From Bacillota bacterium (GTDB taxonomy: Bacteria > Bacillota_I > Bacilli_A > Erysipelotrichales > Erysipelotrichaceae), in NCBI GenBank assembly GCA_023249475.1, contig JAHFCO010000007.1:1-64000 (forward strand): a DNA stretch of 64,000 nucleotides, written 5' to 3'. Both the position numbers and the translations under genes were made by a program. Shown piece by piece: positions 1 to 64,000 of the stretch. The notes under the pieces are model-generated. The model saw only the letters and a list, made by a program, of their open reading frames with translations, was not told the DNA's origin and did no database searches. Numbering within the stretch: position 1 is the stretch's first letter; every line of letters starts with the position of its first letter.

Positions 1-400
1 AGCAAAACAGTTAAAAAAACCGATCTACGATGTTACCATGGTCGTACTCGATATCCCGCGCGAGATCCTGGACGAACGCATCCAGCGACGCGTCCAAACC
101 ATGATCGAAAACGGATTGGAAGAAGAAGTGCGTCGTTGTTTCGAGTATCCCAAAACCCGGGAGTACCAAAGCTTCCAGGGGATCGGATACAAAGAATGGA
201 AAGAATACCTTGAAAACAAGGCGACGCTTTCCCAAACGATCGAAGCCATCGTCATCCATACCCGTCAGTTCGCGAAACGTCAGATCACCTGGTTCAAACA
301 CCAGTGCGATGCGACCTGGGTGAATGTGTTGGATCCGCTCGCCCTGGACCAACTCGAAAAAGAGATTCTTACCTGGGCGACACAGGAGGAAACACAATGA
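1..400 (+). CDS. miaA: tRNA dimethylallyltransferase, C-terminal part (5' truncated by window edge)
   Basis: The open frame enters from the left edge (codons in phase from base 2) and ends in TGA at 398-400, giving about 132 residues. MiaA transfers a dimethylallyl group to A37 of tRNAs that read UNN codons. The visible part has the family's C-terminal features: VVLDIPRE, an ERI..RV...ENGLEEEV helix, the FQGIGYKEW block and the TRQFAKRQITWF tRNA-contact segment. The N-terminal P-loop lies outside the window. Its stop overlaps the msrA start (ATGA), so the two genes are probably co-transcribed. Confidence 0.93.
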   Translation, partial: AKQLKKPIYDVTMVVLDIPREILDERIQRRVQTMIENGLEEEVRRCFEYPKTREYQSFQGIGYKEWKEYLENKATLSQTIEAIVIHTRQFAKRQITWFKHQCDATWVNVLDPLALDQLEKEILTWATQEETQ

Positions 401-909
401 AGAAAATCGTACTTGCCGGAGGTTGTTTCTGGGGGGTCGAAGAGTATTTCAGACGACTTAAGGGAACCCACGAAACACGTGTCGGATACGCCCAAGGATT
501 CCATGAGAACCCTACCTATCAGGAAGTCTGTTCAGGCTTCACCAAACATGCGGAAGTCGTCGAAGTGACCTATGATGAATCCGTTCTGACACTGAACAAA
601 ATCATCGACCATCTCTTCCGGATCATCGATCCGACCTCCCTCAACAAGCAAGGCGGCGACGTCGGGACGCAATACCGGGTCGGTGCCTATCCGGAGTCGG
701 AAGATGAACTCAAACTGATCCGCGAGGAAGTGGATGCCCGTCAAAAAGACTATCGTAAACCCTTGGTGTTCGAAGTCGAGAAGCTGAAAACCTTCTGGAC
801 CGCCGAACAATACCATCAGGAATACCTGGTGAAAAACCCGGGTGGATACTGCCATGTGGACTTCCGTAAGATCAAACCCGAGGAATTGAAGGAAAAGTAC
901 CGTAAATAA
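397..909 (+). CDS. msrA: peptide methionine sulfoxide reductase MsrA
   Basis: 170 residues. It reduces methionine-S-sulfoxide in proteins and free amino acid in the cytoplasm. The signature GCFWG sits at residues 9-13 with catalytic Cys10; the family segments HAEVVEV and AEQYHQEYL are present, and a Cys near the C-terminus (NPGGYC) may serve in resolution. The frame is open further upstream to 304, but the ATG at 397 is preferred because it follows AGGAGG directly, gives the normal MsrA N-terminus and overlaps the miaA stop by ATGA. No MsrB domain is fused. A terminator shared with the convergent GH3 gene follows. Confidence 0.95.
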   Translation: MKKIVLAGGCFWGVEEYFRRLKGTHETRVGYAQGFHENPTYQEVCSGFTKHAEVVEVTYDESVLTLNKIIDHLFRIIDPTSLNKQGGDVGTQYRVGAYPESEDELKLIREEVDARQKDYRKPLVFEVEKLKTFWTAEQYHQEYLVKNPGGYCHVDFRKIKPEELKEKYRK

Positions 910-972
910 GCATGATTCATCGAATATGAACGGATTCTCAGAAATATAATAAAGATATGCATGAATGAATTA

Positions 973-998
973 AAAAGGATGACCTGGTCATCCTTTTT
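973..998. terminator. bidirectional terminator between msrA and the GH3 gene
   Basis: A 12-bp stem (AAAAAGGATGAC / GTCATCCTTTTT) with a 3-base loop and A/T runs on both sides, so it can work in both directions. The hairpin includes the stop codon and last codons of the minus-strand GH3 gene. Confidence 0.85.
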
Positions 999-3081
999 CG
1001 TGGATACTGAATTCCGTTGCGATCCCTTGCGTACTGTCCGGCCCGACCCAGAGGGCGAATTTACCCGGTTCGACGACGAAGTTCATCTTGGAATCCCAAT
1101 AGCCGAACCGTTTCGCCGGGATCTTGAACTCGACCGTAACCGTCGACCCGGCCTTCACAAGCACCTTCTCAAACGCGCAAAGTTCCTTGACGGGTCGCGT
1201 CACCCGGGCGACCAGGTCGCGATAGTAAACTTGAACGATCTCCTTGCCATCGACATCCGATGTGTTCACGACGTCGACGCTGAGTTCCAACACATCGTGT
1301 TGCGAGATCGAGGCGTTCTTCAGTTTCAAGTTCGAGACATCGAACGTACTATAGCTTAGGCCGAAACCGAACGGAAACAAAGGTTCGTCATCCATGTCGT
1401 TGTATTTCTTGAAGAGGGGGCGACCCGTGTTTTTGTGATTATAGTACAAAGGGATCTGACCGATGGTTTTCGGGAAGGTCGCGATGAGTTTCCCGCTCGG
1501 ATTGACACGTCCCATCAAGATGTCGACGATCGCCTCTCCGCAACGCATCCCCGGATGCCAGACACACAGGAGGGCATCGGACAGTGCGACGGTTTCAGGG
1601 ATCGCCAGGCTTCGACCGGTGAAGAGCAGGGTGACGATGGGTTTGCCCGTGGACGCCAACGCTTCCAGTAATTCAAGTTGCGCTCCCGGCAGGTTCAAGA
1701 ACGCCCGGTTGTTGTTCTCGCCGCTCAGGAAGAAAGGTTCGCCCAAGGCAAGGACGACCAGATCGGATGCTTTCGCCAACGCAACGGCTTCTTCGAGATG
1801 CTTCTTTTCGGGATCGATCGCATCGCACCCTTTGTGGTGGGTGAAGCGTAAGCCTTCCTGAAGGAAAGCGTCTTTGATCGAACTGACCCATTTCGCGCTC
1901 GCCTGTCTCCCCCAACTCCCGATGGGGGTATGGTGATCATCCGCGAACGGACCGATGAGTGCGATCTTCCCGGGGTTTTTGAGAGGTAAGACCCGGTCGT
2001 TTTTCAGAAGGACAAGGGATTCATGCGCCATCTCCAAGGCCGCATGGCGCATTTCGGGATTCAACGTGACGCTCTCAGCCAACGCTTCATCGGTATAGGG
2101 ATGGTCGAACAAACCGAGTTCTTCTTTTACGGAAAGGATCCGGAACACGGCGTCGTCGATCAAGGGGATCAACTCCGGCTTCTCTTTCGCAAGGGTTGGA
2201 AGATGATCCAGGTAGACACCGGAATGCATATCCATGTCCACCCCGGCGCGTAGGGCGACTTCAGCGATGTCCCTCGCATTGTCGGCGAGTCCGTGGGGAA
2301 TCATTTCCTCGATCGACCCCCAATCGCTGACGACGAACCCCTTGAATCCAAGTTCGCCTTTTAAGATCGTACGAAGCGTATAAGGGTTGCCGGTTCCGGG
2401 TAAAGCCAATATATCGTTGAACGAACTCATGAACGTCAATACGCCCTCGTCTGCAGCCGCCGCAAAGGGTGGTAGATAGGTCGTACGCAAGGAATGTTCG
2501 GAAATCTCGGAAGTGTTATAATCCCTTCCACCCTCGACACCCCCGTAACCGATATAGTGCTTGGCACAGGCGGCGACGATCGGATACCCGTTCCCGTCGG
2601 GGGATTGATAGCCGCGAACCCTTGCTCTGGCGATTTGCGAGCCAAGAAAGGGATCCTCCCCCGATCCTTCCGCGATCCGTCCCCAACGGGGATCCCGTGC
2701 GATGTCGACCATCGGGCTGAAGTTCCAACGAACGCCATAGGCCCGGGCTTCGACGACCGACAGGCGGGCCGTCTTTTCGATCAATTCTAGATTCCAACTG
2801 CAGGCTTCCGCCAACGGGATGGGAAACATCGTGATGTGTCCATGGATTACGTCATGTCCGAAAAGGACGGGGATTTTCAACCTCGACTCCTCCATCGCGA
2901 TCCGTTGGATCTCGTTGGCGGTCTTCGCATCCAATACATTCAGGAAAGAGCCGATCTTCCCTTCTTTCAGTAGTTGCTTCTCCTTATTCTTATATCTCCC
3001 AAACTGGACCATCTGTCCGACTTTCTCGTCCAGTGTCATTTCCGCCATCAGTCGGTTGATGCGCTCGTATTTCTCGTTCAT
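988..3081 (-). CDS. glycoside hydrolase family 3 beta-glucosidase (BglX-like)
   Basis: 697 residues, a full-length GH3 enzyme cleaving terminal beta-linked glucose or xylose from oligosaccharides. The N-terminal barrel carries the KH substrate-binding pair (K174, H175) and the nucleophile Asp253 in SDWG. The (alpha/beta)6 sandwich domain follows, and a fibronectin-III-like domain forms the C-terminus from about residue 575. No signal peptide is visible, so it probably acts in the cytoplasm on imported sugars. The gene stands alone between convergent msrA and a divergent ABC operon. A GGACC-AAAAA-GGTCC inverted repeat lies just before its RBS. Substrate specificity (glucoside versus xyloside) cannot be read from the sequence. 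Confidence 0.92.
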   Translation of the reverse strand: MNEKYERINRLMAEMTLDEKVGQMVQFGRYKNKEKQLLKEGKIGSFLNVLDAKTANEIQRIAMEESRLKIPVLFGHDVIHGHITMFPIPLAEACSWNLELIEKTARLSVVEARAYGVRWNFSPMVDIARDPRWGRIAEGSGEDPFLGSQIARARVRGYQSPDGNGYPIVAACAKHYIGYGGVEGGRDYNTSEISEHSLRTTYLPPFAAAADEGVLTFMSSFNDILALPGTGNPYTLRTILKGELGFKGFVVSDWGSIEEMIPHGLADNARDIAEVALRAGVDMDMHSGVYLDHLPTLAKEKPELIPLIDDAVFRILSVKEELGLFDHPYTDEALAESVTLNPEMRHAALEMAHESLVLLKNDRVLPLKNPGKIALIGPFADDHHTPIGSWGRQASAKWVSSIKDAFLQEGLRFTHHKGCDAIDPEKKHLEEAVALAKASDLVVLALGEPFFLSGENNNRAFLNLPGAQLELLEALASTGKPIVTLLFTGRSLAIPETVALSDALLCVWHPGMRCGEAIVDILMGRVNPSGKLIATFPKTIGQIPLYYNHKNTGRPLFKKYNDMDDEPLFPFGFGLSYSTFDVSNLKLKNASISQHDVLELSVDVVNTSDVDGKEIVQVYYRDLVARVTRPVKELCAFEKVLVKAGSTVTVEFKIPAKRFGYWDSKMNFVVEPGKFALWVGPDSTQGIATEFSIHEKG

Positions 3082-3207
3082 GGGTTCCCCCTTGGACCTT
3101 TTTGGTCCTTCCTTATCATTTTAACAAATCCATCCCAAAGATAAAGAAGGAACGAAAACGATTTCATTCATTCGGTGTCCTACGACGCGCTTACTTGTTC
3201 GATCTTC

Positions 3208-3236
3208 TTGGGAAAGTGCGATCCGATGCATAAAAG
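3208..3236 (+). promoter_or_regulatory. putative promoter of the ABC pair
   Basis: TTGGGA (3208-3213), a 17-bp spacer and TAAAAG (3231-3236), followed by the strong SD AGGAGGTGG at 3244-3252. Moderate match to a sigma-A promoter. Confidence 0.4.
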
Positions 3237-3256
3237 AGAAGACAGGAGGTGGAAGG

Positions 3257-4138
3257 ATGCTTGAAGTCAAAGGAATGTCGAAAGCGTATGGGAAACAGAA
3301 AGCGTTATGTGACTGCGGGTTTACGGTGCAAAAGCATGAGATTCTCGGCGTGTGCGGAGAGAATGGAAGCGGGAAAACGACGTTGTTTCGCTGTTTGATG
3401 GGGTTGATCACGATGGATGAAGGGGAGATCCGGGTCGGGGGGAAGAAGATCGACGAAGGGGTACGATCGGGTTTCGGCTATCTGCCTGAACAAAGAAGTT
3501 TGTATACCGATTTGTCCATCGAGGACACCTTGGTCCATTACGGGAGACTGAGAAACATGGAACACGATGCGATCGACCGAAGGATCCGGGAACTCTATGC
3601 ATCGTTTGATTTTACGATCGCATTGAAGACGAAAGTCGGGAGCCTCTCCAAAGGGAACCAACAGAAAGTACAGTTCATGGCCTGCCTGATCCATGATCCC
3701 CAGATCGTCATCTTGGACGAGCCGTTCACGGGATTGGACTATGTGAATCTGGAAAAGACCCAATCCTTTTTGATGGAATTGGCGCGAAAAGGAAAATGCA
3801 TTTTGATCTCAAGCCATCAGTACGATGAACTCGATGCGATCTGCAATTCACTATTGATCCTGAAGGAAGGGAAGACGATGGACTACGGGAACCTGGATCG
3901 GATGAAAAACGAGGTCGGGAGATGCACGGTCAAGGTCAATTCGCACGTTCCGGTCCTGCAGCACCTTAAAGAGGATGAGACGGTCGAAATCGTCGGGAAT
4001 GCCACGATCATCCAGACCCAGACGCCGCAACGGGCGAAAAAACTGATGAATCTTTTGGCGAAAGACGAAGCGATCCGCGATCTTGCGATGGAACGGATCA
4101 AAGTCAAGGAACTGATTCGATTGCGGTGCACACCATGA
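3257..4138 (+). CDS. ABC transporter ATP-binding protein
   Basis: 293 residues. Walker A GENGSGKTT at 34-42, the signature variant LSKGNQQ (canonical LSGGQ), Walker B VILDEP and an H-loop ISSHQ are all visible, so an active ATPase is expected. The sequence resembles the NatA/CcmA-type subunits that pair with ABC-2 permeases and export drugs, sodium or peptides. It overlaps the next gene by ATGA, so the two form one transporter. The substrate cannot be told from sequence. The start follows AGGAGGTGG at good spacing. Confidence 0.9.
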   Translation: MLEVKGMSKAYGKQKALCDCGFTVQKHEILGVCGENGSGKTTLFRCLMGLITMDEGEIRVGGKKIDEGVRSGFGYLPEQRSLYTDLSIEDTLVHYGRLRNMEHDAIDRRIRELYASFDFTIALKTKVGSLSKGNQQKVQFMACLIHDPQIVILDEPFTGLDYVNLEKTQSFLMELARKGKCILISSHQYDELDAICNSLLILKEGKTMDYGNLDRMKNEVGRCTVKVNSHVPVLQHLKEDETVEIVGNATIIQTQTPQRAKKLMNLLAKDEAIRDLAMERIKVKELIRLRCTP

Positions 4139-5343
4139 TCGAATTGATTTCGTTTGGATTGAAACGACGTTTCTTGAATAAGACGTTCCTCATCTCCCAA
4201 TTGTTGTTGATCACCTTACTCGCCTGCCTGATGAACGCGGATCGGATCGCACTCTATTTCGGATTCACCCCACCGGGATATCTTCCGCTTTCATGGATGG
4301 ACGATGCAAGCGAGGTCGATGAAGCGTTTGCGAACGCCTATGGATTCACCCTTCAAGAAGAGGCGACGTTGAACGTGGTGAAAAGCATCGGGGGATACGA
4401 GGTCCGAAACGCGGCGCAACTCGACGCGATGCATCGGCTCCAACTTCAAGCCTACCTCACGACCCTCGGTAAAAACGAGTTTCTGGCGATCCGCAACCCC
4501 AGCGTCGCCGAATTGATCCAAGAGTACGAATCCGTCGAGATCCGGTTCGATACACCGATGGAAATCCGGGCGGTCGGAAAGGAAAGCTTCGTCTTCATGA
4601 TTCTGACCGCGGTCTATTTCATGGTTCTCAACTTCGCCGCGATGACCAGCAACGAAGTGGTCGCCGAGAAGTCGGCCAACGTGTTGGACATGGTGTTGAG
4701 CGCGACCGATGCGAAGTCGCATTACCGGGCGAAGTTGTTCGGTGGATGGTTGACCATGATCCTGCAGGGATGTTTCGCCTTGGGGACCTTGAGTGTTTTC
4801 GCGGTGTTACGCAACCAAAGCGACCTTGGGAAGGGTCTGTTGAGTTGGGCTTCCCAATTCGGCTTGGTCGAACGGGAAATCACCAGTTTCCGCGCGTTGT
4901 TTGAAATGTTGGATCTGGATTTTTCCTTCGGGATGACGATCGCGCTTTGCGTCTTCTTTTTACTGTGCGGGATGGCGATCCTCCAGATCCTCATGACCGT
5001 GATCGCGACCAGACTCAAAAGTGCCGAAGAAGCGTCAATCCTGCAAGGTCCTGTCTACATCTTTCTTCTCATCCTCTATTATGTCGCGCTGTCCCAGAAC
5101 ACGATCCCTCGTCTTTCGCAGGGTTTCGGAAAGATCGCCTCCTTTGTTCCGGTCACTTCCATGCTCTTCATGCCGATGAGGCTGCTCTCGTTGAAACTCG
5201 GGATCGGGGAGATCCTCTTCTCCGGACTCTTCGCCATTTCGAGTGCGGCGACGCTATTGTTTGTAGGTCAAAGGATCTATGAGAAAGGCATTCGCCATGA
5301 AAAAGTATTCAAAATCTATCTTGTGAAAAATAAAGCAAAATGA
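4135..5343 (+). CDS. ABC-2 type transporter permease
   Basis: About 402 residues, partner of the preceding ATPase. An N-terminal membrane segment (near residues 17-35) is followed by an extracytoplasmic region of roughly 100 residues, then about five to six membrane segments, as in NatB/YhaP-type ABC-2 permeases. The motif EKSANVLDMVLSAT, just after the second membrane segment, resembles the EK..R..E.L..TP motif of this family. A GTG start at 4126 is possible in the same frame, but the ATG at 4135 overlaps the upstream stop in the usual ATGA manner and is preferred. The substrate is unknown. Confidence 0.87.
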   Translation: MIELISFGLKRRFLNKTFLISQLLLITLLACLMNADRIALYFGFTPPGYLPLSWMDDASEVDEAFANAYGFTLQEEATLNVVKSIGGYEVRNAAQLDAMHRLQLQAYLTTLGKNEFLAIRNPSVAELIQEYESVEIRFDTPMEIRAVGKESFVFMILTAVYFMVLNFAAMTSNEVVAEKSANVLDMVLSATDAKSHYRAKLFGGWLTMILQGCFALGTLSVFAVLRNQSDLGKGLLSWASQFGLVEREITSFRALFEMLDLDFSFGMTIALCVFFLLCGMAILQILMTVIATRLKSAEEASILQGPVYIFLLILYYVALSQNTIPRLSQGFGKIASFVPVTSMLFMPMRLLSLKLGIGEILFSGLFAISSAATLLFVGQRIYEKGIRHEKVFKIYLVKNKAK

Positions 5344-5416
5344 GTAATAGTTTTGGTCGACTTTGCGAAAAATGGCGAAAAACGTAACGAAAGTGAAAGT
5401 ATTAACATAAAACACG

Positions 5417-5446
5417 TTGACGGTCAAGTCGGGCATTGTTTATAAT
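5417..5446 (+). promoter_or_regulatory. promoter of the duplicated-domain lipoprotein
   Basis: TTGACG (5417-5422), an 18-bp spacer and a perfect TATAAT (5441-5446). Together with AAAGGAGGAA at 5457-5466 this predicts strong expression. Confidence 0.8.
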
Positions 5447-5471
5447 CATGCGTGTAAAGGAGGAATTTAGA

Positions 5472-6440
5472 ATGAAAAAATTAGTCTTCTTACTTGCTGC
5501 CGCAGTATTGGTTCTTTCTTCGTTGACGGGTTGTGCCGCTCCGAAAGTTTACAAATTAGGTACCGCGAGCTTCACCGAAGTTTCCAGCCGTGCCGCCACC
5601 GCCGAGGTCGCCGGTCGTGTACAATTCACCACGATCTACGCCACCGTATTGCTTGACAAAGCTGACAAAATCGTATGGGTTTCGATCGACTCCGCTCAAA
5701 ACAACGGAACCTTCGACACCTTAGGTGCGATCGTTAAAGCCGAAGCCGCTCCGACCAAAAAGGAAAAAGGCGACGCTTATGGAATGAAGGCAAAATCTGC
5801 CATCGGTAAAGAATGGTACGAACAAATCGCCGCCCTCGAAGAATACTTCGTCGGCAAGACGGTTGCTGAAATCTTGGCCATGCCGTTGACCGATGAAGCC
5901 CCCGATGATCTGAAGACTTCCGTAACCATCGGTATCACCGGTTACCAAGAAGCCGTTAAGAAAGCCGCCGAAAACGCGGTTGAAGTCAAAGGTCTTAAGT
6001 CTGTCAGCTCCACTTCCGTTACGACCGTTTCCAGCCGTGCCGCGACAGCTGAAGTTGCCGGACGCGTTCAAACGAACGTCATCTTCGCAGGTGTTGCTTT
6101 CGACAAAGATGGTAAAGTATTGGCGCTCTCGATCGATACCGCTCAAAACAACGGAACCTTCGACACTGCCGGTGTCATCGTAAAAGCAGAAGTATCTGGA
6201 ACCAAGAAGGAAAAAGGCGACGAATACGGCATGAAGGCGAAATCCGCCATCGGTAAAGAATGGTATGAACAAATGGCTGCCCTTGAAGAATTCTTCATCG
6301 GCAAGACCGTTGCTGATATCATGGCGATGCCGTTGACCGACGAAGCTCCTGATGATCTGAAGACTTCCGTAACCATCGGAATCACTGACTATCAAGCCGT
6401 CGTCGAAAAAGCATTCGAAGCCAAAGTCGAAATCAAGTAG
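5472..6440 (+). CDS. secreted lipoprotein with two tandem copies of a ~149-residue domain
   Basis: 322 residues from the ATG at 5472; an upstream in-frame ATG at 5436 lies inside the promoter and is rejected. A lipoprotein signal peptide ends in LTGC with Cys21. Two near-identical domains follow, each with SSRAATAEVAGRVQ, a QNNGTFDT segment, KEKGD.YGMKAKSAIGKEW and PLTDEAPDDLKTSVTI. The offset is exactly 447 bases, and stretches are conserved even at DNA level. I recall similar single-domain proteins in Clostridia, sometimes labelled FMN-binding-like, but no catalytic or FMN-attachment motif can be confirmed here. The strong promoter and SD suggest an abundant surface protein. It is monocistronic, closed by a terminator. 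Confidence 0.75.
   Translation: MKKLVFLLAAAVLVLSSLTGCAAPKVYKLGTASFTEVSSRAATAEVAGRVQFTTIYATVLLDKADKIVWVSIDSAQNNGTFDTLGAIVKAEAAPTKKEKGDAYGMKAKSAIGKEWYEQIAALEEYFVGKTVAEILAMPLTDEAPDDLKTSVTIGITGYQEAVKKAAENAVEVKGLKSVSSTSVTTVSSRAATAEVAGRVQTNVIFAGVAFDKDGKVLALSIDTAQNNGTFDTAGVIVKAEVSGTKKEKGDEYGMKAKSAIGKEWYEQMAALEEFFIGKTVADIMAMPLTDEAPDDLKTSVTIGITDYQAVVEKAFEAKVEIK
5580..6437 (+). repeat. tandem intragenic duplication, 447-bp period
   Basis: The bases starting TTTCCAGCCGTGCCGC at 5581 recur at 6028, and TGAAGACTTCCGTAACCATC at 5911 recurs at 6358, always 447 bases (149 codons) apart. Similarity remains at nucleotide level, which points to a recent duplication or ongoing homogenisation. Confidence 0.9.
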
Positions 6441-6462
6441 TTCTCGACACAATGTCAAAATC

Positions 6463-6484
6463 AAAAGAGCCTTCGGGCTCTTTT
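6463..6484. terminator. bidirectional terminator (lipoprotein / rarA)
   Basis: AAAAGAGCC-TTCG-GGCTCTTTT: a 9-bp stem with a stable UUCG tetraloop between two convergent genes. Confidence 0.92.
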
Positions 6485-6485
6485 G

Positions 6486-7748
6486 TTATTTCTCTTTCTT
6501 CAGTTTCGCCAAGTCCACTCTTCGCTTCGTCTTCCTTAACTCTTCAAGGTTGGCCGCGAGTTGCTTTTCATATGTACTGTTGGTGTTGGGTTGATAGAAA
6601 CGCAGGTTCTTCACCGCATTGGGAAGGTATTGGATCTTGTGCCATAAATCCGGACGATCGTAGGGATACTTGTCTTCTTCCTTCATCCCGACCGGGGTCA
6701 GTCTCAAATAGTCCGGGACGGGATAGGCGTGGTCTTCCAGTTCGGCGATGGCCGCATGGATGGCCAAGCATCCGCTCTTGGATTTCGGCGACAATGCGAG
6801 GTCGATGACGGCGGTTCCGAGGATGATCGAAGCTTCGGGGAAACCGACACGTTTGGCGGCGTCGATCGCGTTGATCGTCCGTGCGACGGCGGCCGGGTTG
6901 GCCAAGCCGATGTCTTCATAGGCCGTCACAAGCAATCGTCTCTCGATCGAATCCATGTCGTCCGCCAGGATCAAACGAGCCAAATAATAGAGGGATGCAT
7001 CGGGGTCGCTGCCTCGTATCGATTTCTGAAACGCACTCAGCGCGTCGTAATGGTCGTCCGCATCGTGGTCCATCGCAAGATTCGCTTGCCGGGTATACTG
7101 ATTTACGTCTTCACGCGTGATCTGCTTGCCCGGGAGCGCGATGGCGAGGATCTCCAGGAGATTGTAGGCATAACGGATATCCCCGTTACTGAGGTCGCAA
7201 ATCGTTTTGACAGCCTCTTCGTTCAGTGAACATCCGCCCAGTTGCGAGTCCGGATGATTCAAGGCGCGATCCAAGGCTTTACGCATGTCCTGCTCTTCGA
7301 TCCGTTTGAATTCCAACAACTGACATCTGGAGCGAACCGCGGGGTTGATGGAGAAGTACGGATTGGACGTCGTCGCCCCGATCATGATGATGGTGCCGTC
7401 TTCGATATGGGGAAGCAGCAGATCCTGTTTATCCTTATTCAACCGATGGACCTCGTCCACGATGACGACCATCGATCCGTAAAGCTTCGCTTCCGCGAAG
7501 ATCGTATCCAATTCCTTCTTGTTTCCGGTCACCGCATTGAACTTCCTTAGCGGTAGCGTCAACTCGTTGGCCATCACGGAAGCGACGGTGGTTTTACCCG
7601 TCCCCGGCGGCCCGAAGAAGATCATCGAAAACAAACGCTTCTCTTCGACACATCGACGTAAAAGCGCGCCTTGGGAAACCAAGTGCGATTGTCCCAGGAC
7701 ATCGTCCAGTTTGGTGGGACGAATACGGAAAGCCAGGGGTTGTTTCAT
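6486..7748 (-). CDS. rarA: replication-associated recombination protein A (RarA/MgsA AAA+ ATPase)
   Basis: 420 residues. RarA is a tetrameric AAA+ ATPase related to clamp-loader subunits that acts at stalled replication forks. Visible are LAFRIRP..LDDVLGQ at the N-terminus, Walker A GPPGTGKTT, Walker B VVIVDEVHRL, a sensor block GATTSNPYF and the C-terminal MgsA oligomerisation region (YLPNAVKN.RFYQP). The start follows an anti-SD-perfect AAGGAGGTG (7755-7763 on the complement). It is divergent from the dtd operon and its stop lies next to the shared terminator. Confidence 0.95.
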   Translation of the reverse strand: MKQPLAFRIRPTKLDDVLGQSHLVSQGALLRRCVEEKRLFSMIFFGPPGTGKTTVASVMANELTLPLRKFNAVTGNKKELDTIFAEAKLYGSMVVIVDEVHRLNKDKQDLLLPHIEDGTIIMIGATTSNPYFSINPAVRSRCQLLEFKRIEEQDMRKALDRALNHPDSQLGGCSLNEEAVKTICDLSNGDIRYAYNLLEILAIALPGKQITREDVNQYTRQANLAMDHDADDHYDALSAFQKSIRGSDPDASLYYLARLILADDMDSIERRLLVTAYEDIGLANPAAVARTINAIDAAKRVGFPEASIILGTAVIDLALSPKSKSGCLAIHAAIAELEDHAYPVPDYLRLTPVGMKEEDKYPYDRPDLWHKIQYLPNAVKNLRFYQPNTNSTYEKQLAANLEELRKTKRRVDLAKLKKEK

Positions 7749-7813
7749 CGAATCACCTCCTTTCTATTCTAACATTACTGAAAAGATAGTAAAATGAAAG
7801 AAGAGGTGATCCT

Positions 7814-8263
7814 ATGCGTGCAATCCTACAAAGAGTTTCCCAAGCCAACGTGACAGTGGACGACAACGTCGTCGGATCGATCGGACATGGGCTGGTCGTC
7901 TATGTCGGGGTCCATCTGGACGATACGGTCGAGGATGCGAAGAAACTTGCCTATAAGATCGCCCATGCCCGGGTCTTTGAAGACGACCAGGGCAAAATGA
8001 ACCTGAGCGTGATCGATGTGAACGGAGCGGTGCTCTCGATTTCCCAATTCACATTGTACGGGGAGACGAAGAAGGGGCATCGTCCTTCCTATGATAAGGC
8101 CGCACGGCCGGAGCCTGCGAATCTGCTTTATGAGGCATTCAATACGGAGCTACGTGAACGCGTCCCGGTGCAGACCGGACTGTTTCAAGCCCATATGATC
8201 ATCGACCAAACCAACGACGGTCCCGTGACCCTCGTGTATGAAACAAGGGAGGCAAACCTATGA
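7814..8263 (+). CDS. dtd: D-aminoacyl-tRNA deacylase
   Basis: 149 residues, full length. Dtd removes D-amino acids (and glycine from tRNA-Ala) wrongly attached to tRNA. The N-terminal MRAILQRVSQANVTV, the SQFTLYG motif and the GP-V motif (NDGPVTLV near the C-terminus) are all present. It is the first gene of dtd-folD-DUF951-ychF and its stop overlaps folD by ATGA. The SD AGAGGTGA lies just upstream of the ATG. Confidence 0.95.
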   Translation: MRAILQRVSQANVTVDDNVVGSIGHGLVVYVGVHLDDTVEDAKKLAYKIAHARVFEDDQGKMNLSVIDVNGAVLSISQFTLYGETKKGHRPSYDKAARPEPANLLYEAFNTELRERVPVQTGLFQAHMIIDQTNDGPVTLVYETREANL

Positions 8264-9123
8264 CTGAATTGATGGATGGAAGATTGACCGCGAAGAAAGT
8301 CGAAGATGATTTGAAGATCAAGATCGGGTTACTGAAGGAAAGAGGGAAGCGGACGCCCCAGTTGACCGTCGTGTTGGTCGGTGACCATCCGGCGTCGCTA
8401 AGTTACGTTGCCGGAAAAGACAAAGCGTGCCAGCGCATCGGGATGAATTCCGAAGTGTTGCGTCTGCCCCGCACCATTTCCCAAACCGAACTCATCAAAG
8501 TGGTCCAACGCTTGAATGACGATTCCCAAGTCGACGGAATTCTGGTACAATTACCCCTGCCTGCCGAATTGGATCCGCAGGAAGTCGTACGCGCCATCGA
8601 TCCTTCCAAGGACGTGGACGGCTTGCATCCGATCAACGTCGGACTCATGCACATGCAACTCAAGGGCTTTGAACCTTGTACGCCCAGAGGCATCCTGAGA
8701 CTGTTGGACGAATACCAGATCCCTTTACAGGGAAAAGATATCGTCGTCATCGGAAGAAGCAACCTGGTCGGCCGTCCGGTCGCGCAATTGTTGTTGAACC
8801 GCAATGCGACCGTCACCGTCTGCCATTCCAAAACCGCGGATCTGCAACGCTATACCCGCGCGGCGGATGTCGTCGTGGTCGCCATCGGCCGTCCTCATTT
8901 CCTGCGTAAGGAACATGTCTCTTCCAAGTGCGTCGTCATCGACGTCGGCATCAACCGGCTTGAAAACGGGAAATTGACGGGGGACGCGGATTTCGACGCC
9001 CTCAACGGGTATGTTTCCCACATCACCCCGGTACCGGGCGGCGTGGGTCCGATGACCATCGCCATGTTGCTGGAAAACACGATGGACGCCTACTATGCAC
9101 ATGAAGCCCTGCGGGAGGTCTAA
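8260..9123 (+). CDS. folD: bifunctional methylenetetrahydrofolate dehydrogenase / methenyltetrahydrofolate cyclohydrolase
   Basis: 287 residues. FolD interconverts 5,10-methylene-, 5,10-methenyl- and 10-formyl-tetrahydrofolate with NADP+, supplying one-carbon units. It has the catalytic Tyr-Lys pair in SYVAGKDKAC, DGILVQLPLP, the GRSNLVGRP nucleotide-binding loop and PGGVGPMTIAML at the C-terminus. It is translationally coupled to dtd, and the next gene starts directly after its stop. Confidence 0.96.
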   Translation: MTELMDGRLTAKKVEDDLKIKIGLLKERGKRTPQLTVVLVGDHPASLSYVAGKDKACQRIGMNSEVLRLPRTISQTELIKVVQRLNDDSQVDGILVQLPLPAELDPQEVVRAIDPSKDVDGLHPINVGLMHMQLKGFEPCTPRGILRLLDEYQIPLQGKDIVVIGRSNLVGRPVAQLLLNRNATVTVCHSKTADLQRYTRAADVVVVAIGRPHFLRKEHVSSKCVVIDVGINRLENGKLTGDADFDALNGYVSHITPVPGGVGPMTIAMLLENTMDAYYAHEALREV

Positions 9124-9321
9124 ATGGAATACGATTTAAACGACATCGTCGAAATGAAAAAAGAACATCCCTGCCATAAATCCAAACAGTGGCGGATCAT
9201 CCGCATGGGTGCCGACATCAAGATCAAATGTCTTGGGTGCGGGGCTGCGATCATGTTCGACCGAAGCGAATTCGAAAAGAAACTGAAAAAGGTGGTCGAA
9301 CACCACCCGAAAACGGAATAA
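9124..9321 (+). CDS. DUF951 family small protein
   Basis: 65 residues with the family hallmarks: M..YDLNDIVEMKK.HPCH, a W.I.R.GADIKIKC core and CLGCG. The pattern resembles a small beta-barrel with a metal-binding Cys set, but its biochemical role is unknown. In many Bacillota it lies next to ychF, as here. The ATG directly abuts the folD stop, so it belongs to the same transcript. Confidence 0.9.
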   Translation: MEYDLNDIVEMKKEHPCHKSKQWRIIRMGADIKIKCLGCGAAIMFDRSEFEKKLKKVVEHHPKTE

Positions 9322-9342
9322 CGCCTTGAAAGGAGTTTCACT

Positions 9343-10443
9343 ATGCCCTTAACCGCCGGAATCGTCGGCTTACCGAACGTCGGTAAATCGACCTTATTCA
9401 ACGCGATCACCCAATCCCAGGTCGAAGCCGCCAACTACCCCTTCGCCACCATCAACCCCAACGTCGGGGTGGTCGAAGTCCCCGACCATCGGGTCGATAC
9501 CTTGCACGAGATATTCAACAGTAAGAAAACCATCCACACCACCTTCGAGTTCACCGACATCGCAGGCTTGGTGAAGGGGGCGAGTAAAGGCGAAGGACTG
9601 GGCAACCAATTCCTTTCGCATATCCGCGAAGTCGACGCGATCGTCCATGTCGTCCGCTGTTTCGACGACAATGAGATCACCCACGTCGAAGGGACCATCG
9701 ATCCCTTACGCGACATCGAAATCATCAACCTCGAACTGATCCTGGCGGATGCGGCGAGCGTGGAGAACCGACTGAATAAAGTGGAACGCAAGGCCGCCCA
9801 GAAAGATAAAGACGCCGTCTTGGAGTTCACTGTCCTGAAGCGTGTCTATGATGCGCTGATGGCGGGGAGATCCGCCCGTTCCGTCGAGATGGCGAGCGAC
9901 GAAGCCTTGGTCGTCAAGGGATACAACCTGTTGACCGCCAAACCGGTCATCTATGTCGCGAACATGTCCGAGGAAGAAATCGGGAATCCGGAAACCAACG
10001 CCTATTACCAGATCGTGAAGAAGTTCGCCGCGGGCGAAAGCAACGAAGTCATCCCCATCTGCGCGAAGATCGAAGAAGAACTTGCGATGTTGGAGGCGGA
10101 TGAGAAGAAAGAATTCCTCAACGACCTCGGGATTCAAGAGAGCGGGTTGGACCGCATCATCAAAACCACCTATCACTTGCTTGGACTCTCCACCTTCCTG
10201 ACCGCAGGGGTCCAGGAAGTCCGTGCCTGGACCTTCATCAAGGGCATGAAAGCCCCCGAGTGCGCCGGTGTCATCCACACCGACTTCCAAAAAGGGTTCA
10301 TCCGTGCTGAAACCTACGCCTATGACGATCTGATCGCCCTCGGGAGCGAACAAGCCGTGAAAGACGCCGGGAAACTGCGTTTGGAAGGAAAAGAATATCA
10401 AGTTCAAGACGGGGACGTCCTGCATTTCCGATTCAACGTCTAA
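9343..10443 (+). CDS. ychF: ribosome-associated ATPase YchF/OLA1 family
   Basis: 366 residues, full length. An Obg-like P-loop NTPase that prefers ATP and binds ribosomes and 70S/50S particles; linked to stress responses. G1 GLPNVGKST near residue 8 and DIAGLVKGASKGEGLGNQFL (G3 region) are clear. A coiled-coil insertion and the C-terminal TGS domain (RAETYAYDDL...LEGKEYQVQDGD) follow. It ends the dtd-folD-DUF951 transcript and has a good SD (AAGGAG). Confidence 0.96.
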   Translation: MPLTAGIVGLPNVGKSTLFNAITQSQVEAANYPFATINPNVGVVEVPDHRVDTLHEIFNSKKTIHTTFEFTDIAGLVKGASKGEGLGNQFLSHIREVDAIVHVVRCFDDNEITHVEGTIDPLRDIEIINLELILADAASVENRLNKVERKAAQKDKDAVLEFTVLKRVYDALMAGRSARSVEMASDEALVVKGYNLLTAKPVIYVANMSEEEIGNPETNAYYQIVKKFAAGESNEVIPICAKIEEELAMLEADEKKEFLNDLGIQESGLDRIIKTTYHLLGLSTFLTAGVQEVRAWTFIKGMKAPECAGVIHTDFQKGFIRAETYAYDDLIALGSEQAVKDAGKLRLEGKEYQVQDGDVLHFRFNV

Positions 10444-10446
10444 TTA

Positions 10447-10455
10447 TGCTATAAT
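10447..10455 (+). promoter_or_regulatory. extended -10 promoter of darA
   Basis: TGCTATAAT matches the extended -10 (TGnTATAAT) 28 bases before the darA ATG. No convincing -35 box is seen in the end of ychF. Confidence 0.55.
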
Positions 10456-10482
10456 AAGGGTATCAGAAGAGGAGGACAGATC

Positions 10483-10806
10483 ATGAAACTCATTCTCGCG
10501 ATCGTTTCCAACGACGATGCCCATAGCGTCATCAACGCCCTAAACAAAGCGGATTTCATCGTCACGCGTTTGTCTACGACCGGCGGTTTCCTGCGTGCGG
10601 GGAATACGACCTTGATCATCGGTACCGAAAACGAACAAGTCGAACACTGCATCGAGGTCATCGGCGAAGAAAGCAAACGCCGCACCGAGATCGTCCCTTC
10701 GACCGCTTCCTACGACATCGGACGATACGCATCCTTCCCGATCGAAGTCCAAGTCGGGGGCGCGACGGTCTTCGTACTGGATGTCGAACAATTCCATAAA
10801 CTCTAA
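10483..10806 (+). CDS. darA: cyclic di-AMP receptor DarA/PstA (PII-like)
   Basis: 107 residues. DarA (YaaQ, PstA) is a trimeric PII-like protein that binds the second messenger c-di-AMP. The sequence shows the diagnostic TRLSTTGGFLRAGNTTLIIG loop (residues 28-47) and the ASYDIGRYASFPIEVQVGGA segment that forms the ligand pocket. It has its own promoter and terminator and is therefore monocistronic. The presence of DarA implies that the cell makes c-di-AMP; the cyclase is not in this window. SD GAGGAGGA. Confidence 0.95.
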   Translation: MKLILAIVSNDDAHSVINALNKADFIVTRLSTTGGFLRAGNTTLIIGTENEQVEHCIEVIGEESKRRTEIVPSTASYDIGRYASFPIEVQVGGATVFVLDVEQFHKL

Positions 10807-10815
10807 TATGTAAGC

Positions 10816-10846
10816 AAAAGCGACCTTGAAGTGTAAGGTCGCTTTT
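10816..10846. terminator. bidirectional terminator (darA / PfkB-type kinase)
   Basis: AAAAGCGACCTT-gaagtgt-AAGGTCGCTTTT, a 12-bp stem between convergent genes. Confidence 0.92.
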
Positions 10847-10848
10847 CT

Positions 10849-11694
10849 TTAGGGATGGGGATATTCCAATTCGACGATGTCCGGATTGACCGCCGTGGTC
10901 GCATCCGAGGTTTTCCGAGCGCATTTGATGCCGAAGGAGAGACTGAGTTCGATGGATAAACCGTTGGCCATCGCGTGCATGAAGCCGGCCACCAAGGCGT
11001 CGCCCATGCCGATGTCGTTGCCCCAACCCAACACCGGGGCGTCGATGTAGGTCGATTTCCCGTAGTAGTCGAAGCGTAGCCCGTCCTGATCCATGGTGAC
11101 GCATGTCAGAGGGATCGACGACGAACTCTTGAAGAAGCTGAAGATCGAGTCCGAGGAACGCAACACCTCGTGTTTGTTGGCGAAGACGGCGAAGAAGGAA
11201 GATTGAAGTTCGGCCGGGGGAAGGAAACCCAATGCGATCCATTTCACCTTCGGGGTGCGTTGGATCAAGGTCGCAAGGAATTGCGGGTCGTCCTGGTCGG
11301 TGATGCCGATCTCCTGTCCCTCCAATAGAAAGGTGGGGAAGAGGTCGCCACGGTTGAAAAAGAAATCATCGGTGATGGTGGACGCCATCATCGATTTCTT
11401 ATTGGAGATCAGTTGATAAAAATGAGGGGTCGGGGCGTTGACGATCGTACTGTGCACCTGGATGCCCAAGGTCTCCGTACGCGTGATCAAGTCCAACGCT
11501 TCGCTGTCGTTGCCGAATTTCGCCCAAAAGAAAACCTTGTTTCCAAACAACGCCAGATTATGGGCGATGTTGCGGACGGCTCCGCCGTCGGCGGGGTAAC
11601 GCGTGCTTTTCGTACATCTTCCGATCTCAAAGGGAGTCGGCGAGAGAAGTACCGTATCGATCATGGCTGTGCCGATCGCGATAAACAATCCCAT
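10849..11694 (-). CDS. PfkB-family carbohydrate kinase
   Basis: 281 residues, resembling the PfkB/ribokinase superfamily that phosphorylates sugars or nucleosides with ATP. The N-terminal GTAMIDTV and DGGAVRNIAHNLALFG blocks match PfkB signature 1. The C-terminal signature reads NDIGMGDALVAGFMHAM, where the family normally has GAGD; the Asp expected to act as base is kept but the anion-hole Ala is Met. The substrate is unknown; pseudouridine kinase-like or indigoidine-cluster-type PfkB proteins are possible relatives. The gene stands alone, convergent to darA and divergent from the hydrogenase-sensor module. Confidence 0.78.
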   Translation of the reverse strand: MGLFIAIGTAMIDTVLLSPTPFEIGRCTKSTRYPADGGAVRNIAHNLALFGNKVFFWAKFGNDSEALDLITRTETLGIQVHSTIVNAPTPHFYQLISNKKSMMASTITDDFFFNRGDLFPTFLLEGQEIGITDQDDPQFLATLIQRTPKVKWIALGFLPPAELQSSFFAVFANKHEVLRSSDSIFSFFKSSSSIPLTCVTMDQDGLRFDYYGKSTYIDAPVLGWGNDIGMGDALVAGFMHAMANGLSIELSLSFGIKCARKTSDATTAVNPDIVELEYPHP

Positions 11695-11782
11695 GCAATC
11701 ACCTCGGACATTATCATACCATACTTAACCAATCGGATTGCACACTCAATGTTGAAATCGGGGAAGTCATGACGAATTTGCG

Positions 11783-11811
11783 TTGCGTCACGGGGTGAGG
11801 TGTGGTAAACT
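11783..11811 (+). promoter_or_regulatory. promoter of the hydrogenase-sensor operon
   Basis: TTGCGT (11783-11788), a 17-bp spacer and TAAACT (11806-11811), about 40 bases upstream of the first gene. Confidence 0.55.
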
Positions 11812-11852
11812 ATGTTGTGAAAAAAATCTCATTATGAGGATGGAGGGTCGCC

Positions 11853-12098
11853 ATGACGATCGAAATCTGTATCGGTAGTTCGTGCTATGTGAAGGGGTCG
11901 GATAAAATCGTGCTCCTGGTCAAGGAAATCCTGGTGAAACGCGGTTTGGACGCGAAAGTCGAACTGAAGGGTTCGTTCTGTATGAACGCTTGCACGCAAG
12001 GGATCGGAGTGAAGATCGACGGGAAGATGATCCGTCTGTTGGATCTTGACCTCGCCGAGAAACAACTCAACCTCGCCATCGACGAGGCCTTGTCATGA
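11853..12098 (+). CDS. thioredoxin-like [2Fe-2S] ferredoxin domain protein (NuoE/HndA-like, minimal)
   Basis: 81 residues. The Cys pattern C6-x4-C11...C43-x3-C47 is that of the thioredoxin-fold [2Fe-2S] domain of NuoE and HndA, here as a stand-alone minimal domain. Such small proteins are often encoded beside [FeFe]-hydrogenases as electron carriers. Its stop overlaps the start of the hydrogenase-like sensor gene by ATGA, so the two products are made together. It probably passes electrons to or from that protein; this is inferred from context. Confidence 0.85.
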   Translation: MTIEICIGSSCYVKGSDKIVLLVKEILVKRGLDAKVELKGSFCMNACTQGIGVKIDGKMIRLLDLDLAEKQLNLAIDEALS

Positions 12099-13759
12099 AT
12101 CCGATTTCGCTTTTCGAAGCGAACTGTAAATCCTGCCACCATTGCGTACGGGCCTGCGTGACCAAGGCGATTTCCTTCGTCAACGGGAAACCGGAGATCG
12201 ACGATGAAGAATGCATCCTGTGCGGGGCATGCTATACCGTCTGTCCCCACGATGCCAAACAAATCACCAGCGACCTGGCGCAAGTCCGCCAATGGATCCT
12301 CAACGGCGAGGAAGTCATCGCCAGTCTGGCCCCCAGTTATCCCGTGTTGAACGCGGATTTTTCCGCATGGAAGAAACGCCTGCTTGAAGTCGGATTCAGC
12401 GATGTCGTCGAGACGGCCCAAGGTGCGGCCTATGTTTCCTCGGAATACGTCCGACTCGGTGCCCACTATCCCGACCAAACCTTCATTTCGACCTGCTGTC
12501 CCGCGGTCGTGACCTATATCGAAACCCGCTATCCCCAATTGACTCATCTTCTAGCACCGACCTTATCCCCGATGGTGGTCTCCGGGAAACTGATCAAGCA
12601 GGACCATCCTGCGGCGAAAGTCGTCTTCATCTCCCCCTGCGTCGCCAAAATCAATGAGGCGTCAGAGTTCAGGTCGTTCATCGACGGGGTCGTCACGATG
12701 AGCGAACTCGACCAACTGGTCCGGATCTACGACGACCGTTATCCCCCAAACAACCCTGAAGTCTTTTCAGGCAGGATCGCACGCAGTTATCCAGCGTCCA
12801 CGGGGATCCTGAAATCGATGCGCCCCTTCGTTTCCGACAACGTCGACCTGATGTGCGTGGAAGGGGTGGACCGGGTCAAGGAAGTCCTGGACGGACTTAT
12901 GAACCATGAATTGCCCTCGACCTTCATCGAAATGAGCGCCTGCGTCGGGTCGTGCATCAACGGACCGATCCTGCGTCCCTATAAAGACCGTGAAATCGCG
13001 GCGATCCAGGCATTGCGTACGACCCGTGTCTTGGACAATCTTCCGATGGATCCCACATTGGTTGCGACGACCCACGTCGCCCATCCTTTAGTACAAAAGA
13101 TCCACCTTGAATCCGACATCTTGTCCGTTCTTGAGAAACTCGGGAAAACCGATCCTTCAAAAGAACTGAATTGCGGAGCCTGCGGTTATCCGACCTGTCG
13201 CGAAAAAGCGGTGGCGGTGTTGGATAAGAAGGCCGACCCCTATCTCTGTCTACCGTTCGCGTTGGAGCGTGCCCAGTCGATGTCCAACGCGGTCATCCAG
13301 CACACCCCCAACGGAATCATCATCGTGGATGACGAAGCCCGCATCGTCGAAATCAACCCGGCCGCGCGTCAACTTTTGTCATGCGTCAATTTCCCCGTGG
13401 TCGGTTTCCCCTTGGAAGCCCTGCTTCCCGACCCCCAACTCAAACCCCTAGTGTTGGATCGTACGCAGGTCCATTACATCCAAAGCGACTACCCCCAGTA
13501 CGGACGCACCTTCATGCATGCGACCGTGCCTTTACCCGAAGAACGCTGCACCTTGATCATCCTGATGGACCTTACCCAGGAAACCACGCGGGAAAAACAC
13601 CTGAAACAAGTCCGTACCGATACCTTGCTTGTCACACAACAGGTCTTGGATGAACAGATGCGCACCGTGCAGGAAATCGCGAAACTATTGGGAGAGACCA
13701 CGGCGAAAAGCAAGATCGCCCTGTCCCGCCTGAAAAAAAGCGTCGAGGAAGACCAATGA
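12095..13759 (+). CDS. sensory [FeFe]-hydrogenase-like protein with ferredoxin, Fe-S and PAS domains (HydS/HsfB-like)
   Basis: 554 residues. N-terminal 2x[4Fe-4S] ferredoxin (Cys11, 14, 17, 21 and Cys40, 43, 46, 50). The H-domain follows with H-cluster motifs in sensory form: L1 STCCPAVV (Cys134/135), L2 SPCVAK (Cys182) and L3 EMSACVGSCINGP (Cys283/287), instead of the GGG of catalytic enzymes. A [4Fe-4S] domain CGACGYPTC...C (Cys360, 363, 368, 385) leads into a PAS domain (about 395-500) and a C-terminal helical tail. The family is thought to sense H2 or redox state rather than turn over H2 quickly. It overlaps the phosphatase gene by ATGA and is likely its upstream input. Maturases HydEFG are not in the window. 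Confidence 0.9.
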   Translation: MNPISLFEANCKSCHHCVRACVTKAISFVNGKPEIDDEECILCGACYTVCPHDAKQITSDLAQVRQWILNGEEVIASLAPSYPVLNADFSAWKKRLLEVGFSDVVETAQGAAYVSSEYVRLGAHYPDQTFISTCCPAVVTYIETRYPQLTHLLAPTLSPMVVSGKLIKQDHPAAKVVFISPCVAKINEASEFRSFIDGVVTMSELDQLVRIYDDRYPPNNPEVFSGRIARSYPASTGILKSMRPFVSDNVDLMCVEGVDRVKEVLDGLMNHELPSTFIEMSACVGSCINGPILRPYKDREIAAIQALRTTRVLDNLPMDPTLVATTHVAHPLVQKIHLESDILSVLEKLGKTDPSKELNCGACGYPTCREKAVAVLDKKADPYLCLPFALERAQSMSNAVIQHTPNGIIIVDDEARIVEINPAARQLLSCVNFPVVGFPLEALLPDPQLKPLVLDRTQVHYIQSDYPQYGRTFMHATVPLPEERCTLIILMDLTQETTREKHLKQVRTDTLLVTQQVLDEQMRTVQEIAKLLGETTAKSKIALSRLKKSVEEDQ

Positions 13760-14934
13760 TCGAAACACGCGTCAACGCGGCTTTTCGTTCGTTGACGAAA
13801 ACCAAGGAAGAACTCTGCGGGGACGATGTCCAAATCCGCGTCGACGAAAAGAACTTCGTGTTGGTATTGGCGGATGGCTTGGGTAGCGGCGTCAAGGCGA
13901 ACATCCTGGCGACTCTCTCCGCAACCATCATCAGCGAACTCTTGATTCAAGGCTTGGATCTCAGCGAAGCGGTCGCGACCTTGGTGGCGACCCTGCCTGA
14001 ATGCGAAGAACGGCACATCGCCTATGCGACGTTCGCCGCCTTGATGATCGATGCGAAGGGGAAAGCGCAACTGGCCGAATTCGACCAACCCCAAAGCGTC
14101 CTCTTCCGAAATCGACGGGAACTTCCGATTCAGCGCACGTCCAGCCTCATCGAAGGGAAAACGATCTTCGAAGCCCGCTTCGACGTCCTTCCCGGGGATG
14201 TTTTACTCTGCTTCTCCGACGGCGTAGAACACGCAGGTCTAGGCCGTATCCTGAATTTCGGCTGGCAACGCAAGGAAATCGTGCGTGCCACGGAAGAAAT
14301 CCTGATGAAAACCATGAATCCGATCCACCTCGCGGATCGCTTGATCGATCAAGTCGACTCCCTCTATCATTTCGAAGCGGGGGACGACGCGACCGTCGCC
14401 TTCGCCGTCGTGGAAGGGAACCAGGAAAGCGCGGTGCTTGTCGGTCCGCCCTCGGATCCGTCGCAGGACCATCGTTTAGTGTATGAATGGCTTTCCCGTC
14501 CGGGTGCGAAAATCGTCTGCGGCGGAACGACCGCGTCGATGGTCGCACGTGAACTCAATCTCGAACTGAAAATCGGTGAGATCCTCCCCGGGGCGACCTT
14601 GCCTCCGGCCGGATCCATCCACGGGGTCGACCTTGTGACCGAAGGCGTGTTGACGCTCAGTCGTACAAGAGATCTTCTTCGCCATGCCTCGTTGAATCAA
14701 AACGCCCTGCAGATCTTGTTGAACGACGACAGTCCGGACGCGGCGACCCGCTTGGCACGCAAACTCCTGGAAGGACCGGTCAAAGTACGGTTCATGCTGG
14801 GGCTGGCGGAAAACCCCGCACATAAGGCAGAAAAAGGGTTGCTGATCTCGCTCAACGCCAAACTCAACCTTGTCCGCGAGATTGCGGAAGAATTGAGAAA
14901 ACAAAGGAAATTAGTAACTGTGGAGATGTATTGA
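13756..14934 (+). CDS. SpoIIE-like PP2C-type serine phosphatase, output of the hydrogenase sensor
   Basis: 392 residues. The SpoIIE/PPM fold occupies about residues 1-220 with metal-binding motifs ADGLGSG (Asp40-Gly41), FSDGVEHAG (Asp155) and GDDATVAF (Asp210, Asp211), so an active Mn/Mg-dependent phosphatase is expected. The C-terminal 170 residues contain GAKIVCGGTTASMVAR, a domain I do not recognise from classical SpoIIE. It overlaps the HydS-like gene by ATGA. Such a phosphatase next to a sensory hydrogenase is known in Clostridia; by analogy it may act on an anti-sigma-factor antagonist, but none is encoded nearby. A terminator ends the operon. Confidence 0.88.
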   Translation: MIETRVNAAFRSLTKTKEELCGDDVQIRVDEKNFVLVLADGLGSGVKANILATLSATIISELLIQGLDLSEAVATLVATLPECEERHIAYATFAALMIDAKGKAQLAEFDQPQSVLFRNRRELPIQRTSSLIEGKTIFEARFDVLPGDVLLCFSDGVEHAGLGRILNFGWQRKEIVRATEEILMKTMNPIHLADRLIDQVDSLYHFEAGDDATVAFAVVEGNQESAVLVGPPSDPSQDHRLVYEWLSRPGAKIVCGGTTASMVARELNLELKIGEILPGATLPPAGSIHGVDLVTEGVLTLSRTRDLLRHASLNQNALQILLNDDSPDAATRLARKLLEGPVKVRFMLGLAENPAHKAEKGLLISLNAKLNLVREIAEELRKQRKLVTVEMY

Positions 14935-14955
14935 ACCGAGGCGACTCGGTTTTTA
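14934..14955 (+). terminator. terminator of the hydrogenase-sensor operon
   Basis: AACCGAG-GCGA-CTCGGTT followed by TTTTACG; the stem starts at the stop codon. Confidence 0.85.
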
Positions 14956-15077
14956 CGTTATTTGAGCAGAAATACCCAAAAATCTGATGGGAATGAAAAT
15001 CATTTCATGTAAACTTCATCTTTCGAAGAGGGAAATATGGTTAAATGAAAATACCCACGTTATCCCCAAGGAGTCCC

Positions 15078-15551
15078 ATGAAAAGAAACATCCCCATTCT
15101 CGATGGCATCTTCGTTTTACTTGGCCTTGTGTTGATCTATATTATGAATTTCGTGAACCTCAATCGCCTGCCGATCGATCTTCCCGACGTTACCGTGTTG
15201 ATCCTCTCTTGCGTCTACGTGGCGGGTTGGATGATCTTCGCGTTTGTGGCGGGTCGACGTCGCGGAAAGTTCGGATGGTATGAAATCACGTTTGTGTGGA
15301 TCATCTTACCTGCCCTCCTGATCGGTTTCATGACGGTGCTGGCGAGTTTCCAAAGCATCACAAGCATCCTTTCCATGATCATGAACCTGCTATATGTGAA
15401 TGTCCTACGTGGGCTCAACGACCTGACGACGTTTGGAATCGATCTGTTCGAGTACTTCAGCGATAAAGGATACCCCGTCATCCCTGCCATCCTCTGTCTG
15501 CTCTCCTACGGGGTCGGACGACTTTTCCCAAAACCTAGAAATCGTGCATGA
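15078..15551 (+). CDS. hypothetical four-helix membrane protein
   Basis: 157 residues from the ATG at 15078, chosen because AAGGAG lies just before it; an ATG at 15045 lacks an SD. Predicted membrane segments lie near residues 8-27, 36-57, 68-93 and 134-148. No catalytic motif is recognised. The last few residues (PKPRNR) are basic. It lies alone between two terminators. The function is unknown. Confidence 0.7.
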   Translation: MKRNIPILDGIFVLLGLVLIYIMNFVNLNRLPIDLPDVTVLILSCVYVAGWMIFAFVAGRRRGKFGWYEITFVWIILPALLIGFMTVLASFQSITSILSMIMNLLYVNVLRGLNDLTTFGIDLFEYFSDKGYPVIPAILCLLSYGVGRLFPKPRNRA

Positions 15552-15574
15552 GAACGGAGTTTCCGTTCTTTTTT
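15551..15574 (+). terminator. terminator after the four-helix membrane protein
   Basis: AGAACGGA-gtt-TCCGTTCT followed by six T, beginning at the stop codon. Confidence 0.9.
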
Positions 15575-15580
15575 CTTGCG

Positions 15581-15589
15581 TGGTATAAT
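15581..15589 (+). promoter_or_regulatory. extended -10 promoter of ispF
   Basis: TGGTATAAT matches TGnTATAAT, 26 bases before the ispF ATG; no clear -35 box. Confidence 0.55.
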
Positions 15590-15614
15590 AGGCTTACATG
15601 AAAGAAGGGGAGTT

Positions 15615-16094
15615 ATGCTGCGCATCGGACAATCGACGGATATCCATCCGCTTAAAATTGGAAGAGACATGGTTTTGGGCGGGGTTCCCATCGAGAGCGA
15701 CCTGGGACCCGACGGACATTCGGATGCGGATGTACTGACGCATGCGATCGCGGAAGCGATGTTGGGGGCGTTGGCGCTGGGGGATTTGGGGAAACACTTT
15801 CCCGACACCGATCCCAGATACAAAGGCATCTCTTCGATCCTCCTTCTTCAAGAAGTCGTCATGAAAGTCGAAGCGTTGGGTTGGCATTTGGTCAACGTCG
15901 ATAGTTTGGTTCTCTTGGAAGCACCGAAATTGGCGAAATACAACGATGCCATCCGGATCAGCCTTGCCAACGCCTTGCATGTCTCGACCGAACAAGTCAG
16001 CGTCAAGGCGACCCGGGGGGAGAAACTCGGGTTCATCGGACGAGGCGAAGGGATCGCGGCACAAGCCGTCGTTCTTCTTGAGAAGAACGGCTAA
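15615..16094 (+). CDS. ispF: 2-C-methyl-D-erythritol 2,4-cyclodiphosphate synthase
   Basis: 159 residues. IspF cyclises CDP-methylerythritol 2-phosphate to MEcPP in the MEP isoprenoid pathway. The metal ligands Asp9 and His11 (STDIHPL), the GPDGHSDADVLTHAIAEA block and the C-terminal EKLGFIGRGEGIAAQA motif are present. The start at 15615 fits the family N-terminus (MLRIGQ..DIH) and AGGGGAG upstream; the longer frame from 15576 is rejected. It shows that the cell makes isoprenoids by the MEP route. Confidence 0.96.
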   Translation: MLRIGQSTDIHPLKIGRDMVLGGVPIESDLGPDGHSDADVLTHAIAEAMLGALALGDLGKHFPDTDPRYKGISSILLLQEVVMKVEALGWHLVNVDSLVLLEAPKLAKYNDAIRISLANALHVSTEQVSVKATRGEKLGFIGRGEGIAAQAVVLLEKNG

Positions 16095-16106
16095 GGGGGT
16101 TCACCC

Positions 16107-17330
16107 ATGTTTGGTAAACTGAACGAAGTCAAGGTATTACGGGATCCGATCCACGAATACATCCATATCGAATACCAGGTGATCTGGGATTGTTTGAATT
16201 CGCCCGAATTCCAACGTTTGCGTCGGATCCATCAACTCGGGGCGACCCATCAGGTCTATCATGCGGCCGAACATTCGCGCTTCTCCCATTCTTTGGGTGT
16301 CTATGAGATCGTTCGTCGCATGGTCAACGAAGTCGAAGGATTGAAGGACGCACTGAGCGAGGAAGAACAGATCGAAGTGATGTTGGCGGGGATGCTGCAC
16401 GATATCGGGCATGGACCGTTCTCCCATTCCTTCGAATCCGTCCTGGAGTTCAACCATGAGAAGATGGGGGCGCTGATCCTCTTGGGTGAAAGCACGATCC
16501 ATGACGTCTTGGTCTCTCATCATCCCGACCTCCCCAAACACATCGTCGACATCCTTCAACACAAACATTCAAACCCCATCCTCAACCAAGTGGTCAGCGG
16601 ACAATTGGATGCCGACCGCATGGATTATCTCTTGCGCGATGCGTATTTCACAGGGACCAGTTACGGCACCTTCGACTTGGAACGCGTCCTGAGGACCTTG
16701 CGTCTTCATGACGATAAACTCGTCGTGAAAGAAAGCGGCGTCCATACGATCGAAGACTACATCATGGCACGCTATCATATGTACTGGCAAGTCTATTATC
16801 ATCCCGTATCACGGAGTTTCGAAACGATCCTGGTCCGCTTCTTCAAACGCTTGGTCGTATTGAATGCGGTCGACCTGGGGATTTCAAAGCGCTTCGCCAT
16901 GTTTGGTCCTTTCTTCCATGAAGGGTACCCGACATTGAAAGAACACTTCGAACTGGATGAAGCCGCGTGTCTCTATGCGTTTACGCTGGCACGACAAGAA
17001 AGAGATGGTATCCTAAAGGATCTGGCGACCCGCTTGATGGATCGGCGTTTGTTTGAATACGCTGAAGTCGAATCGCCCCGACAAGTCGAAGCGCAGCGTC
17101 AGAACGTCATCGAAGCCGGGTTGGACCCTGAGTATTACTTCGCCCTGGATACGGCGATACAGCGACCTTATTCGCCCTACCAAGAGAAAGAAAACTCATT
17201 GATCTGGATTCTGAATACCAAAAACGAAATCAAAGAACTTTCCCAGGCCTCCGTCTTGGTCGCAGCGATCGTCCGCGGTGAAAACAAAAAAGACGAAAAG
17301 ATGTATTTCCCGCGGGAAACCGCGAAGTAA
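16107..17330 (+). CDS. HD-domain phosphohydrolase (YwfO/dGTPase-like)
   Basis: 407 residues. HD motifs are His61 (HSRFSHSLG), His98-Asp99 (AGMLHDIGHGPFSH) and the later Asp in SGQLDADRMDYLLRD. These match the dNTP triphosphohydrolase-like family of B. subtilis YwfO. It likely hydrolyses nucleotides in the cytoplasm; the substrate is not certain. It follows ispF by 12 bases with AAGGGGG as SD, so it is likely co-transcribed with ispF and the downstream peptidase. Confidence 0.92.
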   Translation: MFGKLNEVKVLRDPIHEYIHIEYQVIWDCLNSPEFQRLRRIHQLGATHQVYHAAEHSRFSHSLGVYEIVRRMVNEVEGLKDALSEEEQIEVMLAGMLHDIGHGPFSHSFESVLEFNHEKMGALILLGESTIHDVLVSHHPDLPKHIVDILQHKHSNPILNQVVSGQLDADRMDYLLRDAYFTGTSYGTFDLERVLRTLRLHDDKLVVKESGVHTIEDYIMARYHMYWQVYYHPVSRSFETILVRFFKRLVVLNAVDLGISKRFAMFGPFFHEGYPTLKEHFELDEAACLYAFTLARQERDGILKDLATRLMDRRLFEYAEVESPRQVEAQRQNVIEAGLDPEYYFALDTAIQRPYSPYQEKENSLIWILNTKNEIKELSQASVLVAAIVRGENKKDEKMYFPRETAK

Positions 17331-17342
17331 GAAAGGTACGAC

Positions 17343-18587
17343 ATGGACAATCAACTGTATATCAATCGCCGTGAACGCGTGTTCGCGGAAATGGAGGAAG
17401 GAAGCTGCGCGGTCTTTTTCGCAGGGGAGTTGGTGAAGCGTTCATCCGATTCGACCTATCCCTTCAGCGTCAACCGTAATTTCTTCTATCTGACCGGACT
17501 TGACGAAGACGGACTCGTCCTGCAACTCGTGAAGACATCGCAAGGACGAAAAGAAATCCTCTACATCAAAGAATACGACGCGACCGCCGAGAAATGGGTC
17601 GGACGCTCGATCCGCAAAGAAGAAGCGATCGAAACCAGCGGGGTGCAAGTCATCCAGGTGATCCCTCAGTTCGACGCCGCGTTCGCCCGTTCGGTCAACT
17701 TCAACACCCTCTCGATCGTCTACATCGATTCGGAACGCTTCGATACGAAGTCCCGTCCGTTTGAAGGGGAAACCTTCGGGAAGAAAGTCAAAGACCTGTA
17801 TCCCGGCTTGACGATCGTCAACCTGAACACGACGATCAACGGATTTCGATCCCTCAAGACTTCGGCTGAAATTGAATCCCTGAAGAAAGCCGTCGACATC
17901 ACCCAACACGGAATCGAAGCAATCCTGCGCAACTTGAAGCCCGGGATGAAAGAATACGAAGCGGTCGCCCATTTCAACTATGAACTCTCGCGACACAATG
18001 CCAAGCCTTCCTTTGACACGATCGCGGCTTCGGGACCCGAAGCCTGCATCCTCCACTATGTCCAAAACGACCGTACGATCAACGACGGCGAATTGGTGCT
18101 CTTCGACTTGGGTGCGGAATACGGACACTACTGCGCCGACATTTCACGGACGTTCCCGGCCAACGGGAAGTTCACGGATCGTCAAAAAGAACTTTACAAC
18201 ATCGTCCTTCTGGCACAGAAGCGTGTCATCGAGGCGATCAAACCGGGTGTGACTTTACAAACCCTCAACGAAATCGTCAAGCAAACCTATCGCGTCGAAG
18301 CCGTCAATGCGAAGATCATCGATACCCCCGAACAGATCGACGAAATCTATTACCACGGTGTAAGCCATCTGTTGGGTCTGGACACGCACGATGTCGGTCA
18401 AGTCGAATCGATGGTTCTCAAACCGGGTCATGTGATCACGGTCGAACCTGGACTCTACAGTAAAAAAGAAAAGATTGGAATCCGCATCGAAGACGACGTC
18501 CGTGTCACGGAACAGGGATACGAAATCCTTTCCCCGGACATCCTGAAAGAAGTCGAAGACATCGAAGCCTTTATGGCAATACAATGA
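17343..18587 (+). CDS. pepP: Xaa-Pro aminopeptidase (M24B)
   Basis: 414 residues. It releases N-terminal residues preceding proline. The N-terminal creatinase-like domain (NRNFFYLTGLDEDG) is followed by the M24 pita-bread fold with dinuclear metal ligands: Asp in VLFDLGAEY and in CADISRTF, His in HGVSHLLGLDTHD, Glu in ITVEPGLY and Glu in IRIEDDV. All five ligands are present, so it should be active. It lies 12 bases after the HD gene and ends in a bidirectional terminator. Confidence 0.94.
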   Translation: MDNQLYINRRERVFAEMEEGSCAVFFAGELVKRSSDSTYPFSVNRNFFYLTGLDEDGLVLQLVKTSQGRKEILYIKEYDATAEKWVGRSIRKEEAIETSGVQVIQVIPQFDAAFARSVNFNTLSIVYIDSERFDTKSRPFEGETFGKKVKDLYPGLTIVNLNTTINGFRSLKTSAEIESLKKAVDITQHGIEAILRNLKPGMKEYEAVAHFNYELSRHNAKPSFDTIAASGPEACILHYVQNDRTINDGELVLFDLGAEYGHYCADISRTFPANGKFTDRQKELYNIVLLAQKRVIEAIKPGVTLQTLNEIVKQTYRVEAVNAKIIDTPEQIDEIYYHGVSHLLGLDTHDVGQVESMVLKPGHVITVEPGLYSKKEKIGIRIEDDVRVTEQGYEILSPDILKEVEDIEAFMAIQ

Positions 18588-18613
18588 AACTCCGCCCATC
18601 AGACGGAGTTTTT
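18587..18613. terminator. bidirectional terminator (pepP / murR)
   Basis: AAACTCCG-cccatcaga-CGGAGTTT followed by TTTC, between convergent genes; the murR stop lies in the loop. Confidence 0.88.
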
Positions 18614-19462
18614 CTTAGAAATTAAGTCTCCTGGAACATAAGTGGAAAGGACACGTTCACTATACTTCTCATAGTCAGAGTTGAGGATCAAGAAGTAAAG
18701 AATATCCAAGACATATTGCATCGCCGAACGGGAAGTTATGGCTCCGACCCGCAAGTTACTTTCGAAACATTTGAAGTAGAGCGGATAATCACTATGTTTT
18801 AGCAACTCAGAATCTTGACTACCGGTTAATGTGATGACGGGTGTACCTTTTGCGTTAAGGATTTCGGCAATCTTCAGGATTTCCGGCGTTTCTCCTGTAG
18901 AAGAAATGACAAGCGCACAATGGGTTGCATCGGAATTCTGAGCCTGCATATACTGTAAATCCACACCACGATAGATTTCTACATTAAAGCCCAAACGGAA
19001 TAATTTATAGTGGAAATCTTCGCCGACGCTATTGGACGCCCCACGTCCATAGATGTCGATCTTCGAACTTTGCTTAATGATTTGAACGACTCGAACCAAC
19101 TCTTCCTGACTGATAAGTTTACTTGTCAGTCGCAACGATTCAACGACATTGGTTTCAATCGAAGCGATGATATGTTCGGTTTCACGCATATGCTCCGCCA
19201 ATTTCTCGTCCTCTAGGGTTAGTTTCCGATTGGAGTACGAATTGATCTCGGCTGCTAGTAGAACCCTAAACTCGGCGAAACCCTCATCCGTGATTTTTGA
19301 GCATAATCGCAAAACAGTCGTAGGACTAGTATAGGTCGCTTTTGCGATATCTCGAATACTCATTCTTATGACTTTTGGTGCGTTTTCCAAAATATATCTC
19401 GCGATGTCTTGTTCCGATGAAGACAGTTTTCCAGTATCCCGAAGTTTTGAGATGATTCCCAT
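18599..19462 (-). CDS. murR: MurR/RpiR-family transcriptional regulator
   Basis: 287 residues. N-terminal HTH_6 domain (about 1-77, MSIRDIAKATYTSPTTVLRL helix-turn-helix) and C-terminal SIS sugar-phosphate binding domain (IYGRGASNSVGEDFHYKL, ISSTGETPEIL). MurR controls MurNAc utilisation, with MurNAc-6-phosphate as likely ligand. It is divergent from the PTS-MFS-murQ-mupG genes, which fits this role; the symbol rests on that context. SD GGAGG upstream. Base use is AT-richer than in the housekeeping genes, as in the whole locus. Confidence 0.87.
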   Translation of the reverse strand: MGIISKLRDTGKLSSSEQDIARYILENAPKVIRMSIRDIAKATYTSPTTVLRLCSKITDEGFAEFRVLLAAEINSYSNRKLTLEDEKLAEHMRETEHIIASIETNVVESLRLTSKLISQEELVRVVQIIKQSSKIDIYGRGASNSVGEDFHYKLFRLGFNVEIYRGVDLQYMQAQNSDATHCALVISSTGETPEILKIAEILNAKGTPVITLTGSQDSELLKHSDYPLYFKCFESNLRVGAITSRSAMQYVLDILYFLILNSDYEKYSERVLSTYVPGDLISKKNSV

Positions 19463-19480
19463 TGTATTTCCTCCACAGTC

Positions 19481-19489
19481 ATTATAGCA
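19481..19489 (-). promoter_or_regulatory. extended -10 promoter of murR
   Basis: Read on the minus strand this is TGCTATAAT, an extended -10, 19 bases before the murR ATG. Confidence 0.55.
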
Positions 19490-19540
19490 AACAATCCATC
19501 TTCAAGTGATTGAATGAATTGTTGCCTGTAACAGAAAACG

Positions 19541-19551
19541 GAACATTGTTC
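19541..19551. promoter_or_regulatory. candidate MurR operator
   Basis: A perfect inverted repeat GAACA-T-TGTTC overlapping the probable -35 (TTGTTC) of the EIIC promoter, whose -10 TATAGT lies at 19568-19573. Its position between divergent genes suits a shared regulator site; this is inference. Confidence 0.4.
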
Positions 19552-19558
19552 TAATCGA

Positions 19559-19572
19559 TGTAAGCGCTATAG
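19559..19572. promoter_or_regulatory. cre-like catabolite repression site
   Basis: TGTAAGCGCTATAG closely matches the CcpA cre consensus TGWAARCGYTWNCW (one main mismatch) and covers the -10 of the EIIC promoter, a position that would allow repression. The core TGTAAGCGCTAT recurs at 55298. Confidence 0.6.
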
Positions 19573-19659
19573 TAATTCACGCTAAAATATTCTAAAGTAT
19601 GCTCATGGAAATCCCTTGGTGGGCCCGCTGAGGTATCCTAACGAAAGAGAGGAAAGAAA

Positions 19660-20940
19660 ATGAAGCGGTTTGAAGCATTTGCAGAAAAATTCCTGGTTCC
19701 AATTGCAGATCGGATTTCCCGCAATAAGGAAATCAATGCTGTTAAAGATGGGATGGTACAAATTCTACCATTATTGTTAATTGGATCGATCGTATTGGTT
19801 ATCACGAACTTCCCATACATCGAGAAAATTCTGCCCGGTGTCGATCTTTGGGGGATTTTTGGAAAAGGTTACGAAGCAACGATGGGGATCGCTGCGCTCG
19901 TTGGAGCATTTACATTCGCATACAACTATGCAATTTCTTTAGGTAGCAACGGTGTTTATGGTGGGATTACTTCGGTTGCCGCCTATTTCCTGGTTACGGA
20001 CTTTGCTGTTACCACGGATACAGGTTCGGTATATGGTATTCCAGTGGCTGCACTCGGCGCAAAAGCGTTGTTCACGGTCATTCTTGTCGCCCTTGTCTCT
20101 GTAAGAATCTACGTTTTCTTCGAAAAGAAAAACATCGTTATCCGTATGCCGGAATCCGTTCCTGCGAACATTTCAAAATCATTCTCTTCAATTCTGCCGA
20201 TGCTGTTTGTCACATTCGCAATGCTCGCGATCCGCTCTGGTTTGGCGGCCACCTCTTTCGGGAATCTGCAGAATTTCGTCTTTACGATTATCACGACTCC
20301 GTTGCTCGGATTGGCTAATCTACCCTTCTTCATCGTCGTCATGAATATGATGATCATGGTATTCTGGTTCTTTGGATTACACGGCGGACTATTGTCTACC
20401 GCAATCTTCGGACCGGTATTAACCACGATGACACTGGCCAACGCAGACGCGTTTGCGAATGGGGAAAAGATTCCTTACATTACGTCTCAAGTGTTCAACA
20501 ACACATATGGTACGCTGGCGGCAGCCGGTGTTCTCGCAGCGGTTGTCGCCGCGATGATTGTCGGACGATCCAAACGTACAAAAGCTGTCTCTAGACTATC
20601 GATTGTACCGGCGATTTTCGGGATCCAAGAACCGTTCCACTTCGGATTTCCGACCTTCTTGAATCCGATTACGTTAATTCCTTATGTCTTTGTTCCTGCG
20701 ATTACAGCATTTATCGGATATACGTTGATTCAACTGGGAATTGCACCGCAACCCGTTATCGACGTCCCTTGGACGACGCCGATTTTGATCCAAGGGTTCA
20801 TCTCGACAAACTATAATATCATGGGTGCCCTTGTACAACTCTTCCTGTTTGCCATCTCCGTGTTGATGTACATTCCGTTCATTCGCATTGTTGATAAAAC
20901 TTATCTCAAAGAAGAAGCGGAGAATGATTCGGTAAAATAG
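19660..20940 (+). CDS. PTS EIIC component, lactose/cellobiose family (probable MurNAc or MurNAc-disaccharide uptake)
   Basis: 426 residues with about ten membrane segments. The N-terminus (FLVPIADRISRNKEINAVKDG) and the IQEPFHFGFPTFLNP motif are typical of CelB/LacE-type EIIC proteins, which carry sugars while EIIB phosphorylates them. No EIIB or EIIA is fused or adjacent. Known MurP proteins are of the glucose-family EIIBC type, so a lac-family EIIC beside murQ and mupG is an unusual pairing. The substrate is inferred from neighbours only. SD GAGAGGAAAG. Confidence 0.88.
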   Translation: MKRFEAFAEKFLVPIADRISRNKEINAVKDGMVQILPLLLIGSIVLVITNFPYIEKILPGVDLWGIFGKGYEATMGIAALVGAFTFAYNYAISLGSNGVYGGITSVAAYFLVTDFAVTTDTGSVYGIPVAALGAKALFTVILVALVSVRIYVFFEKKNIVIRMPESVPANISKSFSSILPMLFVTFAMLAIRSGLAATSFGNLQNFVFTIITTPLLGLANLPFFIVVMNMMIMVFWFFGLHGGLLSTAIFGPVLTTMTLANADAFANGEKIPYITSQVFNNTYGTLAAAGVLAAVVAAMIVGRSKRTKAVSRLSIVPAIFGIQEPFHFGFPTFLNPITLIPYVFVPAITAFIGYTLIQLGIAPQPVIDVPWTTPILIQGFISTNYNIMGALVQLFLFAISVLMYIPFIRIVDKTYLKEEAENDSVK

Positions 20941-21002
20941 ACTTGAGTCATTTGAACGCTTGCTGGCGGCAAGTTCGAATGATTATCAACGATTGATTAA
21001 AT

Positions 21003-21033
21003 GGCAGCCGGTCTTTCCGGCTGCCCTTCCTTT
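21003..21033 (+). terminator. intercistronic terminator/attenuator between EIIC and MFS
   Basis: GGCAGCCGG-tcttt-CCGGCTGCC followed by CTTCCTTT. The 9-bp GC-rich stem is strong but the T tract is broken, so partial read-through into the MFS-murQ-mupG genes is likely. Another imperfect hairpin lies at about 20949-20985. Confidence 0.7.
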
Positions 21034-21051
21034 AGAAAGTGGCATATTGCC

Positions 21052-22221
21052 ATGGGTCAATTCATGAAAAGAGATTTGAGACTTACCATTGCTTTACAAG
21101 TATCGTTTTGGAGTTTGATATGTACTACGTATGTTTACCTAAGTGCATACCTATATCATTCAGGATTCTCGATAACGTTGGTTGCGTACTCGTTCGCTGT
21201 TTCAAAGGCACTTGGATTCATAACCCAATGCTTGATCGTCGGTTTTTTGAAACCGCAACATGATGAAGTCAAACTGTTAAGAACCGGAGTCATACTGATG
21301 ACGTTGTCGCTAATCTCAATGCACCTGTTTAAAAGTGGATATGCTGCATTGGTTTGCCTGGTGTTTCTCGGTGCTTTCGAGAATAGTATGCCGACATTGA
21401 TGGATGCATGGTTGATCCGAAGCACGAAGGAGATATCCGTTTATGCTTCGGTCCGATCATTTGCTTCCTTGGCCTTCGCTTCGTGCTCCCTTCTCCTAGG
21501 GAACCTGGTCGGTCGGTGGGGATACTCGACAATTCCTGTATTAGCGGTGTGCATCCTCATGGTAACGATATATCTCTTGTTGAAAATCGAATCCCACAAC
21601 TCCGACCATGTCATCGAACTCTGGAAGCCGGAACCCATGAAACCACGAACTTTGTTCAGTAGTTGGATGGTCCTTGCGTTGGGATTCGGTTTTGTACTTC
21701 TTCCTTTTGGTCAGATTCTGCCTTTACTCGTTACAGGATCCAATCTTTCCCAAGGATGGATCGGAATCATGACGGGGATGACTTCCATCTTTCAGTTCTT
21801 ATCGCTGAGAATGTATCATAAAGTCGACTCGTTGAACGACGATCTTAAAGTGACTATCGGTCTTGCGGCTTATGTGATCGGATTATTTCTCTGTCAAAAC
21901 AAATCGATCACTTCGCTTCTTCTGTCACAGGTTTTCTTTGGATCAGGATATGGGATACTCTTCCCGACACTAAAAGGTCTTATTGTCAAACAATCAGATG
22001 ATGCTGATACTCGTCAAAAACTAATCATCAGTGATTTGATGATATTCTCAATTTCGCCTCTACTCGCAAGCATCGCGTTCGGCTGGGCGATAAACAATCT
22101 CGGCATAGATGGAATCATCATTGGACTAGTCACTATTCTACTTGCAACAGCGGCATTATATCTTGGTCAAAATATTTTCAAAGGAGGAAAAAAACATGGA
22201 ATTAAGCAAACTCGTAACTGA
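21052..22221 (+). CDS. MFS transporter of the MurNAc locus
   Basis: About 389 residues with twelve predicted membrane segments; major facilitator family, sugar-porter-like. The frame is open from an ATG at 21001, but that codon is in the foot of the terminator hairpin, so the ATG at 21052 (or 21064) is preferred; only a weak SD (GAAAGTGG) precedes it. Its end overlaps the murQ start region by 26 bases, so translation is probably coupled. A sugar, MurNAc-peptide or anhydro-sugar substrate is plausible from context but not shown. Confidence 0.8.
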   Translation: MGQFMKRDLRLTIALQVSFWSLICTTYVYLSAYLYHSGFSITLVAYSFAVSKALGFITQCLIVGFLKPQHDEVKLLRTGVILMTLSLISMHLFKSGYAALVCLVFLGAFENSMPTLMDAWLIRSTKEISVYASVRSFASLAFASCSLLLGNLVGRWGYSTIPVLAVCILMVTIYLLLKIESHNSDHVIELWKPEPMKPRTLFSSWMVLALGFGFVLLPFGQILPLLVTGSNLSQGWIGIMTGMTSIFQFLSLRMYHKVDSLNDDLKVTIGLAAYVIGLFLCQNKSITSLLLSQVFFGSGYGILFPTLKGLIVKQSDDADTRQKLIISDLMIFSISPLLASIAFGWAINNLGIDGIIIGLVTILLATAALYLGQNIFKGGKKHGIKQTRN

Positions 22222-23107
22222 AACTAGAAATCCAAATACCTACCAACTCGACGAAATGGACGCATTGGGAATCGTTAGGGCAATGAATGTCGAAGATAGA
22301 AAAACGATTGAAGCGGTTGAAAAAGAAGCAGAACACATCGCCGAAGTCATCGACGCTGTCGTTGAGAGAATGCGTGCCGGAGGAAGATTGATATACTGTG
22401 GAGCGGGCACAAGCGGAAGACTCGCTGTTTTGGACGCAGTCGAGTGCGTACCGACGTTCGGGATGGCCAAAGATCGCGTAATTGCCCTATTGGCAGGGAC
22501 AGCTGCGGATAGTCAAGCAAAGGAAGAGGCCGAAGATGATCCCGTATTGGCTGTTAACTCCCTTAAAATGATCGATCTTCAATCCAATGATGTATTGATT
22601 GGAGTGGCTGCAAGCGGAAGAACCCCTTATGTGATCGGTGCTTTGGATTACGCAAAGGAAAAGAAGGCAATGACTGTATCGATTGCTTGCAACCCTAATT
22701 GCGAAATGACGAAACATGCCGACTTGGCGATTGAACTAAATAATGGACCGGAAGTACTAACGGGATCAACCCGGTTAAAGGCAGGGACATCTCAAAAGAT
22801 GGTCCTGAACATGATTACCACGGCATCCATGATTCTTATGGGGAAAGTCTATGAGAACTTAATGGTGGACGTGGAAGTAAGTAACGAGAAGCTAAAGCAG
22901 CGATGGATTAATATCGTTAGGGAAATTACAGGATGCGAGTACGAAGAGGCAGATGAATACTATTCGCTGTCCGAAGGAAACGCGAAGGTCGCTTCAATAA
23001 TGATCATGCATCATTGTTCAAGTGAAGTGGCGAGACAACTACTGACGAAGTACAACGGTTTCCTGAAACCGTGTCTTGCATCGGTGAAGGAGACGGAAAA
23101 TGTTTAA
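22196..23107 (+). CDS. murQ: N-acetylmuramic acid 6-phosphate etherase
   Basis: 303 residues. MurQ cleaves the D-lactyl ether of MurNAc-6-phosphate, giving GlcNAc-6-phosphate and D-lactate. It shows ETRNPNT...LD near the N-terminus, the SIS-domain GRLIYCGAGTSGRLAVLDA signature, EC.PTFG and the ALLAGT.A...A.E.AEDD block with the catalytic Glu region, and GPEVLTGSTRLKAGTSQK. The start at 22196 has a near-perfect SD (AAAGGAGGAAA) and the normal family N-terminus. Its end overlaps mupG by 8 bases. Confidence 0.96.
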   Translation: MELSKLVTETRNPNTYQLDEMDALGIVRAMNVEDRKTIEAVEKEAEHIAEVIDAVVERMRAGGRLIYCGAGTSGRLAVLDAVECVPTFGMAKDRVIALLAGTAADSQAKEEAEDDPVLAVNSLKMIDLQSNDVLIGVAASGRTPYVIGALDYAKEKKAMTVSIACNPNCEMTKHADLAIELNNGPEVLTGSTRLKAGTSQKMVLNMITTASMILMGKVYENLMVDVEVSNEKLKQRWINIVREITGCEYEEADEYYSLSEGNAKVASIMIMHHCSSEVARQLLTKYNGFLKPCLASVKETENV

Positions 23108-24203
23108 ATGCGGCGTGACGGTGTATCCTGATTTTCATTCGATTGGGGAAATCGAAATCTACCTTCGACAATGCAAGTCACTCGGTTATCAACGCATGTT
23201 TACATGCATGCAGCTTGGCGACTACGGGTTTGAAAATGGAAAGCGATCGGATGACCCTTGCTTTAGGGAACTTTTCAGATGTGCAAAAACAATCGGTATG
23301 ACTACGTCTGCTGACATTACGGATAAAGTCTTTGAAATCTATGGGGCTACACCGAGCGATCTCTTAGCATTTAGCCGAATTGGGCTGGATATCTTACGTT
23401 TGGACGGGGGATTCACCACGGATCAAATTATTGAAATGACAAACAACGAGTATGGGATAAAAATTGAACTAAATGCATCACACATACTTAGTATTTCAAA
23501 TGGAGACGATTTCTTTCTGGAAGTTAAAAAACGCGGCAAAAAAGAAAATCTTCTTGCATGTTTCAATTTCTATCCTCGGATGGATACCGGACAGAGCACG
23601 ATGGATGTTGTTAGAACGCTCAAACAGCTATCTCAGTTTAAACTAGAGACATCTGCCTTCATCGCAAGTCAATCGGCACCCTCCGTATTGCATGGATATG
23701 GCCATGGTATCATGACCATTGAATCACACCGATTTTCAGTGCCATCTATCGCCGCACAAGAATTAGCGGCAATAGGGATAGATACCGTAATGTTCGGCGA
23801 CGCTTTTGCTTCGACAGAAGAACTTGAATCATTGATTGAACATTCAAAATCAGATCAGATTCGTCTTCCGATCCACTTCAATGAATATGTCTCGGAAGAT
23901 CTCAAGGCTAAGATATGCTCCACGAAATTTACTACTCGAGGGGATCAACCAGACAATGTCATTCGTACTCAACAATTACGTGGGTTGAATATCAAACCGA
24001 ATTATTGTGTGCCAAGAAAGATTAACTCCGTAACCATCGATAACAATCTTTCGGGTAGATATTCTGGTGAGATTCAAATCCTTCTTAATCATCTACCCGC
24101 CGATCGGAGTGTGAATGTAGTAGGGGAAGTTTCTGCCGAAGCTTCAATTCTTTTCCCTTATATACAGAGTGAGAAAAATTCATTCGTATTCTACAGCCGA
24201 TAG
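23100..24203 (+). CDS. mupG: 6-phospho-N-acetylmuramidase MupG-like (DUF871)
   Basis: 367 residues. An N-terminal TIM barrel (about 1-240; GVTVYPDF, DILRLDGGF, TNNEYGIKIELNAS, NFYPRMDTG) is followed by a cyclophilin-like C-terminal domain (TRGDQPDNVIRTQQLRG...GRYSGEIQILL). S. aureus MupG cleaves MurNAc-6P-GlcNAc formed on PTS uptake of the wall disaccharide, giving MurNAc-6P for MurQ. The murQ-mupG pairing here is the same. A second DUF871 protein is encoded at 45557. GC content is low: the 60 bases at 23461-23520 are 19 G/C (32%). Confidence 0.9.
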   Translation: MFKCGVTVYPDFHSIGEIEIYLRQCKSLGYQRMFTCMQLGDYGFENGKRSDDPCFRELFRCAKTIGMTTSADITDKVFEIYGATPSDLLAFSRIGLDILRLDGGFTTDQIIEMTNNEYGIKIELNASHILSISNGDDFFLEVKKRGKKENLLACFNFYPRMDTGQSTMDVVRTLKQLSQFKLETSAFIASQSAPSVLHGYGHGIMTIESHRFSVPSIAAQELAAIGIDTVMFGDAFASTEELESLIEHSKSDQIRLPIHFNEYVSEDLKAKICSTKFTTRGDQPDNVIRTQQLRGLNIKPNYCVPRKINSVTIDNNLSGRYSGEIQILLNHLPADRSVNVVGEVSAEASILFPYIQSEKNSFVFYSR

Positions 24204-24230
24204 TTAATAACGAACAAAAGCATGATTTCA

Positions 24231-24255
24231 AAGCCGTTCTCGTGACGGCTTTTTC
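24231..24255 (+). terminator. terminator of the MurNAc operon
   Basis: AGCCGT-tctcgtg-ACGGCT followed by TTTTT. The remaining bases up to 24400 hold nothing I recognise. Confidence 0.8.
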
Positions 24256-24414
24256 GTGAGAAGGGAAAAGGATGCAAACCCCCTAGAACGAACGGTTGAT
24301 GGACAATCCAGAATAGTGAAGGATGTTATGGTTCGATTCTAAAAAACATCTTCAGCTAAAATCGTGGTATTTGCCTATACAATCGACTTCATTTGAGAAA
24401 TTTTTGTTTATCCC

Positions 24415-24442
24415 TTGACAACTCACTGTCATTGCATATAAT
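24415..24442 (+). promoter_or_regulatory. promoter of ywiB-argS-rpoE
   Basis: Perfect TTGACA (24415-24420) and TATAAT (24437-24442) with a 16-bp spacer, the best sigma-A match in the window. Confidence 0.88.
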
Positions 24443-24464
24443 TCAAGAGAAAAAGGGTGGAGAC

Positions 24465-24863
24465 ATGAACGAGGTACGTAGAATCGATTTGACTGTCAAA
24501 CAAACCGAACTCGAAACCGGAGTCGCCCAAATCATCTATCAAGGGAAGGCATTGCGCGTGAAAAACGAAGCGATGTATTCGCTCACGTATAACGAATCCA
24601 AGACGACGGAAGTTCTTCTGGAAGTGTATTCGGACCATTTGGTCTTGAAGCGTACCGGAGAAGCTTTGACGACGTTGACGTTTAACCCCGCTAAGAAACA
24701 GACTGGAAGTTTATCCACGACCTACGGCGTGATTTCACTGGACATCCTGACGGAACAGTTGCGAATCACTTCTTCGCGTCTTCGATGGATGTATCGGCTC
24801 AACCAGGGGGATGAGCTTGTCGGAGCGTATGTCAGCGAGTGGACACTGGAGGAAACCGAATGA
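24465..24863 (+). CDS. ywiB: DUF1934 family beta-barrel protein (YwiB-like)
   Basis: 132 residues, a calycin-like small beta-barrel protein of unknown function. In B. subtilis ywiB lies directly before argS, and the same order is kept here with an ATGA overlap. Alternating beta-strand pattern and segments such as YSLTYNESKTTEVLLEV and GVISLDILTEQLRI fit the family. The start at 24465 has GGGTGG as SD; the longer frame from 24393 would start upstream of the promoter and is rejected. Location is probably cytoplasmic. Confidence 0.85.
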   Translation: MNEVRRIDLTVKQTELETGVAQIIYQGKALRVKNEAMYSLTYNESKTTEVLLEVYSDHLVLKRTGEALTTLTFNPAKKQTGSLSTTYGVISLDILTEQLRITSSRLRWMYRLNQGDELVGAYVSEWTLEETE

Positions 24864-26503
24864 ATTTGATCGAAACAGCCTTAAAACAAGCCATACAGAA
24901 CGCCGTGAAGAAGGCGTTTGACACAAACATCGACCTTGAAGAAATCGTCGTCGAGGAACCGAAATCGAAGGAACACGGGGATTATGCATCCAACGTGGCC
25001 ATGCGCTTGGCGAAAGTATTAAAGCAAAACCCAAGAAACGTCGCGCAGACGATTCTACAAGAAATCGATACGAAGGAAGGCGGGATCCGCCAGGCGGAAA
25101 TCGCCGGACCGGGATTCATCAATTTTTTCATGGAAGCCGGCAGTCTATCCGAAGTCATCAAGAAAGTGCTCACCGAAGATACGAAGTACGGAAACACCGA
25201 GTCCAGCGACAAACGCAAATGGAACGTGGAGTATGTCTCCGCCAATCCGACCGGTGACCTTCATCCCGGTCATGCCAGAGGCGCTTCCATCGGGGATTCG
25301 CTGACACGCATCATGAAAGCTGCGGGCTATGACGTCACGCGCGAATACTACATCAACGACGCGGGGAACCAGATCAACAATATGGCGAAGTCCCTGCAGG
25401 CGCGCTATCTTCAACACTTCGGTGTCGAGGCCGTCGTACCTGAAGACGGATATCACGGGAAAGACTTGATCGAGATCGCACAGACACTCGCCAACGAAGT
25501 CGGCGACATCTACGTGAACACGGATAAAGAAGAAAGTCTGCCGATTTTCCGGACGTTCGGGCTAAGGGAAGAGACCAAGAAGTTGCGTGAGGATTTATTG
25601 GCGTTCAACGTCGAATTCGACGTCTGGACTTCCGAACAATCCATCTATGATCGCGGATTGGTCGAAAAAGCATTGACAAAACTGATCGAACAAGGCCATA
25701 CTTACGTACACGAAGAAGCCACATGGTTGAAAACCACCGATTTCGGTGATGACAAAGACCGTGTGCTGGTTCGTGGGAATGGATTATATACCTATTTGAT
25801 GCCGGACATCGCCTACCATCTCAACAAGAAAGACCGGGGATACGACGTCCTCATCGACTTGTTGGGGGCGGATCATCACGGATACATCGCGCGGTTGAAA
25901 GCCGCCATCCAAGCCTTGGGTTATCCCGCGGGCGATCTGGATGTGGATATCATCCAGATGGCACGGATGATCAAGGACGGCGAAGAATTCAAGATGAGCA
26001 AACGTACGGGCAAAGCGGTCTCCCTCAAGGATCTGACCGAAGCCGCCGGCGTCGATGCCGTCCGTTATTATTTCGTCAGCCGGGCGGGGGATACCCACAT
26101 GGACCTGGATTTGGATATGGCAAGCAAGCAATCCAACGAAAACCCGGTCTATTACGCCCAATACGCCCATGCGCGGATGTGTTCCATCCAACGCAACGCC
26201 AACATGGACGTCGCGGATACGTTTGAGCGAATCACCCATCCCAAGGAAATCGAACTCTGCAAGATCATGATCGATTTCCCGCAGATGATCAAAGACGCGG
26301 CCTTGACGCGCCAACCCCACAAAGTATGCAATTATATCCAGAAGCTGGCCGCCGCGTTCCATGCGTTCTATAACGAATGCCAGGTCTTGAATTTGGAAGA
26401 CGGCGCATTGAGCGCCCAACGACTGGGACTGGTGAAAGCCACCCAGTACACCTTACGCAACGCCTTGACCCTGATCGGGGTTAGCGCACCGGAAAAAATG
26501 TAG
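24860..26503 (+). CDS. argS: arginyl-tRNA synthetase
   Basis: 547 residues, class I aminoacyl-tRNA synthetase. It shows the N-terminal Add1 tRNA-D-loop domain, the HIGH-type motif HPGHARG, the YINDAGNQI block, the KMSK-type motif FKMSKRTGKAV and the DALR anticodon-binding domain at the C-terminus (about 430-547). The ATG at 24860 overlaps the ywiB stop, and gives the normal MNLIE..L start; the 7-codon longer frame is rejected. Confidence 0.97.
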   Translation: MNLIETALKQAIQNAVKKAFDTNIDLEEIVVEEPKSKEHGDYASNVAMRLAKVLKQNPRNVAQTILQEIDTKEGGIRQAEIAGPGFINFFMEAGSLSEVIKKVLTEDTKYGNTESSDKRKWNVEYVSANPTGDLHPGHARGASIGDSLTRIMKAAGYDVTREYYINDAGNQINNMAKSLQARYLQHFGVEAVVPEDGYHGKDLIEIAQTLANEVGDIYVNTDKEESLPIFRTFGLREETKKLREDLLAFNVEFDVWTSEQSIYDRGLVEKALTKLIEQGHTYVHEEATWLKTTDFGDDKDRVLVRGNGLYTYLMPDIAYHLNKKDRGYDVLIDLLGADHHGYIARLKAAIQALGYPAGDLDVDIIQMARMIKDGEEFKMSKRTGKAVSLKDLTEAAGVDAVRYYFVSRAGDTHMDLDLDMASKQSNENPVYYAQYAHARMCSIQRNANMDVADTFERITHPKEIELCKIMIDFPQMIKDAALTRQPHKVCNYIQKLAAAFHAFYNECQVLNLEDGALSAQRLGLVKATQYTLRNALTLIGVSAPEKM

Positions 26504-26516
26504 CAGGAGGAATACC

Positions 26517-26885
26517 ATGAGCAATCGATCCATGACCGATGTCGCATTCGACATCCTACAAGCCCAAGGAAAAGAAATGACCTTTGTTGAATTATGGGGC
26601 AAAGTCTGCACTTCCTTCGGGTTCACGACATCCCAAGCCGAAAATAAAATCGCCCAGTTTTTCTCGGCGATGACCTTGGATGTCCGCTTCGCACCCTTGG
26701 CGGGCGGCATATGGGATTTACGTTCCCGTCGCACCTACAACGAAACGCATATCGATACCGATTCCATCATCATCGAAGAAGAGTTGATCAAGGAAGATGA
26801 CTTGATGGCTTCCGTCTTCGATGACACGGAAGAAGAGTTCGATAAGCCGTTCCACGAAGAACCAGTACCAGAAGAAGAATTCTAA
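26517..26885 (+). CDS. rpoE: DNA-directed RNA polymerase subunit delta
   Basis: 122 residues. The N-terminal HARE-HTH domain (MTDVAFDILQAQGKEMTFVELW..V) is followed by a strongly acidic tail (EEELIKEDDLMASVFDDTEEEFD). The delta subunit displaces nucleic acids from RNA polymerase and speeds recycling; it is limited to Bacilli and close relatives, so it is a useful taxonomic marker. It follows argS by 13 bases with an AGGAGG SD and is closed by a terminator. Confidence 0.93.
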   Translation: MSNRSMTDVAFDILQAQGKEMTFVELWGKVCTSFGFTTSQAENKIAQFFSAMTLDVRFAPLAGGIWDLRSRRTYNETHIDTDSIIIEEELIKEDDLMASVFDDTEEEFDKPFHEEPVPEEEF

Positions 26886-26887
26886 TC

Positions 26888-26908
26888 GCCGGGAAACCGG
26901 CTTTTTTA
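26888..26908. terminator. terminator after rpoE
   Basis: GCCGG-gaaa-CCGGC followed by TTTTTT. It abuts the stop of the convergent gene that ends at 26906. Confidence 0.85.
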
Positions 26909-27382
26909 TTGGACTCGTTGAAAGAATTCGTGTTGTACGTGAATCAAGCGCATGATTTCATCCAGATCTTCGATCGAAGCGTTAGGAATGGTGTTGAGTT
27001 CCCTTCCGCAACGAAAGACCTTTCTTCCGTCTTTATAGACATAGGTATATCCCATTAAGTCATCGCCGCATCTTCCGCAGCCGTAGCATCCCGTATACTT
27101 CCCATGGAATTCCTCGATTACATTTTTGACTGAAGTATGGAATTGTTCGGAATAGTCAGGCGAAGCGAAGTACTTCAACCGGAAATCATGGGGATAGAAC
27201 TTGGCGATGGTTTGGTTCAATGCGGGATGACGAAAGTCCAATCCGAAGATTGCCGACGCTGTCCGCTTGGGGGTATACCCTAAACGGGTAAGCACGTCGA
27301 TGATCGGTCGATAGAATGCACGATCGGATTCGTCCTGATTCATCAGGAAGTCTTCGATCAGTTGGACTTGCTTTGTGTTCAT
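26906..27382 (-). CDS. hypothetical protein with a Cys-rich putative metal site
   Basis: 158 residues, not recognised. The first 70 residues are helical (IEDFLMNQDESDRAFYRPII). The region GCYGCGRCGDD (CxxCxxC) and a later FRCGREL look like a small zinc- or Fe-S-type site. No helix-turn-helix or catalytic motif is clear and there is no signal peptide. AAGGAGA lies before the ATG. It sits between the rpoE terminator and the divergent UBA/DUF4342 gene. Confidence 0.6.
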   Translation of the reverse strand: MNTKQVQLIEDFLMNQDESDRAFYRPIIDVLTRLGYTPKRTASAIFGLDFRHPALNQTIAKFYPHDFRLKYFASPDYSEQFHTSVKNVIEEFHGKYTGCYGCGRCGDDLMGYTYVYKDGRKVFRCGRELNTIPNASIEDLDEIMRLIHVQHEFFQRVQ

Positions 27383-27537
27383 CTTTCATGTCTCCTTTTC
27401 CATAGTTCTATACAATTGAAACGATATCCACTAAAATAGAAAGAGAAAGCATGTTTTTAATCTATTTTTAATCAACCCGAACGAGGATTTACATCTTCAC
27501 TTGTTATCATAGCATCAACCAAGGAAAGGGTGAAATC

Positions 27538-28089
27538 ATGATTACCATCGAACAAGTAGAAAAAGTAGTCAAACATACCGGAGTCACGTACCAAGAAGCC
27601 AAAGAAGCTCTGGAAGTCACGGAAGGGAATGTATTGGAAGCCATCATCAACATCGAGAAGCGCAGAGGGGAAACGAAACAGTCGACCCATGCGAGTCAGA
27701 ACCGTCAAGAAGAGAGAATGCAACGGGAAGAAAACAACAGCGATTCCCTAGACCAGTTCGTCGAATGGGTGAAACGTTGGGTCCATCGCGGAACCATCAA
27801 TAAACTCGAAGTCGTACGCAACAAGAAAGTGGTCCTGGCGTTGCCGGTCCTTGTCTTCATCATTCTGGTTCTGTTTGTCTTCTGGGTGACCGTACCTCTG
27901 TTGATCATCAGTCTCTTCTTCGGATACGGCTACCGCTTTAGCGGACCGGACCTGGAGAAGACGAAAGTGAACGATGCGGTGCAGATGGCCAGCGAAGCGA
28001 CGATCAAGGCGAAAGACGCCGTCGTGAATACCTTCGACGAGTGGTCGAAAAAGGATGATGATGCCAATGGAAAGAATTCTAATCATTGA
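27538..28089 (+). CDS. UBA-like / DUF4342 membrane protein
   Basis: 183 residues. An N-terminal UBA-like three-helix domain (residues 1-43, VEKVVKHTGVTYQEAKEAL) is followed by a charged linker, then DUF4342 (FVEWVKRWVHRGTINKLEVV) leading into a membrane segment pair (about 101-130). The C-terminal tail is amphipathic and charged. Such proteins have no known biochemical role. Its 3' end overlaps the response regulator gene, so the product may be linked to the ArlRS-like system. SD AAAGGG. Confidence 0.8.
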   Translation: MITIEQVEKVVKHTGVTYQEAKEALEVTEGNVLEAIINIEKRRGETKQSTHASQNRQEERMQREENNSDSLDQFVEWVKRWVHRGTINKLEVVRNKKVVLALPVLVFIILVLFVFWVTVPLLIISLFFGYGYRFSGPDLEKTKVNDAVQMASEATIKAKDAVVNTFDEWSKKDDDANGKNSNH

Positions 28090-28735
28090 GGATGAATCGA
28101 AGATCGCTCGCTTTATCCAGCTTGAATTAAATCACGAAGGCTACGAGGTCGAACTCGCGGCCGACGGAAGGGACGGGCTTGAGTTACTCAAGACCCGTCC
28201 TTTCGACTTGGTTCTACTCGACATCATGCTTCCCTCGATCAACGGGTTCGAAGTCTTGCGTCGATTAAGACTGTTTTCTTCCGTTTCAGTCATCCTGCTG
28301 ACGGCGAAAGACGATGTCATCGATAAAGTCATGGGCTTGGATTCCGGGGCGGACGACTACATCACCAAACCTTTCGCGATCGAAGAACTTCTGGCACGCA
28401 TACGGATGGCGCTACGCAAGCAAAACCGGACGCAGGTCTCTTTACTGACACACAACGACTTAATCGTGGACGTGGAGAAATACAAGGCGACATTGAGGGG
28501 GAAGGAAATCGAACTGACGAAGAAGGAGTTCGATCTCTTGACCATCCTCCTCCAAAACAAAAACAAGGTCTGTACCCGTGAAAACCTGTTGGAGCGGGTG
28601 TGGGGCTACAGTTACGACGGGACGACCAATGCGGTCGACGTGTATATCCGACATTTACGGGTGAAGATCGAGGATGAGGACATGAGCGTGATCCATACGG
28701 TTCGCGGGGTCGGCTATGTCATCAAAGATGAGTAA
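28067..28735 (+). CDS. OmpR/PhoB-type response regulator (ArlR-like)
   Basis: 222 residues. Receiver domain with acidic pocket IIEDE, phospho-acceptor Asp in VLLDIMLP, LLTAKD and the Lys in YITKPF; the C-terminal winged helix ends with RGVGYVIKDE. The receiver is close to S. aureus ArlR. ATGs at 28055, 28058 and 28061 are also in frame near the same SD (AAAGGA); 28067 is chosen from family alignment. It overlaps the upstream gene by 23 bases and the kinase gene by up to 20, so all three are one transcript. Confidence 0.93.
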   Translation: MERILIIEDESKIARFIQLELNHEGYEVELAADGRDGLELLKTRPFDLVLLDIMLPSINGFEVLRRLRLFSSVSVILLTAKDDVIDKVMGLDSGADDYITKPFAIEELLARIRMALRKQNRTQVSLLTHNDLIVDVEKYKATLRGKEIELTKKEFDLLTILLQNKNKVCTRENLLERVWGYSYDGTTNAVDVYIRHLRVKIEDEDMSVIHTVRGVGYVIKDE

Positions 28736-30209
28736 GACGCAGAATCGGGTCAGACAGAATCCGACGAAAAAATCGCTGGCGTTGAAGATGAACCTGGCGA
28801 TGTTTTCGCAAAACCTGAATTTCATTTTCCTTTCGCAACTCTTGATGTTCAGTCTGATCGTATCGTATCAGACCGTCAAGATCGAACAGAATGCGGAAGC
28901 GTTGCTTCGCAATCCTTTGGTTTCAAGCAGAATCGATGAAGGGACCCAAATCCTGGGTTACTCCTTTTTGATCGTGGACGGATCGCAAGACCCGCAGGAG
29001 AGCGCCCTGCTTGCCTGGATGTTGCCGATCGATGACGCGGAGCGCACCTGGTTCATCCCGAAGACGGAGCCGAATTGGATCACGCGGTTGATGACAAGCG
29101 AATATCAGCTGTTGGTCCCCTATCGTAATTCCAACCTCCTCATACGCTATCCGCTAGAATCCAACATCATCCAACTTCTGCAAATCTTGGCGATCCTCTT
29201 CGGGATTCAATTCCTCTTCCTACTGATCCGCATCGTCTCGAACTTCGGTCTAGTGAACGACGCCCTGCAACCGTTGGCCCAGTTGACGGATTCGGCGGTG
29301 AAGCTTCAAAACGAATTGTCGAACGTATCGTTGGCGAAACGGAGTTCGGAGATCGAAGGTTTCGCGGGGGTGCTGAAACAACTGGATGTCACCCAACTCG
29401 ATAAACCGGTGTTGGTCCAGAACCAGCAGAAAGAACTCGATGCTTTGACCAATGCGATCAACGATCTGTTGATCCGCATGAAAGATGCCTATCAATCGCA
29501 GACACGGTTCGTTTCCGATGCCTCGCATGAACTCAGGACGCCGATCGCGATCATCCAAGGGTATGCGAACCTGTTGGACCGTTGGGGGAAAGACGACCCC
29601 AAGACGGCGCAGGAAGCCATCGACGCCATCAAAGACGAATCGCAGCACATGAAGAACCTGATTGAACAACTGTTGTTTCTGGCCCGCGGGGATAGCGATA
29701 CCTTGCTTCTGCAGAAAGAGGCGTTCGATGTCGACCAGCTCATCCAAAGCGTCGTGAAGGAAGCCCGTCTGATCGATTCGACCCATCCGTACGCGTTCAC
29801 ACCGACCCAACCGACCGGGATGTTCGCCGACAAGCAACTGATCAAACAAGTATTGCGCATTCTATTGGACAATGCGAGTAAATACTCCGCTGCGGGAGAA
29901 GTCATCCGGATCAAAGTGTCGCATGAGAACCAAGATGTCTCCATCATGGTGCAGGACAACGGGGTCGGAATGAAAGAAGAAACGATCCAGCATGTCTTCG
30001 ACCGGTTCTATCGCGGGGATACGACCAAGGACATCAAGGCGAAGGGCACGGGGCTAGGCCTGTCGATCGCGAAATCGATCGTGGAGAAACATGACGGGAA
30101 ATTCGAGATCAACAGCCGCTACGGCGTCGGGACGTGGATCACCGTCACCTTCAAGGATGCCTATCGTCCAATCGACGATCTACCGACGAATTCGGGCGAA
30201 ATCAAGTAA
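28716..30209 (+). CDS. sensor histidine kinase (ArlS-like)
   Basis: 497 residues. Two membrane segments (about 35-52 and 148-172) enclose an extracytoplasmic sensor region of roughly 100 residues, followed by a HAMP-like linker, the H-box SDASHELRTPIAIIQGY with the phosphorylated His, the N-box LDNASKYS, the G1 box DNGVGM and G2 GTGLGLSI. It should phosphorylate the preceding regulator. An ATG at 28728 is an alternative start. The signal sensed is unknown. Confidence 0.93.
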   Translation: MSSKMSKTQNRVRQNPTKKSLALKMNLAMFSQNLNFIFLSQLLMFSLIVSYQTVKIEQNAEALLRNPLVSSRIDEGTQILGYSFLIVDGSQDPQESALLAWMLPIDDAERTWFIPKTEPNWITRLMTSEYQLLVPYRNSNLLIRYPLESNIIQLLQILAILFGIQFLFLLIRIVSNFGLVNDALQPLAQLTDSAVKLQNELSNVSLAKRSSEIEGFAGVLKQLDVTQLDKPVLVQNQQKELDALTNAINDLLIRMKDAYQSQTRFVSDASHELRTPIAIIQGYANLLDRWGKDDPKTAQEAIDAIKDESQHMKNLIEQLLFLARGDSDTLLLQKEAFDVDQLIQSVVKEARLIDSTHPYAFTPTQPTGMFADKQLIKQVLRILLDNASKYSAAGEVIRIKVSHENQDVSIMVQDNGVGMKEETIQHVFDRFYRGDTTKDIKAKGTGLGLSIAKSIVEKHDGKFEINSRYGVGTWITVTFKDAYRPIDDLPTNSGEIK

Positions 30210-30252
30210 AACCTTCGGAAATTTGGTAAAGTAGAAGCAGCGAGGTACAGGC

Positions 30253-31275
30253 ATGAAAAAAATATTGATCATCGGCGGTACGGGGACGATCTCTTCCTGG
30301 ATCACCCGGCATTTCGCCCAGGATCCCTTATGCGATGTGTATGTGATGAATCGGGGAAGAAAGAACGACCAACTTCCTCAGAACGTTTCCGTGTTGATCG
30401 CGGACATCAACCAAAAAGACCAGGTCGAGGCGGCGATCCAAAACCATCGGTTCGACAGCGTCATCAACTTCGTTCTCTTCACCCCCGACCAGGCAAGACA
30501 AAACATCGAACTCTTCCGCAAGAAGACTGATCAATTCATCTTCATCAGCACGGTCGCCACATTGAACCATGAAGGGCATTTGTTATTAAGTGAAACTTCC
30601 CCGCAAGGGAATGAGTATAGCGAATATGGGCGAAACAAAGAAGCCTGCGAGATAATCTTTCTCGAGGCGTATCAACACGAGGGCTTTCCGGTGACAATCG
30701 TCCGTCCTTCCCAAACCTACGGGGAAGACCGGATCCCGTTAAGCATCAAGGGGAAAACCTGTTGGTCGGTGATCGACCGCATGCTTAGAGGCAAGGAAGT
30801 CATCATCCACGGGGAAGGCCAATCCGTCTGGGTCAGCACCCATGCGCAAGATTTCGCGAAAGGCTTCGTGGGATTGGTCGCCAATCGTAAAACCCTGGGG
30901 CAAACCTACCAGATCATGAGCGACAAGGCTCATACCTGGGACGACATTTACCTGGAATTGGCCAGACTCCTTAAGGTCGAATACCGACCGGTCTATATCC
31001 CCAGCGACATCCTGGCGAAATCCGCAAGCTATGACTTATTGACCTCGATCCAAGGGGACAAGCATTTCTCCTGCCTCTACGATACACGCAAGATCAAAGC
31101 ACTGTTCCCCGACTTCCACTGTGAAATCGACATTCAGGCCGGGTTGAAACTCTACCTCGACTACATGGAGGAACATCCCGAACTGAAACTGGAAGACGCC
31201 GCTTTCGATGTCTGGTGTGATAAACTGATCAACCGATACAAAGAAGCGACGGAAAACCTGATGGAGAACCTCTAA
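30253..31275 (+). CDS. NAD-dependent epimerase/dehydratase (extended SDR)
   Basis: 340 residues. A Rossmann motif IIGGTGTISSW begins at residue 5; the active-site Tyr and Lys lie in YGRNK (Y-x3-K), preceded by the Ser/Thr stretch FISTVATL. Extended SDRs of this type act on nucleotide sugars or related substrates. The exact substrate is unknown. It lies after the two-component system with a weak SD (GAGGTAC) and no clear promoter, and ends in a hairpin that also serves the convergent heliorhodopsin. Confidence 0.85.
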   Translation: MKKILIIGGTGTISSWITRHFAQDPLCDVYVMNRGRKNDQLPQNVSVLIADINQKDQVEAAIQNHRFDSVINFVLFTPDQARQNIELFRKKTDQFIFISTVATLNHEGHLLLSETSPQGNEYSEYGRNKEACEIIFLEAYQHEGFPVTIVRPSQTYGEDRIPLSIKGKTCWSVIDRMLRGKEVIIHGEGQSVWVSTHAQDFAKGFVGLVANRKTLGQTYQIMSDKAHTWDDIYLELARLLKVEYRPVYIPSDILAKSASYDLLTSIQGDKHFSCLYDTRKIKALFPDFHCEIDIQAGLKLYLDYMEEHPELKLEDAAFDVWCDKLINRYKEATENLMENL

Positions 31276-31302
31276 ATAAAAAAAGGACGCGCGAGCGTCC
31301 TT
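31273..31302. terminator. terminator (mainly for the heliorhodopsin, minus strand)
   Basis: AAGGACGC-gcga-GCGTCCTT. On the minus strand the stem is followed by a long T run (complement of AAATAAAAAAAA); on the plus strand the T tail is poor. Confidence 0.8.
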
Positions 31303-31315
31303 CGACGTATTCCGA

Positions 31316-32101
31316 TTACATCGGTTGCATGACACCCGAGAAGACCAACCAGGCCAACACGGATTTCGCAACCAAACTCAAGACGATGTACGTACGTTCC
31401 CCGTACAGGTAGTTCTTCCATTTCCCGACCTTCAGGTACTGAAGGATCATGTTGATGGGGAAAAGGTTGAAGAAGACGAAGTAGGATCCCACGATTGCAT
31501 AGACGAACCAAGGGACTTCCGCAGGATTCGCATTCCCGAAGGCGTAGAGGAGAATGATGATCCACGGTCCGATCCCGGCGACGGAACCGAAGATGAAGGC
31601 CGACCAGTCGGTCTTTTTCTTGAACTGGTTGATCTCTTCCATCAACAAGCCGAACCAGTTCATCGAGGCGTTCAGGAAGAAGATGGCGATCAAGGCACCG
31701 ATGTCATAGACACCGAACAACTGGGCGATCAACACGATCATCACCGAAGAACTCAGTGCGTATTCATGCCAACGGAAACGGTTGATCCCTTTCGCCAAAT
31801 CGGCGTTGTAGATCTTGTTGGTTTTGGGATAGACGATGATGAAGTGGGCTAAAGCGGAGAGAAAGAGGAAGGAAGATACGGCGATGGCGAAGGGCATGTC
31901 CCCGATTTTTCCGGGCAAGGTGACCAAACGCATCTGGACGGGATCGAAAGAGAGGTAATAGGATAGGATCGGTGTTTTGAAATTCGCGATCTTCTCGATG
32001 GTGAGGGCGAAAAACAACATCAGGCTTCCTTGGACGAAATGCAGACTTCCCATGATTAGATTGAATTTACGTAGTGATTTAAAGTCGATGACTTTCTTCA
32101 T
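31316..32101 (-). CDS. heliorhodopsin
   Basis: 261 residues, seven predicted membrane helices. Diagnostic residues match heliorhodopsin rather than type-1 rhodopsin: Arg110-x2-Glu113 in RWHEYALSSS (Glu counterion, E107 in HeR-48C12), Asn144 in the LNAS segment, His21 and His86 in helices 1 and 2, and the retinal Schiff-base Lys246 in LSLVAKSVLAW (K241 in HeR-48C12). Heliorhodopsins bind retinal with a long photocycle and inverted membrane topology; their role is debated (signalling, enzyme or transport control). SD CAGGAG. No retinal or carotenoid genes lie in the window. Its own promoter and terminator make it monocistronic, divergent from a DUF1576 gene. Confidence 0.93.
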   Translation of the reverse strand: MKKVIDFKSLRKFNLIMGSLHFVQGSLMLFFALTIEKIANFKTPILSYYLSFDPVQMRLVTLPGKIGDMPFAIAVSSFLFLSALAHFIIVYPKTNKIYNADLAKGINRFRWHEYALSSSVMIVLIAQLFGVYDIGALIAIFFLNASMNWFGLLMEEINQFKKKTDWSAFIFGSVAGIGPWIIILLYAFGNANPAEVPWFVYAIVGSYFVFFNLFPINMILQYLKVGKWKNYLYGERTYIVLSLVAKSVLAWLVFSGVMQPM

Positions 32102-32141
32102 AGGATTGACTCCTGGTTCCCCTTTAAAGGATTGTATCTCT

Positions 32142-32169
32142 ATTGTAAGGGTTTATGCCCTTGAAACAA
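32142..32169 (-). promoter_or_regulatory. putative heliorhodopsin promoter
   Basis: On the minus strand: TTGTTT (32164-32169), a 16-bp spacer and TACAAT (32142-32147). A second TACAAT lies at 32131-32136. Confidence 0.5.
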
Positions 32170-32372
32170 GCAATTTGACTTTCTTCGCGTCGGAATTCAA
32201 AATATTGCTGTACTCTGACGAAAAGAAATGAAGAAAAGCGATTATAAGGATGTTTTGATCCTTTCCACGTGGAACCTTACTCATGCAGCAGTTCACAAAA
32301 GCATGGATCCTTTCGGAACATTCACTCTTGATCCTCATCGTGGTAAACCTAGTGCGGATGATTCGGAAATCA

Positions 32373-32381
32373 TGTTAAAAT
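32373..32381 (+). promoter_or_regulatory. extended -10 promoter of the DUF1576 gene
   Basis: TGTTAAAAT, an extended -10, would start transcription near 32387, directly at the first leader hairpin. Confidence 0.45.
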
Positions 32382-32386
32382 AAGCG

Positions 32387-32485
32387 CAAGGGTCGCCTTG
32401 TTTATCGGATGCGACACCATGTCATCATTCTTCTTCCACTCGCATCGATACGCTGTTAGATCGTCGTTTTCAACGATATCTTTTT
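32387..32485 (+). ncRNA. structured 5' leader with terminator-like third hairpin (candidate riboswitch/attenuator)
   Basis: Three hairpins in a row. H1 is CAAGG-gtcg-CCTTG (32387-32400). H2 has an 11-bp stem with one bulged G (32403-32414 pairing with 32440-32450) and a 25-base loop. H3 pairs AGAT..TCGTT (32458-32468) with AACGA.ATCT (32472-32481) and runs straight into TTTTT. The rest of the gap to 32545 holds only the SD (CGGAGGAA). No known riboswitch class is recognised. Confidence 0.5.
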
Positions 32486-32545
32486 CATCACTTAAGGATT
32501 ATTCATCCCCCCATTCACATGACGGAATCGTTCAACGGAGGAACC

Positions 32546-33817
32546 ATGAAGAATAAAATCAAAATCGACCCCAAATACGGACTGATGATCGGTGTGGCGT
32601 TCGCACAGATCCTTTTCGGTTTCTCCCAAAACAGCGGGGCGGAGATATTAAGCGGATTGAAATCCATCCTCACCCAACCCTCGAGTTTGATCAGCGACTA
32701 CATCGGACTTGGAAACATGGGCGCTGCGTTCGTGAATTCCGGACTGGTCCTCCTTGTCCTCCTCTTCTTACTGTCTTTTCTAAAACAAGCACTGAACGGA
32801 CCCCTGATCGCCGCCCTCTTCACGATTACGGGATTTGCATTCTTCGGGAAAAACCTATTCAATGTGTGGCCGATCCTCTTAGGAGTTTATGGTTACTCGA
32901 TCTTCAAAAAAGAGAAGTTCAACAAGTTTCTGGTCGCCGCCTTGTTCGGGACGGCCATGGCGCCGGCGATCTCCGAGATCGCCTTCGGGAGCAGCCTTTC
33001 CTTGATGATCAGTCTTCCATTGGCCTTGTTCTCAGGCATCCTTCTTGGCTTTTTGATCTACCCTCTCGCCGTTTCGCTCATCAACGTCCATCAGGGATAC
33101 AACCTCTACAACATCGGATTCGTCGTCGGGATGACCGGCCTGGTATTTGTCTCGATCCTACGCTCGTTCGGCTACGTCCCCACGCCGAAACTCATCTGGA
33201 CGACCGGCAACAACCTCGTCCTCGGTATTTATCTTATCACCTTGTTTATCTTGATCCTGCTTTATGGATTCATCATCAACAACCAATCGTTTAAAAACTA
33301 TCGGGAAATCCTGGATCATTCCGGGAAACTGATGAGCGATTTCATCCAACTTGAAGGCTATGGCGTGACCCTCATCAACATGGGCTTGGTCGGATTGATT
33401 TCGGTATTCTACATCCTGCTTATCCAAGGGGATTTGAACGGACCGACCATCGGGGGGATCTTCACGGTCGCCGGTTTCGGGGCGTTCGGGAAACATCCGA
33501 AAAACATCCTCCCGATCTTTCTCGGCGTTCTTCTCGGTTCTCTTCTTAAAGTCTTCTCGATCAATGACCCCTCCATTCAGTTGGCCGCCTTGTTCGGGAC
33601 GGCCTTGGCTCCGATCGCTGGGAAGTTCGGATGGCCATGGGGCGTGGTCGCCGGGTTCGTCCATTCTTCCGTCGTGTTGAATGTCGGTTATCTCCATGGC
33701 GGATTCAACCTCTACAATAACGGGTTCTCGGCAGGATTGGTCGCCGCGGTCCTCCTCCCGATCATCGGGATGTTCACGAAAAATGAATCGACGGCTACGA
33801 CTGAAAAGAAATCGTAG
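32546..33817 (+). CDS. DUF1576 polytopic membrane protein
   Basis: 423 residues with about twelve hydrophobic segments arranged as two repeats: the motif LNGPLIAALFTITGFAFFGK in the first half recurs as LNGPTIGGIFTVAGFGAFGK in the second, and AALFGTA..P occurs twice. This internal repeat suggests a transporter-like fold, although the family has no assigned function. The ATG at 32546 has CGGAGGAA before it; an ATG at 32519 has no SD. The last codons form the left arm of the terminator. It is divergent from the heliorhodopsin gene. Confidence 0.85.
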   Translation: MKNKIKIDPKYGLMIGVAFAQILFGFSQNSGAEILSGLKSILTQPSSLISDYIGLGNMGAAFVNSGLVLLVLLFLLSFLKQALNGPLIAALFTITGFAFFGKNLFNVWPILLGVYGYSIFKKEKFNKFLVAALFGTAMAPAISEIAFGSSLSLMISLPLALFSGILLGFLIYPLAVSLINVHQGYNLYNIGFVVGMTGLVFVSILRSFGYVPTPKLIWTTGNNLVLGIYLITLFILILLYGFIINNQSFKNYREILDHSGKLMSDFIQLEGYGVTLINMGLVGLISVFYILLIQGDLNGPTIGGIFTVAGFGAFGKHPKNILPIFLGVLLGSLLKVFSINDPSIQLAALFGTALAPIAGKFGWPWGVVAGFVHSSVVLNVGYLHGGFNLYNNGFSAGLVAAVLLPIIGMFTKNESTATTEKKS

Positions 33818-33826
33818 CCGTTTTTT
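33791..33826 (+). terminator. terminator overlapping the end of the DUF1576 gene
   Basis: ACGGCTACGA ... TCGTAGCCGT followed by TTTTT; a 10-bp stem whose left arm codes for the C-terminal residues. Confidence 0.92.
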
Positions 33827-33885
33827 CGTGACTCCGAACGATGGTCCACGGAAGGAAAGAAGCCGGGAAACGACATCATCGGAAA

Positions 33886-33894
33886 TGGTATAAT
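33886..33894 (+). promoter_or_regulatory. extended -10 promoter of the M50-like gene
   Basis: TGGTATAAT, 23 bases upstream of the ATG at 33917. Confidence 0.55.
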
Positions 33895-33916
33895 AGGTGA
33901 AACGGGGGATAGGGTT

Positions 33917-35074
33917 ATGGTTAAAATGAAGAAATGGATATCGAAGTACGGGTCGTATGTGGTTTCAATTGTCTTGGGATGGATTATCGGATCCCTGGAC
34001 AACTTTGATATTTGGATAATGTTCGGCGATACGCCCTTTCTTCTGGTTTTGTTTGTGTTTTGGGGAGTGATGTATCTTTTGCTTCTGCTCAATATCTTCA
34101 TTCACGAAGCCGGTCACTATTTTTTCGGCAGGATCTCCGGGTACACCTTGGTTTCATTTCGTGTCAAAAAATGGATCTTCATCAAAGAAGACGACAAGAT
34201 CGTGTTGAAGAGATTCAATGTCCCTGGGATCAGTGGAGCATGTTTGATGATGCCGCCTCAACCGTTTCGCGAAGATTTCCCGTATAAACTCTATAACCAC
34301 GGGGGATGGATATTCAATCTGATCACCTTCGCAATTCTTTCCGTGATTCTTCTTTTCGTACCCATGGGTTTGGAATTGACGGCACTTCTCTACTTCTTCG
34401 CCTTGATCGCCCTGAGTTTGGCGTTATCCAGCGGAATTCCGCTGAAAACCCGCGGCTACCCCAACGATGGATACGATACCCGCAGCATGAAAAAGAGTGC
34501 GGATTGTCGAAGAGCGTTCTATATGCAGATGTACATCCATGGCGTCTTCGTATCCGGTGTACGTCTTGAAGACATGCCGGAGGAATGGTTTCAACACCCC
34601 GAATCAGCGGACTCATCCAAACCCTTGATCGCGACGCTCGATGAATTCCGCTGTTTCCGCGCTTTTGGTAAAGGGGAAACGGAAGAGGCGACCCGCTTCG
34701 CCTACGAGTTGATCCAGCGACCCGGACTCGTCGAGTTTCAAAGAAACGAGTTGCGGTGCGTCCTCTTGTTTAACGAGGTACTCTCGGAATGCCGGCCGGA
34801 AGTCATCCATTCCCTCTATACAAAACCGCTTCAAAAGTACATTCGGAGAACTTCCTACATGCCCGCCCGGCATCGGTTGACCTATGCCCTTGAGAAAATC
34901 TATTATCGAGACGATGAAAAGGCGATGAAGGCGAAGAAGAAGTTCGAAAAATCGCTGAAGGCCTTCCCCTATCGCGTGGAAATCGAAATTGAGAAGAAAG
35001 CCATGGAGGAGATCGATGAACGCGCCCTCAAATCGCGTGAGCAACTTTCTCATATAATAATTCAGGGTCTTTGA
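33917..35074 (+). CDS. M50-like membrane metallopeptidase
   Basis: 385 residues. Two N-terminal membrane helices; the second carries the zinc motif HEAGH (His63, Glu64, His67). Two further helices (about 130-175) lead to GYPNDGYD, which fits the second M50 motif with a metal-binding Asp. The C-terminal 200 residues are soluble and helical, possibly TPR-like (EFRCFRAFGKGETEEATRFAYEL). Site-2-type proteases cut membrane-anchored substrates. The target is unknown; it precedes an acyltransferase-like and a CapK-like gene. Met at 33926 is an alternative start. Confidence 0.8.
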   Translation: MVKMKKWISKYGSYVVSIVLGWIIGSLDNFDIWIMFGDTPFLLVLFVFWGVMYLLLLLNIFIHEAGHYFFGRISGYTLVSFRVKKWIFIKEDDKIVLKRFNVPGISGACLMMPPQPFREDFPYKLYNHGGWIFNLITFAILSVILLFVPMGLELTALLYFFALIALSLALSSGIPLKTRGYPNDGYDTRSMKKSADCRRAFYMQMYIHGVFVSGVRLEDMPEEWFQHPESADSSKPLIATLDEFRCFRAFGKGETEEATRFAYELIQRPGLVEFQRNELRCVLLFNEVLSECRPEVIHSLYTKPLQKYIRRTSYMPARHRLTYALEKIYYRDDEKAMKAKKKFEKSLKAFPYRVEIEIEKKAMEEIDERALKSREQLSHIIIQGL

Positions 35075-35098
35075 TACCCGACACAAGGAGGAATTCCG

Positions 35099-36331
35099 AT
35101 GAAGAAGAACTATCTGGGATTGGATGTATTGCGCGGTTTGGGGATTTTCGTACTCTTGACCATGCACACCGCGTTCTATCATTTCGATGGATTGTATGAT
35201 CTGGACTTAAACAATCCTCCCCCCATCGTGACGGTGATCGGATTGATGCTGATGTTCGCAGGGATTTTCGCCATGGTCAGCGCCGTCGCGCATACCACCC
35301 AATACCTGCGAAAACGGCGCCAGTTGGGATACGACCATGCCAAGTTATTGCGCTATAACACGATCAACGCACTGCTTATCCTGATCGTCGCCTATCTTTA
35401 CTTCATCTTCACCGGTCCGGGCATCGTCAATATGGCCGCCCGCACGATGAACAATTCCATTTTCGTGGAATGGTTCGCAACCGGCAAGCTGATCGGCACC
35501 AACATGGAGCGTCTGTGGTATATCGACAGTTTGGTCATGTTGGGGACCAACGTCCTATTGATGGGCTTGGTGTTTGTGGGCATGGAGAAACTCTTCAAGA
35601 AGAAAGTCACGCCGACCCACTATCTCATCCTGGGACTCGTGTTCTTCGTCGTTTCTCTGATCCGCATTCCCTTGTATCCGATCTATCTCGACGCCTATGA
35701 AAGCAAGAACTGGCTGGTTCTTTCCGTATTGAATCCGCTCGTCAGTAAAAACAACCCGATCTTCCCGTATTTCTCTTTCGCCTTGATCGGGATGTGGATC
35801 GCGATGCTGTTGGCTCAAAAAGACTGGAAGCGGGTCGTGAAGAATGTTCTACCGGTCGGTATCGTGCTGTTTGTGGTCGGGGTCGTCGCCTACCTGGTGT
35901 TACCCGACACGATGTTGCAGCGCGGGATCGATCCGATCTGGTTCGCGATCATGACCGCCCAACTCGGTCTCTTCCAATTGATGATTCTGTTTGCCTTATG
36001 GCATTACGACATCCAAAACCCCAAGTACAAGATATCCGTCGGATCGAAGTTCATCGCCCGCTTCGGGGTCGCCGGGTTAAGCATCTTCTTCATCGAAAGC
36101 ACCTTCAGCGCGATGGTGGCGCGAATCATCCGAACCTTCATCCCGACCTTCTCGTTGGATATCGCCGGATCGTTGCTGTTCGGTCTGAGCCTTGCGGTGT
36201 TCTGGGGCTTCGTGCTGATTCTTTGGGAAAAGAAGAACTACAAATACGGCATCGAGTATTTCATCGCGAAAACCTTGCGTAAGTACGGGAAGAGCGAGAA
36301 ACAAGAGAAACTTGAAGGGAAACTCCAATGA
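35099..36331 (+). CDS. membrane acyltransferase-like protein (DUF1624/HGSNAT-like)
   Basis: 410 residues with about ten membrane segments. The start (YLGLDVLRGLGIFVLLTMHT) resembles the RxxDxxRGxxi...H opening of DUF1624/heparan-alpha-glucosaminide acetyltransferase-like and other membrane acyltransferases, with the conserved His at about residue 20. It could acylate a cell-surface sugar using a cytoplasmic acyl donor. It overlaps the CapK-like gene by ATGA, so the two probably work together. SD AAGGAGGAA; TATAAT at 35053 may give extra transcription. Confidence 0.65.
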   Translation: MKKNYLGLDVLRGLGIFVLLTMHTAFYHFDGLYDLDLNNPPPIVTVIGLMLMFAGIFAMVSAVAHTTQYLRKRRQLGYDHAKLLRYNTINALLILIVAYLYFIFTGPGIVNMAARTMNNSIFVEWFATGKLIGTNMERLWYIDSLVMLGTNVLLMGLVFVGMEKLFKKKVTPTHYLILGLVFFVVSLIRIPLYPIYLDAYESKNWLVLSVLNPLVSKNNPIFPYFSFALIGMWIAMLLAQKDWKRVVKNVLPVGIVLFVVGVVAYLVLPDTMLQRGIDPIWFAIMTAQLGLFQLMILFALWHYDIQNPKYKISVGSKFIARFGVAGLSIFFIESTFSAMVARIIRTFIPTFSLDIAGSLLFGLSLAVFWGFVLILWEKKNYKYGIEYFIAKTLRKYGKSEKQEKLEGKLQ

Positions 36332-37659
36332 GTTCGGGCTTAATCGACGCATTCCGTCTGTTCTATCACCGGAGATTCCATACGATCGAGCAGATCCGTT
36401 CGTACCAAGAGAAACAACTGCGTCGTTTAGTCGATCAAAGCGTGAAAGAGTCGCCGTTCTATCGCGAACGGTTTTCAACATTCGCCCCTCGCACACTCGA
36501 GGATCTGTCTTTCGTTTCGCCGATCAATAAAGAAATCATGATGGCGAATTTCGATCGTCTCAACACGATCGGTGTAAAACTTGAAGACGTCAAAGCATTC
36601 GCGGTTCAAAAAGAACTCGCAAAGGACTATCTCGGTTATTATCAAGACCGGGTGGTCGTCGGTCTTTCCTCCGGTACCAGCGGAAACAAAGGGGTCTATC
36701 TGACACCCAAGGAACTGACGAAGAAACTTCCTTTCGTGTTCCTGGCGCGAGGGGGCATCCCGCTGCGCCATCTTCCGTTTCGCATTCTCTTTTGCCTGCG
36801 TGTCTTCGGGCAAGGGTTCGACGACATCAACTCCCCCTTGGTCCATCTCCATTATTGCGCGACCATGACGCCGGTCGATGAAATCATCGACCAACTGAAT
36901 TCAAAGCGCATCAACATCCTCATGGCGCCACCGAGTCTACTCCGGATCCTCCTTCCACACAAAGACAAAATCAGGGTGAAGTTCAAACAGATCGTCTGCT
37001 ATGCGGAAGTGCTCGAGAAAGAAGAGAAAGAACGGTTCAAAAAAGCGTTTCGTACGAATGTCGTGGAGATCTACCAAGCCTCGGAAGGACAGATCGCCAG
37101 TGCCTGTCGTCACGGGAACCTACACATCAACGAAGACCTCGTGATCGTGGAGCTGACGGACGAGCAGGGTAACAAAATCGAAAAGTCCGGTGCACCCGCA
37201 AGACATATGTACGTCACCAACCTGGTCAATACCGCCCAACCCTTGATCCGCTATGAAATGAACGACTTGGTCGTGCTGGGGGATAAATGCCCGTGCGGAA
37301 GCCGCTTCAGGACGATCGACCGGATTTTGGGCAGAAACGACGACGTTCTCTATTTCACGACCCTGGATGATCACAGAATCCCCGTGTTCCCCGATTTAAT
37401 CAGTCGGTGGATCATCACCGCGACCGATGACATCCGTGAGTATCAGGTGCATCAAACCAAAGACGGGGACATGGAAGTCAGAATCGAAGTGTTACCCCTC
37501 GCCGGTGAAGATCCCAAGAGCATCGCATCCAAAGTCAAACGCCGGATCGAAGAAGAATTGCTTCGATTCCGGATACGGACAGAAGTGCGTGTCACCCTTG
37601 CCGACCTTCCTTTACCTGAAGATCGATCCAAATACAAACGATTCATCGTCGACCGATAG
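36328..37659 (+). CDS. phenylacetate-CoA ligase-like / CapK-type adenylate-forming enzyme
   Basis: 443 residues, ANL superfamily, PaaK/CapK branch. Motif VVGLSSGTSGNKGVYL is the AMP-binding P-loop (A3), VVEIYQASEGQIAS the A5 region, LIRYEMNDLVVLGDKCPCGS the A7-A8 region with two Cys, and a C-terminal lid domain follows. CapK-like members are found in surface-polysaccharide clusters, where they activate a carboxylic acid. Coupled to the preceding membrane acyltransferase-like gene, a role in cell-surface acylation is a reasonable inference. The acid used is unknown. Confidence 0.8.
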   Translation: MSSGLIDAFRLFYHRRFHTIEQIRSYQEKQLRRLVDQSVKESPFYRERFSTFAPRTLEDLSFVSPINKEIMMANFDRLNTIGVKLEDVKAFAVQKELAKDYLGYYQDRVVVGLSSGTSGNKGVYLTPKELTKKLPFVFLARGGIPLRHLPFRILFCLRVFGQGFDDINSPLVHLHYCATMTPVDEIIDQLNSKRINILMAPPSLLRILLPHKDKIRVKFKQIVCYAEVLEKEEKERFKKAFRTNVVEIYQASEGQIASACRHGNLHINEDLVIVELTDEQGNKIEKSGAPARHMYVTNLVNTAQPLIRYEMNDLVVLGDKCPCGSRFRTIDRILGRNDDVLYFTTLDDHRIPVFPDLISRWIITATDDIREYQVHQTKDGDMEVRIEVLPLAGEDPKSIASKVKRRIEEELLRFRIRTEVRVTLADLPLPEDRSKYKRFIVDR

Positions 37660-37731
37660 GCCGCGAAAGCGTGTTCAGTGAACCGTTGCGGGATTGGCAA
37701 GAATTGTCACACCGATTTCATGACATTTCAG

Positions 37732-37760
37732 TTGAATGAGCGTCCATGTTCTGCTAAAAT
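37732..37760 (+). promoter_or_regulatory. pyrG promoter
   Basis: TTGAAT (37732-37737), a 17-bp spacer and TAAAAT (37755-37760). The seventh base after the -10 starts the sequence GGGC (37767-37770). Confidence 0.8.
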
Positions 37761-37766
37761 ATGAAA

Positions 37767-37808
37767 GGGCAAGAGCGCCCCCGTTATGGGGACGCTTTTC
37801 TTTTTTTT
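37767..37808 (+). promoter_or_regulatory. pyrG leader attenuator (CTP-dependent reiterative transcription type)
   Basis: The transcript would begin GGGC and then fold into a terminator: AGCGCCCCC-gttat-GGGGACGCT (37774-37796, one C-A mismatch) followed by TTTTCTTTTTTTT. In B. subtilis pyrG, low CTP causes repeated G addition after GGG, and the poly-G strand pairs with the pyrimidine-rich left arm, preventing termination. The start GGGC, the CCCCC arm and the T run all fit this. Confidence 0.8.
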
Positions 37809-37813
37809 AATAA

Positions 37814-39445
<1,632 letters not shown>

Positions 39446-39471
39446 GCACGCAAAGCTAAGGAGGAAACACA

Positions 39472-40338
39472 ATGGCATTAGTATCCGCAAAAGAAATGTT
39501 AGTCAAGGCAAGAGAAGGTCAATACGCCGTCGGACAATTCAACATCAACAATCTGGAATGGACGAAAGCGATCCTGCTTACGGCCGAAGAATTGAAATCA
39601 CCGGTCATCCTCGGAGTCTCCGAAGGCGCCGGGAAATACATGGGTGGCTATCGCACCGTCGTCGGCATGGTGAAGGGGATGATCGAAGACCTCAAGATCA
39701 GCGTCCCCGTCGCCTTGCATCTGGACCACGGTTCATTCGACGGCGCACTGAAGTGCATCGATGCCGGGTTCCTGTCGGTCATGTTCGACGGTTCGCATCT
39801 ACCGATCGACGAAAACATCGCCAAGACCAAGGAATTGGTCGAACTCTGCCACGCGAAGAACATCTCCATCGAAGCCGAAGTCGGTTCGATCGGTGGGGAA
39901 GAAGATGGCGTCATCGGCATGGGTGAAGTCGCCGATGTCAACGAATGCAAGAAGATCGCCGACCTGGGCGTGGATTTCCTCGCCGCAGGGATCGGAAACA
40001 TCCACGGCAAATACCCCGACAATTGGAAGGGTTTGAATTTCGACGTCCTGGGCGCCATCCAAACCGCGACCGGAAAACTTCCGCTCGTCCTTCATGGCGG
40101 ATCGGGCATCCCCGACGACATGATCAAAACCGCGATTTCGCTGGGTGTCTCCAAGATCAACGTCAACACCGAACTTCAAGTCTTCTTCGCCGCCGCGACC
40201 CGTAAATACATCGAAGCCGGCAAAGACCTCGAAGGCAAAGGATTCGACCCCAGAAAGTTATTGAAGCCTGGATTCGAAGCCATCCAAGCCGGAGTCAAAG
40301 AAAAAATCATCCTCTTCGGATCCAACAACAAAGCCTAA
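39472..40338 (+). CDS. fba: class II fructose-bisphosphate aldolase
   Basis: 288 residues. Zn-dependent aldol cleavage of fructose-1,6-bisphosphate in glycolysis and gluconeogenesis. AVGQFNINNLEW, the Zn ligand block VALHLDHG, EAEVGSIGGEEDG, GIGNIHGKYP and the phosphate-binding LVLHGGSGIPD and KINVNTELQ motifs are present. SD AAGGAGGAAA. The family also contains tagatose-bisphosphate aldolases, but position after pyrG and the sequence favour FbaA. Confidence 0.95.
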   Translation: MALVSAKEMLVKAREGQYAVGQFNINNLEWTKAILLTAEELKSPVILGVSEGAGKYMGGYRTVVGMVKGMIEDLKISVPVALHLDHGSFDGALKCIDAGFLSVMFDGSHLPIDENIAKTKELVELCHAKNISIEAEVGSIGGEEDGVIGMGEVADVNECKKIADLGVDFLAAGIGNIHGKYPDNWKGLNFDVLGAIQTATGKLPLVLHGGSGIPDDMIKTAISLGVSKINVNTELQVFFAAATRKYIEAGKDLEGKGFDPRKLLKPGFEAIQAGVKEKIILFGSNNKA

Positions 40339-40347
40339 AACCACACG

Positions 40348-40380
40348 AAGACGACTTTCAGCAAGTCGTCTTTCTTTATT
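40348..40380 (+). terminator. terminator of fba
   Basis: AAGACGACTT-tcagc-AAGTCGTCTT followed by TCTTTATTT. Confidence 0.9.
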
Positions 40381-40414
40381 TCGCCATGGTAATCGGTTAC
40401 ATTCATTCAGCCAC

Positions 40415-40442
40415 TTCACAGGAGATAAAAGCAGGGTATAAT
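40415..40442 (+). promoter_or_regulatory. promoter of the AEC transporter
   Basis: TTCACA (40415-40420), a 16-bp spacer and TATAAT (40437-40442). Confidence 0.7.
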
Positions 40443-40467
40443 ACACAATGGATACGGAGGGATACGG

Positions 40468-41409
40468 ATGGAAAGCGTCAACATCATTCTGAACCAATTG
40501 GTTCTCTTGGGGATTTTACTCGGGATCGGATTCAGTTTCCGTAAAATCAAACTCTTCGATGAAAAGAACACCCATGGCATCGCCAAACTCGTGGTGAATT
40601 TACTGTTGCCGATGCTGATTTTCGAGTTGGTCGCGGAAAGCGGGGTCCAACCCTCGGCTTATCTGGACATGATGATGTATGCGGTCGCCGTCGCCCTGAT
40701 CTATGCCTTCATGTATTTCTTTGGGACGTATCTTGGTAAGCTGTTGGGACTCGGTGGAAAACGCCTGGATGTCTTCATCCTCTTCATGATGTTCGGCAAC
40801 ACCAACTTCTTCGGCGTCCCCCTCATCCTTTCGCTTTTCAATAATCCGACCGCCTCCCTCAACCTCTCCCAACAGATGATCGTCGACAACCTTTTCCTTT
40901 GGTCGATCGGTCTTAACCTATGCAAACGTCATCTCGGAATCTCCGACCTCCGTAGTCAAATCCGCGCCATGGCCAACCCCACGACCATCGCTTTGGTTCT
41001 CGGGATCCTCTCTTTGATTTCGGGCATCCATCTCTCCGGCCAATTCCAAAACGCCGTCCTCGGTTTGGCGGATAGTACGAAGTATCTTTCGATGGTCTAT
41101 CTTGGCTCCTTGCTTGCGGGATTGGATGTCGGTCCCATCCTGAAGGAGAAAAGCATCTATGCCCTGATCGTCGTGAAAATGGTCCTCCTTCCGGTCCTCT
41201 TCTTCGTGGTCTTCAAACTCTTCTTCCCGATCCAGTCCGCCCAGACCGTCGCGACCATGTTCGCCCTGCCGGGAATGGTCACCGTCTCGATCCTGGTGGC
41301 CATGCACGACTCCGATGCGACCTACGCCGCCGGCATCGTCTTCATCACGACCCTTCTCTGTTTGGTGACGCTTCCGTTGGTGACGTTCGTTTTCACCCTG
41401 CTGTCATAG
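40468..41409 (+). CDS. AEC (auxin efflux carrier) family transporter
   Basis: 313 residues with about ten membrane segments in two halves. Features of the family are the N-terminal NQLVLLGILLGIGFSFRK, MFGNTNFFGVPLI with the Asn-Pro crossing-region residues, and the C-terminal FALPGMVTVSILVAMHDSD. Bacterial members carry malate, malonate or other organic acids, or are of unknown substrate. It interrupts the fba-murA order and has its own promoter. Confidence 0.88.
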   Translation: MESVNIILNQLVLLGILLGIGFSFRKIKLFDEKNTHGIAKLVVNLLLPMLIFELVAESGVQPSAYLDMMMYAVAVALIYAFMYFFGTYLGKLLGLGGKRLDVFILFMMFGNTNFFGVPLILSLFNNPTASLNLSQQMIVDNLFLWSIGLNLCKRHLGISDLRSQIRAMANPTTIALVLGILSLISGIHLSGQFQNAVLGLADSTKYLSMVYLGSLLAGLDVGPILKEKSIYALIVVKMVLLPVLFFVVFKLFFPIQSAQTVATMFALPGMVTVSILVAMHDSDATYAAGIVFITTLLCLVTLPLVTFVFTLLS

Positions 41410-41426
41410 TCAAAACCCCGTTTCTC

Positions 41427-41435
41427 TGATAAAAT
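41427..41435 (+). promoter_or_regulatory. extended -10 promoter of murA
   Basis: TGATAAAAT fits an extended -10, 24 bases upstream of murA; no good -35. Confidence 0.45.
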
Positions 41436-41458
41436 AGGTGTGCTAAGGGAGGTTCTCC

Positions 41459-42730
41459 ATGGAAGAAGTACTAAAAATCAGAGGTGGCAATAAGTTGAAG
41501 GGTAGCGTTCGGATCAGTGGTTCGAAAAACGCAACCGTCGCTTTAATCCCCGCCGCCATCCTTGCCTCCACAGGCCCGGTCGCCATCGTAGGCGCCCCCG
41601 ACATCTCCGATGTCGATTCCCTCGCGGAACTGTTGCGTTTTTTAAAGGTCGATGTCATCCAGAGTTCCAAAGAAAACATCGTCATCGATCCGACCCATAT
41701 GGAAAACATCCCGTTGGATCATCCTGCGGTACAGAAACTGCGTGCCTCCTATTATTTCATGGGGGCGTTGCTTGGAAAATACAAGAATGTACGGATGAAA
41801 ATGCCGGGGGGTTGTTATCTTGGTCCTCGTCCCATCGACCTTCATCTTAAAGGATTCGAAGCCCTGGGGGCGACCGTCGAATACGATCGCGGCAGCTACC
41901 ACATTTTCGCCGAAGAGCTTGTCGGTGCGAAAATCTTCCTTGATATTTCGTCCGTCGGAGCCACCATCAACATCATGATGGCCGCCGTGTTCGCGAAGGG
42001 TCGCACCTTGATCGAGAACGCCGCGAAAGAACCGGAAATCATCGACGTCGCGACCATGCTGAATAAAATGGGCGCGCACATCCGTGGCGCCGGGACCAAC
42101 GTCATCACGATCGACGGGGTCGAAGCCTTGAACGGATGTTTCCATGAAATCATTCCCGACCGGGTCGAAGCCGGTACCTTCATCATCATGGCGGCCGCGG
42201 CCGCCGAAGAGATGACGGTCGAAAACATCATCCCCCAGCATCTAGAATCGTTGTTAAGTAAGTTGCAGGAAATGGGCGTCGACATGACGGTCAACATCGA
42301 CAATGTCGTCGTGCGTAACCATAACGGGAAACTGGTGGGGACGGACGTGCAGACTCTTCCCTATCCCGGATTCGCCACCGACCTTCAGCAACCGATGACG
42401 CCGCTTCTGACACAGGCGCAAGGGGAGTCCGTCATCAAGGAAACGATCTATGTCGAACGCTTCAAACATTGCGTCGAATTGCAGCGCATGGGGGCTGATA
42501 TCGAGATGATCCCGGCATCCGCCATCATCAACGGACCGGTGAAACTCTACGGGGACCGGGTGACCGCGACGGATTTGCGTTGCGGGGCGAGTCTGGTCAT
42601 CGCGGGATTGATCGCCGACGGGGTGACCGAGATCCATGACGTCTATCACATCGACCGCGGGTATGAAAACCTGGATGGGAAACTAAAAGCGTTGGGCGCT
42701 GAGATCTGGCGCGAGAACGTCGAAGAATAA
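41459..42730 (+). CDS. murA: UDP-N-acetylglucosamine 1-carboxyvinyltransferase
   Basis: 423 residues. It transfers enolpyruvate from PEP to UDP-GlcNAc, the first committed step of peptidoglycan synthesis. It has the N-terminal GGNKLKG.V.ISGSKNA, the mobile loop [16 protein letters not shown] with the catalytic (fosfomycin-target) Cys, and [13 protein letters not shown]. Its presence indicates that the organism makes peptidoglycan, unlike typical wall-less Mollicutes. SD AGGGAGG. It corresponds to the Bacillus murAB/murZ position; no rho gene follows it here. Confidence 0.97.
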
Positions 42731-42739
42731 TGAGAATCG

Positions 42740-42774
42740 ACCCGGAAGTTTCCTAGGAAACCCCGGGTTTTTTT
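42740..42774 (+). terminator. terminator of murA
   Basis: ACCCGG-aa-GTTTCC-ta-GGAAAC-c-CCGGGT followed by a seven-T run. Confidence 0.92.
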
Positions 42775-42789
42775 GTGTCCAAGCCAATC

Positions 42790-42818
42790 TTGACTTTGTA
42801 CTAACATAATGATAATAT
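42790..42818 (+). promoter_or_regulatory. promoter of the second amino-sugar PTS locus
   Basis: TTGACT (42790-42795), a 17-bp spacer and TAATAT (42813-42818). Confidence 0.7.
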
Positions 42819-42825
42819 AAATTCA

Positions 42826-42839
42826 TGAAAGCGTTATCA
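42826..42839. promoter_or_regulatory. cre site (CcpA)
   Basis: TGAAAGCGTTATCA is a full match to the cre consensus TGWAARCGYTWNCA and lies at the transcription start, where CcpA binding blocks transcription. It is direct evidence that the locus is under glucose-type catabolite repression. Confidence 0.8.
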
Positions 42840-42865
42840 CGCTTGATAGGAGAAAGAGGAAAGCT

Positions 42866-44140
42866 ATGGACAAAATCATAGACTTGTTTGACAGGAAACT
42901 CTCGCCTATTGCCTCGAAGATTTCCGGGCAGCGTCACCTGATCGCCATCCGCGACGGGTTGATCCTGACCATGCCGTTGATGATCGTCGGTTCGATCGTC
43001 ATCATCTTCTCGACGGACTTCCCGATCCCGGGATGGGCCGACTTCATCACCGGAATTTTCCCGACGTGGGACGATTTCATCTGGGGTGTCGTCTTCCAAT
43101 CCACCATGAGTCTGGCGGCTCTCATCGCCGTCATGGGGATTACGTATTCGTTGGTCAACAGCTATAAAGAAGAAGGAATCGTCGCCGCCGTGTTGGCCGT
43201 TTCCGCCTTCTTCCTCCTCCAGGACGGCTCGGCTTGGGCGTGGAATTCCAGCGCACTCGGCGCGGAAGGCTTGTTCTTGGGCATCATCGTCGCCATGATC
43301 GTTTCCGAAATCTATGTCCGTATCGTCAAGGGGAATTTCGTCATTCGTCTACCGGAGAGCGTCCCTGTCGCCATCAGCCGTTCTTTCGTCGCTCTTGTTC
43401 CTGGCGCCTTCATCATCATCCTCTTCGCGATCGTCCATGTCTTGTTTAGAATGACGCCCTACGGAACCGCCGGTGCCTTCATCGTCGCCGTCCTACAAGC
43501 TCCGCTCGTCGCCATTTCCGCCAGCTACATCGGTGCGATGTTGACCAGCTTCTTCATCTCGATCTTCTGGTGTTTCGGCCTGCATGGCGACTTGATCGTC
43601 GGCGCCGTCACCGTCCCTCTGCTTCAAGCCGGTTATCTTGAAAACGTCGAAGCGTTCCGTCTTGGCTTGGCCATCCCGAATGTCGCCGTCGAAGGATTCC
43701 AATCTTTGTTCTTGAATGTCGGCGGTACCGGTGGTACATTAGGGTTAGCCGTCGTTTGTGCCTTCTTCTCGAAATCGAAACAGTTGAAACTGGTCGGCCG
43801 TCTTTCCTTGGCCCCGGGCATCTTCAACATCAATGAACCCATCGTATTCGGTCTCCCGATCGTTATGAACCCGATTCTGATCATCCCTTACCTCTTGTCC
43901 CCGTTGGTTGTCGCAACCGTCACCTACTTGGCCATGAGCGCAGGCTTGGTGAATCGTATCGTAGCGGCGCCTCCGTGGACGACGCCTGTCTTCTTGTCAG
44001 GTTTCATCGCCACGGGCGGAGACTTCCGCGCCGTCATCTTGCAGATCATCAACATCGTGATCGTCATCGCGTTCTACTATCCGTTCATCGCGATGTGGGA
44101 TCGTAAACAATACGCTTTGGAACAGAGTTCGGTAGAGTAG
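42866..44140 (+). CDS. PTS EIIC component, lactose/cellobiose family
   Basis: 424 residues with about ten membrane segments. It resembles the EIIC at 19660 in the N-terminus (KLSPIASKISGQRHLIAIRDG), the NEPIVFGLPIVMNP motif and C-terminal PPWTTPVFLSGFI. It should carry a beta-linked sugar or disaccharide that is phosphorylated on entry. No fused EIIA or EIIB; the only EIIB-like gene nearby (46674) lacks its Cys. Preceded by a strong cre site and SD AGAAAGAGGA. Confidence 0.92.
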   Translation: MDKIIDLFDRKLSPIASKISGQRHLIAIRDGLILTMPLMIVGSIVIIFSTDFPIPGWADFITGIFPTWDDFIWGVVFQSTMSLAALIAVMGITYSLVNSYKEEGIVAAVLAVSAFFLLQDGSAWAWNSSALGAEGLFLGIIVAMIVSEIYVRIVKGNFVIRLPESVPVAISRSFVALVPGAFIIILFAIVHVLFRMTPYGTAGAFIVAVLQAPLVAISASYIGAMLTSFFISIFWCFGLHGDLIVGAVTVPLLQAGYLENVEAFRLGLAIPNVAVEGFQSLFLNVGGTGGTLGLAVVCAFFSKSKQLKLVGRLSLAPGIFNINEPIVFGLPIVMNPILIIPYLLSPLVVATVTYLAMSAGLVNRIVAAPPWTTPVFLSGFIATGGDFRAVILQIINIVIVIAFYYPFIAMWDRKQYALEQSSVE

Positions 44141-44152
44141 AAAAAGTGAAGT

Positions 44153-44175
44153 AAGGTTGCTCCGGCAACCTTTTT
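44153..44175 (+). terminator. intercistronic terminator/attenuator after EIIC
   Basis: AAGGTTGC-tccg-GCAACCTT followed by TTT. It would lower transcription of the downstream enzyme genes relative to EIIC. Confidence 0.8.
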
Positions 44176-44189
44176 ACTGGAGGGAACCC

Positions 44190-45563
44190 ATGATCAAAGA
44201 AACACTCATTCTGGCAGGTGGAAAAGGCGAAAAGTTCTGGCCGTTTCAGAGCACCCGCAACAAAACCATGATTCCGATTTCTAACACGCCGCTGCTTGTC
44301 CATACGGTCGACGGGTTGCTTCAGTGCGGCATGGAACACATCGTCATCGTGTCCGCGACCCACAGTCCGCAAATTCGCAATGCGTTCCGCAAACAAGCGG
44401 AAGTCGACGTGGTGGAGATCGCCGAGTCCAAGGGGAGTGCGGATACTTTCCTGCAAGGCCTGGGGAAACTCACGGATCCGACTCGACCTTTCTTCGTGTT
44501 GCACGGGGATTGTCTTGTCCAAGCCGAAGATCTGGTTTCATTCCTAAGTGCAGTGAGTTTGAACGACGCATTGGTCTTTCCGTTGCGTGAACCCTCCACC
44601 AACTGGATCGCCTGTCGCTTGGACCAAGGGAAAGTCATTGATTTCGGCGGACATCATCGCGGGAATCTCATGACGCATCAACTGGCCGGGTTCATTACCG
44701 ACAAGAACTTCGCAACGGTTTGCGAAACCAACCCCGGCAAGTTCACCAACCTGAAAGTCGGGGTCGGATCCCCGCAGGAAAACTACATCGAAGTCTCTCT
44801 GATGGATGCGATGGCGGACGGGTCGACATTCAACGCCCGCATCGCATCCCAGCCGGTCTTCGACATCGACAAGCCTTGGCATGCGATGGAAGCCAACGTC
44901 TACATGAACCAAAAACGTTGTTCAGCATTGAAATCGAACGAACTGGCGGACGGGGCGTCGATCGATGCGACCGCACGGATCGACGGCTTTGTCAGACTCG
45001 GGAAAAACAGTAGACTCGGGAAAAATGTCTGGATCAGAGGCAATGCGATCATCGGGGACGAGACGATCCTTGACCAAGGATGCATCGTCGGCGCGAACGT
45101 GGTGATCGGGGACCACTGCTCGATCCTGAACCATGCGAAACTCGCAGATCATAGCACCTTGGGTCATCGATGCATGATGGACCAAGGGTTCGAACTCTTG
45201 ACCAGCGTCATCCTCGACCATGTCTACCTCGTCCATTACGGGGAATATTACGGGATGATCGGGGAGAATACGGATCTGGGTGCGGGAACGACCTGCGGTA
45301 CCTTGCGCTTCGACGACGGATTGACCGTACAAAGCGTGAAGGGCAGGAAGGAAACCCCGACCCACTTCGCCAACGCCAGTTACATCGGGGACAATAGCCG
45401 GACCGGCGTCTGCGCCGTCTTGATGCCCGGCGTGAAAGTCGGATCCAACAGCGTCGTCGCCAGCGGCGTCGTACTGAACGAAGACTTGGCGGATCGAACC
45501 TTGATCTATGCCAAACAAGATACGGTGAAAGTCCCGTGGGGACCGGAGAAATACGGATGGTAA
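44190..45563 (+). CDS. GlmU-like sugar nucleotidyltransferase with left-handed beta-helix domain
   Basis: 457 residues. The N-terminal GT-A fold has the signature LILAGGKGEKFWPFQSTRNKT, where the canonical form is LAAGxGTRL.P....PK; the usual Pro-Lys becomes Asn-Lys. The C-terminal half is a hexapeptide-repeat helix (SIDATARIDGFVRLGKNSRL, NVWIRGNAIIGDETILDQGC) ending in a GTTCGTLRFDD segment. It resembles GlmU-type bifunctional sugar-1-phosphate nucleotidyltransferase/acetyltransferases, but substrates are not clear. ATG at 44190 is chosen for its SD (GGAGGGAA). It overlaps the next gene by 7 bases. Confidence 0.82.
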   Translation: MIKETLILAGGKGEKFWPFQSTRNKTMIPISNTPLLVHTVDGLLQCGMEHIVIVSATHSPQIRNAFRKQAEVDVVEIAESKGSADTFLQGLGKLTDPTRPFFVLHGDCLVQAEDLVSFLSAVSLNDALVFPLREPSTNWIACRLDQGKVIDFGGHHRGNLMTHQLAGFITDKNFATVCETNPGKFTNLKVGVGSPQENYIEVSLMDAMADGSTFNARIASQPVFDIDKPWHAMEANVYMNQKRCSALKSNELADGASIDATARIDGFVRLGKNSRLGKNVWIRGNAIIGDETILDQGCIVGANVVIGDHCSILNHAKLADHSTLGHRCMMDQGFELLTSVILDHVYLVHYGEYYGMIGENTDLGAGTTCGTLRFDDGLTVQSVKGRKETPTHFANASYIGDNSRTGVCAVLMPGVKVGSNSVVASGVVLNEDLADRTLIYAKQDTVKVPWGPEKYGW

Positions 45564-46672
45564 ACCTTAAGAAATCTGAAATCGGCATTTCCGTCTATCC
45601 TGATTTCTACGCCAAGGACGACCTGAAAGAACAGGTCGAACGGGCGGCGAAACTCGGATACACACGCATCTTCACATCGATCCAATTGGGGAATTTGGGA
45701 TTCGAGAACACCAAGGACAATGTGACCGAAGACTTCCAATACCTTTTCGATCGTTGCGATGAACTTCGCATCATCATCCATGTGGATATCAACGACCGCG
45801 TGTTGAAATCCGTCGGAGGTTCGCCGCAGGATTTATCTCCGATCCATCGCATGAAAATCAAGGTCTTGCGCTTGGACGGCGGATTCACGGACGACGAGGT
45901 CGCCCAGATGACCAACAATCCTTTCAATATCCAGATCGAAGAAAACAGTTCGATGGTCGACCGACCGCAACAGCGGATCCAATGCATCAAAGAGAAAGGG
46001 GACTTGAAGAACTATGTGACCTGTCACAACTTCTTCCCGCGCAACGACACCGGGTTATCGTTTGAGGACACCGTGAAGTTCGCCAAGCTCTATGCGGACC
46101 ACGGGATCCAAAACGGGGTGTTCATCGCATCTTTAACCTCACCCAACGACCTCAACGCCTCCGGTAACGGGGTATGTACGGTGGAGGAACATCGCTATAC
46201 CCCCGCCCATGTGGCGTTCAGCGAACTGAGAAATACGAACCTTTTCGACTATATCCTCTTCGGGGACAGCGTCCCTTCCCAACAGGAACTGGAAGCGGTC
46301 GCCCGTGCGGCATCGCTCGATTACGTTGAAATCCCGGTCTGGCTGAATCGTTCGCTGCGACCGGACCTGCATGCCTTGGTTAGTGAAACCAAGTTGTTGT
46401 CGCGTCCCGACCAACCGGAAACGACCCTGAGGGCGACGCAAACAAGAGGTTCCCACAAGATCAAGCCGGAACTGGCGATCCATCGCCCGCAGTATGCGAT
46501 CACCCTCGACAATGAACTCTCCAATCGCTATGAAGGGGAATTGCAGATCATCTTGCGCGATCTTCCCCCCACCCCTGTCGCCAATGTGATCGGACAAGTC
46601 AAACCGTACGGAAAACGCCTTGTCGAACAAGTGAAGTACAAGAGTTTGCCTTTCAAACTCAAAGAGGAGTAA
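45557..46672 (+). CDS. second MupG-like (DUF871) TIM-barrel protein
   Basis: 371 residues. It is a paralogue of the protein at 23100: GISVYPDFY, VLRLDGGFTDDEVAQMTNNP, IEENSSM, NFFPRNDTG and the C-terminal TRPDQPETTLRATQTRGSHK with LSNRYEGELQIILRDLPPTPV are shared. By homology it cleaves a 6-phospho-disaccharide made by the PTS. Its neighbours (GH4, EIIC) rather than murQ suggest a different glycoside from MurNAc-GlcNAc. ATG at 45557 is chosen for the SD GGAG and for overlap with the previous stop; the frame from 45536 is rejected. Confidence 0.85.
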   Translation: MVNLKKSEIGISVYPDFYAKDDLKEQVERAAKLGYTRIFTSIQLGNLGFENTKDNVTEDFQYLFDRCDELRIIIHVDINDRVLKSVGGSPQDLSPIHRMKIKVLRLDGGFTDDEVAQMTNNPFNIQIEENSSMVDRPQQRIQCIKEKGDLKNYVTCHNFFPRNDTGLSFEDTVKFAKLYADHGIQNGVFIASLTSPNDLNASGNGVCTVEEHRYTPAHVAFSELRNTNLFDYILFGDSVPSQQELEAVARAASLDYVEIPVWLNRSLRPDLHALVSETKLLSRPDQPETTLRATQTRGSHKIKPELAIHRPQYAITLDNELSNRYEGELQIILRDLPPTPVANVIGQVKPYGKRLVEQVKYKSLPFKLKEE

Positions 46673-46673
46673 T

Positions 46674-46991
46674 ATGAAAAAAATCCTGCTGATTAGCCGC
46701 GAATCCCTTCAAACCGAACGATTCATGCGTCATGTCCGCGACCATCAGGCGAAGAACGAATTGAACTATGAGGTTGAAATCGCCTACTATCCCAAGCACC
46801 TGATCACGGTCGATGCATGGAAGCCGGATTTCGTCCTTTTATCCACGGAAGTCATCGTATGGAAACCGGACATCGAGAAAGAATTGAAGGAAAGAGGCAT
46901 CGGATGTGCCTTGGTGAAAGGGTCGCATTACGGGACCGCCCAAGTCTTGCGCATCTTCCAGGACAGCGTCCCCAAGGAGCTACAACCATGA
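46674..46991 (+). CDS. EIIB-like protein (lac/cel family) lacking the phosphorylation cysteine
   Basis: 105 residues. It aligns with lactose/cellobiose EIIB over its full length: the start MKKILLIS, DFVLLSTEV (DVVLLGPQV in LicB) and the late GSHYGTAQVLRIF (SVHYGT..G..VLKF). The phospho-acceptor Cys of the family (LLVCAAGMSTS) is Ser8 here (ILLISRESLQTE), and the P-loop Gly and Ser-Thr are changed as well. It cannot pass phosphate in the normal way. It sits 1 base after the MupG-like gene and overlaps GH4 by ATGA. A regulatory, scaffold or decoy role is possible. Confidence 0.8.
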   Translation: MKKILLISRESLQTERFMRHVRDHQAKNELNYEVEIAYYPKHLITVDAWKPDFVLLSTEVIVWKPDIEKELKERGIGCALVKGSHYGTAQVLRIFQDSVPKELQP

Positions 46992-48301
46992 GTCAACTGA
47001 AACTCGTCACGATCGGGGGAGGGTCTTCCTATACCCCCGAATTGATCGAAGGATTGATCAAGCGATATGCCGAATTCCCGGTCAGTGAAATCTGGCTGGT
47101 GGATGTGGAAGAGGGCAAGGAGAAACTCGACATCATCGGGGATCTGGCCCGTCGTATGATCAAGAAAGCGGGATTGCCGATCGAAGTGTTCACCACCTTG
47201 GATCGTAAACTGGCTCTGAAGGATGCGGATTTCGTAACCACCCAGTTCCGTGTCGGACAACTGGATGCCCGTGAACGCGATGAAATGATTCCGGGGAAAT
47301 ACGGCGTCATCGGACAGGAAACCAACGGTCCCGGAGGCTTATTCAAGGCCCTGCGGACCATCCCCGTCATCTTCTCGATCATCGAAGACTGCAAGACCCA
47401 ATGTCCGAATGCATGGATCATCAACTTCACCAATCCGGCCGGCTTGGTGACGGAAGCGGTTTTCCGTCATACCGATTGGAAACGATTCGTCGGATTGTGC
47501 AACGTCCCCATCGGGATGAAGATGGAACTCGCGAAATTACTTAACATCGATGTGAAACGTCTTCATGTCGTGTTTGGCGGATTGAACCATCTGGTCTATG
47601 CCTTGGATGTCTTGGTCGACGGGGTTTCCATCAAAGCCGATCTCTTCAAACAAGTCGAAGCCATGAAGATGACGATGAAAAACATCGAAGACATCCCTTG
47701 GTCTTCAACATTCCTCAATGCCTTGGGTGTCTTACCGTGCCCCTATCATCGCTATTATTTCCAATACAACGAAATGCTTGAACACTTCATGGAAGAATAC
47801 CGCACCGGCATTAGCCGTGCCGTGAAAGTGAAAGCGATCGAGAAAGAGTTGTTCGAATTGTATAAGGATGTGAACCTGGCGATCAAACCTCCCCAACTTG
47901 AACAACGGGGCGGAGCGTACTACAGCGACGCTGCCTGCAACTTGATCTCCTCGATCTACAACGACAAACACGACATCCAGCCGGTCAATACCTTGAACCG
48001 CGGCGGGATCGCGAATTTACCCGATGACGTCGTCGTGGAAATCAGCAGCGTCATCACCAAAGACGGACCGATCCCGGTGAACGTCGGCGCTTTACCGGCG
48101 GCTGCCCTTGGCATCGTCCAACAAATCAAAGCCTATGAAATCAGCGCATCCAACGCAGCCGCAAAGAGTGACTATGGCCAAGCCTTGCTTGCGATGACCA
48201 TCCATCCTTTCGTGAGAAGCGAAAAACTGGCGAAAGCCTTGTTGGATGAGATGCTGGAAGCAAACAAGGAATATCTTAAAGGATTCTTCAAGGAGAACTA
48301 A
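46988..48301 (+). CDS. GH4 6-phospho-beta-glucosidase-type hydrolase
   Basis: 437 residues. GH4 enzymes use NAD+ and Mn2+ to hydrolyse 6-phospho-glycosides by an oxidation-elimination route. The NAD loop is TIGGGSSYTPELIEG, and QFRVGQLDARERDE, FTNPAGLVTEAV, the metal-binding Cys in GLCNVPIGM and His in GGLNHLVYALD are in place. The GSSYTPEL form is characteristic of beta-glucosidase (CelF/LicH) rather than alpha-glucosidase types. Start at 46988 by ATGA overlap; the much longer upstream frame is a shadow of the EIIB-like gene. SD AAGGAG. Confidence 0.93.
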   Translation: MSQLKLVTIGGGSSYTPELIEGLIKRYAEFPVSEIWLVDVEEGKEKLDIIGDLARRMIKKAGLPIEVFTTLDRKLALKDADFVTTQFRVGQLDARERDEMIPGKYGVIGQETNGPGGLFKALRTIPVIFSIIEDCKTQCPNAWIINFTNPAGLVTEAVFRHTDWKRFVGLCNVPIGMKMELAKLLNIDVKRLHVVFGGLNHLVYALDVLVDGVSIKADLFKQVEAMKMTMKNIEDIPWSSTFLNALGVLPCPYHRYYFQYNEMLEHFMEEYRTGISRAVKVKAIEKELFELYKDVNLAIKPPQLEQRGGAYYSDAACNLISSIYNDKHDIQPVNTLNRGGIANLPDDVVVEISSVITKDGPIPVNVGALPAAALGIVQQIKAYEISASNAAAKSDYGQALLAMTIHPFVRSEKLAKALLDEMLEANKEYLKGFFKEN

Positions 48302-48751
48302 ATGGCCAAGTCGAAAGTTAAAAAACCAAGCATCGAACAACGCTTGATGGATACCGTCAAGGTCCCTCTGGAATGGGTGGAAGCCCCCGCATGGAAGCGC
48401 ATCTTCGCCTTCATCTTCGACATGACCCTCATCCTCCCGTTCACCAATTATCTGATGAAGGTGAACACAACCCTTCCGGCGATCGTGACCTTGGTCTATT
48501 TCGTCGGTTTCGAAATGAGCCCTTGGAAAGGGACGATTGGAAAACGGATGATGTCACTCAAGGTCATCGATGAAAACAAGGGTAAAGTCAGATTAAGCCA
48601 ATTGGTCATCCGCTATCTCTCCAAGATCATCTCGCTCGCTATGATCGGCGTCGGCTATTGGCCGCTCTTGGCGAAGGAACCCCAACGGGCATATCCGGAT
48701 CGGATCTCCCATACGATGGTCATCGCATTGACGCCATCGAAAACGAAGTAG
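48302..48751 (+). CDS. RDD family membrane protein
   Basis: 149 residues with a typical RDD start (WKRIFAFIFDMTLILP), the second helix and the WKGTIGKRMMSLKVID linker, then a third segment. RDD proteins have no single known role; some are Na+/H+ antiporter-like. The ATG abuts the GH4 stop, so it is the last gene of the PTS locus transcript. Confidence 0.87.
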   Translation: MAKSKVKKPSIEQRLMDTVKVPLEWVEAPAWKRIFAFIFDMTLILPFTNYLMKVNTTLPAIVTLVYFVGFEMSPWKGTIGKRMMSLKVIDENKGKVRLSQLVIRYLSKIISLAMIGVGYWPLLAKEPQRAYPDRISHTMVIALTPSKTK

Positions 48752-48767
48752 CATCCCGACCGTAAAC

Positions 48768-48793
48768 AAAAGGCACATCGCATGTGCCTTTTT
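48768..48793. terminator. bidirectional terminator (RDD / MBL hydrolase)
   Basis: AAAAGGCACAT-cgc-ATGTGCCTTTTT between convergent genes. Confidence 0.92.
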
Positions 48794-48796
48794 CAA

Positions 48797-50074
48797 TCAT
48801 TTCGTCTCTTCCAATAATTCATATGCACAAGCGATATCGTAATGTCTTCCGTTGGAACTGGTCTGTCGTTTCGCCATGACCATCAGACTCTTCGCCTTCA
48901 GTTGCTTGGCTTTCATTTGATCGACCCCGGCATGGATCATCACGTCGCACAATTCACAGGCCAGTTGGTCTTCCCCGTCGGCTTGAAGCCGTTCGATACG
49001 ATCAAATACGATCTGCGGATCCGAGATCAAGCCCAGAATTTCTTTTGCGTAGGTTTCCGCCGGGACACGGTTCAAGTTCGTCGGATTCCCATCGAACCAT
49101 CCCAGATACCCATGATAGATCGATCGGATCGACCATTGGATCGTCCCGTAATATTCCCCAAGATAGGGAAGATCCCGCAACTGTTCCGGCAGAGCGACGG
49201 ATCTTGCTGTTTCTTCTTCACTTTTCCCTTGATTGATGCACTCTAGCGTCTGAATCAAGACGGACTCGATGGCATCGCGATAGTTCGTCAACGTTTCACG
49301 GATGGTTTCTTCCCCAAGAACGGGTTGGAAATGACCGGGCAGAAGGGCGACGGAAGGGAACGACAGGATCTTCGTAAGGGAATCGACCCATGCGGCGACG
49401 TCGCGGTACTGTCCTCCACGGATCGCATAAAGGTTGGGCCAACACGCATAGAAATTATCCCCACAACATAATACTTTCTCATCTGGAAACCAAACGAAAA
49501 GCTGGTCGTCCGTTTCCCCCACGGCACTGATCAATTCAAGGGTCACCCCGTCGATTTCCCGTACCACGCGCTCTTCGTTGCGATAGATCGTCGTCGGTGC
49601 CAAGAAATCATACGTACCATCCTGTACGGCACGCCCTTCACGCATCCCCAACCCTTGCGTGATGACTTCTTCTTCCGTGAGCGTATATCCGAACTGACGC
49701 GAAGCGCGTCGGTTCAACACATCCTGAATCTTGTCGGTATACTTCAGTAAAGGTCGTCGCGGCGTAAACGCGATGACTTCTTCGACCGTCTCTTGAAACG
49801 CTGCGGAACCCCCGCGATGATCCGGATGACCATGGGTGAAGATAAGGGTCTTCACGACCTTCCCGGTCATCGCTTCGATTTCATGACGCAAACGCTTCGC
49901 CCTTTCATTTGAATCCAGGGTATCGATTAGAATCAGCGAAGTATCCCCTTCGACGAGGATGGCGTTACTGTGGCCGTATCCGACGAAATGGGTGATTCGA
50001 TCTGATATTCTGTAATTCTTCTTGATGATCGTGGATTGCGCGAAATCCTTTAATTTTTGTTCAGCTTCATGCAT
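48797..50074 (-). CDS. alkylsulfatase-like metallo-beta-lactamase-fold hydrolase
   Basis: 425 residues. The MBL motif THGHPDHRGG (His81, His83, Asp85, His86) gives a dinuclear Zn site; LLPGHFQP supplies a further His. After it comes the alkyl-sulfatase dimerisation region with YHGYLGWFDGNPTNL. The SCP2-like C-terminal domain of full alkylsulfatases (SdsA1) is missing. It may hydrolyse sulfate esters or related compounds; the substrate is unsure. An ATG at 50092 is in frame but GGAGGG lies between it and the ATG at 50074, so the latter is chosen. Divergent from an HxlR regulator. Confidence 0.83.
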   Translation of the reverse strand: MHEAEQKLKDFAQSTIIKKNYRISDRITHFVGYGHSNAILVEGDTSLILIDTLDSNERAKRLRHEIEAMTGKVVKTLIFTHGHPDHRGGSAAFQETVEEVIAFTPRRPLLKYTDKIQDVLNRRASRQFGYTLTEEEVITQGLGMREGRAVQDGTYDFLAPTTIYRNEERVVREIDGVTLELISAVGETDDQLFVWFPDEKVLCCGDNFYACWPNLYAIRGGQYRDVAAWVDSLTKILSFPSVALLPGHFQPVLGEETIRETLTNYRDAIESVLIQTLECINQGKSEEETARSVALPEQLRDLPYLGEYYGTIQWSIRSIYHGYLGWFDGNPTNLNRVPAETYAKEILGLISDPQIVFDRIERLQADGEDQLACELCDVMIHAGVDQMKAKQLKAKSLMVMAKRQTSSNGRHYDIACAYELLEETK

Positions 50075-50188
50075 AAGTCGGGTTCCCTCCATAAAATCCG
50101 TTGACGTACGGACAAGTTTATCTTATCGTTGTTTTAGGCAAAAAGTAAGTAGGCACTTTTTTGTTTCCATAAGGAAAGAGGTATTGAG

Positions 50189-50512
50189 ATGACACAAGAA
50201 CAGTTACCGGTCTGTCCTGTCGCGACGACGATCCAATTGATCGGCAGCAAATGGAAACTCCTGATCATCCGCGAATTACTGACCGGGACGAAGCGCACCG
50301 GCGAACTGAAACGAAGTCTTCCGAACATCAGCCAGAAAGTACTGACGGAAACCTTGAAATCGATGGTTCAGGACGGGTTAGTGTTACGAAGCGAATCTCA
50401 TTCGTTTCCGCTCAAAGTCGAATACTCCTTAAGCGATTTGGGACAATCGATGGTATCCATCTTTAAAGCGTTGGAAGAGTGGGGTAATGAATACATCAAG
50501 AATGAAGGATAA
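50189..50512 (+). CDS. HxlR-family transcriptional regulator
   Basis: 107 residues. A winged-helix protein with the family start CPVATTIQLIGSKWKLLIIREL, RTGELKRSLPNISQKVLTETLK and an acidic C-terminus. HxlR proteins respond to redox or electrophiles, or control neighbouring enzyme genes. The Cys at residue 9 is the position of the conserved redox Cys in some members. It is divergent from the MBL hydrolase and probably controls it. Confidence 0.92.
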   Translation: MTQEQLPVCPVATTIQLIGSKWKLLIIRELLTGTKRTGELKRSLPNISQKVLTETLKSMVQDGLVLRSESHSFPLKVEYSLSDLGQSMVSIFKALEEWGNEYIKNEG

Positions 50513-50542
50513 AGCACACGCTCGAGGGCGTGTGCTTTGTTT
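50511..50542. terminator. bidirectional terminator (hxlR-like / GntR)
   Basis: GCACACGC-ctcgag region-GCGTGTGC with flanking AAA/TTTGTTTT, beginning at the stop codon. Confidence 0.88.
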
Positions 50543-51291
50543 TACTGGTCGATTTTATAAATCATGATGTCGAAGGCATTGCGGTCTCCGGGATAGATGG
50601 CGAAACTGAGTTCCAGTACTTGGTCGTCCTGGTCCGTCGACACGGTCTGTACGAAGTGGGCGGCGCTACCTTTTGCGATGTGAAGCAACGCAGCATCCTC
50701 ATCTTTCACGATCATCGCATCGACGCTGCGGCGTGCCAGCGCGATGTATCGGTTGAACTTCGTCTCCAACATCGTATAGAGAGGGATATTCTCAAAATCT
50801 TCAGTCTCGATTCCGGGATAAAGAGAAAGCGGGAGATAGGTGTCGACCAGACACATCGGGAGTCCGTTTCCTTTATGAAGAAGCCGGACCGCATAGACTT
50901 CATCGTCTTTGGTGAGGTTCAAGGCATCGAAGATCTTCTTATCGTAACTCTTCTTCCCCTTCTTCAAGACGATCGTTTCCGGTGTCAAGCCGACACGGTG
51001 CATCTCGTCGTCGAAGGTGGATAACTCATGGAAGAAATGACTCTTGATTTCTTTTTCGCGGATGAAGGTGCCACGGCCTTTGATGCGGGTGACCACGCCG
51101 TCGTTGATCAACTCCGCATAGGCCTGACGGATGACCGGACGTGAAATCCCGAAGTAGTCGCAGAGTTCTTCTTCGGTGGGTAGTTTGTCCCCCGGACTCA
51201 AGATCCCCTGTTTGATGGCCGCGACGATGCTTTCCTTCAGTTGGGCATAGAGCGGGGTGGATTTAAAGCGGTTGATCGAAATGTAGTTCAT
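50542..51291 (-). CDS. GntR/HutC-family regulator with UTRA domain (second of a tandem pair)
   Basis: 249 residues. N-terminal winged helix (PLYAQLKESIVAAI...GDKLPTEEELCDYFGISRPVIRQAY) and a C-terminal UTRA effector domain that usually binds a sugar phosphate. It is the same length as, and clearly similar to, the next gene at 51296, only 4 bases away, so the pair arose by tandem duplication. The effector is not known, though SIS, MFS and EIIC neighbours suggest an amino-sugar phosphate. Confidence 0.92.
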   Translation of the reverse strand: MNYISINRFKSTPLYAQLKESIVAAIKQGILSPGDKLPTEEELCDYFGISRPVIRQAYAELINDGVVTRIKGRGTFIREKEIKSHFFHELSTFDDEMHRVGLTPETIVLKKGKKSYDKKIFDALNLTKDDEVYAVRLLHKGNGLPMCLVDTYLPLSLYPGIETEDFENIPLYTMLETKFNRYIALARRSVDAMIVKDEDAALLHIAKGSAAHFVQTVSTDQDDQVLELSFAIYPGDRNAFDIMIYKIDQ

Positions 51292-51295
51292 ACGT

Positions 51296-52045
51296 TCACG
51301 CCCTTTCCCGACGTACGATCACATCGTACTGATTGCGCTCGCCCGGGAACGAAGCGATCGAATATTCCATCAAGCGATTGCTTGTATCGTAGGTAAAGGA
51401 CTGGACACGATGGACTGCAGAACGCTTTTCCACATCCAGCAACACCGCGTCCGCATCGCTGACCAACTGTGCGTTGTAGACGTTATAGGTTTTATGGACC
51501 GGTCGATGATATTTGTATTCAAACACTTTAAACAACGAGTTGGTGGCGAAGTCATACTTCTCCAAGCCCGGGAATTGTTTTAAATCGATGTATGAGTCTT
51601 CCACATACACGGCCACATTATCCGCATATCTTAATCGTTTGAAATGCAGGCAGGAATCGCCTTCCTTCAGTTCAAGATGGGGGAAGACATGGGCTTCGTT
51701 GTGGATGACCTCCACGACCAAGACTTTCGTATGCGGTTTTTTCCCATGCCGTTCCATTTCGCCGGTGAAATTATACAATTCGCTGGTAAGGTTGCGGCTG
51801 ATTTCCTGCTTGGTCACAAACGTCCCTTTCCCCTTCATGCGGACGATGCATCCTTGCGCCAAGAGATCCGAATACGCCTGCCGGACCACCGGACGGCTGA
51901 TGTGATAGGTGCTGCACAATTCATCTTCCGTCGGAAGTTTTTCGCGGTTTTTCAATGTGCCGTCATCGATCGCCGTGCGGATGCTGTCGCGAAGCTGGAT
52001 GTACAGCGGGATGCTGGAAAACTTATTGATCGAGATATAACGCAT
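51296..52045 (-). CDS. GntR/HutC-family regulator with UTRA domain (first of a tandem pair)
   Basis: 249 residues, the same domain order as its neighbour: winged helix (PLYIQLRDSIRTAI...LPTEDELCSTYHISRPVVRQAY) and UTRA. The effector-domain sequences have diverged more than the DNA-binding helices, so the pair may read similar operators with different ligands, or form heterodimers. Palindromic sequences at 52071 sit in its promoter. SD AGGGGGT. Confidence 0.92.
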   Translation of the reverse strand: MRYISINKFSSIPLYIQLRDSIRTAIDDGTLKNREKLPTEDELCSTYHISRPVVRQAYSDLLAQGCIVRMKGKGTFVTKQEISRNLTSELYNFTGEMERHGKKPHTKVLVVEVIHNEAHVFPHLELKEGDSCLHFKRLRYADNVAVYVEDSYIDLKQFPGLEKYDFATNSLFKVFEYKYHRPVHKTYNVYNAQLVSDADAVLLDVEKRSAVHRVQSFTYDTSNRLMEYSIASFPGERNQYDVIVRRERA

Positions 52046-52070
52046 GCTACGACCCCCTTATTCAACCTAA

Positions 52071-52083
52071 TGATAGTATATCA
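52071..52083. promoter_or_regulatory. candidate GntR autoregulatory operator
   Basis: TGATA-GTA-TATCA is a perfect inverted repeat, with another TATCA 10 bases further. It overlaps the probable -10 (TATACT on the minus strand, 52076-52081) of the first GntR gene. Confidence 0.5.
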
Positions 52084-52128
52084 TAATGTATCATCACCTA
52101 AAGACAAAGAAGAGAGTTTGTTGTCGTG

Positions 52129-53283
52129 TCAGGAAGAAGCGAGTTTGCCTTTTTGAAGCAGGATGAGAAGGAGCGGAATCCCCAACATCCCACCTAGAAA
52201 CACGAGGCTTCCCGTGATCGTCATGTAACGGGAGAGTTGACCGATGATCGCCGGTGCAAGGATGCCGGACAGGTTGCCGTAGATCGCACCGCCCCACATT
52301 TGACCCGTGATTTTCTGTCGCTCCGCGCTGACGGCATAGATGATCTGCTTGCTGCAGACCATGATCAGGGGGAACGTGAAGAGTTGAAGGATCGTCCCCG
52401 CAAGCATCAAGGGGATGGTCGGCGACGCGGCGAAGTAGAACATTTTCACCGCCAACGCGATGACCGAAAGGATAAGGACGGGTTTCGCGCCGAAGCGGCG
52501 GACAAGGCGCCCGCCAAGGAAGAAGAGGGGAAGTTCAAACGCCGCCTGCATACTATAATACAGGGCGACCTGGCCGGGTTTCGCTCCCAAAGAAAGCATC
52601 TTCAAGGTGATCGTCATGTCTTCGACGCCGACCACGAAGAACACGAAAAAGAAAACCACCAGCCAGATCGTATAGTCCCGGCTGAATAAGGTGGAGAGAT
52701 TCGGTCTCTCATGGATTTCTTCCGTGTGTCGCTTCACGTCCGGCAACATCACCAGCATCACGGTCAACGCGCTTCCCAACACGAAACAGATCGGCAGGAT
52801 GGCGATGAACCCGTTCTTCTCCACAAACACGACCAGCACGCCCAACCCGATTGAAAAGCCCAACGCACCGAACGCGCGGATCGCACCGTAGTTGCGACGG
52901 ATCGATTCCCCCGATTCAAGCGCCCAGGAGTCAAGCAGGCTGGACACCAGGCGGGAACACGCGCTCATCGCGATTCCGCCGAGATAGACGAGCAGGGAGG
53001 CGGTGGAGGAAGAATAGAACAAGACGATTGAAAAAAGACCGAATCCTAGGGAAACGATCGCGAAAGGTTTGATTCGACGATAACGGTCGCAAAGGCGGCC
53101 GAGGATGAACTGGAAAAGGATGCCGCTGATCGCGCCCAACGAAAACAGCGTGCCGATTTGCGCACCGGTGTATCCCAAAGAAGTCAGAAACGGCGTCATC
53201 ATGCCGCTGGGTAGGGACGAGAACAGGAAGAAAAGAAGGAAGACGATGAGGAAAGAAAGAAACGGGCGGCGATCTTGATTCAT
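52129..53283 (-). CDS. MFS transporter (sugar-type, MFS_1-like)
   Basis: 384 residues, twelve predicted membrane segments. GRLCDRYRRIKPFAI after helix 2 matches the MFS loop 2-3 motif G..DR.GR. It lies 3 bases after the SIS gene stop on the minus strand, so both are translated from one message, with no clear separate SD. A sugar or nucleoside substrate is likely. It is only distantly like the MFS in the MurNAc locus. Confidence 0.87.
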   Translation of the reverse strand: MNQDRRPFLSFLIVFLLFFLFSSLPSGMMTPFLTSLGYTGAQIGTLFSLGAISGILFQFILGRLCDRYRRIKPFAIVSLGFGLFSIVLFYSSSTASLLVYLGGIAMSACSRLVSSLLDSWALESGESIRRNYGAIRAFGALGFSIGLGVLVVFVEKNGFIAILPICFVLGSALTVMLVMLPDVKRHTEEIHERPNLSTLFSRDYTIWLVVFFFVFFVVGVEDMTITLKMLSLGAKPGQVALYYSMQAAFELPLFFLGGRLVRRFGAKPVLILSVIALAVKMFYFAASPTIPLMLAGTILQLFTFPLIMVCSKQIIYAVSAERQKITGQMWGGAIYGNLSGILAPAIIGQLSRYMTITGSLVFLGGMLGIPLLLILLQKGKLASS

Positions 53284-53286
53284 GGA

Positions 53287-54024
53287 CTAAAACAAACGGC
53301 AGAATTTCCGCATCAGCTCAAGGTTGTAGTCGTCCGCGTTGTCCAAGTTCGAACTACGGAAAACCGGGACGTCCAGTCCCAGATTCTTGATCTTCGAGGC
53401 GACCAGGATGCTTAGGGATTGGGCGAGGAAAGAACCGATGATCGTGGAACTCGACCCCATCATGATGCCTTCCCCGATATCGTATCCGGCGTCCCCCCAC
53501 GCCCCGCAATTGTCGATGACGAGGTCGGCGAACTCATGCAGGTTCTTTCCGGAAGGATGACGCGATGTGATCTGGCTCGACTGGGCAAGGTTGGTAAAGA
53601 CGATGACGGTGAGTCCGGCTTCCTTGGCGAGTTTCGCCAACTCGACCGGCATGGCGTTTCGACCCGAGTTGCTAGCCATCAACAGGACATCCCCGGCTTC
53701 GAAATGATACAAGTCGAAATAGACCTTCGCCATCCCCAAGGTCCGCTCGATCATCGTGGATTTCATCGGATGGTCGGTCAAGGTCAACTCGTTCTGCAGG
53801 ACGGGGGTGACATAGGCCAAGCCTCCGGCACGGGCATAGAACTCTTCGGCGATCATGTGGGAATGGCCGCTACCGAAGACAAGAAACCGCTTCTGGTTGA
53901 GGAAGGCGTTCACGATGAGATCGCTCGCACGATCGACGGAATCGGCTTGCGTAAGGCTGAATCGTTCAAACAAGGTTTGGATCTGCGCGGCATAATCCAA
54001 GAATACGGGGTTCATGTGGGTCAT
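53287..54024 (-). CDS. SIS-domain protein (UPF0309-like sugar isomerase family)
   Basis: 245 residues. A single SIS domain: FLVFGSGHSHMIAEEFYARAG binds the sugar phosphate, VLLMASNSGRN is the second signature and a late IGSFLAQSLSILVA helix follows. UPF0309 proteins are predicted sugar phosphate isomerases or binding proteins. It is the first gene of the minus-strand transcript SIS-MFS (with GntR pair behind), divergent from a PTS EIIC. SD GGAGGAAA. Confidence 0.87.
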   Translation of the reverse strand: MTHMNPVFLDYAAQIQTLFERFSLTQADSVDRASDLIVNAFLNQKRFLVFGSGHSHMIAEEFYARAGGLAYVTPVLQNELTLTDHPMKSTMIERTLGMAKVYFDLYHFEAGDVLLMASNSGRNAMPVELAKLAKEAGLTVIVFTNLAQSSQITSRHPSGKNLHEFADLVIDNCGAWGDAGYDIGEGIMMGSSSTIIGSFLAQSLSILVASKIKNLGLDVPVFRSSNLDNADDYNLELMRKFCRLF

Positions 54025-54057
54025 CTGGTTTCCTCCAAAGGAACTACTTATAACATC

Positions 54058-54086
54058 ATTATATTATGACATATATGGACTGTCCA
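54058..54086 (-). promoter_or_regulatory. promoter of SIS-MFS
   Basis: On the minus strand: TGGACA (54081-54086), a 17-bp spacer and TATAAT (54058-54063). Confidence 0.75.
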
Positions 54087-54087
54087 T
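54075..54087. promoter_or_regulatory. candidate operator over the SIS -35 box
   Basis: ATGGAC-T-GTCCAT, a perfect 6-1-6 inverted repeat that covers the -35 hexamer; a likely repressor site. Confidence 0.5.
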
Positions 54088-54138
54088 CAGAACCACGAAA
54101 TGTCGCCAAGAATCAACGAAAACCCGTGCTTTTGTGTA

Positions 54139-54167
54139 TTGTTTTCACAAGGTGTTCATGCCATAAT
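54139..54167 (+). promoter_or_regulatory. promoter of the divergent EIIC gene
   Basis: TTGTTT (54139-54144), a 17-bp spacer and CATAAT (54162-54167). The inverted repeat TTGTG...CACAA (54132-54150) overlaps the -35. The 60-base leader contains CGGGG-ata-GCCCG-like pairing. Confidence 0.55.
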
Positions 54168-54236
54168 AGGACCATTCCTACCAAAGAAGCGTGGGATCGT
54201 ACAAGCGGGGATAGCCCGTAGGTACCAAGGAGGAAA

Positions 54237-55271
54237 ATGCAGGCATTTTTGAAGAGGAAGAACATTGTCATCAGTTCCCAGAAGTATGGCATCGAAGCGA
54301 TGTCCGCCATGGCGTTGGGCTTGTTTTCTTCCCTGATCGTCGGCTTGATTTTGAAGACCGCCGGTCAACAGTCCGGATTGTGGTTCGGTGAGAACCCGAT
54401 CTCCACCCATCTGATTACACTCGGTACGTTTGCGATGACGTATATGGGCGCGGCCATCGGGGTCGCGGTCGCACATCGTCTGCAGGCACCACCCTTGGTT
54501 CTGTTTGCTTCCGTCGTCACAGGGGCGATGGGTGCGACATCCGGCGGTCCGGCCGGGGCGTTCATCGCCGCGTTGGTGGCCTGTGAGTTCGGCAAAGCCG
54601 TCTCCAAGGAAACCAAACTGGACATCATCGTCACACCGCTGGTCACCTTGACCGTCGGTTACCTCATTTCGCTCTCCGTCTCCCCGCTCATCGGCCAACT
54701 GATGAACTTTCTGGGTCAAATCATCGTGACCGCGACCGAATACCAACCCTTCTTCATGGGCATCATCGTCTCGGTGGTCATGGGGCTGGTCCTGACCGCG
54801 CCGATTTCATCTGCGGCCTTGGCGATCATGCTGAACCTATCCGGGATCGCCGCAGGTGCCGCCACCGTAGGGTGCGCCGCACAGATGATCGGATTCGCCG
54901 TAATGAGCTATAAAGAAAACAAAGTCAGCGGGCTCTTCGCGCAAGGCTTGGGCACAAGCATGCTGCAGATCCCGAACATACTCAAAAACGGATGGGTGTT
55001 GATCCCGCCGACCCTCGCCTCCGCCATCACCGGACCGCTTGCCACCTTGGTGTTCAAGATGGACAACATCGCCGCCGGGGCGGGCATGGGGACCAGCGGA
55101 TTGGTCGGGCCGATCACGACCTTGCAGACGATGGGTTTCACCCCCTCCGTCTTCTTCGCGGTCGCGCTGCTTCACTTCATCCTTCCCGCGATCCTAACAT
55201 TGTTCTTCGCCTATTTCCTGCGTAAACGCGGGAAAATCAAGGACGGGGACCTCAAACTCGATTTAAATTAA
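54237..55271 (+). CDS. PTS EIIC-type membrane protein (PTS_EIIC_2 family)
   Basis: 344 residues with about nine membrane segments, including glycine-rich helices such as ATSGGPAGAFIAALVACEFG and GMGTSGLVGPITTLQTMGF. It belongs to the PTS_EIIC_2 domain family, different from the two lac-family EIIC proteins in this window. No EIIA/EIIB partner is nearby, and some members of the family may not be phosphotransferases at all. Divergent from SIS-MFS and a likely target of the GntR pair. SD AAGGAGGAAA. Confidence 0.82.
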   Translation: MQAFLKRKNIVISSQKYGIEAMSAMALGLFSSLIVGLILKTAGQQSGLWFGENPISTHLITLGTFAMTYMGAAIGVAVAHRLQAPPLVLFASVVTGAMGATSGGPAGAFIAALVACEFGKAVSKETKLDIIVTPLVTLTVGYLISLSVSPLIGQLMNFLGQIIVTATEYQPFFMGIIVSVVMGLVLTAPISSAALAIMLNLSGIAAGAATVGCAAQMIGFAVMSYKENKVSGLFAQGLGTSMLQIPNILKNGWVLIPPTLASAITGPLATLVFKMDNIAAGAGMGTSGLVGPITTLQTMGFTPSVFFAVALLHFILPAILTLFFAYFLRKRGKIKDGDLKLDLN

Positions 55272-55288
55272 CTTTCACTTAGAGGTTA

Positions 55289-55317
55289 TTGCGCAAATGT
55301 AAGCGCTATGATAGTAT
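55289..55317 (+). promoter_or_regulatory. promoter of the hydrolase/membrane fusion
   Basis: TTGCGC (55289-55294), a 17-bp spacer and TAGTAT (55312-55317). Confidence 0.5.
55298..55311. promoter_or_regulatory. cre-like site
   Basis: TGTAAGCGCTATGA, identical over 12 bases to the site at 19559, lies in the spacer of this promoter. Confidence 0.55.
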
Positions 55318-55357
55318 GTAAGTACAAGTTAATCAAACTGTTCAGAGACATCGAAAC

Positions 55358-55400
55358 AAGGCAGTAATCATGTGGATACGTGGTTTTTGCCTTTTTTTTG
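55358..55400 (+). terminator. weak terminator-like element in a leader
   Basis: AAGGCA (55358) pairs with TGCCTT (55388), followed by a run of eight T, between the promoter and the gene at 55437. Read as a terminator of the EIIC gene or as an attenuator; it is weak because the loop is long. Confidence 0.4.
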
Positions 55401-55436
55401 TCGATGAAGGTTTGACTTCAAGGAGGAAGGGACTGA

Positions 55437-57494
55437 ATGAGAAAGTTTACGGCCATGCTTAAAGATCCGAAACGATTGTTCGTAGTTCTCTTAGCGACGG
55501 TTTTGTTGGCAAGTGTCTTCGCAAACCTCATGAATACCTCGTTCTACACGGTTTCCGTAAAACGTATCAGCTTCGATACGCCCAGCGGAACCCTATCCGG
55601 CTTACTGTATCTGCCCAAGGATGCAAGCAAGGACGATCCTCGTCCGACGATCATCACGACCCACGGGTACCTGAATTCCGCTGAAATGCAGGATGCCCCG
55701 GCGATCGAAATGTCGCGTCGCGGGTATGTCGTCTTGGCCTTGGATATGTACGATCATGGACATTCGATCACCAAAGTCGAATTCGAAGCCGCCGGGGCGT
55801 TCTTTACGTTCTGGACGACGGCGATGTACGATGCGACGAAGTACATGTACGATCAAGACTATGTCTTGAAAGATCGCAACGGCAACGGGATCATCGCGGT
55901 CAGCGGTCACTCGATGGGCGGATTCGCTTCGTCGATGGCGGTCGTCGCCGATGAAATGCAGTTCGCGACCAGCGGTTTCCGTAGAATCCATGCGGATTTG
56001 ACGGTCGGGTCGGACTTCTCGCTTTCCGGTTATGCGGGGGTTACGGCGGAAGTCGCCTTGGCGATGGCCGGACCGCGTATTTCCGGTAAAATCGCCGCCC
56101 ACTTCGATGAATTCTTCTTCGACATGGCCGCATCCGCCGCAGGCAAGACGGTCATCTACAAAGACTACATCAAACAGGATGAAGGGAAAGCGTTCCTCGG
56201 CAATCCCGCCAATCCCGAACCCGGCGTCTTCTATAAAGTCGGGAATGCGCGTCGTGTCATCTACACCCCGTATGAAATCCATCCGTGGAACCACTTCTCC
56301 ATCGGAACCACCGCGAACATCATCGACTTCTATGCCGAAGCGTTCGACGGATACAAATCGCTGAACATCTCGACCTTGGGATCCTCCAGCCAAATCTGGT
56401 GGCTCAAGGAAATGTTCGAATTCATCGCCTTGCTCGGCTTCTTCGCGATGTTGATGCCGTTGGCGTCGATCTTGTTGGCGACCCCGGTCTTCGCATCCCT
56501 CAGCCAACCGAGTGAAAAACGCGTCCCGGGACCCAAGAGCGCAACCTCGAAAGCCATTTTCTGGGTCGTTCTCCTGATCAGCGCCGCGTTCCCCGCCTAC
56601 TTCTTCCCGGACATGATGGATAAACTCGCGCCGGGATTACTCCTGATCCAACGTTTCGCCGAAGTCATGCTGGGTGTCGGTGCCATCATGTTGGTATTGA
56701 CCCTGGTCCAGGACAAAGCGAAAAACATCTCCCGTATCGTCGCCGCCGTGCTGACGATCCTCACCGCCTTCGTCATGCGTTACTTCACCACGAAAGCAGC
56801 CACCTTGTTTGTCTTGGGGAACTTCTTCAACCAACCCACCACCAACCAAATCGTTTATTGGGCGTTGATGAGCGGATTCTTCGGATTGATCGTCATGTCG
56901 GTCTTCCACTTCTTCGACAGAAGCCGCAACCCCGAATTCAAGCTTAGCGACTACGGTCTCAGCGCTTCGCCGAAAAACATCCTCTTGTCGTTTGTCCTTG
57001 CGGTCGTATTGGTCCTTGTCGGGTATGCCGTTCTCTTCTTGGTCGATGCGTTGTTGGTCACCGACTTCCGTCTATGGAGTTGGGCGGTAAAGACCTTCGA
57101 TCTGACCCATCTGAGAACCCTCTTCAACTATGTTCCGTTCTTCTTCGTGTTCTACCTGATCAACAGCGTCGCCATCAACCTCAATTCCAACAACACCTAC
57201 ATGCATGGTTGGAAAGGTTACCTCGTCGGTATCCTGATGACGGTCGGCGGATTGATCGTCTACTTGGCATACCATTACGGTTCGGTCTTCGCGACCGGAA
57301 CCGCCGGTTATCCTGCGCAAGCCCTTAACAGTATCCTGTTGTTCGCCCTGATCCCGACCTTGATCGTCGCGGTCATCTTCGCCAAACGCCTCTACAAGAA
57401 GACCGGCAACGTCTATACCGCAGCGGTATTGAACGCCGTCCTGATGACCATGATCACGGTAGCGAATACGATCATGTACTTCAACGTCAAGTAG
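55437..57494 (+). CDS. alpha/beta hydrolase fused to a polytopic membrane domain
   Basis: 685 residues. A signal-anchor helix (15-30) precedes an alpha/beta hydrolase domain (about 45-305) with THGYLN (oxyanion region), the nucleophile Ser159 in SGHSMGG and a likely catalytic His in HPWNHFS. The second half contains about nine membrane helices. The catalytic part is therefore probably outside the membrane. Hydrolase-membrane fusions of this kind are of unknown function; esterase or lipid/peptide acyl hydrolysis is possible. Start follows CAAGGAGGAAG. A long leader with cre-like site and hairpin precedes it. Confidence 0.82.
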   Translation: MRKFTAMLKDPKRLFVVLLATVLLASVFANLMNTSFYTVSVKRISFDTPSGTLSGLLYLPKDASKDDPRPTIITTHGYLNSAEMQDAPAIEMSRRGYVVLALDMYDHGHSITKVEFEAAGAFFTFWTTAMYDATKYMYDQDYVLKDRNGNGIIAVSGHSMGGFASSMAVVADEMQFATSGFRRIHADLTVGSDFSLSGYAGVTAEVALAMAGPRISGKIAAHFDEFFFDMAASAAGKTVIYKDYIKQDEGKAFLGNPANPEPGVFYKVGNARRVIYTPYEIHPWNHFSIGTTANIIDFYAEAFDGYKSLNISTLGSSSQIWWLKEMFEFIALLGFFAMLMPLASILLATPVFASLSQPSEKRVPGPKSATSKAIFWVVLLISAAFPAYFFPDMMDKLAPGLLLIQRFAEVMLGVGAIMLVLTLVQDKAKNISRIVAAVLTILTAFVMRYFTTKAATLFVLGNFFNQPTTNQIVYWALMSGFFGLIVMSVFHFFDRSRNPEFKLSDYGLSASPKNILLSFVLAVVLVLVGYAVLFLVDALLVTDFRLWSWAVKTFDLTHLRTLFNYVPFFFVFYLINSVAINLNSNNTYMHGWKGYLVGILMTVGGLIVYLAYHYGSVFATGTAGYPAQALNSILLFALIPTLIVAVIFAKRLYKKTGNVYTAAVLNAVLMTMITVANTIMYFNVK

Positions 57495-57513
57495 TCTCCG
57501 ATCCGATTCAATG

Positions 57514-57553
57514 AAAAAGACGGTAAGCGCAGTTGCGCCTACCGTCTTTTTTT
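57514..57553. terminator. bidirectional terminator (hydrolase / ABC permease)
   Basis: AAAAAGACGGTA ... TACCGTCTTTTTTT with an inner GCGCA/TGCGC pairing; a long stem between convergent genes. Confidence 0.92.
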
Positions 57554-58316
57554 AGAGTTTACGACGTCTGAAGACCATCATCGACGAGCCAAGCAAGAGG
57601 ATGGTCAAACCCAGGGTAACCCCGATGGGGATCGACAAATCCGAGACCTGCGCCGCACCGCTCAGCAGGGCGGTATTCAGCGAAGCGAGGGCGATCGGAT
57701 TCAAGGCATGGAGTCGCGGGAAGATGTCGAGCAGAAGCAAGATCAGAAGTGATACGGCCGTGAGGGCCAGCCCGGCGAAATTGCCGGAGGTGAATGAACT
57801 GAAGAAGAGAAGGCAAGCGAGCAGGAAGAGTCCGAAGAGCCAAAGGCAGAAGATTGAGAACAGCAGGTTGGGTTGTCCCCCCGAACCAAACAAATAGGCG
57901 GTATAGCCGAAGGTCGTGGCGAAGGATGCCAACAGGGTAAGCGTCCAGAGAATCGAAGCGACGGTGAACTTGCTGAGGATCACGACAGGACGCGACAATC
58001 CTTTGGTAACCATGTTGATGAGCGTCCCCTTCGTGATTTCGTTGGAAAGCATCCCGCCAAACACCAACAGAACGACAAGCAACCCCATTTGGGACGTGTT
58101 CTTGAAGAACTGGGCATAGGCGTCCAAGGCGGTCGGTTCGGGGATGGTGATGACGATGCCGTCCAACGCAAGGGACTTGAAGATCTCGGGCATCAGTTTC
58201 GCCGTCAGAGGACTCATCATCCCGAACAACAGGAACACGATCATCAGGATCAACACCTTATGGGTACGAAGATTCTCCAAGACTTCCTTCTTACAAAACG
58301 CGATGTAGCTTCTCAT
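57552..58316 (-). CDS. ABC-2 type transporter permease
   Basis: 254 residues with six membrane segments: SYIAFCKKEVLENLRTHKVL cytoplasmic start, a first helix, and a conserved block near residue 90 (NEITKGTLINMVTKGLSRPVV) typical of ABC-2 permeases. It is the membrane half for the ATPase encoded just upstream on the minus strand, overlapped by 4 bases. Export substrate unknown. Confidence 0.88.
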   Translation of the reverse strand: MRSYIAFCKKEVLENLRTHKVLILMIVFLLFGMMSPLTAKLMPEIFKSLALDGIVITIPEPTALDAYAQFFKNTSQMGLLVVLLVFGGMLSNEITKGTLINMVTKGLSRPVVILSKFTVASILWTLTLLASFATTFGYTAYLFGSGGQPNLLFSIFCLWLFGLFLLACLLFFSSFTSGNFAGLALTAVSLLILLLLDIFPRLHALNPIALASLNTALLSGAAQVSDLSIPIGVTLGLTILLLGSSMMVFRRRKL

Positions 58317-59230
58317 TTGATGATCTCCATGAACAGACTCTCAAGGGTCGGTTCGCCGACTTCATACTTCAACAACGGAAGTTTCAATCGGGTCAGATGT
58401 TCAAGTAAACGATGGTTTCCATCGATCGTATCGCTCATTCGGACAAGCAAGGAACGGTTCTGGAGTTCGACGGACGATACGAAGGGAAGTTCGCTGAATG
58501 TGCGTTGGACTTCCTGAAGGTCAAAGGTGCTTTCAAATTCAAGCGTCACGGTATTCTCGCGATGACGGCTCTTGATGTCGGCCAAGTCCCCTTCAAGCAT
58601 CAATCTGCCATCGTTCAGGATCCCGACCCGGTCGCAGATCCGCTCGACATCCGACAAAATGTGGGTGGAGAAGAGGACGGTCGTGTATTTCTTCGCCGCA
58701 CTGAGGATCGACAGGATCTCGCTGCGTCCGATCGGATCCAATGCCGACGTCGGTTCGTCGCAAATCAACAGTTTCGGGGAATTCAACAGGGCCTGGGCGA
58801 TCCCCAAGCGTTGCTTCATCCCACGCGAATAGGTGGAAATCTTCCGTTCCACTCCGCTTAGTCCGACCAAGTTCAGCAATTCGTCGCTGCGTGATCGGAT
58901 CTGGGCATTCGACAAGCCCGTGATTTCCCCGCACAACGTTAAATATTCCTTGGCTTTCATGTAGCCATAGAACTCGGGAACATCCGGGAGATACCCGATG
59001 TGTCGGTTGGTCGCGGTTTCCCCGAAGGCCACTTCCTCATCGCAGACACGGATCGTCCCCGAATCGCAGGCAAGCAGACCCAGGATCATCTTCATGGTCG
59101 TGGTTTTCCCCGCCCCGTTCTTTCCCACAAAGCCAAAGACGATGCCCTCTTCCACATCGAAACTCAAGCCATCGATCACGTTCAGGGAACCAAAGCGTTT
59201 CGACACGTTCCGTAACGAAAGGACGTTCAT
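58313..59230 (-). CDS. ABC transporter ATP-binding protein
   Basis: 305 residues. Walker A FVGKNGAGKTTT, signature YSRGMKQRL, Walker B LICDEPTSALDP and the H-loop FSTHILSDVERI are present, so it should be active. It overlaps the permease gene by 4 bases and the small membrane protein gene by 4. Similar two-gene exporters under XRE control are used for antibiotic or self-protection export, but the substrate is not evident. Confidence 0.92.
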   Translation of the reverse strand: MNVLSLRNVSKRFGSLNVIDGLSFDVEEGIVFGFVGKNGAGKTTTMKMILGLLACDSGTIRVCDEEVAFGETATNRHIGYLPDVPEFYGYMKAKEYLTLCGEITGLSNAQIRSRSDELLNLVGLSGVERKISTYSRGMKQRLGIAQALLNSPKLLICDEPTSALDPIGRSEILSILSAAKKYTTVLFSTHILSDVERICDRVGILNDGRLMLEGDLADIKSRHRENTVTLEFESTFDLQEVQRTFSELPFVSSVELQNRSLLVRMSDTIDGNHRLLEHLTRLKLPLLKYEVGEPTLESLFMEIIK

Positions 59231-59430
59231 GATTGGTCGCTACGTCCGATCGTGAAGTAAAGGATCGGACCGATGATTTGAAGGAAAAGGACGACGAAGA
59301 TCCAGATCGTCTTGTTGCCGAACTTCACATCCGGGTGTTTCAAGAGATGGATCAAGGCGGTGACGGCCAAGACAAGTTCAAGAAGGATGATCGGAATCAG
59401 AAAGGGGAGGTATTCGATGATTTTTTCCAT
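59227..59430 (-). CDS. PLDc_N-type small membrane protein
   Basis: 67 residues, two membrane segments. The second is followed by GPILYFTIGR, the hallmark of the phospholipase D N-terminal membrane domain (as in cardiolipin synthases), here without a catalytic part. Such short proteins are often found in ABC-exporter operons, for example as immunity-like accessory proteins, with no proven role. Overlaps the ATPase gene by ATGA. Confidence 0.85.
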   Translation of the reverse strand: MEKIIEYLPFLIPIILLELVLAVTALIHLLKHPDVKFGNKTIWIFVVLFLQIIGPILYFTIGRSDQS

Positions 59431-59439
59431 GGGGTTCTC

Positions 59440-60543
59440 CTAAAGGGCGTCGAGGTCGCGGACGATCCGTTTGAACCGGTCGTTTTCCGCAAGACTCTCA
59501 AACGCGGGGTGTTTCAATAAATCCTTAAACGACTGCTTGATCGCTTTGTCGCTGCGCGGGGCGAGACTTCCCAGATCCAAGGATTCGATGAGGGCTTGGA
59601 TGTGGTCGAACTGCGCGTTTCCCTTCAGCGTGAACGGAAACAATCCGGGTTCACAAGCGATGCGGGCATACCGTTCAAGGTGGTGCAAGGCCGGGTCGAC
59701 CCTGTTTTGGCTAAGATAGAGGGCGGCGGCGTTGACGTAAAACGGCAGGACGGAGGCAGGATGGAGATGGTCGAGGTCGAAGATCTCGATCAACCGCTCG
59801 ATGCTTTGCGACCATCGATCCAAGGTCCCGGGTTGGGCGGCATAGATCGCCATCAGCCCCGGCATCGCCCCGACGATGGACAACAGATCCGTGAAGATCG
59901 ACCCTTGAAGCAAATTCAAGGCCTTCTCGTTCTCTTGTTTCATCAGGTAGGCGTTGGCAAGCAAGATATCGGGGTTCAGTTTAATCTCGTCCGCATCACC
60001 GAGCAGGTCGATGACTTCGTTGGGGTTCCCCGTCATCATCCAACAGGTCGCCTTAAACAGCGGGGTTTGCCTTAAGATCCTAGGGTCGTCGCAGTTCTGC
60101 TCGATCCGTTCGAAGAGACGAAGGGCTTCCTGCAGGATTTCGTTGCGTCGCTCGATCGACCCTGCAAGGTCGGCGTGGTTCATCAACAAGATCCCCAGAT
60201 TCAACAACAACGGCCAACAGGAGTAGTATTTCCTCATGAGGGTGTTCAACTCGGTCATGACCTCGTCGAAGGGTTCCTGGGTGAAGCGCTCGGCAAGCGA
60301 ACGGTAGACTTTCCGTATCTCTTGCTTGGTGAGTTGCGGTTGATAATCGAACAATTCGTCGACGGTGATGTCGAAATAGGTCGCGATGACCGGCAACAAG
60401 GTGATGTCGGGATAACTTTGACCGCTTTCCCACTTGGAAACGGCGGGCTTTGAAACACCCAAATGATCCGCCAGTTCTTCCTGCGTCAACTTCAGTTCCT
60501 TGCGTTTCTCGATGATCTTGTTTCCGATCCGGATTTCTTTCAT
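59440..60543 (-). CDS. XRE-family regulator with TPR-like C-terminal region
   Basis: 367 residues. N-terminal HTH_3 domain (residues 4-62; LTQEELADHLGVSKPAVSKWESGQSYPDI) and a long helical C-terminal region (about 80-367) with repeats such as EALRLFERIEQNCDDP that look TPR-like, possibly binding a peptide or protein ligand. It is the first gene of the minus-strand operon with the PLDc_N protein and the ABC pair and so is likely its regulator. SD is weak. Confidence 0.88.
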   Translation of the reverse strand: MKEIRIGNKIIEKRKELKLTQEELADHLGVSKPAVSKWESGQSYPDITLLPVIATYFDITVDELFDYQPQLTKQEIRKVYRSLAERFTQEPFDEVMTELNTLMRKYYSCWPLLLNLGILLMNHADLAGSIERRNEILQEALRLFERIEQNCDDPRILRQTPLFKATCWMMTGNPNEVIDLLGDADEIKLNPDILLANAYLMKQENEKALNLLQGSIFTDLLSIVGAMPGLMAIYAAQPGTLDRWSQSIERLIEIFDLDHLHPASVLPFYVNAAALYLSQNRVDPALHHLERYARIACEPGLFPFTLKGNAQFDHIQALIESLDLGSLAPRSDKAIKQSFKDLLKHPAFESLAENDRFKRIVRDLDAL

Positions 60544-60561
60544 GTTTCCACCTCAGGTTTC

Positions 60562-60590
60562 ATTATAGGTCGCGACATTGTCCGATACAA
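60562..60590 (-). promoter_or_regulatory. promoter of the XRE-ABC operon
   Basis: On the minus strand: TTGTAT (60585-60590), a 17-bp spacer and TATAAT (60562-60567). Confidence 0.8.
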
Positions 60591-60620
60591 CACACGCCTG
60601 GTTAAGTTAAGTATACAAAA

Positions 60621-60635
60621 TTAACCCATGGTTAA
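60621..60635. promoter_or_regulatory. candidate XRE operator
   Basis: TTAACC-CAT-GGTTAA, a perfect 6-3-6 inverted repeat 30 bases upstream of the -35. Further TTAA copies lie at 60602-60610. The gap to rpmE holds no gene. Confidence 0.5.
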
Positions 60636-60754
60636 CAACACTTCTTCATTGCGATGAAGAAGGAGAAAAACGGGGTGGAAAAGAGGGAATATCCAGCGAA
60701 ATCGGGTAAGATGATCCATGCAAAGACGGGTGTTTCGATCCTGAATTTCGGTTC

Positions 60755-60783
60755 TTGCATATTCCCATCACCTATGATAAACT
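60755..60783 (+). promoter_or_regulatory. rpmE promoter
   Basis: TTGCAT (60755-60760), a 17-bp spacer and TAAACT (60778-60783). Confidence 0.65.
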
Positions 60784-60796
60784 TAACACGCACTTA

Positions 60797-60821
60797 CTTT
60801 GGATTCGCATGGAGTCCAAGG
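60797..60821 (+). promoter_or_regulatory. rpmE leader hairpin
   Basis: A 10-bp stem (60797-60806 pairing with 60812-60821, with G-U pairs) and a GCATG loop lie within the first 40 bases of the transcript, next to the SD (GGAAGGAG). Proposed L31 leader families exist in Bacillota, so this may be an autoregulatory binding site. Confidence 0.55.
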
Positions 60822-60840
60822 CGGAAGGAGATCCACCACC

Positions 60841-61050
60841 ATGAAAAAAGGCATTCATCCCACCTACAACAAGGTTAAAGTTCACTGCACCACTTGCGGT
60901 AACGAATTCGATTCCGGCTCGGTTCTGAAAGAGATCCGCGTCGACACCTGCTCGAACTGCCATCCGTTCTATACCGGACGTCAACGTTTCGCCGCTGCGC
61001 AAGGACGTATCGAGAAGTTCAACCGTAAATACGGCACCAAACAAGACTAG
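60841..61050 (+). CDS. rpmE: 50S ribosomal protein L31 (zinc-binding, C+ form)
   Basis: 69 residues. Cys pairs in CTTCGNEF and [10 protein letters not shown] mark the zinc-binding form; the FYTGRQRF and KFNRKYG ends are typical. L31 bridges the large and small subunits. The start at 60841 follows the family N-terminus (MKKGIHP.Y) and the SD. It precedes tdk and prfA as in B. subtilis, without rho. Confidence 0.97.
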
Positions 61051-61062
61051 TTCAACACAGCG

Positions 61063-61089
61063 AAGGAACAGGGAAGCCTGTTCCTTTTT
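61063..61089 (+). terminator. terminator of rpmE
   Basis: AAGGAACAGG-gaag-CCTGTTCCTT followed by TTT. Confidence 0.92.
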
Positions 61090-61165
61090 ATCGTGTTCGT
61101 CGACCGATTCAAGGGTTCGACTCCCGATAATTATGATAGAATAAGAACGTAAAAGAGGTGCCCCT

Positions 61166-61762
61166 ATGATGTATCAATTGTATCGCCCGGGTTATATCGA
61201 AGTGATCTCGGGTTGCATGTTCGCCGGTAAAACCGAAGAGTTGATCCGCCGCATCAAAGTCCTGGAGTTCGCGAAAAAGAACATCCTGGTCTTCAAGCCC
61301 GCCATCGACAACCGGTATAGCGAGACCAAGGTCGTCTCCCACGGGGGTTCGTCCGTCGAGTCGATCATCATCAACGATCCCAAACAAATCCTGGACTATG
61401 TGAAAGACGATACCGATGTGGTGGCCGTCGATGAAGTCCAGTTCTTTTCGGAAGACATCGTCGCCGTCTGCGACTTGTTGGCGAAACAAGGGAAACGCGT
61501 GATGGTGGCCGGTTTGGACACCGATTTCCGCGGCGAACCCTTCGGCGTCATGCCGAAACTGATCACGACGGCGGAATTCGTCACGAAACTGACCGCGGTC
61601 TGCATGACCTGCGGCGCGCCTGCGACACGGACGCAACGGTTGGTGAACGGAGAACCTGCGAGTTATTTCGACCCGATCATCCTGGTCGGCGCGGCGGAGA
61701 GCTATGAAGCACGCTGCCGTCATTGCCATGTGGTCAAGAATAAGCCGCAGTTGGAACGGTAG
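61166..61762 (+). CDS. tdk: thymidine kinase
   Basis: 198 residues, type II (TK1-like). It phosphorylates thymidine with ATP. P-loop [35 protein letters not shown] and the Zn-lasso with CMTCGAPA and CRHC near the C-terminus are present. Met at 61169 is an alternative start. The MATE gene begins immediately after its stop. Confidence 0.96.
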
Positions 61763-63139
61763 ATGACCCTACGTCATCTCGTTCAACCCTATCTTGGAAC
61801 GAAGGAATTCTATAAAAAGGTATTATTGATTTCGCTTCCCCTCGCCCTTCAACAACTTCTGTCCTCGGCGATGGGGATCGTCGATACGATGTTGGTCTCC
61901 AGTATCGGACAAGTGACCGCGGTCGGAACCGCCGCGCAGATCGATACGATGGCGATCACCGTGGCCTTCGGCGCCGCATCCGGGGCCGGCATCTTCATGA
62001 CGCAGTTCTATGGCGCCCACGATATCGGTCGTCAACGCAAATCCTTCGGGTTGGGATTGGTGATGACGAGTCTGATCGCCCTTCTCTTCGCGACCGCCGC
62101 CTTCTTCTTCAGCGGACCGTTGTTGCGCTTCTATCTCGACGACCCGCAGGTCCTGGCCTATTCAAGCCAATACCTCGGCGTCGCATTGTATGGATATCTT
62201 CCGACCATCCTGATGATGACCTTCAGTTTCGCCTATCGCTCCATCCATAAAACACATGTCCCGCTGATCATCGGCACATCCGCGATGGCGCTGAAGATCT
62301 TCTTGAGTTATGTCTTGATCTTCGGGATGTTCGGCATGCCGGCACTGGGCGTGCGCGGCGCCGCCTTAGCGACCGTCATCTCGCAGACTTTGGGATTGAT
62401 CACCTACATCGTCTATTCCTATCGAAGCAACCAACCGTTCATGGGGAGTCTGAGGGAAATGTTCGGGTTCAAGCGCGAGTTCGCCGCTTCGATCCTGAAG
62501 CGCTCCTATCCCTTGATCGTCAACGAAGCGTTCTTCGCGGTGGGGTCCACGTTATATATCCGCGCCTTCGGCAGCCTCGGCGCCCAGGCCATGGAAAGCT
62601 ATTATGTGGGCAACCAGATCGCCAACCTCTTCCTCTTCATGATCCAGGGTATCAGCACCGCCAACGCGGCGATCCTGGGGGCCGAGTTGGGAAGCGGTTC
62701 ACTGGAGCGTGCCAAGAAGACGGGCAACGCCTTCATCTCCGTCGCGGTGATCTTCTCGATCATCCTCTCGATCAGCGTCCTCCTAGGGGCAAGCCCCTTG
62801 GTCGCGATGTTCAACCTGAGCGACCCCGTCGTCGTGACGCAGGCCGTCCTCATCGTCCGCGTATTCGCCGTACGGCTCTCATTGCGCCTATTCAACGTCA
62901 TCATCTTCGGCTCGCTGCGTGCGGGCGGAGATTCCAAATTCCTGGCGTTCTTGGATTCCGGCATCCTCTGGCTGGTCGGCCTACCGACCGCGTTCTTCCT
63001 CGTTTCGATCGTCCGTATCGAAAGCATCGCCCTGGTCTTCCTTCTGGTCCAGGTCGAACAGCTGGTACGCGTCATCGTCGGCTTGAAACGCTATTTCTCA
63101 GGGGCATGGATCCGCAACCTAACGCTTGAAGTCAACTAA
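61763..63139 (+). CDS. MATE family efflux transporter
   Basis: 458 residues with twelve membrane segments in two six-helix lobes (about 20-240 and 250-455). LISLPLALQQLLSSAMGIVDTM is the typical N-terminal helix, and GAQAMESYYVGNQIANLFLF begins the second lobe. MATE pumps export drugs or metabolites using Na+ or H+ gradients. It is directly abutted to tdk and sits between tdk and prfA, two genes that are next to each other in many Bacillota. Confidence 0.93.
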   Translation: MTLRHLVQPYLGTKEFYKKVLLISLPLALQQLLSSAMGIVDTMLVSSIGQVTAVGTAAQIDTMAITVAFGAASGAGIFMTQFYGAHDIGRQRKSFGLGLVMTSLIALLFATAAFFFSGPLLRFYLDDPQVLAYSSQYLGVALYGYLPTILMMTFSFAYRSIHKTHVPLIIGTSAMALKIFLSYVLIFGMFGMPALGVRGAALATVISQTLGLITYIVYSYRSNQPFMGSLREMFGFKREFAASILKRSYPLIVNEAFFAVGSTLYIRAFGSLGAQAMESYYVGNQIANLFLFMIQGISTANAAILGAELGSGSLERAKKTGNAFISVAVIFSIILSISVLLGASPLVAMFNLSDPVVVTQAVLIVRVFAVRLSLRLFNVIIFGSLRAGGDSKFLAFLDSGILWLVGLPTAFFLVSIVRIESIALVFLLVQVEQLVRVIVGLKRYFSGAWIRNLTLEVN

Positions 63140-63151
63140 AGGAGAAACCCC

Positions 63152-64000
<849 letters not shown>

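Follow-up and report, generated by a model that had tools for sequence, protein, structure and literature searches.

The three genes at positions 11853 to 14934 of the window (the whole 64-kb stretch of DNA analyzed here) raise the question of how a sensory [FeFe] hydrogenase passes its signal on, a step that the accessible text of a 2024 review calls unknown (PMC11376134). A preliminary description had read these genes as a compact hydrogen- or redox-sensing module whose output is protein dephosphorylation, and the same reading has been published for related operons of Ruminococcus albus and Thermoanaerobacterium in the accessible parts of three papers (PMC6776011, PMC5707799, PMC11837493). 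Our analysis supports this as the best reading of the locus. The type of module is already known, as it resembles hfsABC of Thermoanaerobacterium and hydS of Ruminococcus albus.

Gene content and layout of the locus

The three genes lie on the plus strand and are linked by ATGA overlaps at 12095 and at 13756, in agreement with the layout given earlier. The first (11853 to 12098) encodes a minimal NuoE-like 2Fe-2S protein of 81 residues in an HfsA-like position, the second (12095 to 13759) a PAS-bearing group C [FeFe] hydrogenase of the HydS/HfsB type, assigned from Pfam (554 residues), and the third (13756 to 14934) a SpoIIE-type PP2C phosphatase of the HfsC type (392 residues). A terminator-like hairpin with a U run is found immediately after the phosphatase stop (14933 to 14952, plus strand; −11.5 kcal/mol, z −2.9); it was spotted by eye and then folded, and the consensus scan did not list it. 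The scan likewise found nothing resembling a promoter from 11650 to 11852 on this strand.

The gene order is that of hfsABC. According to the accessible text on hfsABCD of T. saccharolyticum and T. thermosaccharolyticum, these operons share with the window a PAS [FeFe] hydrogenase (HfsB), a serine phosphatase (HfsC), and a small first gene (HfsA) (PMC5707799, PMC11837493); the likeness is one of function and order, not of hfs sequences. HfsA is described there as aligning poorly with any known protein (PMC11837493), whereas the product of the first gene in the window is a recognizable NuoE-type 2Fe-2S protein, with cysteines at positions 6, 11, 43, and 47 and a match to PF01257 (2Fe-2S_thioredx, E = 1.8e-5, 25.1 bits against a cut-off of 24.8), which bears out the identity proposed for it in the preliminary description. 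The hydS-hydA2 cluster of R. albus likewise combines a group C hydrogenase containing PAS with a putative Ser/Thr phosphatase, but R. albus is reported in the accessible text to cotranscribe hydrogenase and alcohol dehydrogenase, while the window module stands alone (PMC6776011).

Relatives of the module and their neighborhoods

Of 392 genomes sampled from a single phylum, 41 encode full-length relatives of HydS and the phosphatase next to each other, which argues for a pairing beyond chance, and exactly these 41 genomes have full-length HydS, the phosphatase, and the C-terminal domain of the latter. One scan confirmed at least 569 relatives; the module is widespread in gut and fermentative bacteria and is no isolated curiosity. 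We compared 100 loci, made up of 80 labeled loci (the best 80 of the at least 569) and 20 further loci hand-chosen from the 41 genomes (19 of the 30 best-match loci L010 to L039, fetched wider, plus one lower-ranked genome); the two sets may overlap in species, some loci are cut by contig ends, and neighbors were labeled by their best BLAST hits to the window genome's own proteins.

HydS lies immediately upstream of the phosphatase in all 100 of these loci (99 by script alone, which missed L127, where the phosphatase reading frame was called from an upstream start), and in 83 a relative of the 2Fe-2S protein is encoded no more than 3 kb from the phosphatase. From 96 of the 100 loci we obtained a HydS of at least 500 residues with its phosphatase, the window HydS being the 97th row of the alignment. 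In these 97 pairs, the distances of HydS and of the phosphatase co-vary (r = 0.89; 0 of 2,000 permutations). The correlation partly reflects shared ancestry, since the distances of HydS and hfsD-type proteins also co-vary (r = 0.84).

In this best-80-plus-20 set, 66 loci extend 5 kb or more in each direction; 52 of them have a catalytic or group D hydrogenase within 6 kb (51 if the single group-D-only locus is dropped), and 14 have no such hydrogenase nearby. A HydABC neighborhood occurs in 11 of the 66 and was ruled out as the general arrangement. Rex is encoded near the module in 22 of the 100 loci and AdhE in 16, on the same strand in all cases. Neighbors of the module in relatives include hydrogenases of the B1 or HydABC kind, Rex, AdhE, and, in some loci, a kinase. 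The kinase, of the APH fold, is present in 13 of the 100 neighborhoods; an alignment of 12 of these (L085, where a contig end cuts the kinase, was excluded) had strong matches (E below 1e-70) in 14 of the 392 genomes, of which 9 encode the phosphatase and 5 do not. The kinase is absent from the window genome, which leaves no obvious kinase partner there, and we rejected it both as the antagonist in this organism and as an obligatory partner.

Conserved parts of HydS and the phosphatase

Pfam matches in HydS are to Fe_hyd_lg_C (E = 4e-37), FeS (E = 2.5e-10), Fer4, and PAS_8. The preliminary description had assigned the protein one [4Fe-4S] cluster, a count that needs correction, as Fer4 matches and the alignment place two four-cysteine sets at the N terminus (Cys11, 14, 17, and 21 and Cys40, 43, 46, and 50; 12125 to 12244) and a third set lies toward the C terminus. 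The latter (Cys360, 363, 368, and 385) belongs to a four-cysteine FeS domain (PF04060, residues 358 to 387; 13166 to 13255) and is complete in 97 of 97 aligned HydS proteins from the best-80-plus-20 set and the window. It is followed, as is typical of group C, by a PAS domain (PF13188, E = 4e-6, residues 399 to 447; 13289 to 13435) that probably reaches beyond this Pfam stretch. No HydDB group C3 label for the HydS module was found in our literature search. In the H-domain (PF02906, residues 74 to 291; 12314 to 12967), aligned to solved hydrogenases, the cysteines named earlier (Cys134/135, 182, and 283/287) are in place, and the H-cluster ligands Cys135, 182, 283, and 287 are invariant in the 97 proteins. 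The genome encodes HydE, HydG, and HydF (462.6, 536.5, and 552.1 bits, respectively, each above cut-off), so the H-cluster can be made in this cell; a genome lacking HydEFG had been named beforehand as grounds for abandoning the sensor reading.

In the accessible text on sensory [FeFe] hydrogenases, the residues corresponding to C299, M353, and M497 of CpI are altered (PMC10055695, from which we take the CpI numbering). Ser180 and Ser281 of the window HydS align to Met353 and Met497 and are changed as in sensory enzymes, while Cys134, through which catalytic enzymes transfer protons, is retained; this position is Cys in 56 and Ala in 34 of the 97 aligned proteins, and Cys is, on our reading, reported in 17% of the sensory sequences in HydDB (PMC10055695). 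TmHydS of Thermotoga maritima shares the H-cluster cysteines, the altered Met positions, the C-terminal [4Fe-4S] domain, and PAS (PMC10055695, accessible text), although its Ala131 and Gly177 correspond to Cys134 and Ser180 of the window. TamHydS of T. mathranii, a group D enzyme, has the same H-cluster cysteines and C-terminal [4Fe-4S] domain but lacks PAS (PMC13104023).

With Cys134 kept, catalysis is conceivable, and the 2Fe-2S protein and HydS could form a working catalytic hydrogenase with the phosphatase as its private regulator and sensing as a secondary role. The 14 of 66 loci with no other hydrogenase nearby fit such an enzyme, as does the suggestion, in the accessible text of one report, that HfsABC might work as a hydrogenase in the absence of HfsD (PMC13277313). 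We nevertheless consider this unlikely, given the Met-to-Ser change at both tuned positions, the association of a PAS-bearing HydS with the phosphatase, and the very low activity given for characterized HydS enzymes in the accessible parts of two papers (PMC11376134, PMC10055695).

The phosphatase matches PF07228 (SpoIIE, E = 5e-19), and its AlphaFold2 model (pLDDT 88) has a PP2C fold, with Foldseek matches to SpoIIE (5mqh, E = 3e-16), RsbX, and Rv1364c. Asp40, Asp155, and Asp210/211, previously said to be kept, are indeed invariant, as is Asp23, in 21 of 21 phosphatases, and Asp40-Gly41, Asp155, and Asp210/211 pair by motif with D628-G629, D746, and D795 of SpoIIE. The fold and metal ligands are those of the PPM phosphatases RsbP, RsbU, and SpoIIE (PMC12143880, PMC5468089, PMC3183031), but the window phosphatase has an additional Rossmann-like C-terminal domain (residues 221 to 392; 14416 to 14931; AlphaFold2 pLDDT 89). 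This domain of about 170 residues, present in single copy inside the phosphatase reading frame in each of the 41 genomes, is dedicated to the phosphatase and is new here. In the window protein it matches no Pfam family, no PDB sequence (best E = 0.4), and, by Foldseek, no structure under E = 0.001; among 21 members, 2 matched PHD_like in Pfam (E = 0.0022), which we judged to be chance. In VIA-align, the top matches come from domains found in formylmethanofuran dehydrogenase/NuoG-type subunits (Z 8.2 to 9.3, rmsd 3.3 to 4.0 over 115 to 125 residues), Z values in or just above the range called common for this program, and we did not use them as evidence of function.

HydS ends in a predicted amphipathic helix (residues 505 to 550; 13607 to 13744) with an invariant QxIAxxLGxxxA core (residues 526 to 537), a hydrophobicity peak at 100 degrees, and no proline in 4,462 positions. 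The phosphatase chain begins at strand 1, with its CGD motif at median residue 21, and has no N-terminal linker helix. Since one protein ends in a conserved helix and the other lacks the linker, the pair resembles a PAS-linker-phosphatase of the RsbP type that has been split in two: the PAS-helix-phosphatase logic of RsbP is shared, but sensor and phosphatase are separate proteins. Neither the tail helix (about residues 505 to 550) nor the phosphatase C-terminal domain figured in the preliminary description. A search of largely open-access literature listed no paper on either part and none linking SpoIIE, a PAS domain, and an FeFe hydrogenase.

A proposed signal path and its alternatives

Taken together, we think it probable that the locus encodes an hfsABC/HydS-type sensor of H2 (or redox state) with a Ser/Thr phosphatase output that is transmitted by a helix and acts in trans. 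HydS would bind H2, the ligand we infer, at an H-cluster that is slow and tuned for sensing, and electrons would pass via the N-terminal clusters of HydS and perhaps also the small 2Fe-2S protein. Changes of H-cluster state would reshape the C-terminal FeS/PAS region, and the C-terminal helix would dock to the phosphatase and relay this state, most likely replacing the alpha0 linker of RsbP/RsbU-type phosphatases, whose linker mechanism has been described (PMC12143880), and shifting the alpha1/alpha2 metal switch. As to target and direction of control, we infer that the phosphatase would dephosphorylate a Ser/Thr phosphoprotein that sets flux through catalytic hydrogenase and alcohol dehydrogenase. 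The search for other hydrogenases called for earlier yielded three more in the genome, on C24 (a HydABC/group D cluster) and C25 (B1), and the window module, with no adjoining catalytic hydrogenase, may act in trans on either.

A more specific version, which we offer tentatively and regard as possible rather than likely, takes the HydS tail as an alpha0 linker in trans, through which a metal-based H2 sensor would directly toggle the metal switch of the phosphatase. The Rossmann-like domain, found only in these phosphatases, would read a second signal or hold a non-STAS substrate, and the opposing kinase in this organism would be the RsbW-like protein encoded in the group D/HydABC cluster, so that kinase and phosphatase would form an H2-sensing pair that works without sigma-factor partner switching.

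It is also conceivable, though quite improbable, that two sensors oppose each other, the group C phosphatase and a group D RsbW-like kinase by HydABC acting on a shared non-STAS phosphoprotein such as a DRTGG-domain protein. In L070, an Erysipelotrichaceae MAG, genes for the 2Fe-2S protein, HydS, phosphatase, NuoE, DRTGG protein, RsbW, and group D hydrogenase are close-packed on one strand, the last four being 43 to 69% identical to the C24 genes of the window genome, which holds both the group C and the group D module and in which one RsbW-like HATPase adjoins the group D hydrogenase. Against this, a group D gene lies within 6 kb in only 3 of the 100 loci, an RsbW-like gene occurs in 2 (L070 and L131) of the best 80 of at least 569 and in none of the 20 further loci, and the kinase activity of the RsbW-like protein is putative.

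Classical partner switching, in which the phosphatase would act on a STAS anti-anti-sigma factor phosphorylated by an RsbW/SpoIIAB kinase, is very unlikely: the SpoIIE/RsbU-type fold and the RsbW-like HATPase on C24 would suit it, but the genome (96% complete, so that one could be missed) gave no STAS match in a search that was positive in 10 of 14 control genomes, and inspection of the recurrent neighbors by eye brought up no conspicuous sigma-factor or STAS gene. The earlier remark that no antagonist protein is near the module therefore stands and, for STAS, extends to the whole genome. Least probable is a decaying hfsABCD remnant that has lost its hydrogenase, since all three reading frames are open, overlap their neighbors, and retain their catalytic and ligand residues, even though five same-family relatives (L040 to L044) have an hfsD-type gene just upstream of the module while the 64-kb window has no hfsD and the genome no module-type hfsD. 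The B1 hydrogenase on C25 was rejected as a relocated hfsD, being 34 to 37% identical to 13 family-type hfsD proteins (median 62% among themselves); where hfsABCD has an adjacent hfsD, the window genome has this distinct B1 enzyme and HydABC elsewhere.

Returning to the phosphatase-output sensor that we favor, mutations in such modules alter ethanol yield in Thermoanaerobacterium. In the accessible text of these reports, deletion of hfsA or hfsB in T. saccharolyticum increased ethanol, with hfsC and hfsD required (PMC5707799), and in T. thermosaccharolyticum lacking hfsABCD, overexpression of hfsD alone was enough for the high-ethanol phenotype (PMC11837493), which means that the phosphatase can be dispensable; the R. 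albus cluster was 111-fold down in coculture (PMC6776011). The HydS tail, the linker-less phosphatase, and its dedicated C-terminal domain are concrete, testable parts of the transduction step, and the orphan module of the window suggests that it may function apart from its usual hydrogenase.

Locus layout and conservation of the module

The preliminary description placed a hydrogen/redox-sensing module at 11853-14934, where we find three plus-strand ORFs: an 81-aa 2Fe-2S protein (11853-12098; Pfam 2Fe-2S_thioredx), a 554-aa PAS-containing [FeFe] hydrogenase, HydS (12095-13759; Fer4, Fe_hyd_lg_C, FeS, and PAS_8, in order), and a 392-aa phosphatase (13756-14934; SpoIIE). ATGA overlaps join the genes, as described there, at both the ORF 1/2 and ORF 2/3 junctions, and a hairpin plus U run directly follows the phosphatase stop (folding, -11.5 kcal/mol, z -2.9). 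None of the three ORFs exceeded an NCBIfam cut-off, the top hydrogenase score being for group B1 (185 versus 450 bits). Upstream, on the minus strand, lies a gene (10849-11694) that from its sequence we take to encode a PfkB-type sugar kinase. Elsewhere in the window, 5436-6440 encodes a putative lipoprotein with two near-alike repeats of ~125 residues each (SSRAATAEVAGRVQ...), and two gene sets (19660-24203 and 42866-46672) that by their look we presume to be PTS-permease-like, each with a DUF871-like protein, suggest duplicated uptake of an amino-sugar or cell-wall sugar.

Among 392 genomes of one phylum, the full-length phosphatase, its C-terminal domain used as a query, and full-length HydS were each found in 41, and the three sets of genomes were identical; the remaining phosphatase matches covered a partial PP2C domain only, with E values of 1e-8 or worse. 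We also compared 100 wider loci (20 from sampled genomes and the best 80 of at least 569 relatives) from Erysipelotrichaceae, Clostridia, Bacteroidales MAGs, Treponema, Paenibacillus, and others; the closest named relatives among the matches listed were Erysipelotrichaceae and Solobacterium MAGs, so that the host probably belongs to their order. HydS lies directly upstream of the phosphatase in all 100 loci (99 by script, L127 by eye), with a 2Fe-2S gene within 3 kb in 83. HydS distances correlated with those of the phosphatase (r 0.89, 97 loci), the hfsD-type hydrogenase (r 0.84, 55 loci), and the 2Fe-2S protein (r 0.59, 83 loci).

Features of HydS and the phosphatase

HydS was aligned with solved hydrogenases and, separately, with relatives (97 HydS rows, including the window's). 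The H-cluster ligands Cys135, Cys182, Cys283, and Cys287 are invariant in all 97 rows. The sensory pattern attributed to HydS stands in part: of the three tuned residues, two are unlike those of catalytic enzymes, Ser180 and Ser281 occupying the positions of CpI Met353 and Met497 (CpI numbering from PMC10055695). Because Cys134 is retained while both Met positions are changed, the pattern appears sensory-like but incomplete; position 134 is Cys in 56 of 97 rows, the window's included, and Ala in 34. After the PAS domain, a tail (residues 505-550) keeps Met522, Gln526, Ile528, Ala529, Leu532, Gly533, and Ala537 in 97/97 rows, contains no proline across 4462 aligned positions, and has its hydrophobicity maximum at 100 degrees, like an amphipathic helix.

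The predicted phosphatase model (pLDDT 88, 21 sequences) resembles SpoIIE, RsbU/RsbW of Rv1364c, and RsbX in structure comparison. Asp40, Asp155, and Asp210/211, reported earlier as retained, are invariant in 21/21 phosphatases, as is Asp23. The chain begins at the first strand and the CGD motif, which a scan located in 99 of 100 relatives, sits at median residue 21, so the phosphatase lacks an N-terminal linker helix such as RsbU and RsbP carry. A second, Rossmann-like domain is predicted for residues 221-392 (pLDDT 89); it has no Pfam match in the window's protein and no clear relative among solved structures.

Genomic partners and surroundings

The sensing role had been made dependent on HydEFG, and HydE, HydG, and HydF are all encoded in this genome, together on contig C29, in the order HydE, HydG, aspartase-like gene, HydF (5654-10804 of the L009 stretch). 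The genome encodes four [FeFe] hydrogenases: HydS itself, two on contig C24 (HydA of group A6 and one that is group D-like), and a B1 enzyme on C25. No STAS protein was found in the genome by a search that was positive in 10/14 control genomes, in line with the earlier failure to see an antagonist nearby. The C24 cluster (L007 stretch, 3242-11195) runs NuoE, DRTGG, RsbW-like HATPase, group D [FeFe] hydrogenase, second DRTGG, PHP-like, second HATPase, 2Fe-2S, HydB, and HydA6; both DRTGG-domain proteins score just below the Pfam cut-off. With no STAS match in the genome, this RsbW-like kinase is without its usual substrate class. Rex is encoded in the genome; an APH-fold kinase was not found there.

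In L070, from an Erysipelotrichaceae MAG, the phosphatase module continues into NuoE-DRTGG-RsbW-group D on one close-packed strand (6054-11412), consecutive genes overlapping or lying 8 bases apart. Because L070 joins these genes, gene order suggests the C24 cluster as the module's partner. The L070 group D ORF has only 326 aa, versus 441-455 aa in the window's genome.

Surroundings were counted in the 66 loci flanked on both sides by 5 kb or more of sequence. Within 6 kb, an hfsD-type (B1) hydrogenase is present in 39, HydABC in 11, group D alone in 1, and group D plus hfsD-type in another; 14, in an orphan setting shared by the window module, have none of these. The hfsD-type label denotes a best BLAST match to the C25 B1 enzyme; the one such gene checked, in L045, exceeded the B1 cut-off (548.5 bits). 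Recurrent same-strand neighbors were Rex (22/100 loci), APH-fold kinase (13/100; both by Pfam), AdhE (16/100), and a LysR-type regulator (10/100; both by sequence look), at least one occurring in 31/100. The APH-fold kinase (L055, 9568-10320; alignment A4, 13 loci) is ~250 aa long, keeps its HGDxxxxN and DW motifs intact, and lies upstream of the 2Fe-2S gene in 13/100 modules; 5 of 14 sampled genomes have it without the phosphatase, and in one of the sampled genomes (G301) it adjoins a hydrogenase match.

Known systems and candidate mechanism

An H-cluster/PAS subunit and a putative Ser/Thr phosphatase subunit were described in R. albus (PMC6776011), and HfsC was termed a serine phosphatase homologue (PMC11837493). 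The window module likewise pairs an H-cluster/PAS protein with a predicted phosphatase, as in R. albus, and carries a phosphatase, as does hfs; because these papers describe such parts, its general type is already known. We found no mention of the HydS tail helix or a dedicated phosphatase C-terminal domain in the literature searched, most subscription papers lying outside its scope.

In RsbU and RsbP phosphatases a helical linker acts as the switch, dimerizing the phosphatase domains via alpha1/alpha2 (PMC12143880, PMC5468089). We propose that HydS would provide such a linker helix to the phosphatase in trans; the parts and their conservation are observed, and the docking, the dependence on H2, and the substrate are what we infer. 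A simple redox relay is disfavored by the group D enzyme TamHydS, whose C-terminal cluster H2 does not reduce (PMC13104023).

Deletion of hfsA or hfsB increases ethanol, an effect requiring hfsC and hfsD, and deletion of hfsB alone raises hydrogenase activity (PMC5707799); these genetics cast HydS/HfsB as a restraint. When hfsABCD are missing, overexpressing hfsD still produces the high-ethanol phenotype (PMC11837493), so catalytic hydrogenase activity or amount is probably where the output of the module ends.

Follow-up and report, generated by a model that had tools for sequence, protein, structure and literature searches.

Why should an apparently anaerobic member of the Bacillota carry a heliorhodopsin (HeR) gene with no carotenoid or retinal genes beside it, and what might the protein serve? 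The gene lies in a stretch of 64,000 nucleotides from an Erysipelotrichaceae assembly (GCA_023249475.1, contig JAHFCO010000007.1; the whole stretch is called the window here), and the original prediction had considered a light-sensitive protein unexpected in such a host. This was overstated: HeRs in strictly anaerobic Firmicutes have already been published (PMC8612252), and a scan for relatives returned more than 500 loci related to the window HeR, of which the 80 kept came mostly from Clostridia and other Bacillota. The host is an apparent anaerobe, judging from the earlier description and from a [FeFe]-hydrogenase-like gene in the window; the hydrogenase sensor predicted there was indeed found, at 12095-14934, as a sensor-like pair in which a SpoIIE-type phosphatase comes after a [FeFe]-hydrogenase-like protein that bears ferredoxin and PAS domains. 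The window HeR is thus a further member of a known family. Hosts that carry a rhodopsin but lack retinal genes have likewise been published. What we add is a xenologous origin of the gene and a family-level match with DNA photolyase, which support a light-protection role, with a physical partnership as a hypothesis. Taken as a whole, the locus is best explained, and we think quite probably, by a horizontally acquired functional type-3 rhodopsin that acts as a retinal-scavenging light-protection sensor, with the photolyase as leading candidate partner.

Identity and gene anatomy of the window heliorhodopsin

The window open reading frame (Table 1) is a full-length, intact heliorhodopsin by family membership, predicted fold and pocket. 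In a Pfam profile search, residues 10-258 matched positions 1-242 of the 242-position profile PF18761 (E=1.1e-99; 333 bits vs 26.7), and the NCBIfam HeR model NF038020 scored 316 bits at a cut-off of 100, which bears out the predicted identity. A sequence search of the PDB retrieved HeR 48C12 (E about 2e-57) as well as TaHeR. Alignment with 48C12 placed H23 at H21, H80 at H86, E107 at E113, Y108 at Y114, N138 at N144, S237 at S242 and K241 at K246, so that Glu113, Asn144 and Lys246 are displaced by 5-6 residues, as had been proposed. The counterion Glu113 falls within predicted helix 108-128 (helix 3), and the SxxxK motif, S242/K246, within predicted helix 231-258 (helix 7). An AlphaFold model built on 27 sequences (pLDDT 89) consists of seven helices and a long extracellular ECL1 beta hairpin (residues 42-70); its best PDB matches were all heliorhodopsins (TM 0.83-0.92), compared with only about 0.5-0.7 for type-1 rhodopsins. 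The N-terminus and cytoplasmic loops hold 17 K/R residues vs 4 outside, a positive-inside pattern that would fit the inverted HeR topology with the N-terminus in the cytoplasm. The window protein therefore resembles 48C12 (PDB 6su3; about 50% identical) and TaHeR (PDB 6is6) in fold, counterion, Schiff-base lysine, both pocket histidines, N-terminus-in charge pattern and ECL1 hairpin. It differs from 48C12 in the pocket, where I142, A210 and Q213 are replaced by N148, P215 and M218, as they are in all 100 aligned Bacillota-type relatives; we dropped these three residues as lineage-specific features because some are already present in other PDB HeRs. N-terminal MORN repeats are absent from the window HeR, and Met1 marks the start of the HeR core.

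Table 1. Positions in the window of the heliorhodopsin gene, its signals and its neighbours
Feature	Position	Strand	Basis or remark
Heliorhodopsin CDS	31316..32101	-	261 aa, ATG start; profile, PDB and model matches
Intrinsic terminator of HeR gene	31282..31303	-	9-bp stem, T run
Probable HeR promoter	32142..32169	-	-35 TTGTTT (32164-32169), 16-nt spacer, -10 TACAAT (32142-32147); inferred from footprint
NAD-dependent epimerase/dehydratase (SDR superfamily), convergent neighbour	30253..31275	+	same order in sister genome G136
DUF1576 membrane protein, divergent neighbour	32546..33817	+	ORF and profile match

The gene had been credited with a promoter and a terminator of its own. The terminator held up well: it folds beyond shuffled sequences (z about -3) and is conserved in the sister genome, and the same stem also sits just beyond the convergent epimerase gene. 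The promoter, TTGTTT-N16-TACAAT, is plausible, as both hexamers are identical in the sister genome while the spacer has diverged (a two-genome footprint); it is missing from the list of a consensus promoter scan upstream of HeR. The structured leader claimed for the divergent DUF1576 gene was not borne out, since it folds no better than shuffles (z 0.66 and -0.90) and found no match in an Rfam search; this gene more likely starts at 32546, where an ATG is preceded by GGAGG, than at 32519. SDR genes belong to the ten neighbour classes that recur in HeR operons (PMC11109279), but those share an operon with HeR, whereas the window epimerase is convergent and outside it. Across genera we found no conserved HeR operon partner, gene order being common only within genera, and a search for phage carriage of HeR gave no match.

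Selection and horizontal origin

In the sister genome (G136, the only other genus member compared), the HeR is 98% identical and lies in the same gene order. A codon alignment of the two genes gave a dN/dS of about 0.04, with dS below that of neighbouring genes, and the window HeR is under strong purifying selection. Other HeRs of the same bacterial family are only about 60% identical to it. In a tree of 37 HeRs, the window pair fell apart from these, inside a group of 16 rows (support 99/94) that joins it with Clostridia, Halobacteroidaceae, Alkalibacterium, Enterococcus, Lactovum, Sphaerochaeta, Thermotogales and MORN-HeRs. Monophyly of the family's HeRs was rejected (AU p=1.4e-4, for a group chosen with knowledge of a first tree). 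The HeR of the window genus is, on this phylogeny, xenologous, gained by horizontal transfer separately from the copies of its relatives. Such a foreign affinity is also what contamination of the metagenome-assembled genome would produce, but we regard contamination as very improbable, given that the sister genome has the gene with the same order and neighbours and with diverged synonymous sites, and that the window contig is 82 kb long.

Several related loci were observed in other hosts. A 72%-identical HeR (L126, NZ_CP141705.1, 5592-6368) is carried by a 10.5-kb mobilizable (MOBP) plasmid of Lactococcus petauri with an IS6 transposase nearby and 8 annotated features, none of them a carotenoid gene; a vehicle for the transfer of such HeRs therefore exists. 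In Sphaerochaetaceae (Spirochaetota, normally diderm), HeRs occurred in 3 of 139 genomes (L049 8001-8768, L050 7418-8185, L127 and L130), with contamination possible; one of them sits on a 229-kb contig, and one gene flanking a Sphaerochaeta HeR is rare in Sphaerochaetaceae and hence uninformative about contig origin. MORN-HeR-like, N-terminally extended proteins from Syntrophomonadaceae and other Bacillota (L056-L063, L066, L068, L087) share the window HeR clade, and the MORN-like extension probably arose within the transferred group because the extended proteins fall there. The published MORN-HeRs of Syntrophomonadaceae, strictly anaerobic Firmicutes (PMC8612252), are 71-74% identical to the window HeR and differ from it in carrying this extension.

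Chromophore supply

The original prediction noted no carotenoid or retinal genes locally, and this now extends from the window to the whole genome (2.09 Mb, 96% complete), in which neither phytoene synthase nor RPE65 was found, by searches whose positive controls gave matches, and Blh had no match in a weaker search run without a positive control. These results make it unlikely that the host synthesises retinal de novo. The prediction had offered two ways out, that retinal comes from elsewhere or that it is dispensed with altogether. The first part stands, in that the host probably scavenges retinal from its surroundings: retinal auxotrophy has been described in hosts of working rhodopsins (PMC12422013; PMC11561045), and sediment Bathyarchaeota carry HeRs without a complete retinal pathway (PMC7110647). 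The second, a retinal-independent membrane protein whose fold is retained for another role, would account for the missing phytoene synthase, Blh and RPE65 matches, but is improbable in view of the reported auxotrophs, the strong purifying selection and the equivalents of Lys246, Glu113, His21, His86 and Ser242 being kept in 100 of 100 aligned Bacillota-type relatives. Phytoene synthase was found in some HeR-positive relatives (G035, G183). In G183 (genus g47), an ABC1-kinase gene comes after the HeR, as do two genes resembling carotenoid desaturases (L042 3552-9188), with phytoene synthase on the same contig.

Co-occurrence with photolyase and proposed role

With retinal scavenging as the preferred reading, the proposed mechanism runs as follows. 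Retinal from the surroundings would probably be bound at Lys246, light (probably green) would be absorbed and isomerise it, and a slow conformational signal would pass through the cytoplasmic face to soluble partners, the role being light-protection sensing, not ion pumping. The leading candidate for such a partner is a putative class-II-type CPD photolyase whose gene lies on another contig of this genome than HeR (G000:C29:145257-145745), a class suggested by its best match, phr2 (class II), at 413 bits, below the 550-bit cut-off; the photolyases scanned likewise had phr2 as best match, below the curated cut-off.

We surveyed 295 genomes of the order, 188 of them with a completeness of 90% or more and a contamination of 5% or less. 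In these 188 good genomes, HeR and photolyase were each present in 11, the identical set, and the other 177 had neither (a sub-threshold HeR match in G114 being scored as negative). Over all 295, HeR scored above cut-off in 22 and photolyase in 16: both genes occurred in 15, HeR alone in seven and photolyase alone in one (G282, 79% complete). Completeness is 86% or less in each of the seven HeR-only genomes, among them G203, whose HeR is broken; in genus g48, HeR was present and photolyase not found in a genome that is 66% complete, and a genus-level Fisher value that omitted g48 was set aside. The uncorrected Fisher p of the co-occurrence is about 5e-18, a value that ignores relatedness and gives no probability of coupling. 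The window-type photolyases of four genera fall into a single clade that leaves out the photolyase of G127; the latter is closer to the Trichococcus type and adjoins its HeR divergently. The co-occurrence spans no fewer than two HeR origins and two kinds of photolyase.

A precedent exists in Trichococcus flocculiformis, whose HeR (TfHeR) binds and boosts a class II photolyase, so that repair reaches into green light (PMC9769723). Like the window HeR, to which it is 61% identical, TfHeR comes from a member of the Bacillota with a class-II-type photolyase in its genome, and its binding residue K227 aligns with Lys224. It differs in sharing one operon with the photolyase, and its second binding residue, R162, aligns with a gap in the window HeR, where a shortened loop holds KKK. 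By analogy, the window HeR possibly binds photolyase as the Trichococcus protein does, and a HeR-photolyase partnership is the hypothesis suggested by co-occurrence and this one published homologue. Against it stand the unlinked genes, the unmatched R162, p-values blind to relatedness and a shared habitat that explains the pattern equally well.

The chief rival is this common habitat reached by light, and it competes with the photolyase-partner part of our explanation, not with the sensor part. Both genes would then merely mark illuminated lineages, and HeR, still a retinal light sensor, would serve another partner, such as a two-component system, a transporter or a metabolic enzyme. We give this somewhat less than an even chance. 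It agrees with the lack of linkage in the window genome and most relatives, with HeR neighbourhoods that differ between genera, with a histidine kinase and a response regulator two and three genes from HeR in both genus members, and with other HeRs that regulate glutamine synthetase (PMC9529153) and an ABC transporter (PMC11109279); it accounts less readily for the exact match over the 188 good genomes and for HeR-photolyase adjacency recurring in G127 and Trichococcus. A stronger form of the partnership is tentative and, at present, rather doubtful: the family's HeR and class II photolyase may form an unlinked light-repair module that is gained and lost together. In such a module, a sensor using scavenged retinal would let photolyase also act under green light in anaerobes, and HeRs from different donors could be swapped as long as photolyase is present.

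The exact genome match with a class-II-type photolyase, both genes being rare in the family, together with separate HeR origins, points to a concrete and testable partner. This candidate occurs in hosts without demonstrable chromophore synthesis. G203 also speaks for the partnership: no photolyase was found in this genome, and its HeR at L045 7958-8525 is a degraded pseudogene that contains stops and has lost the Lys motif.
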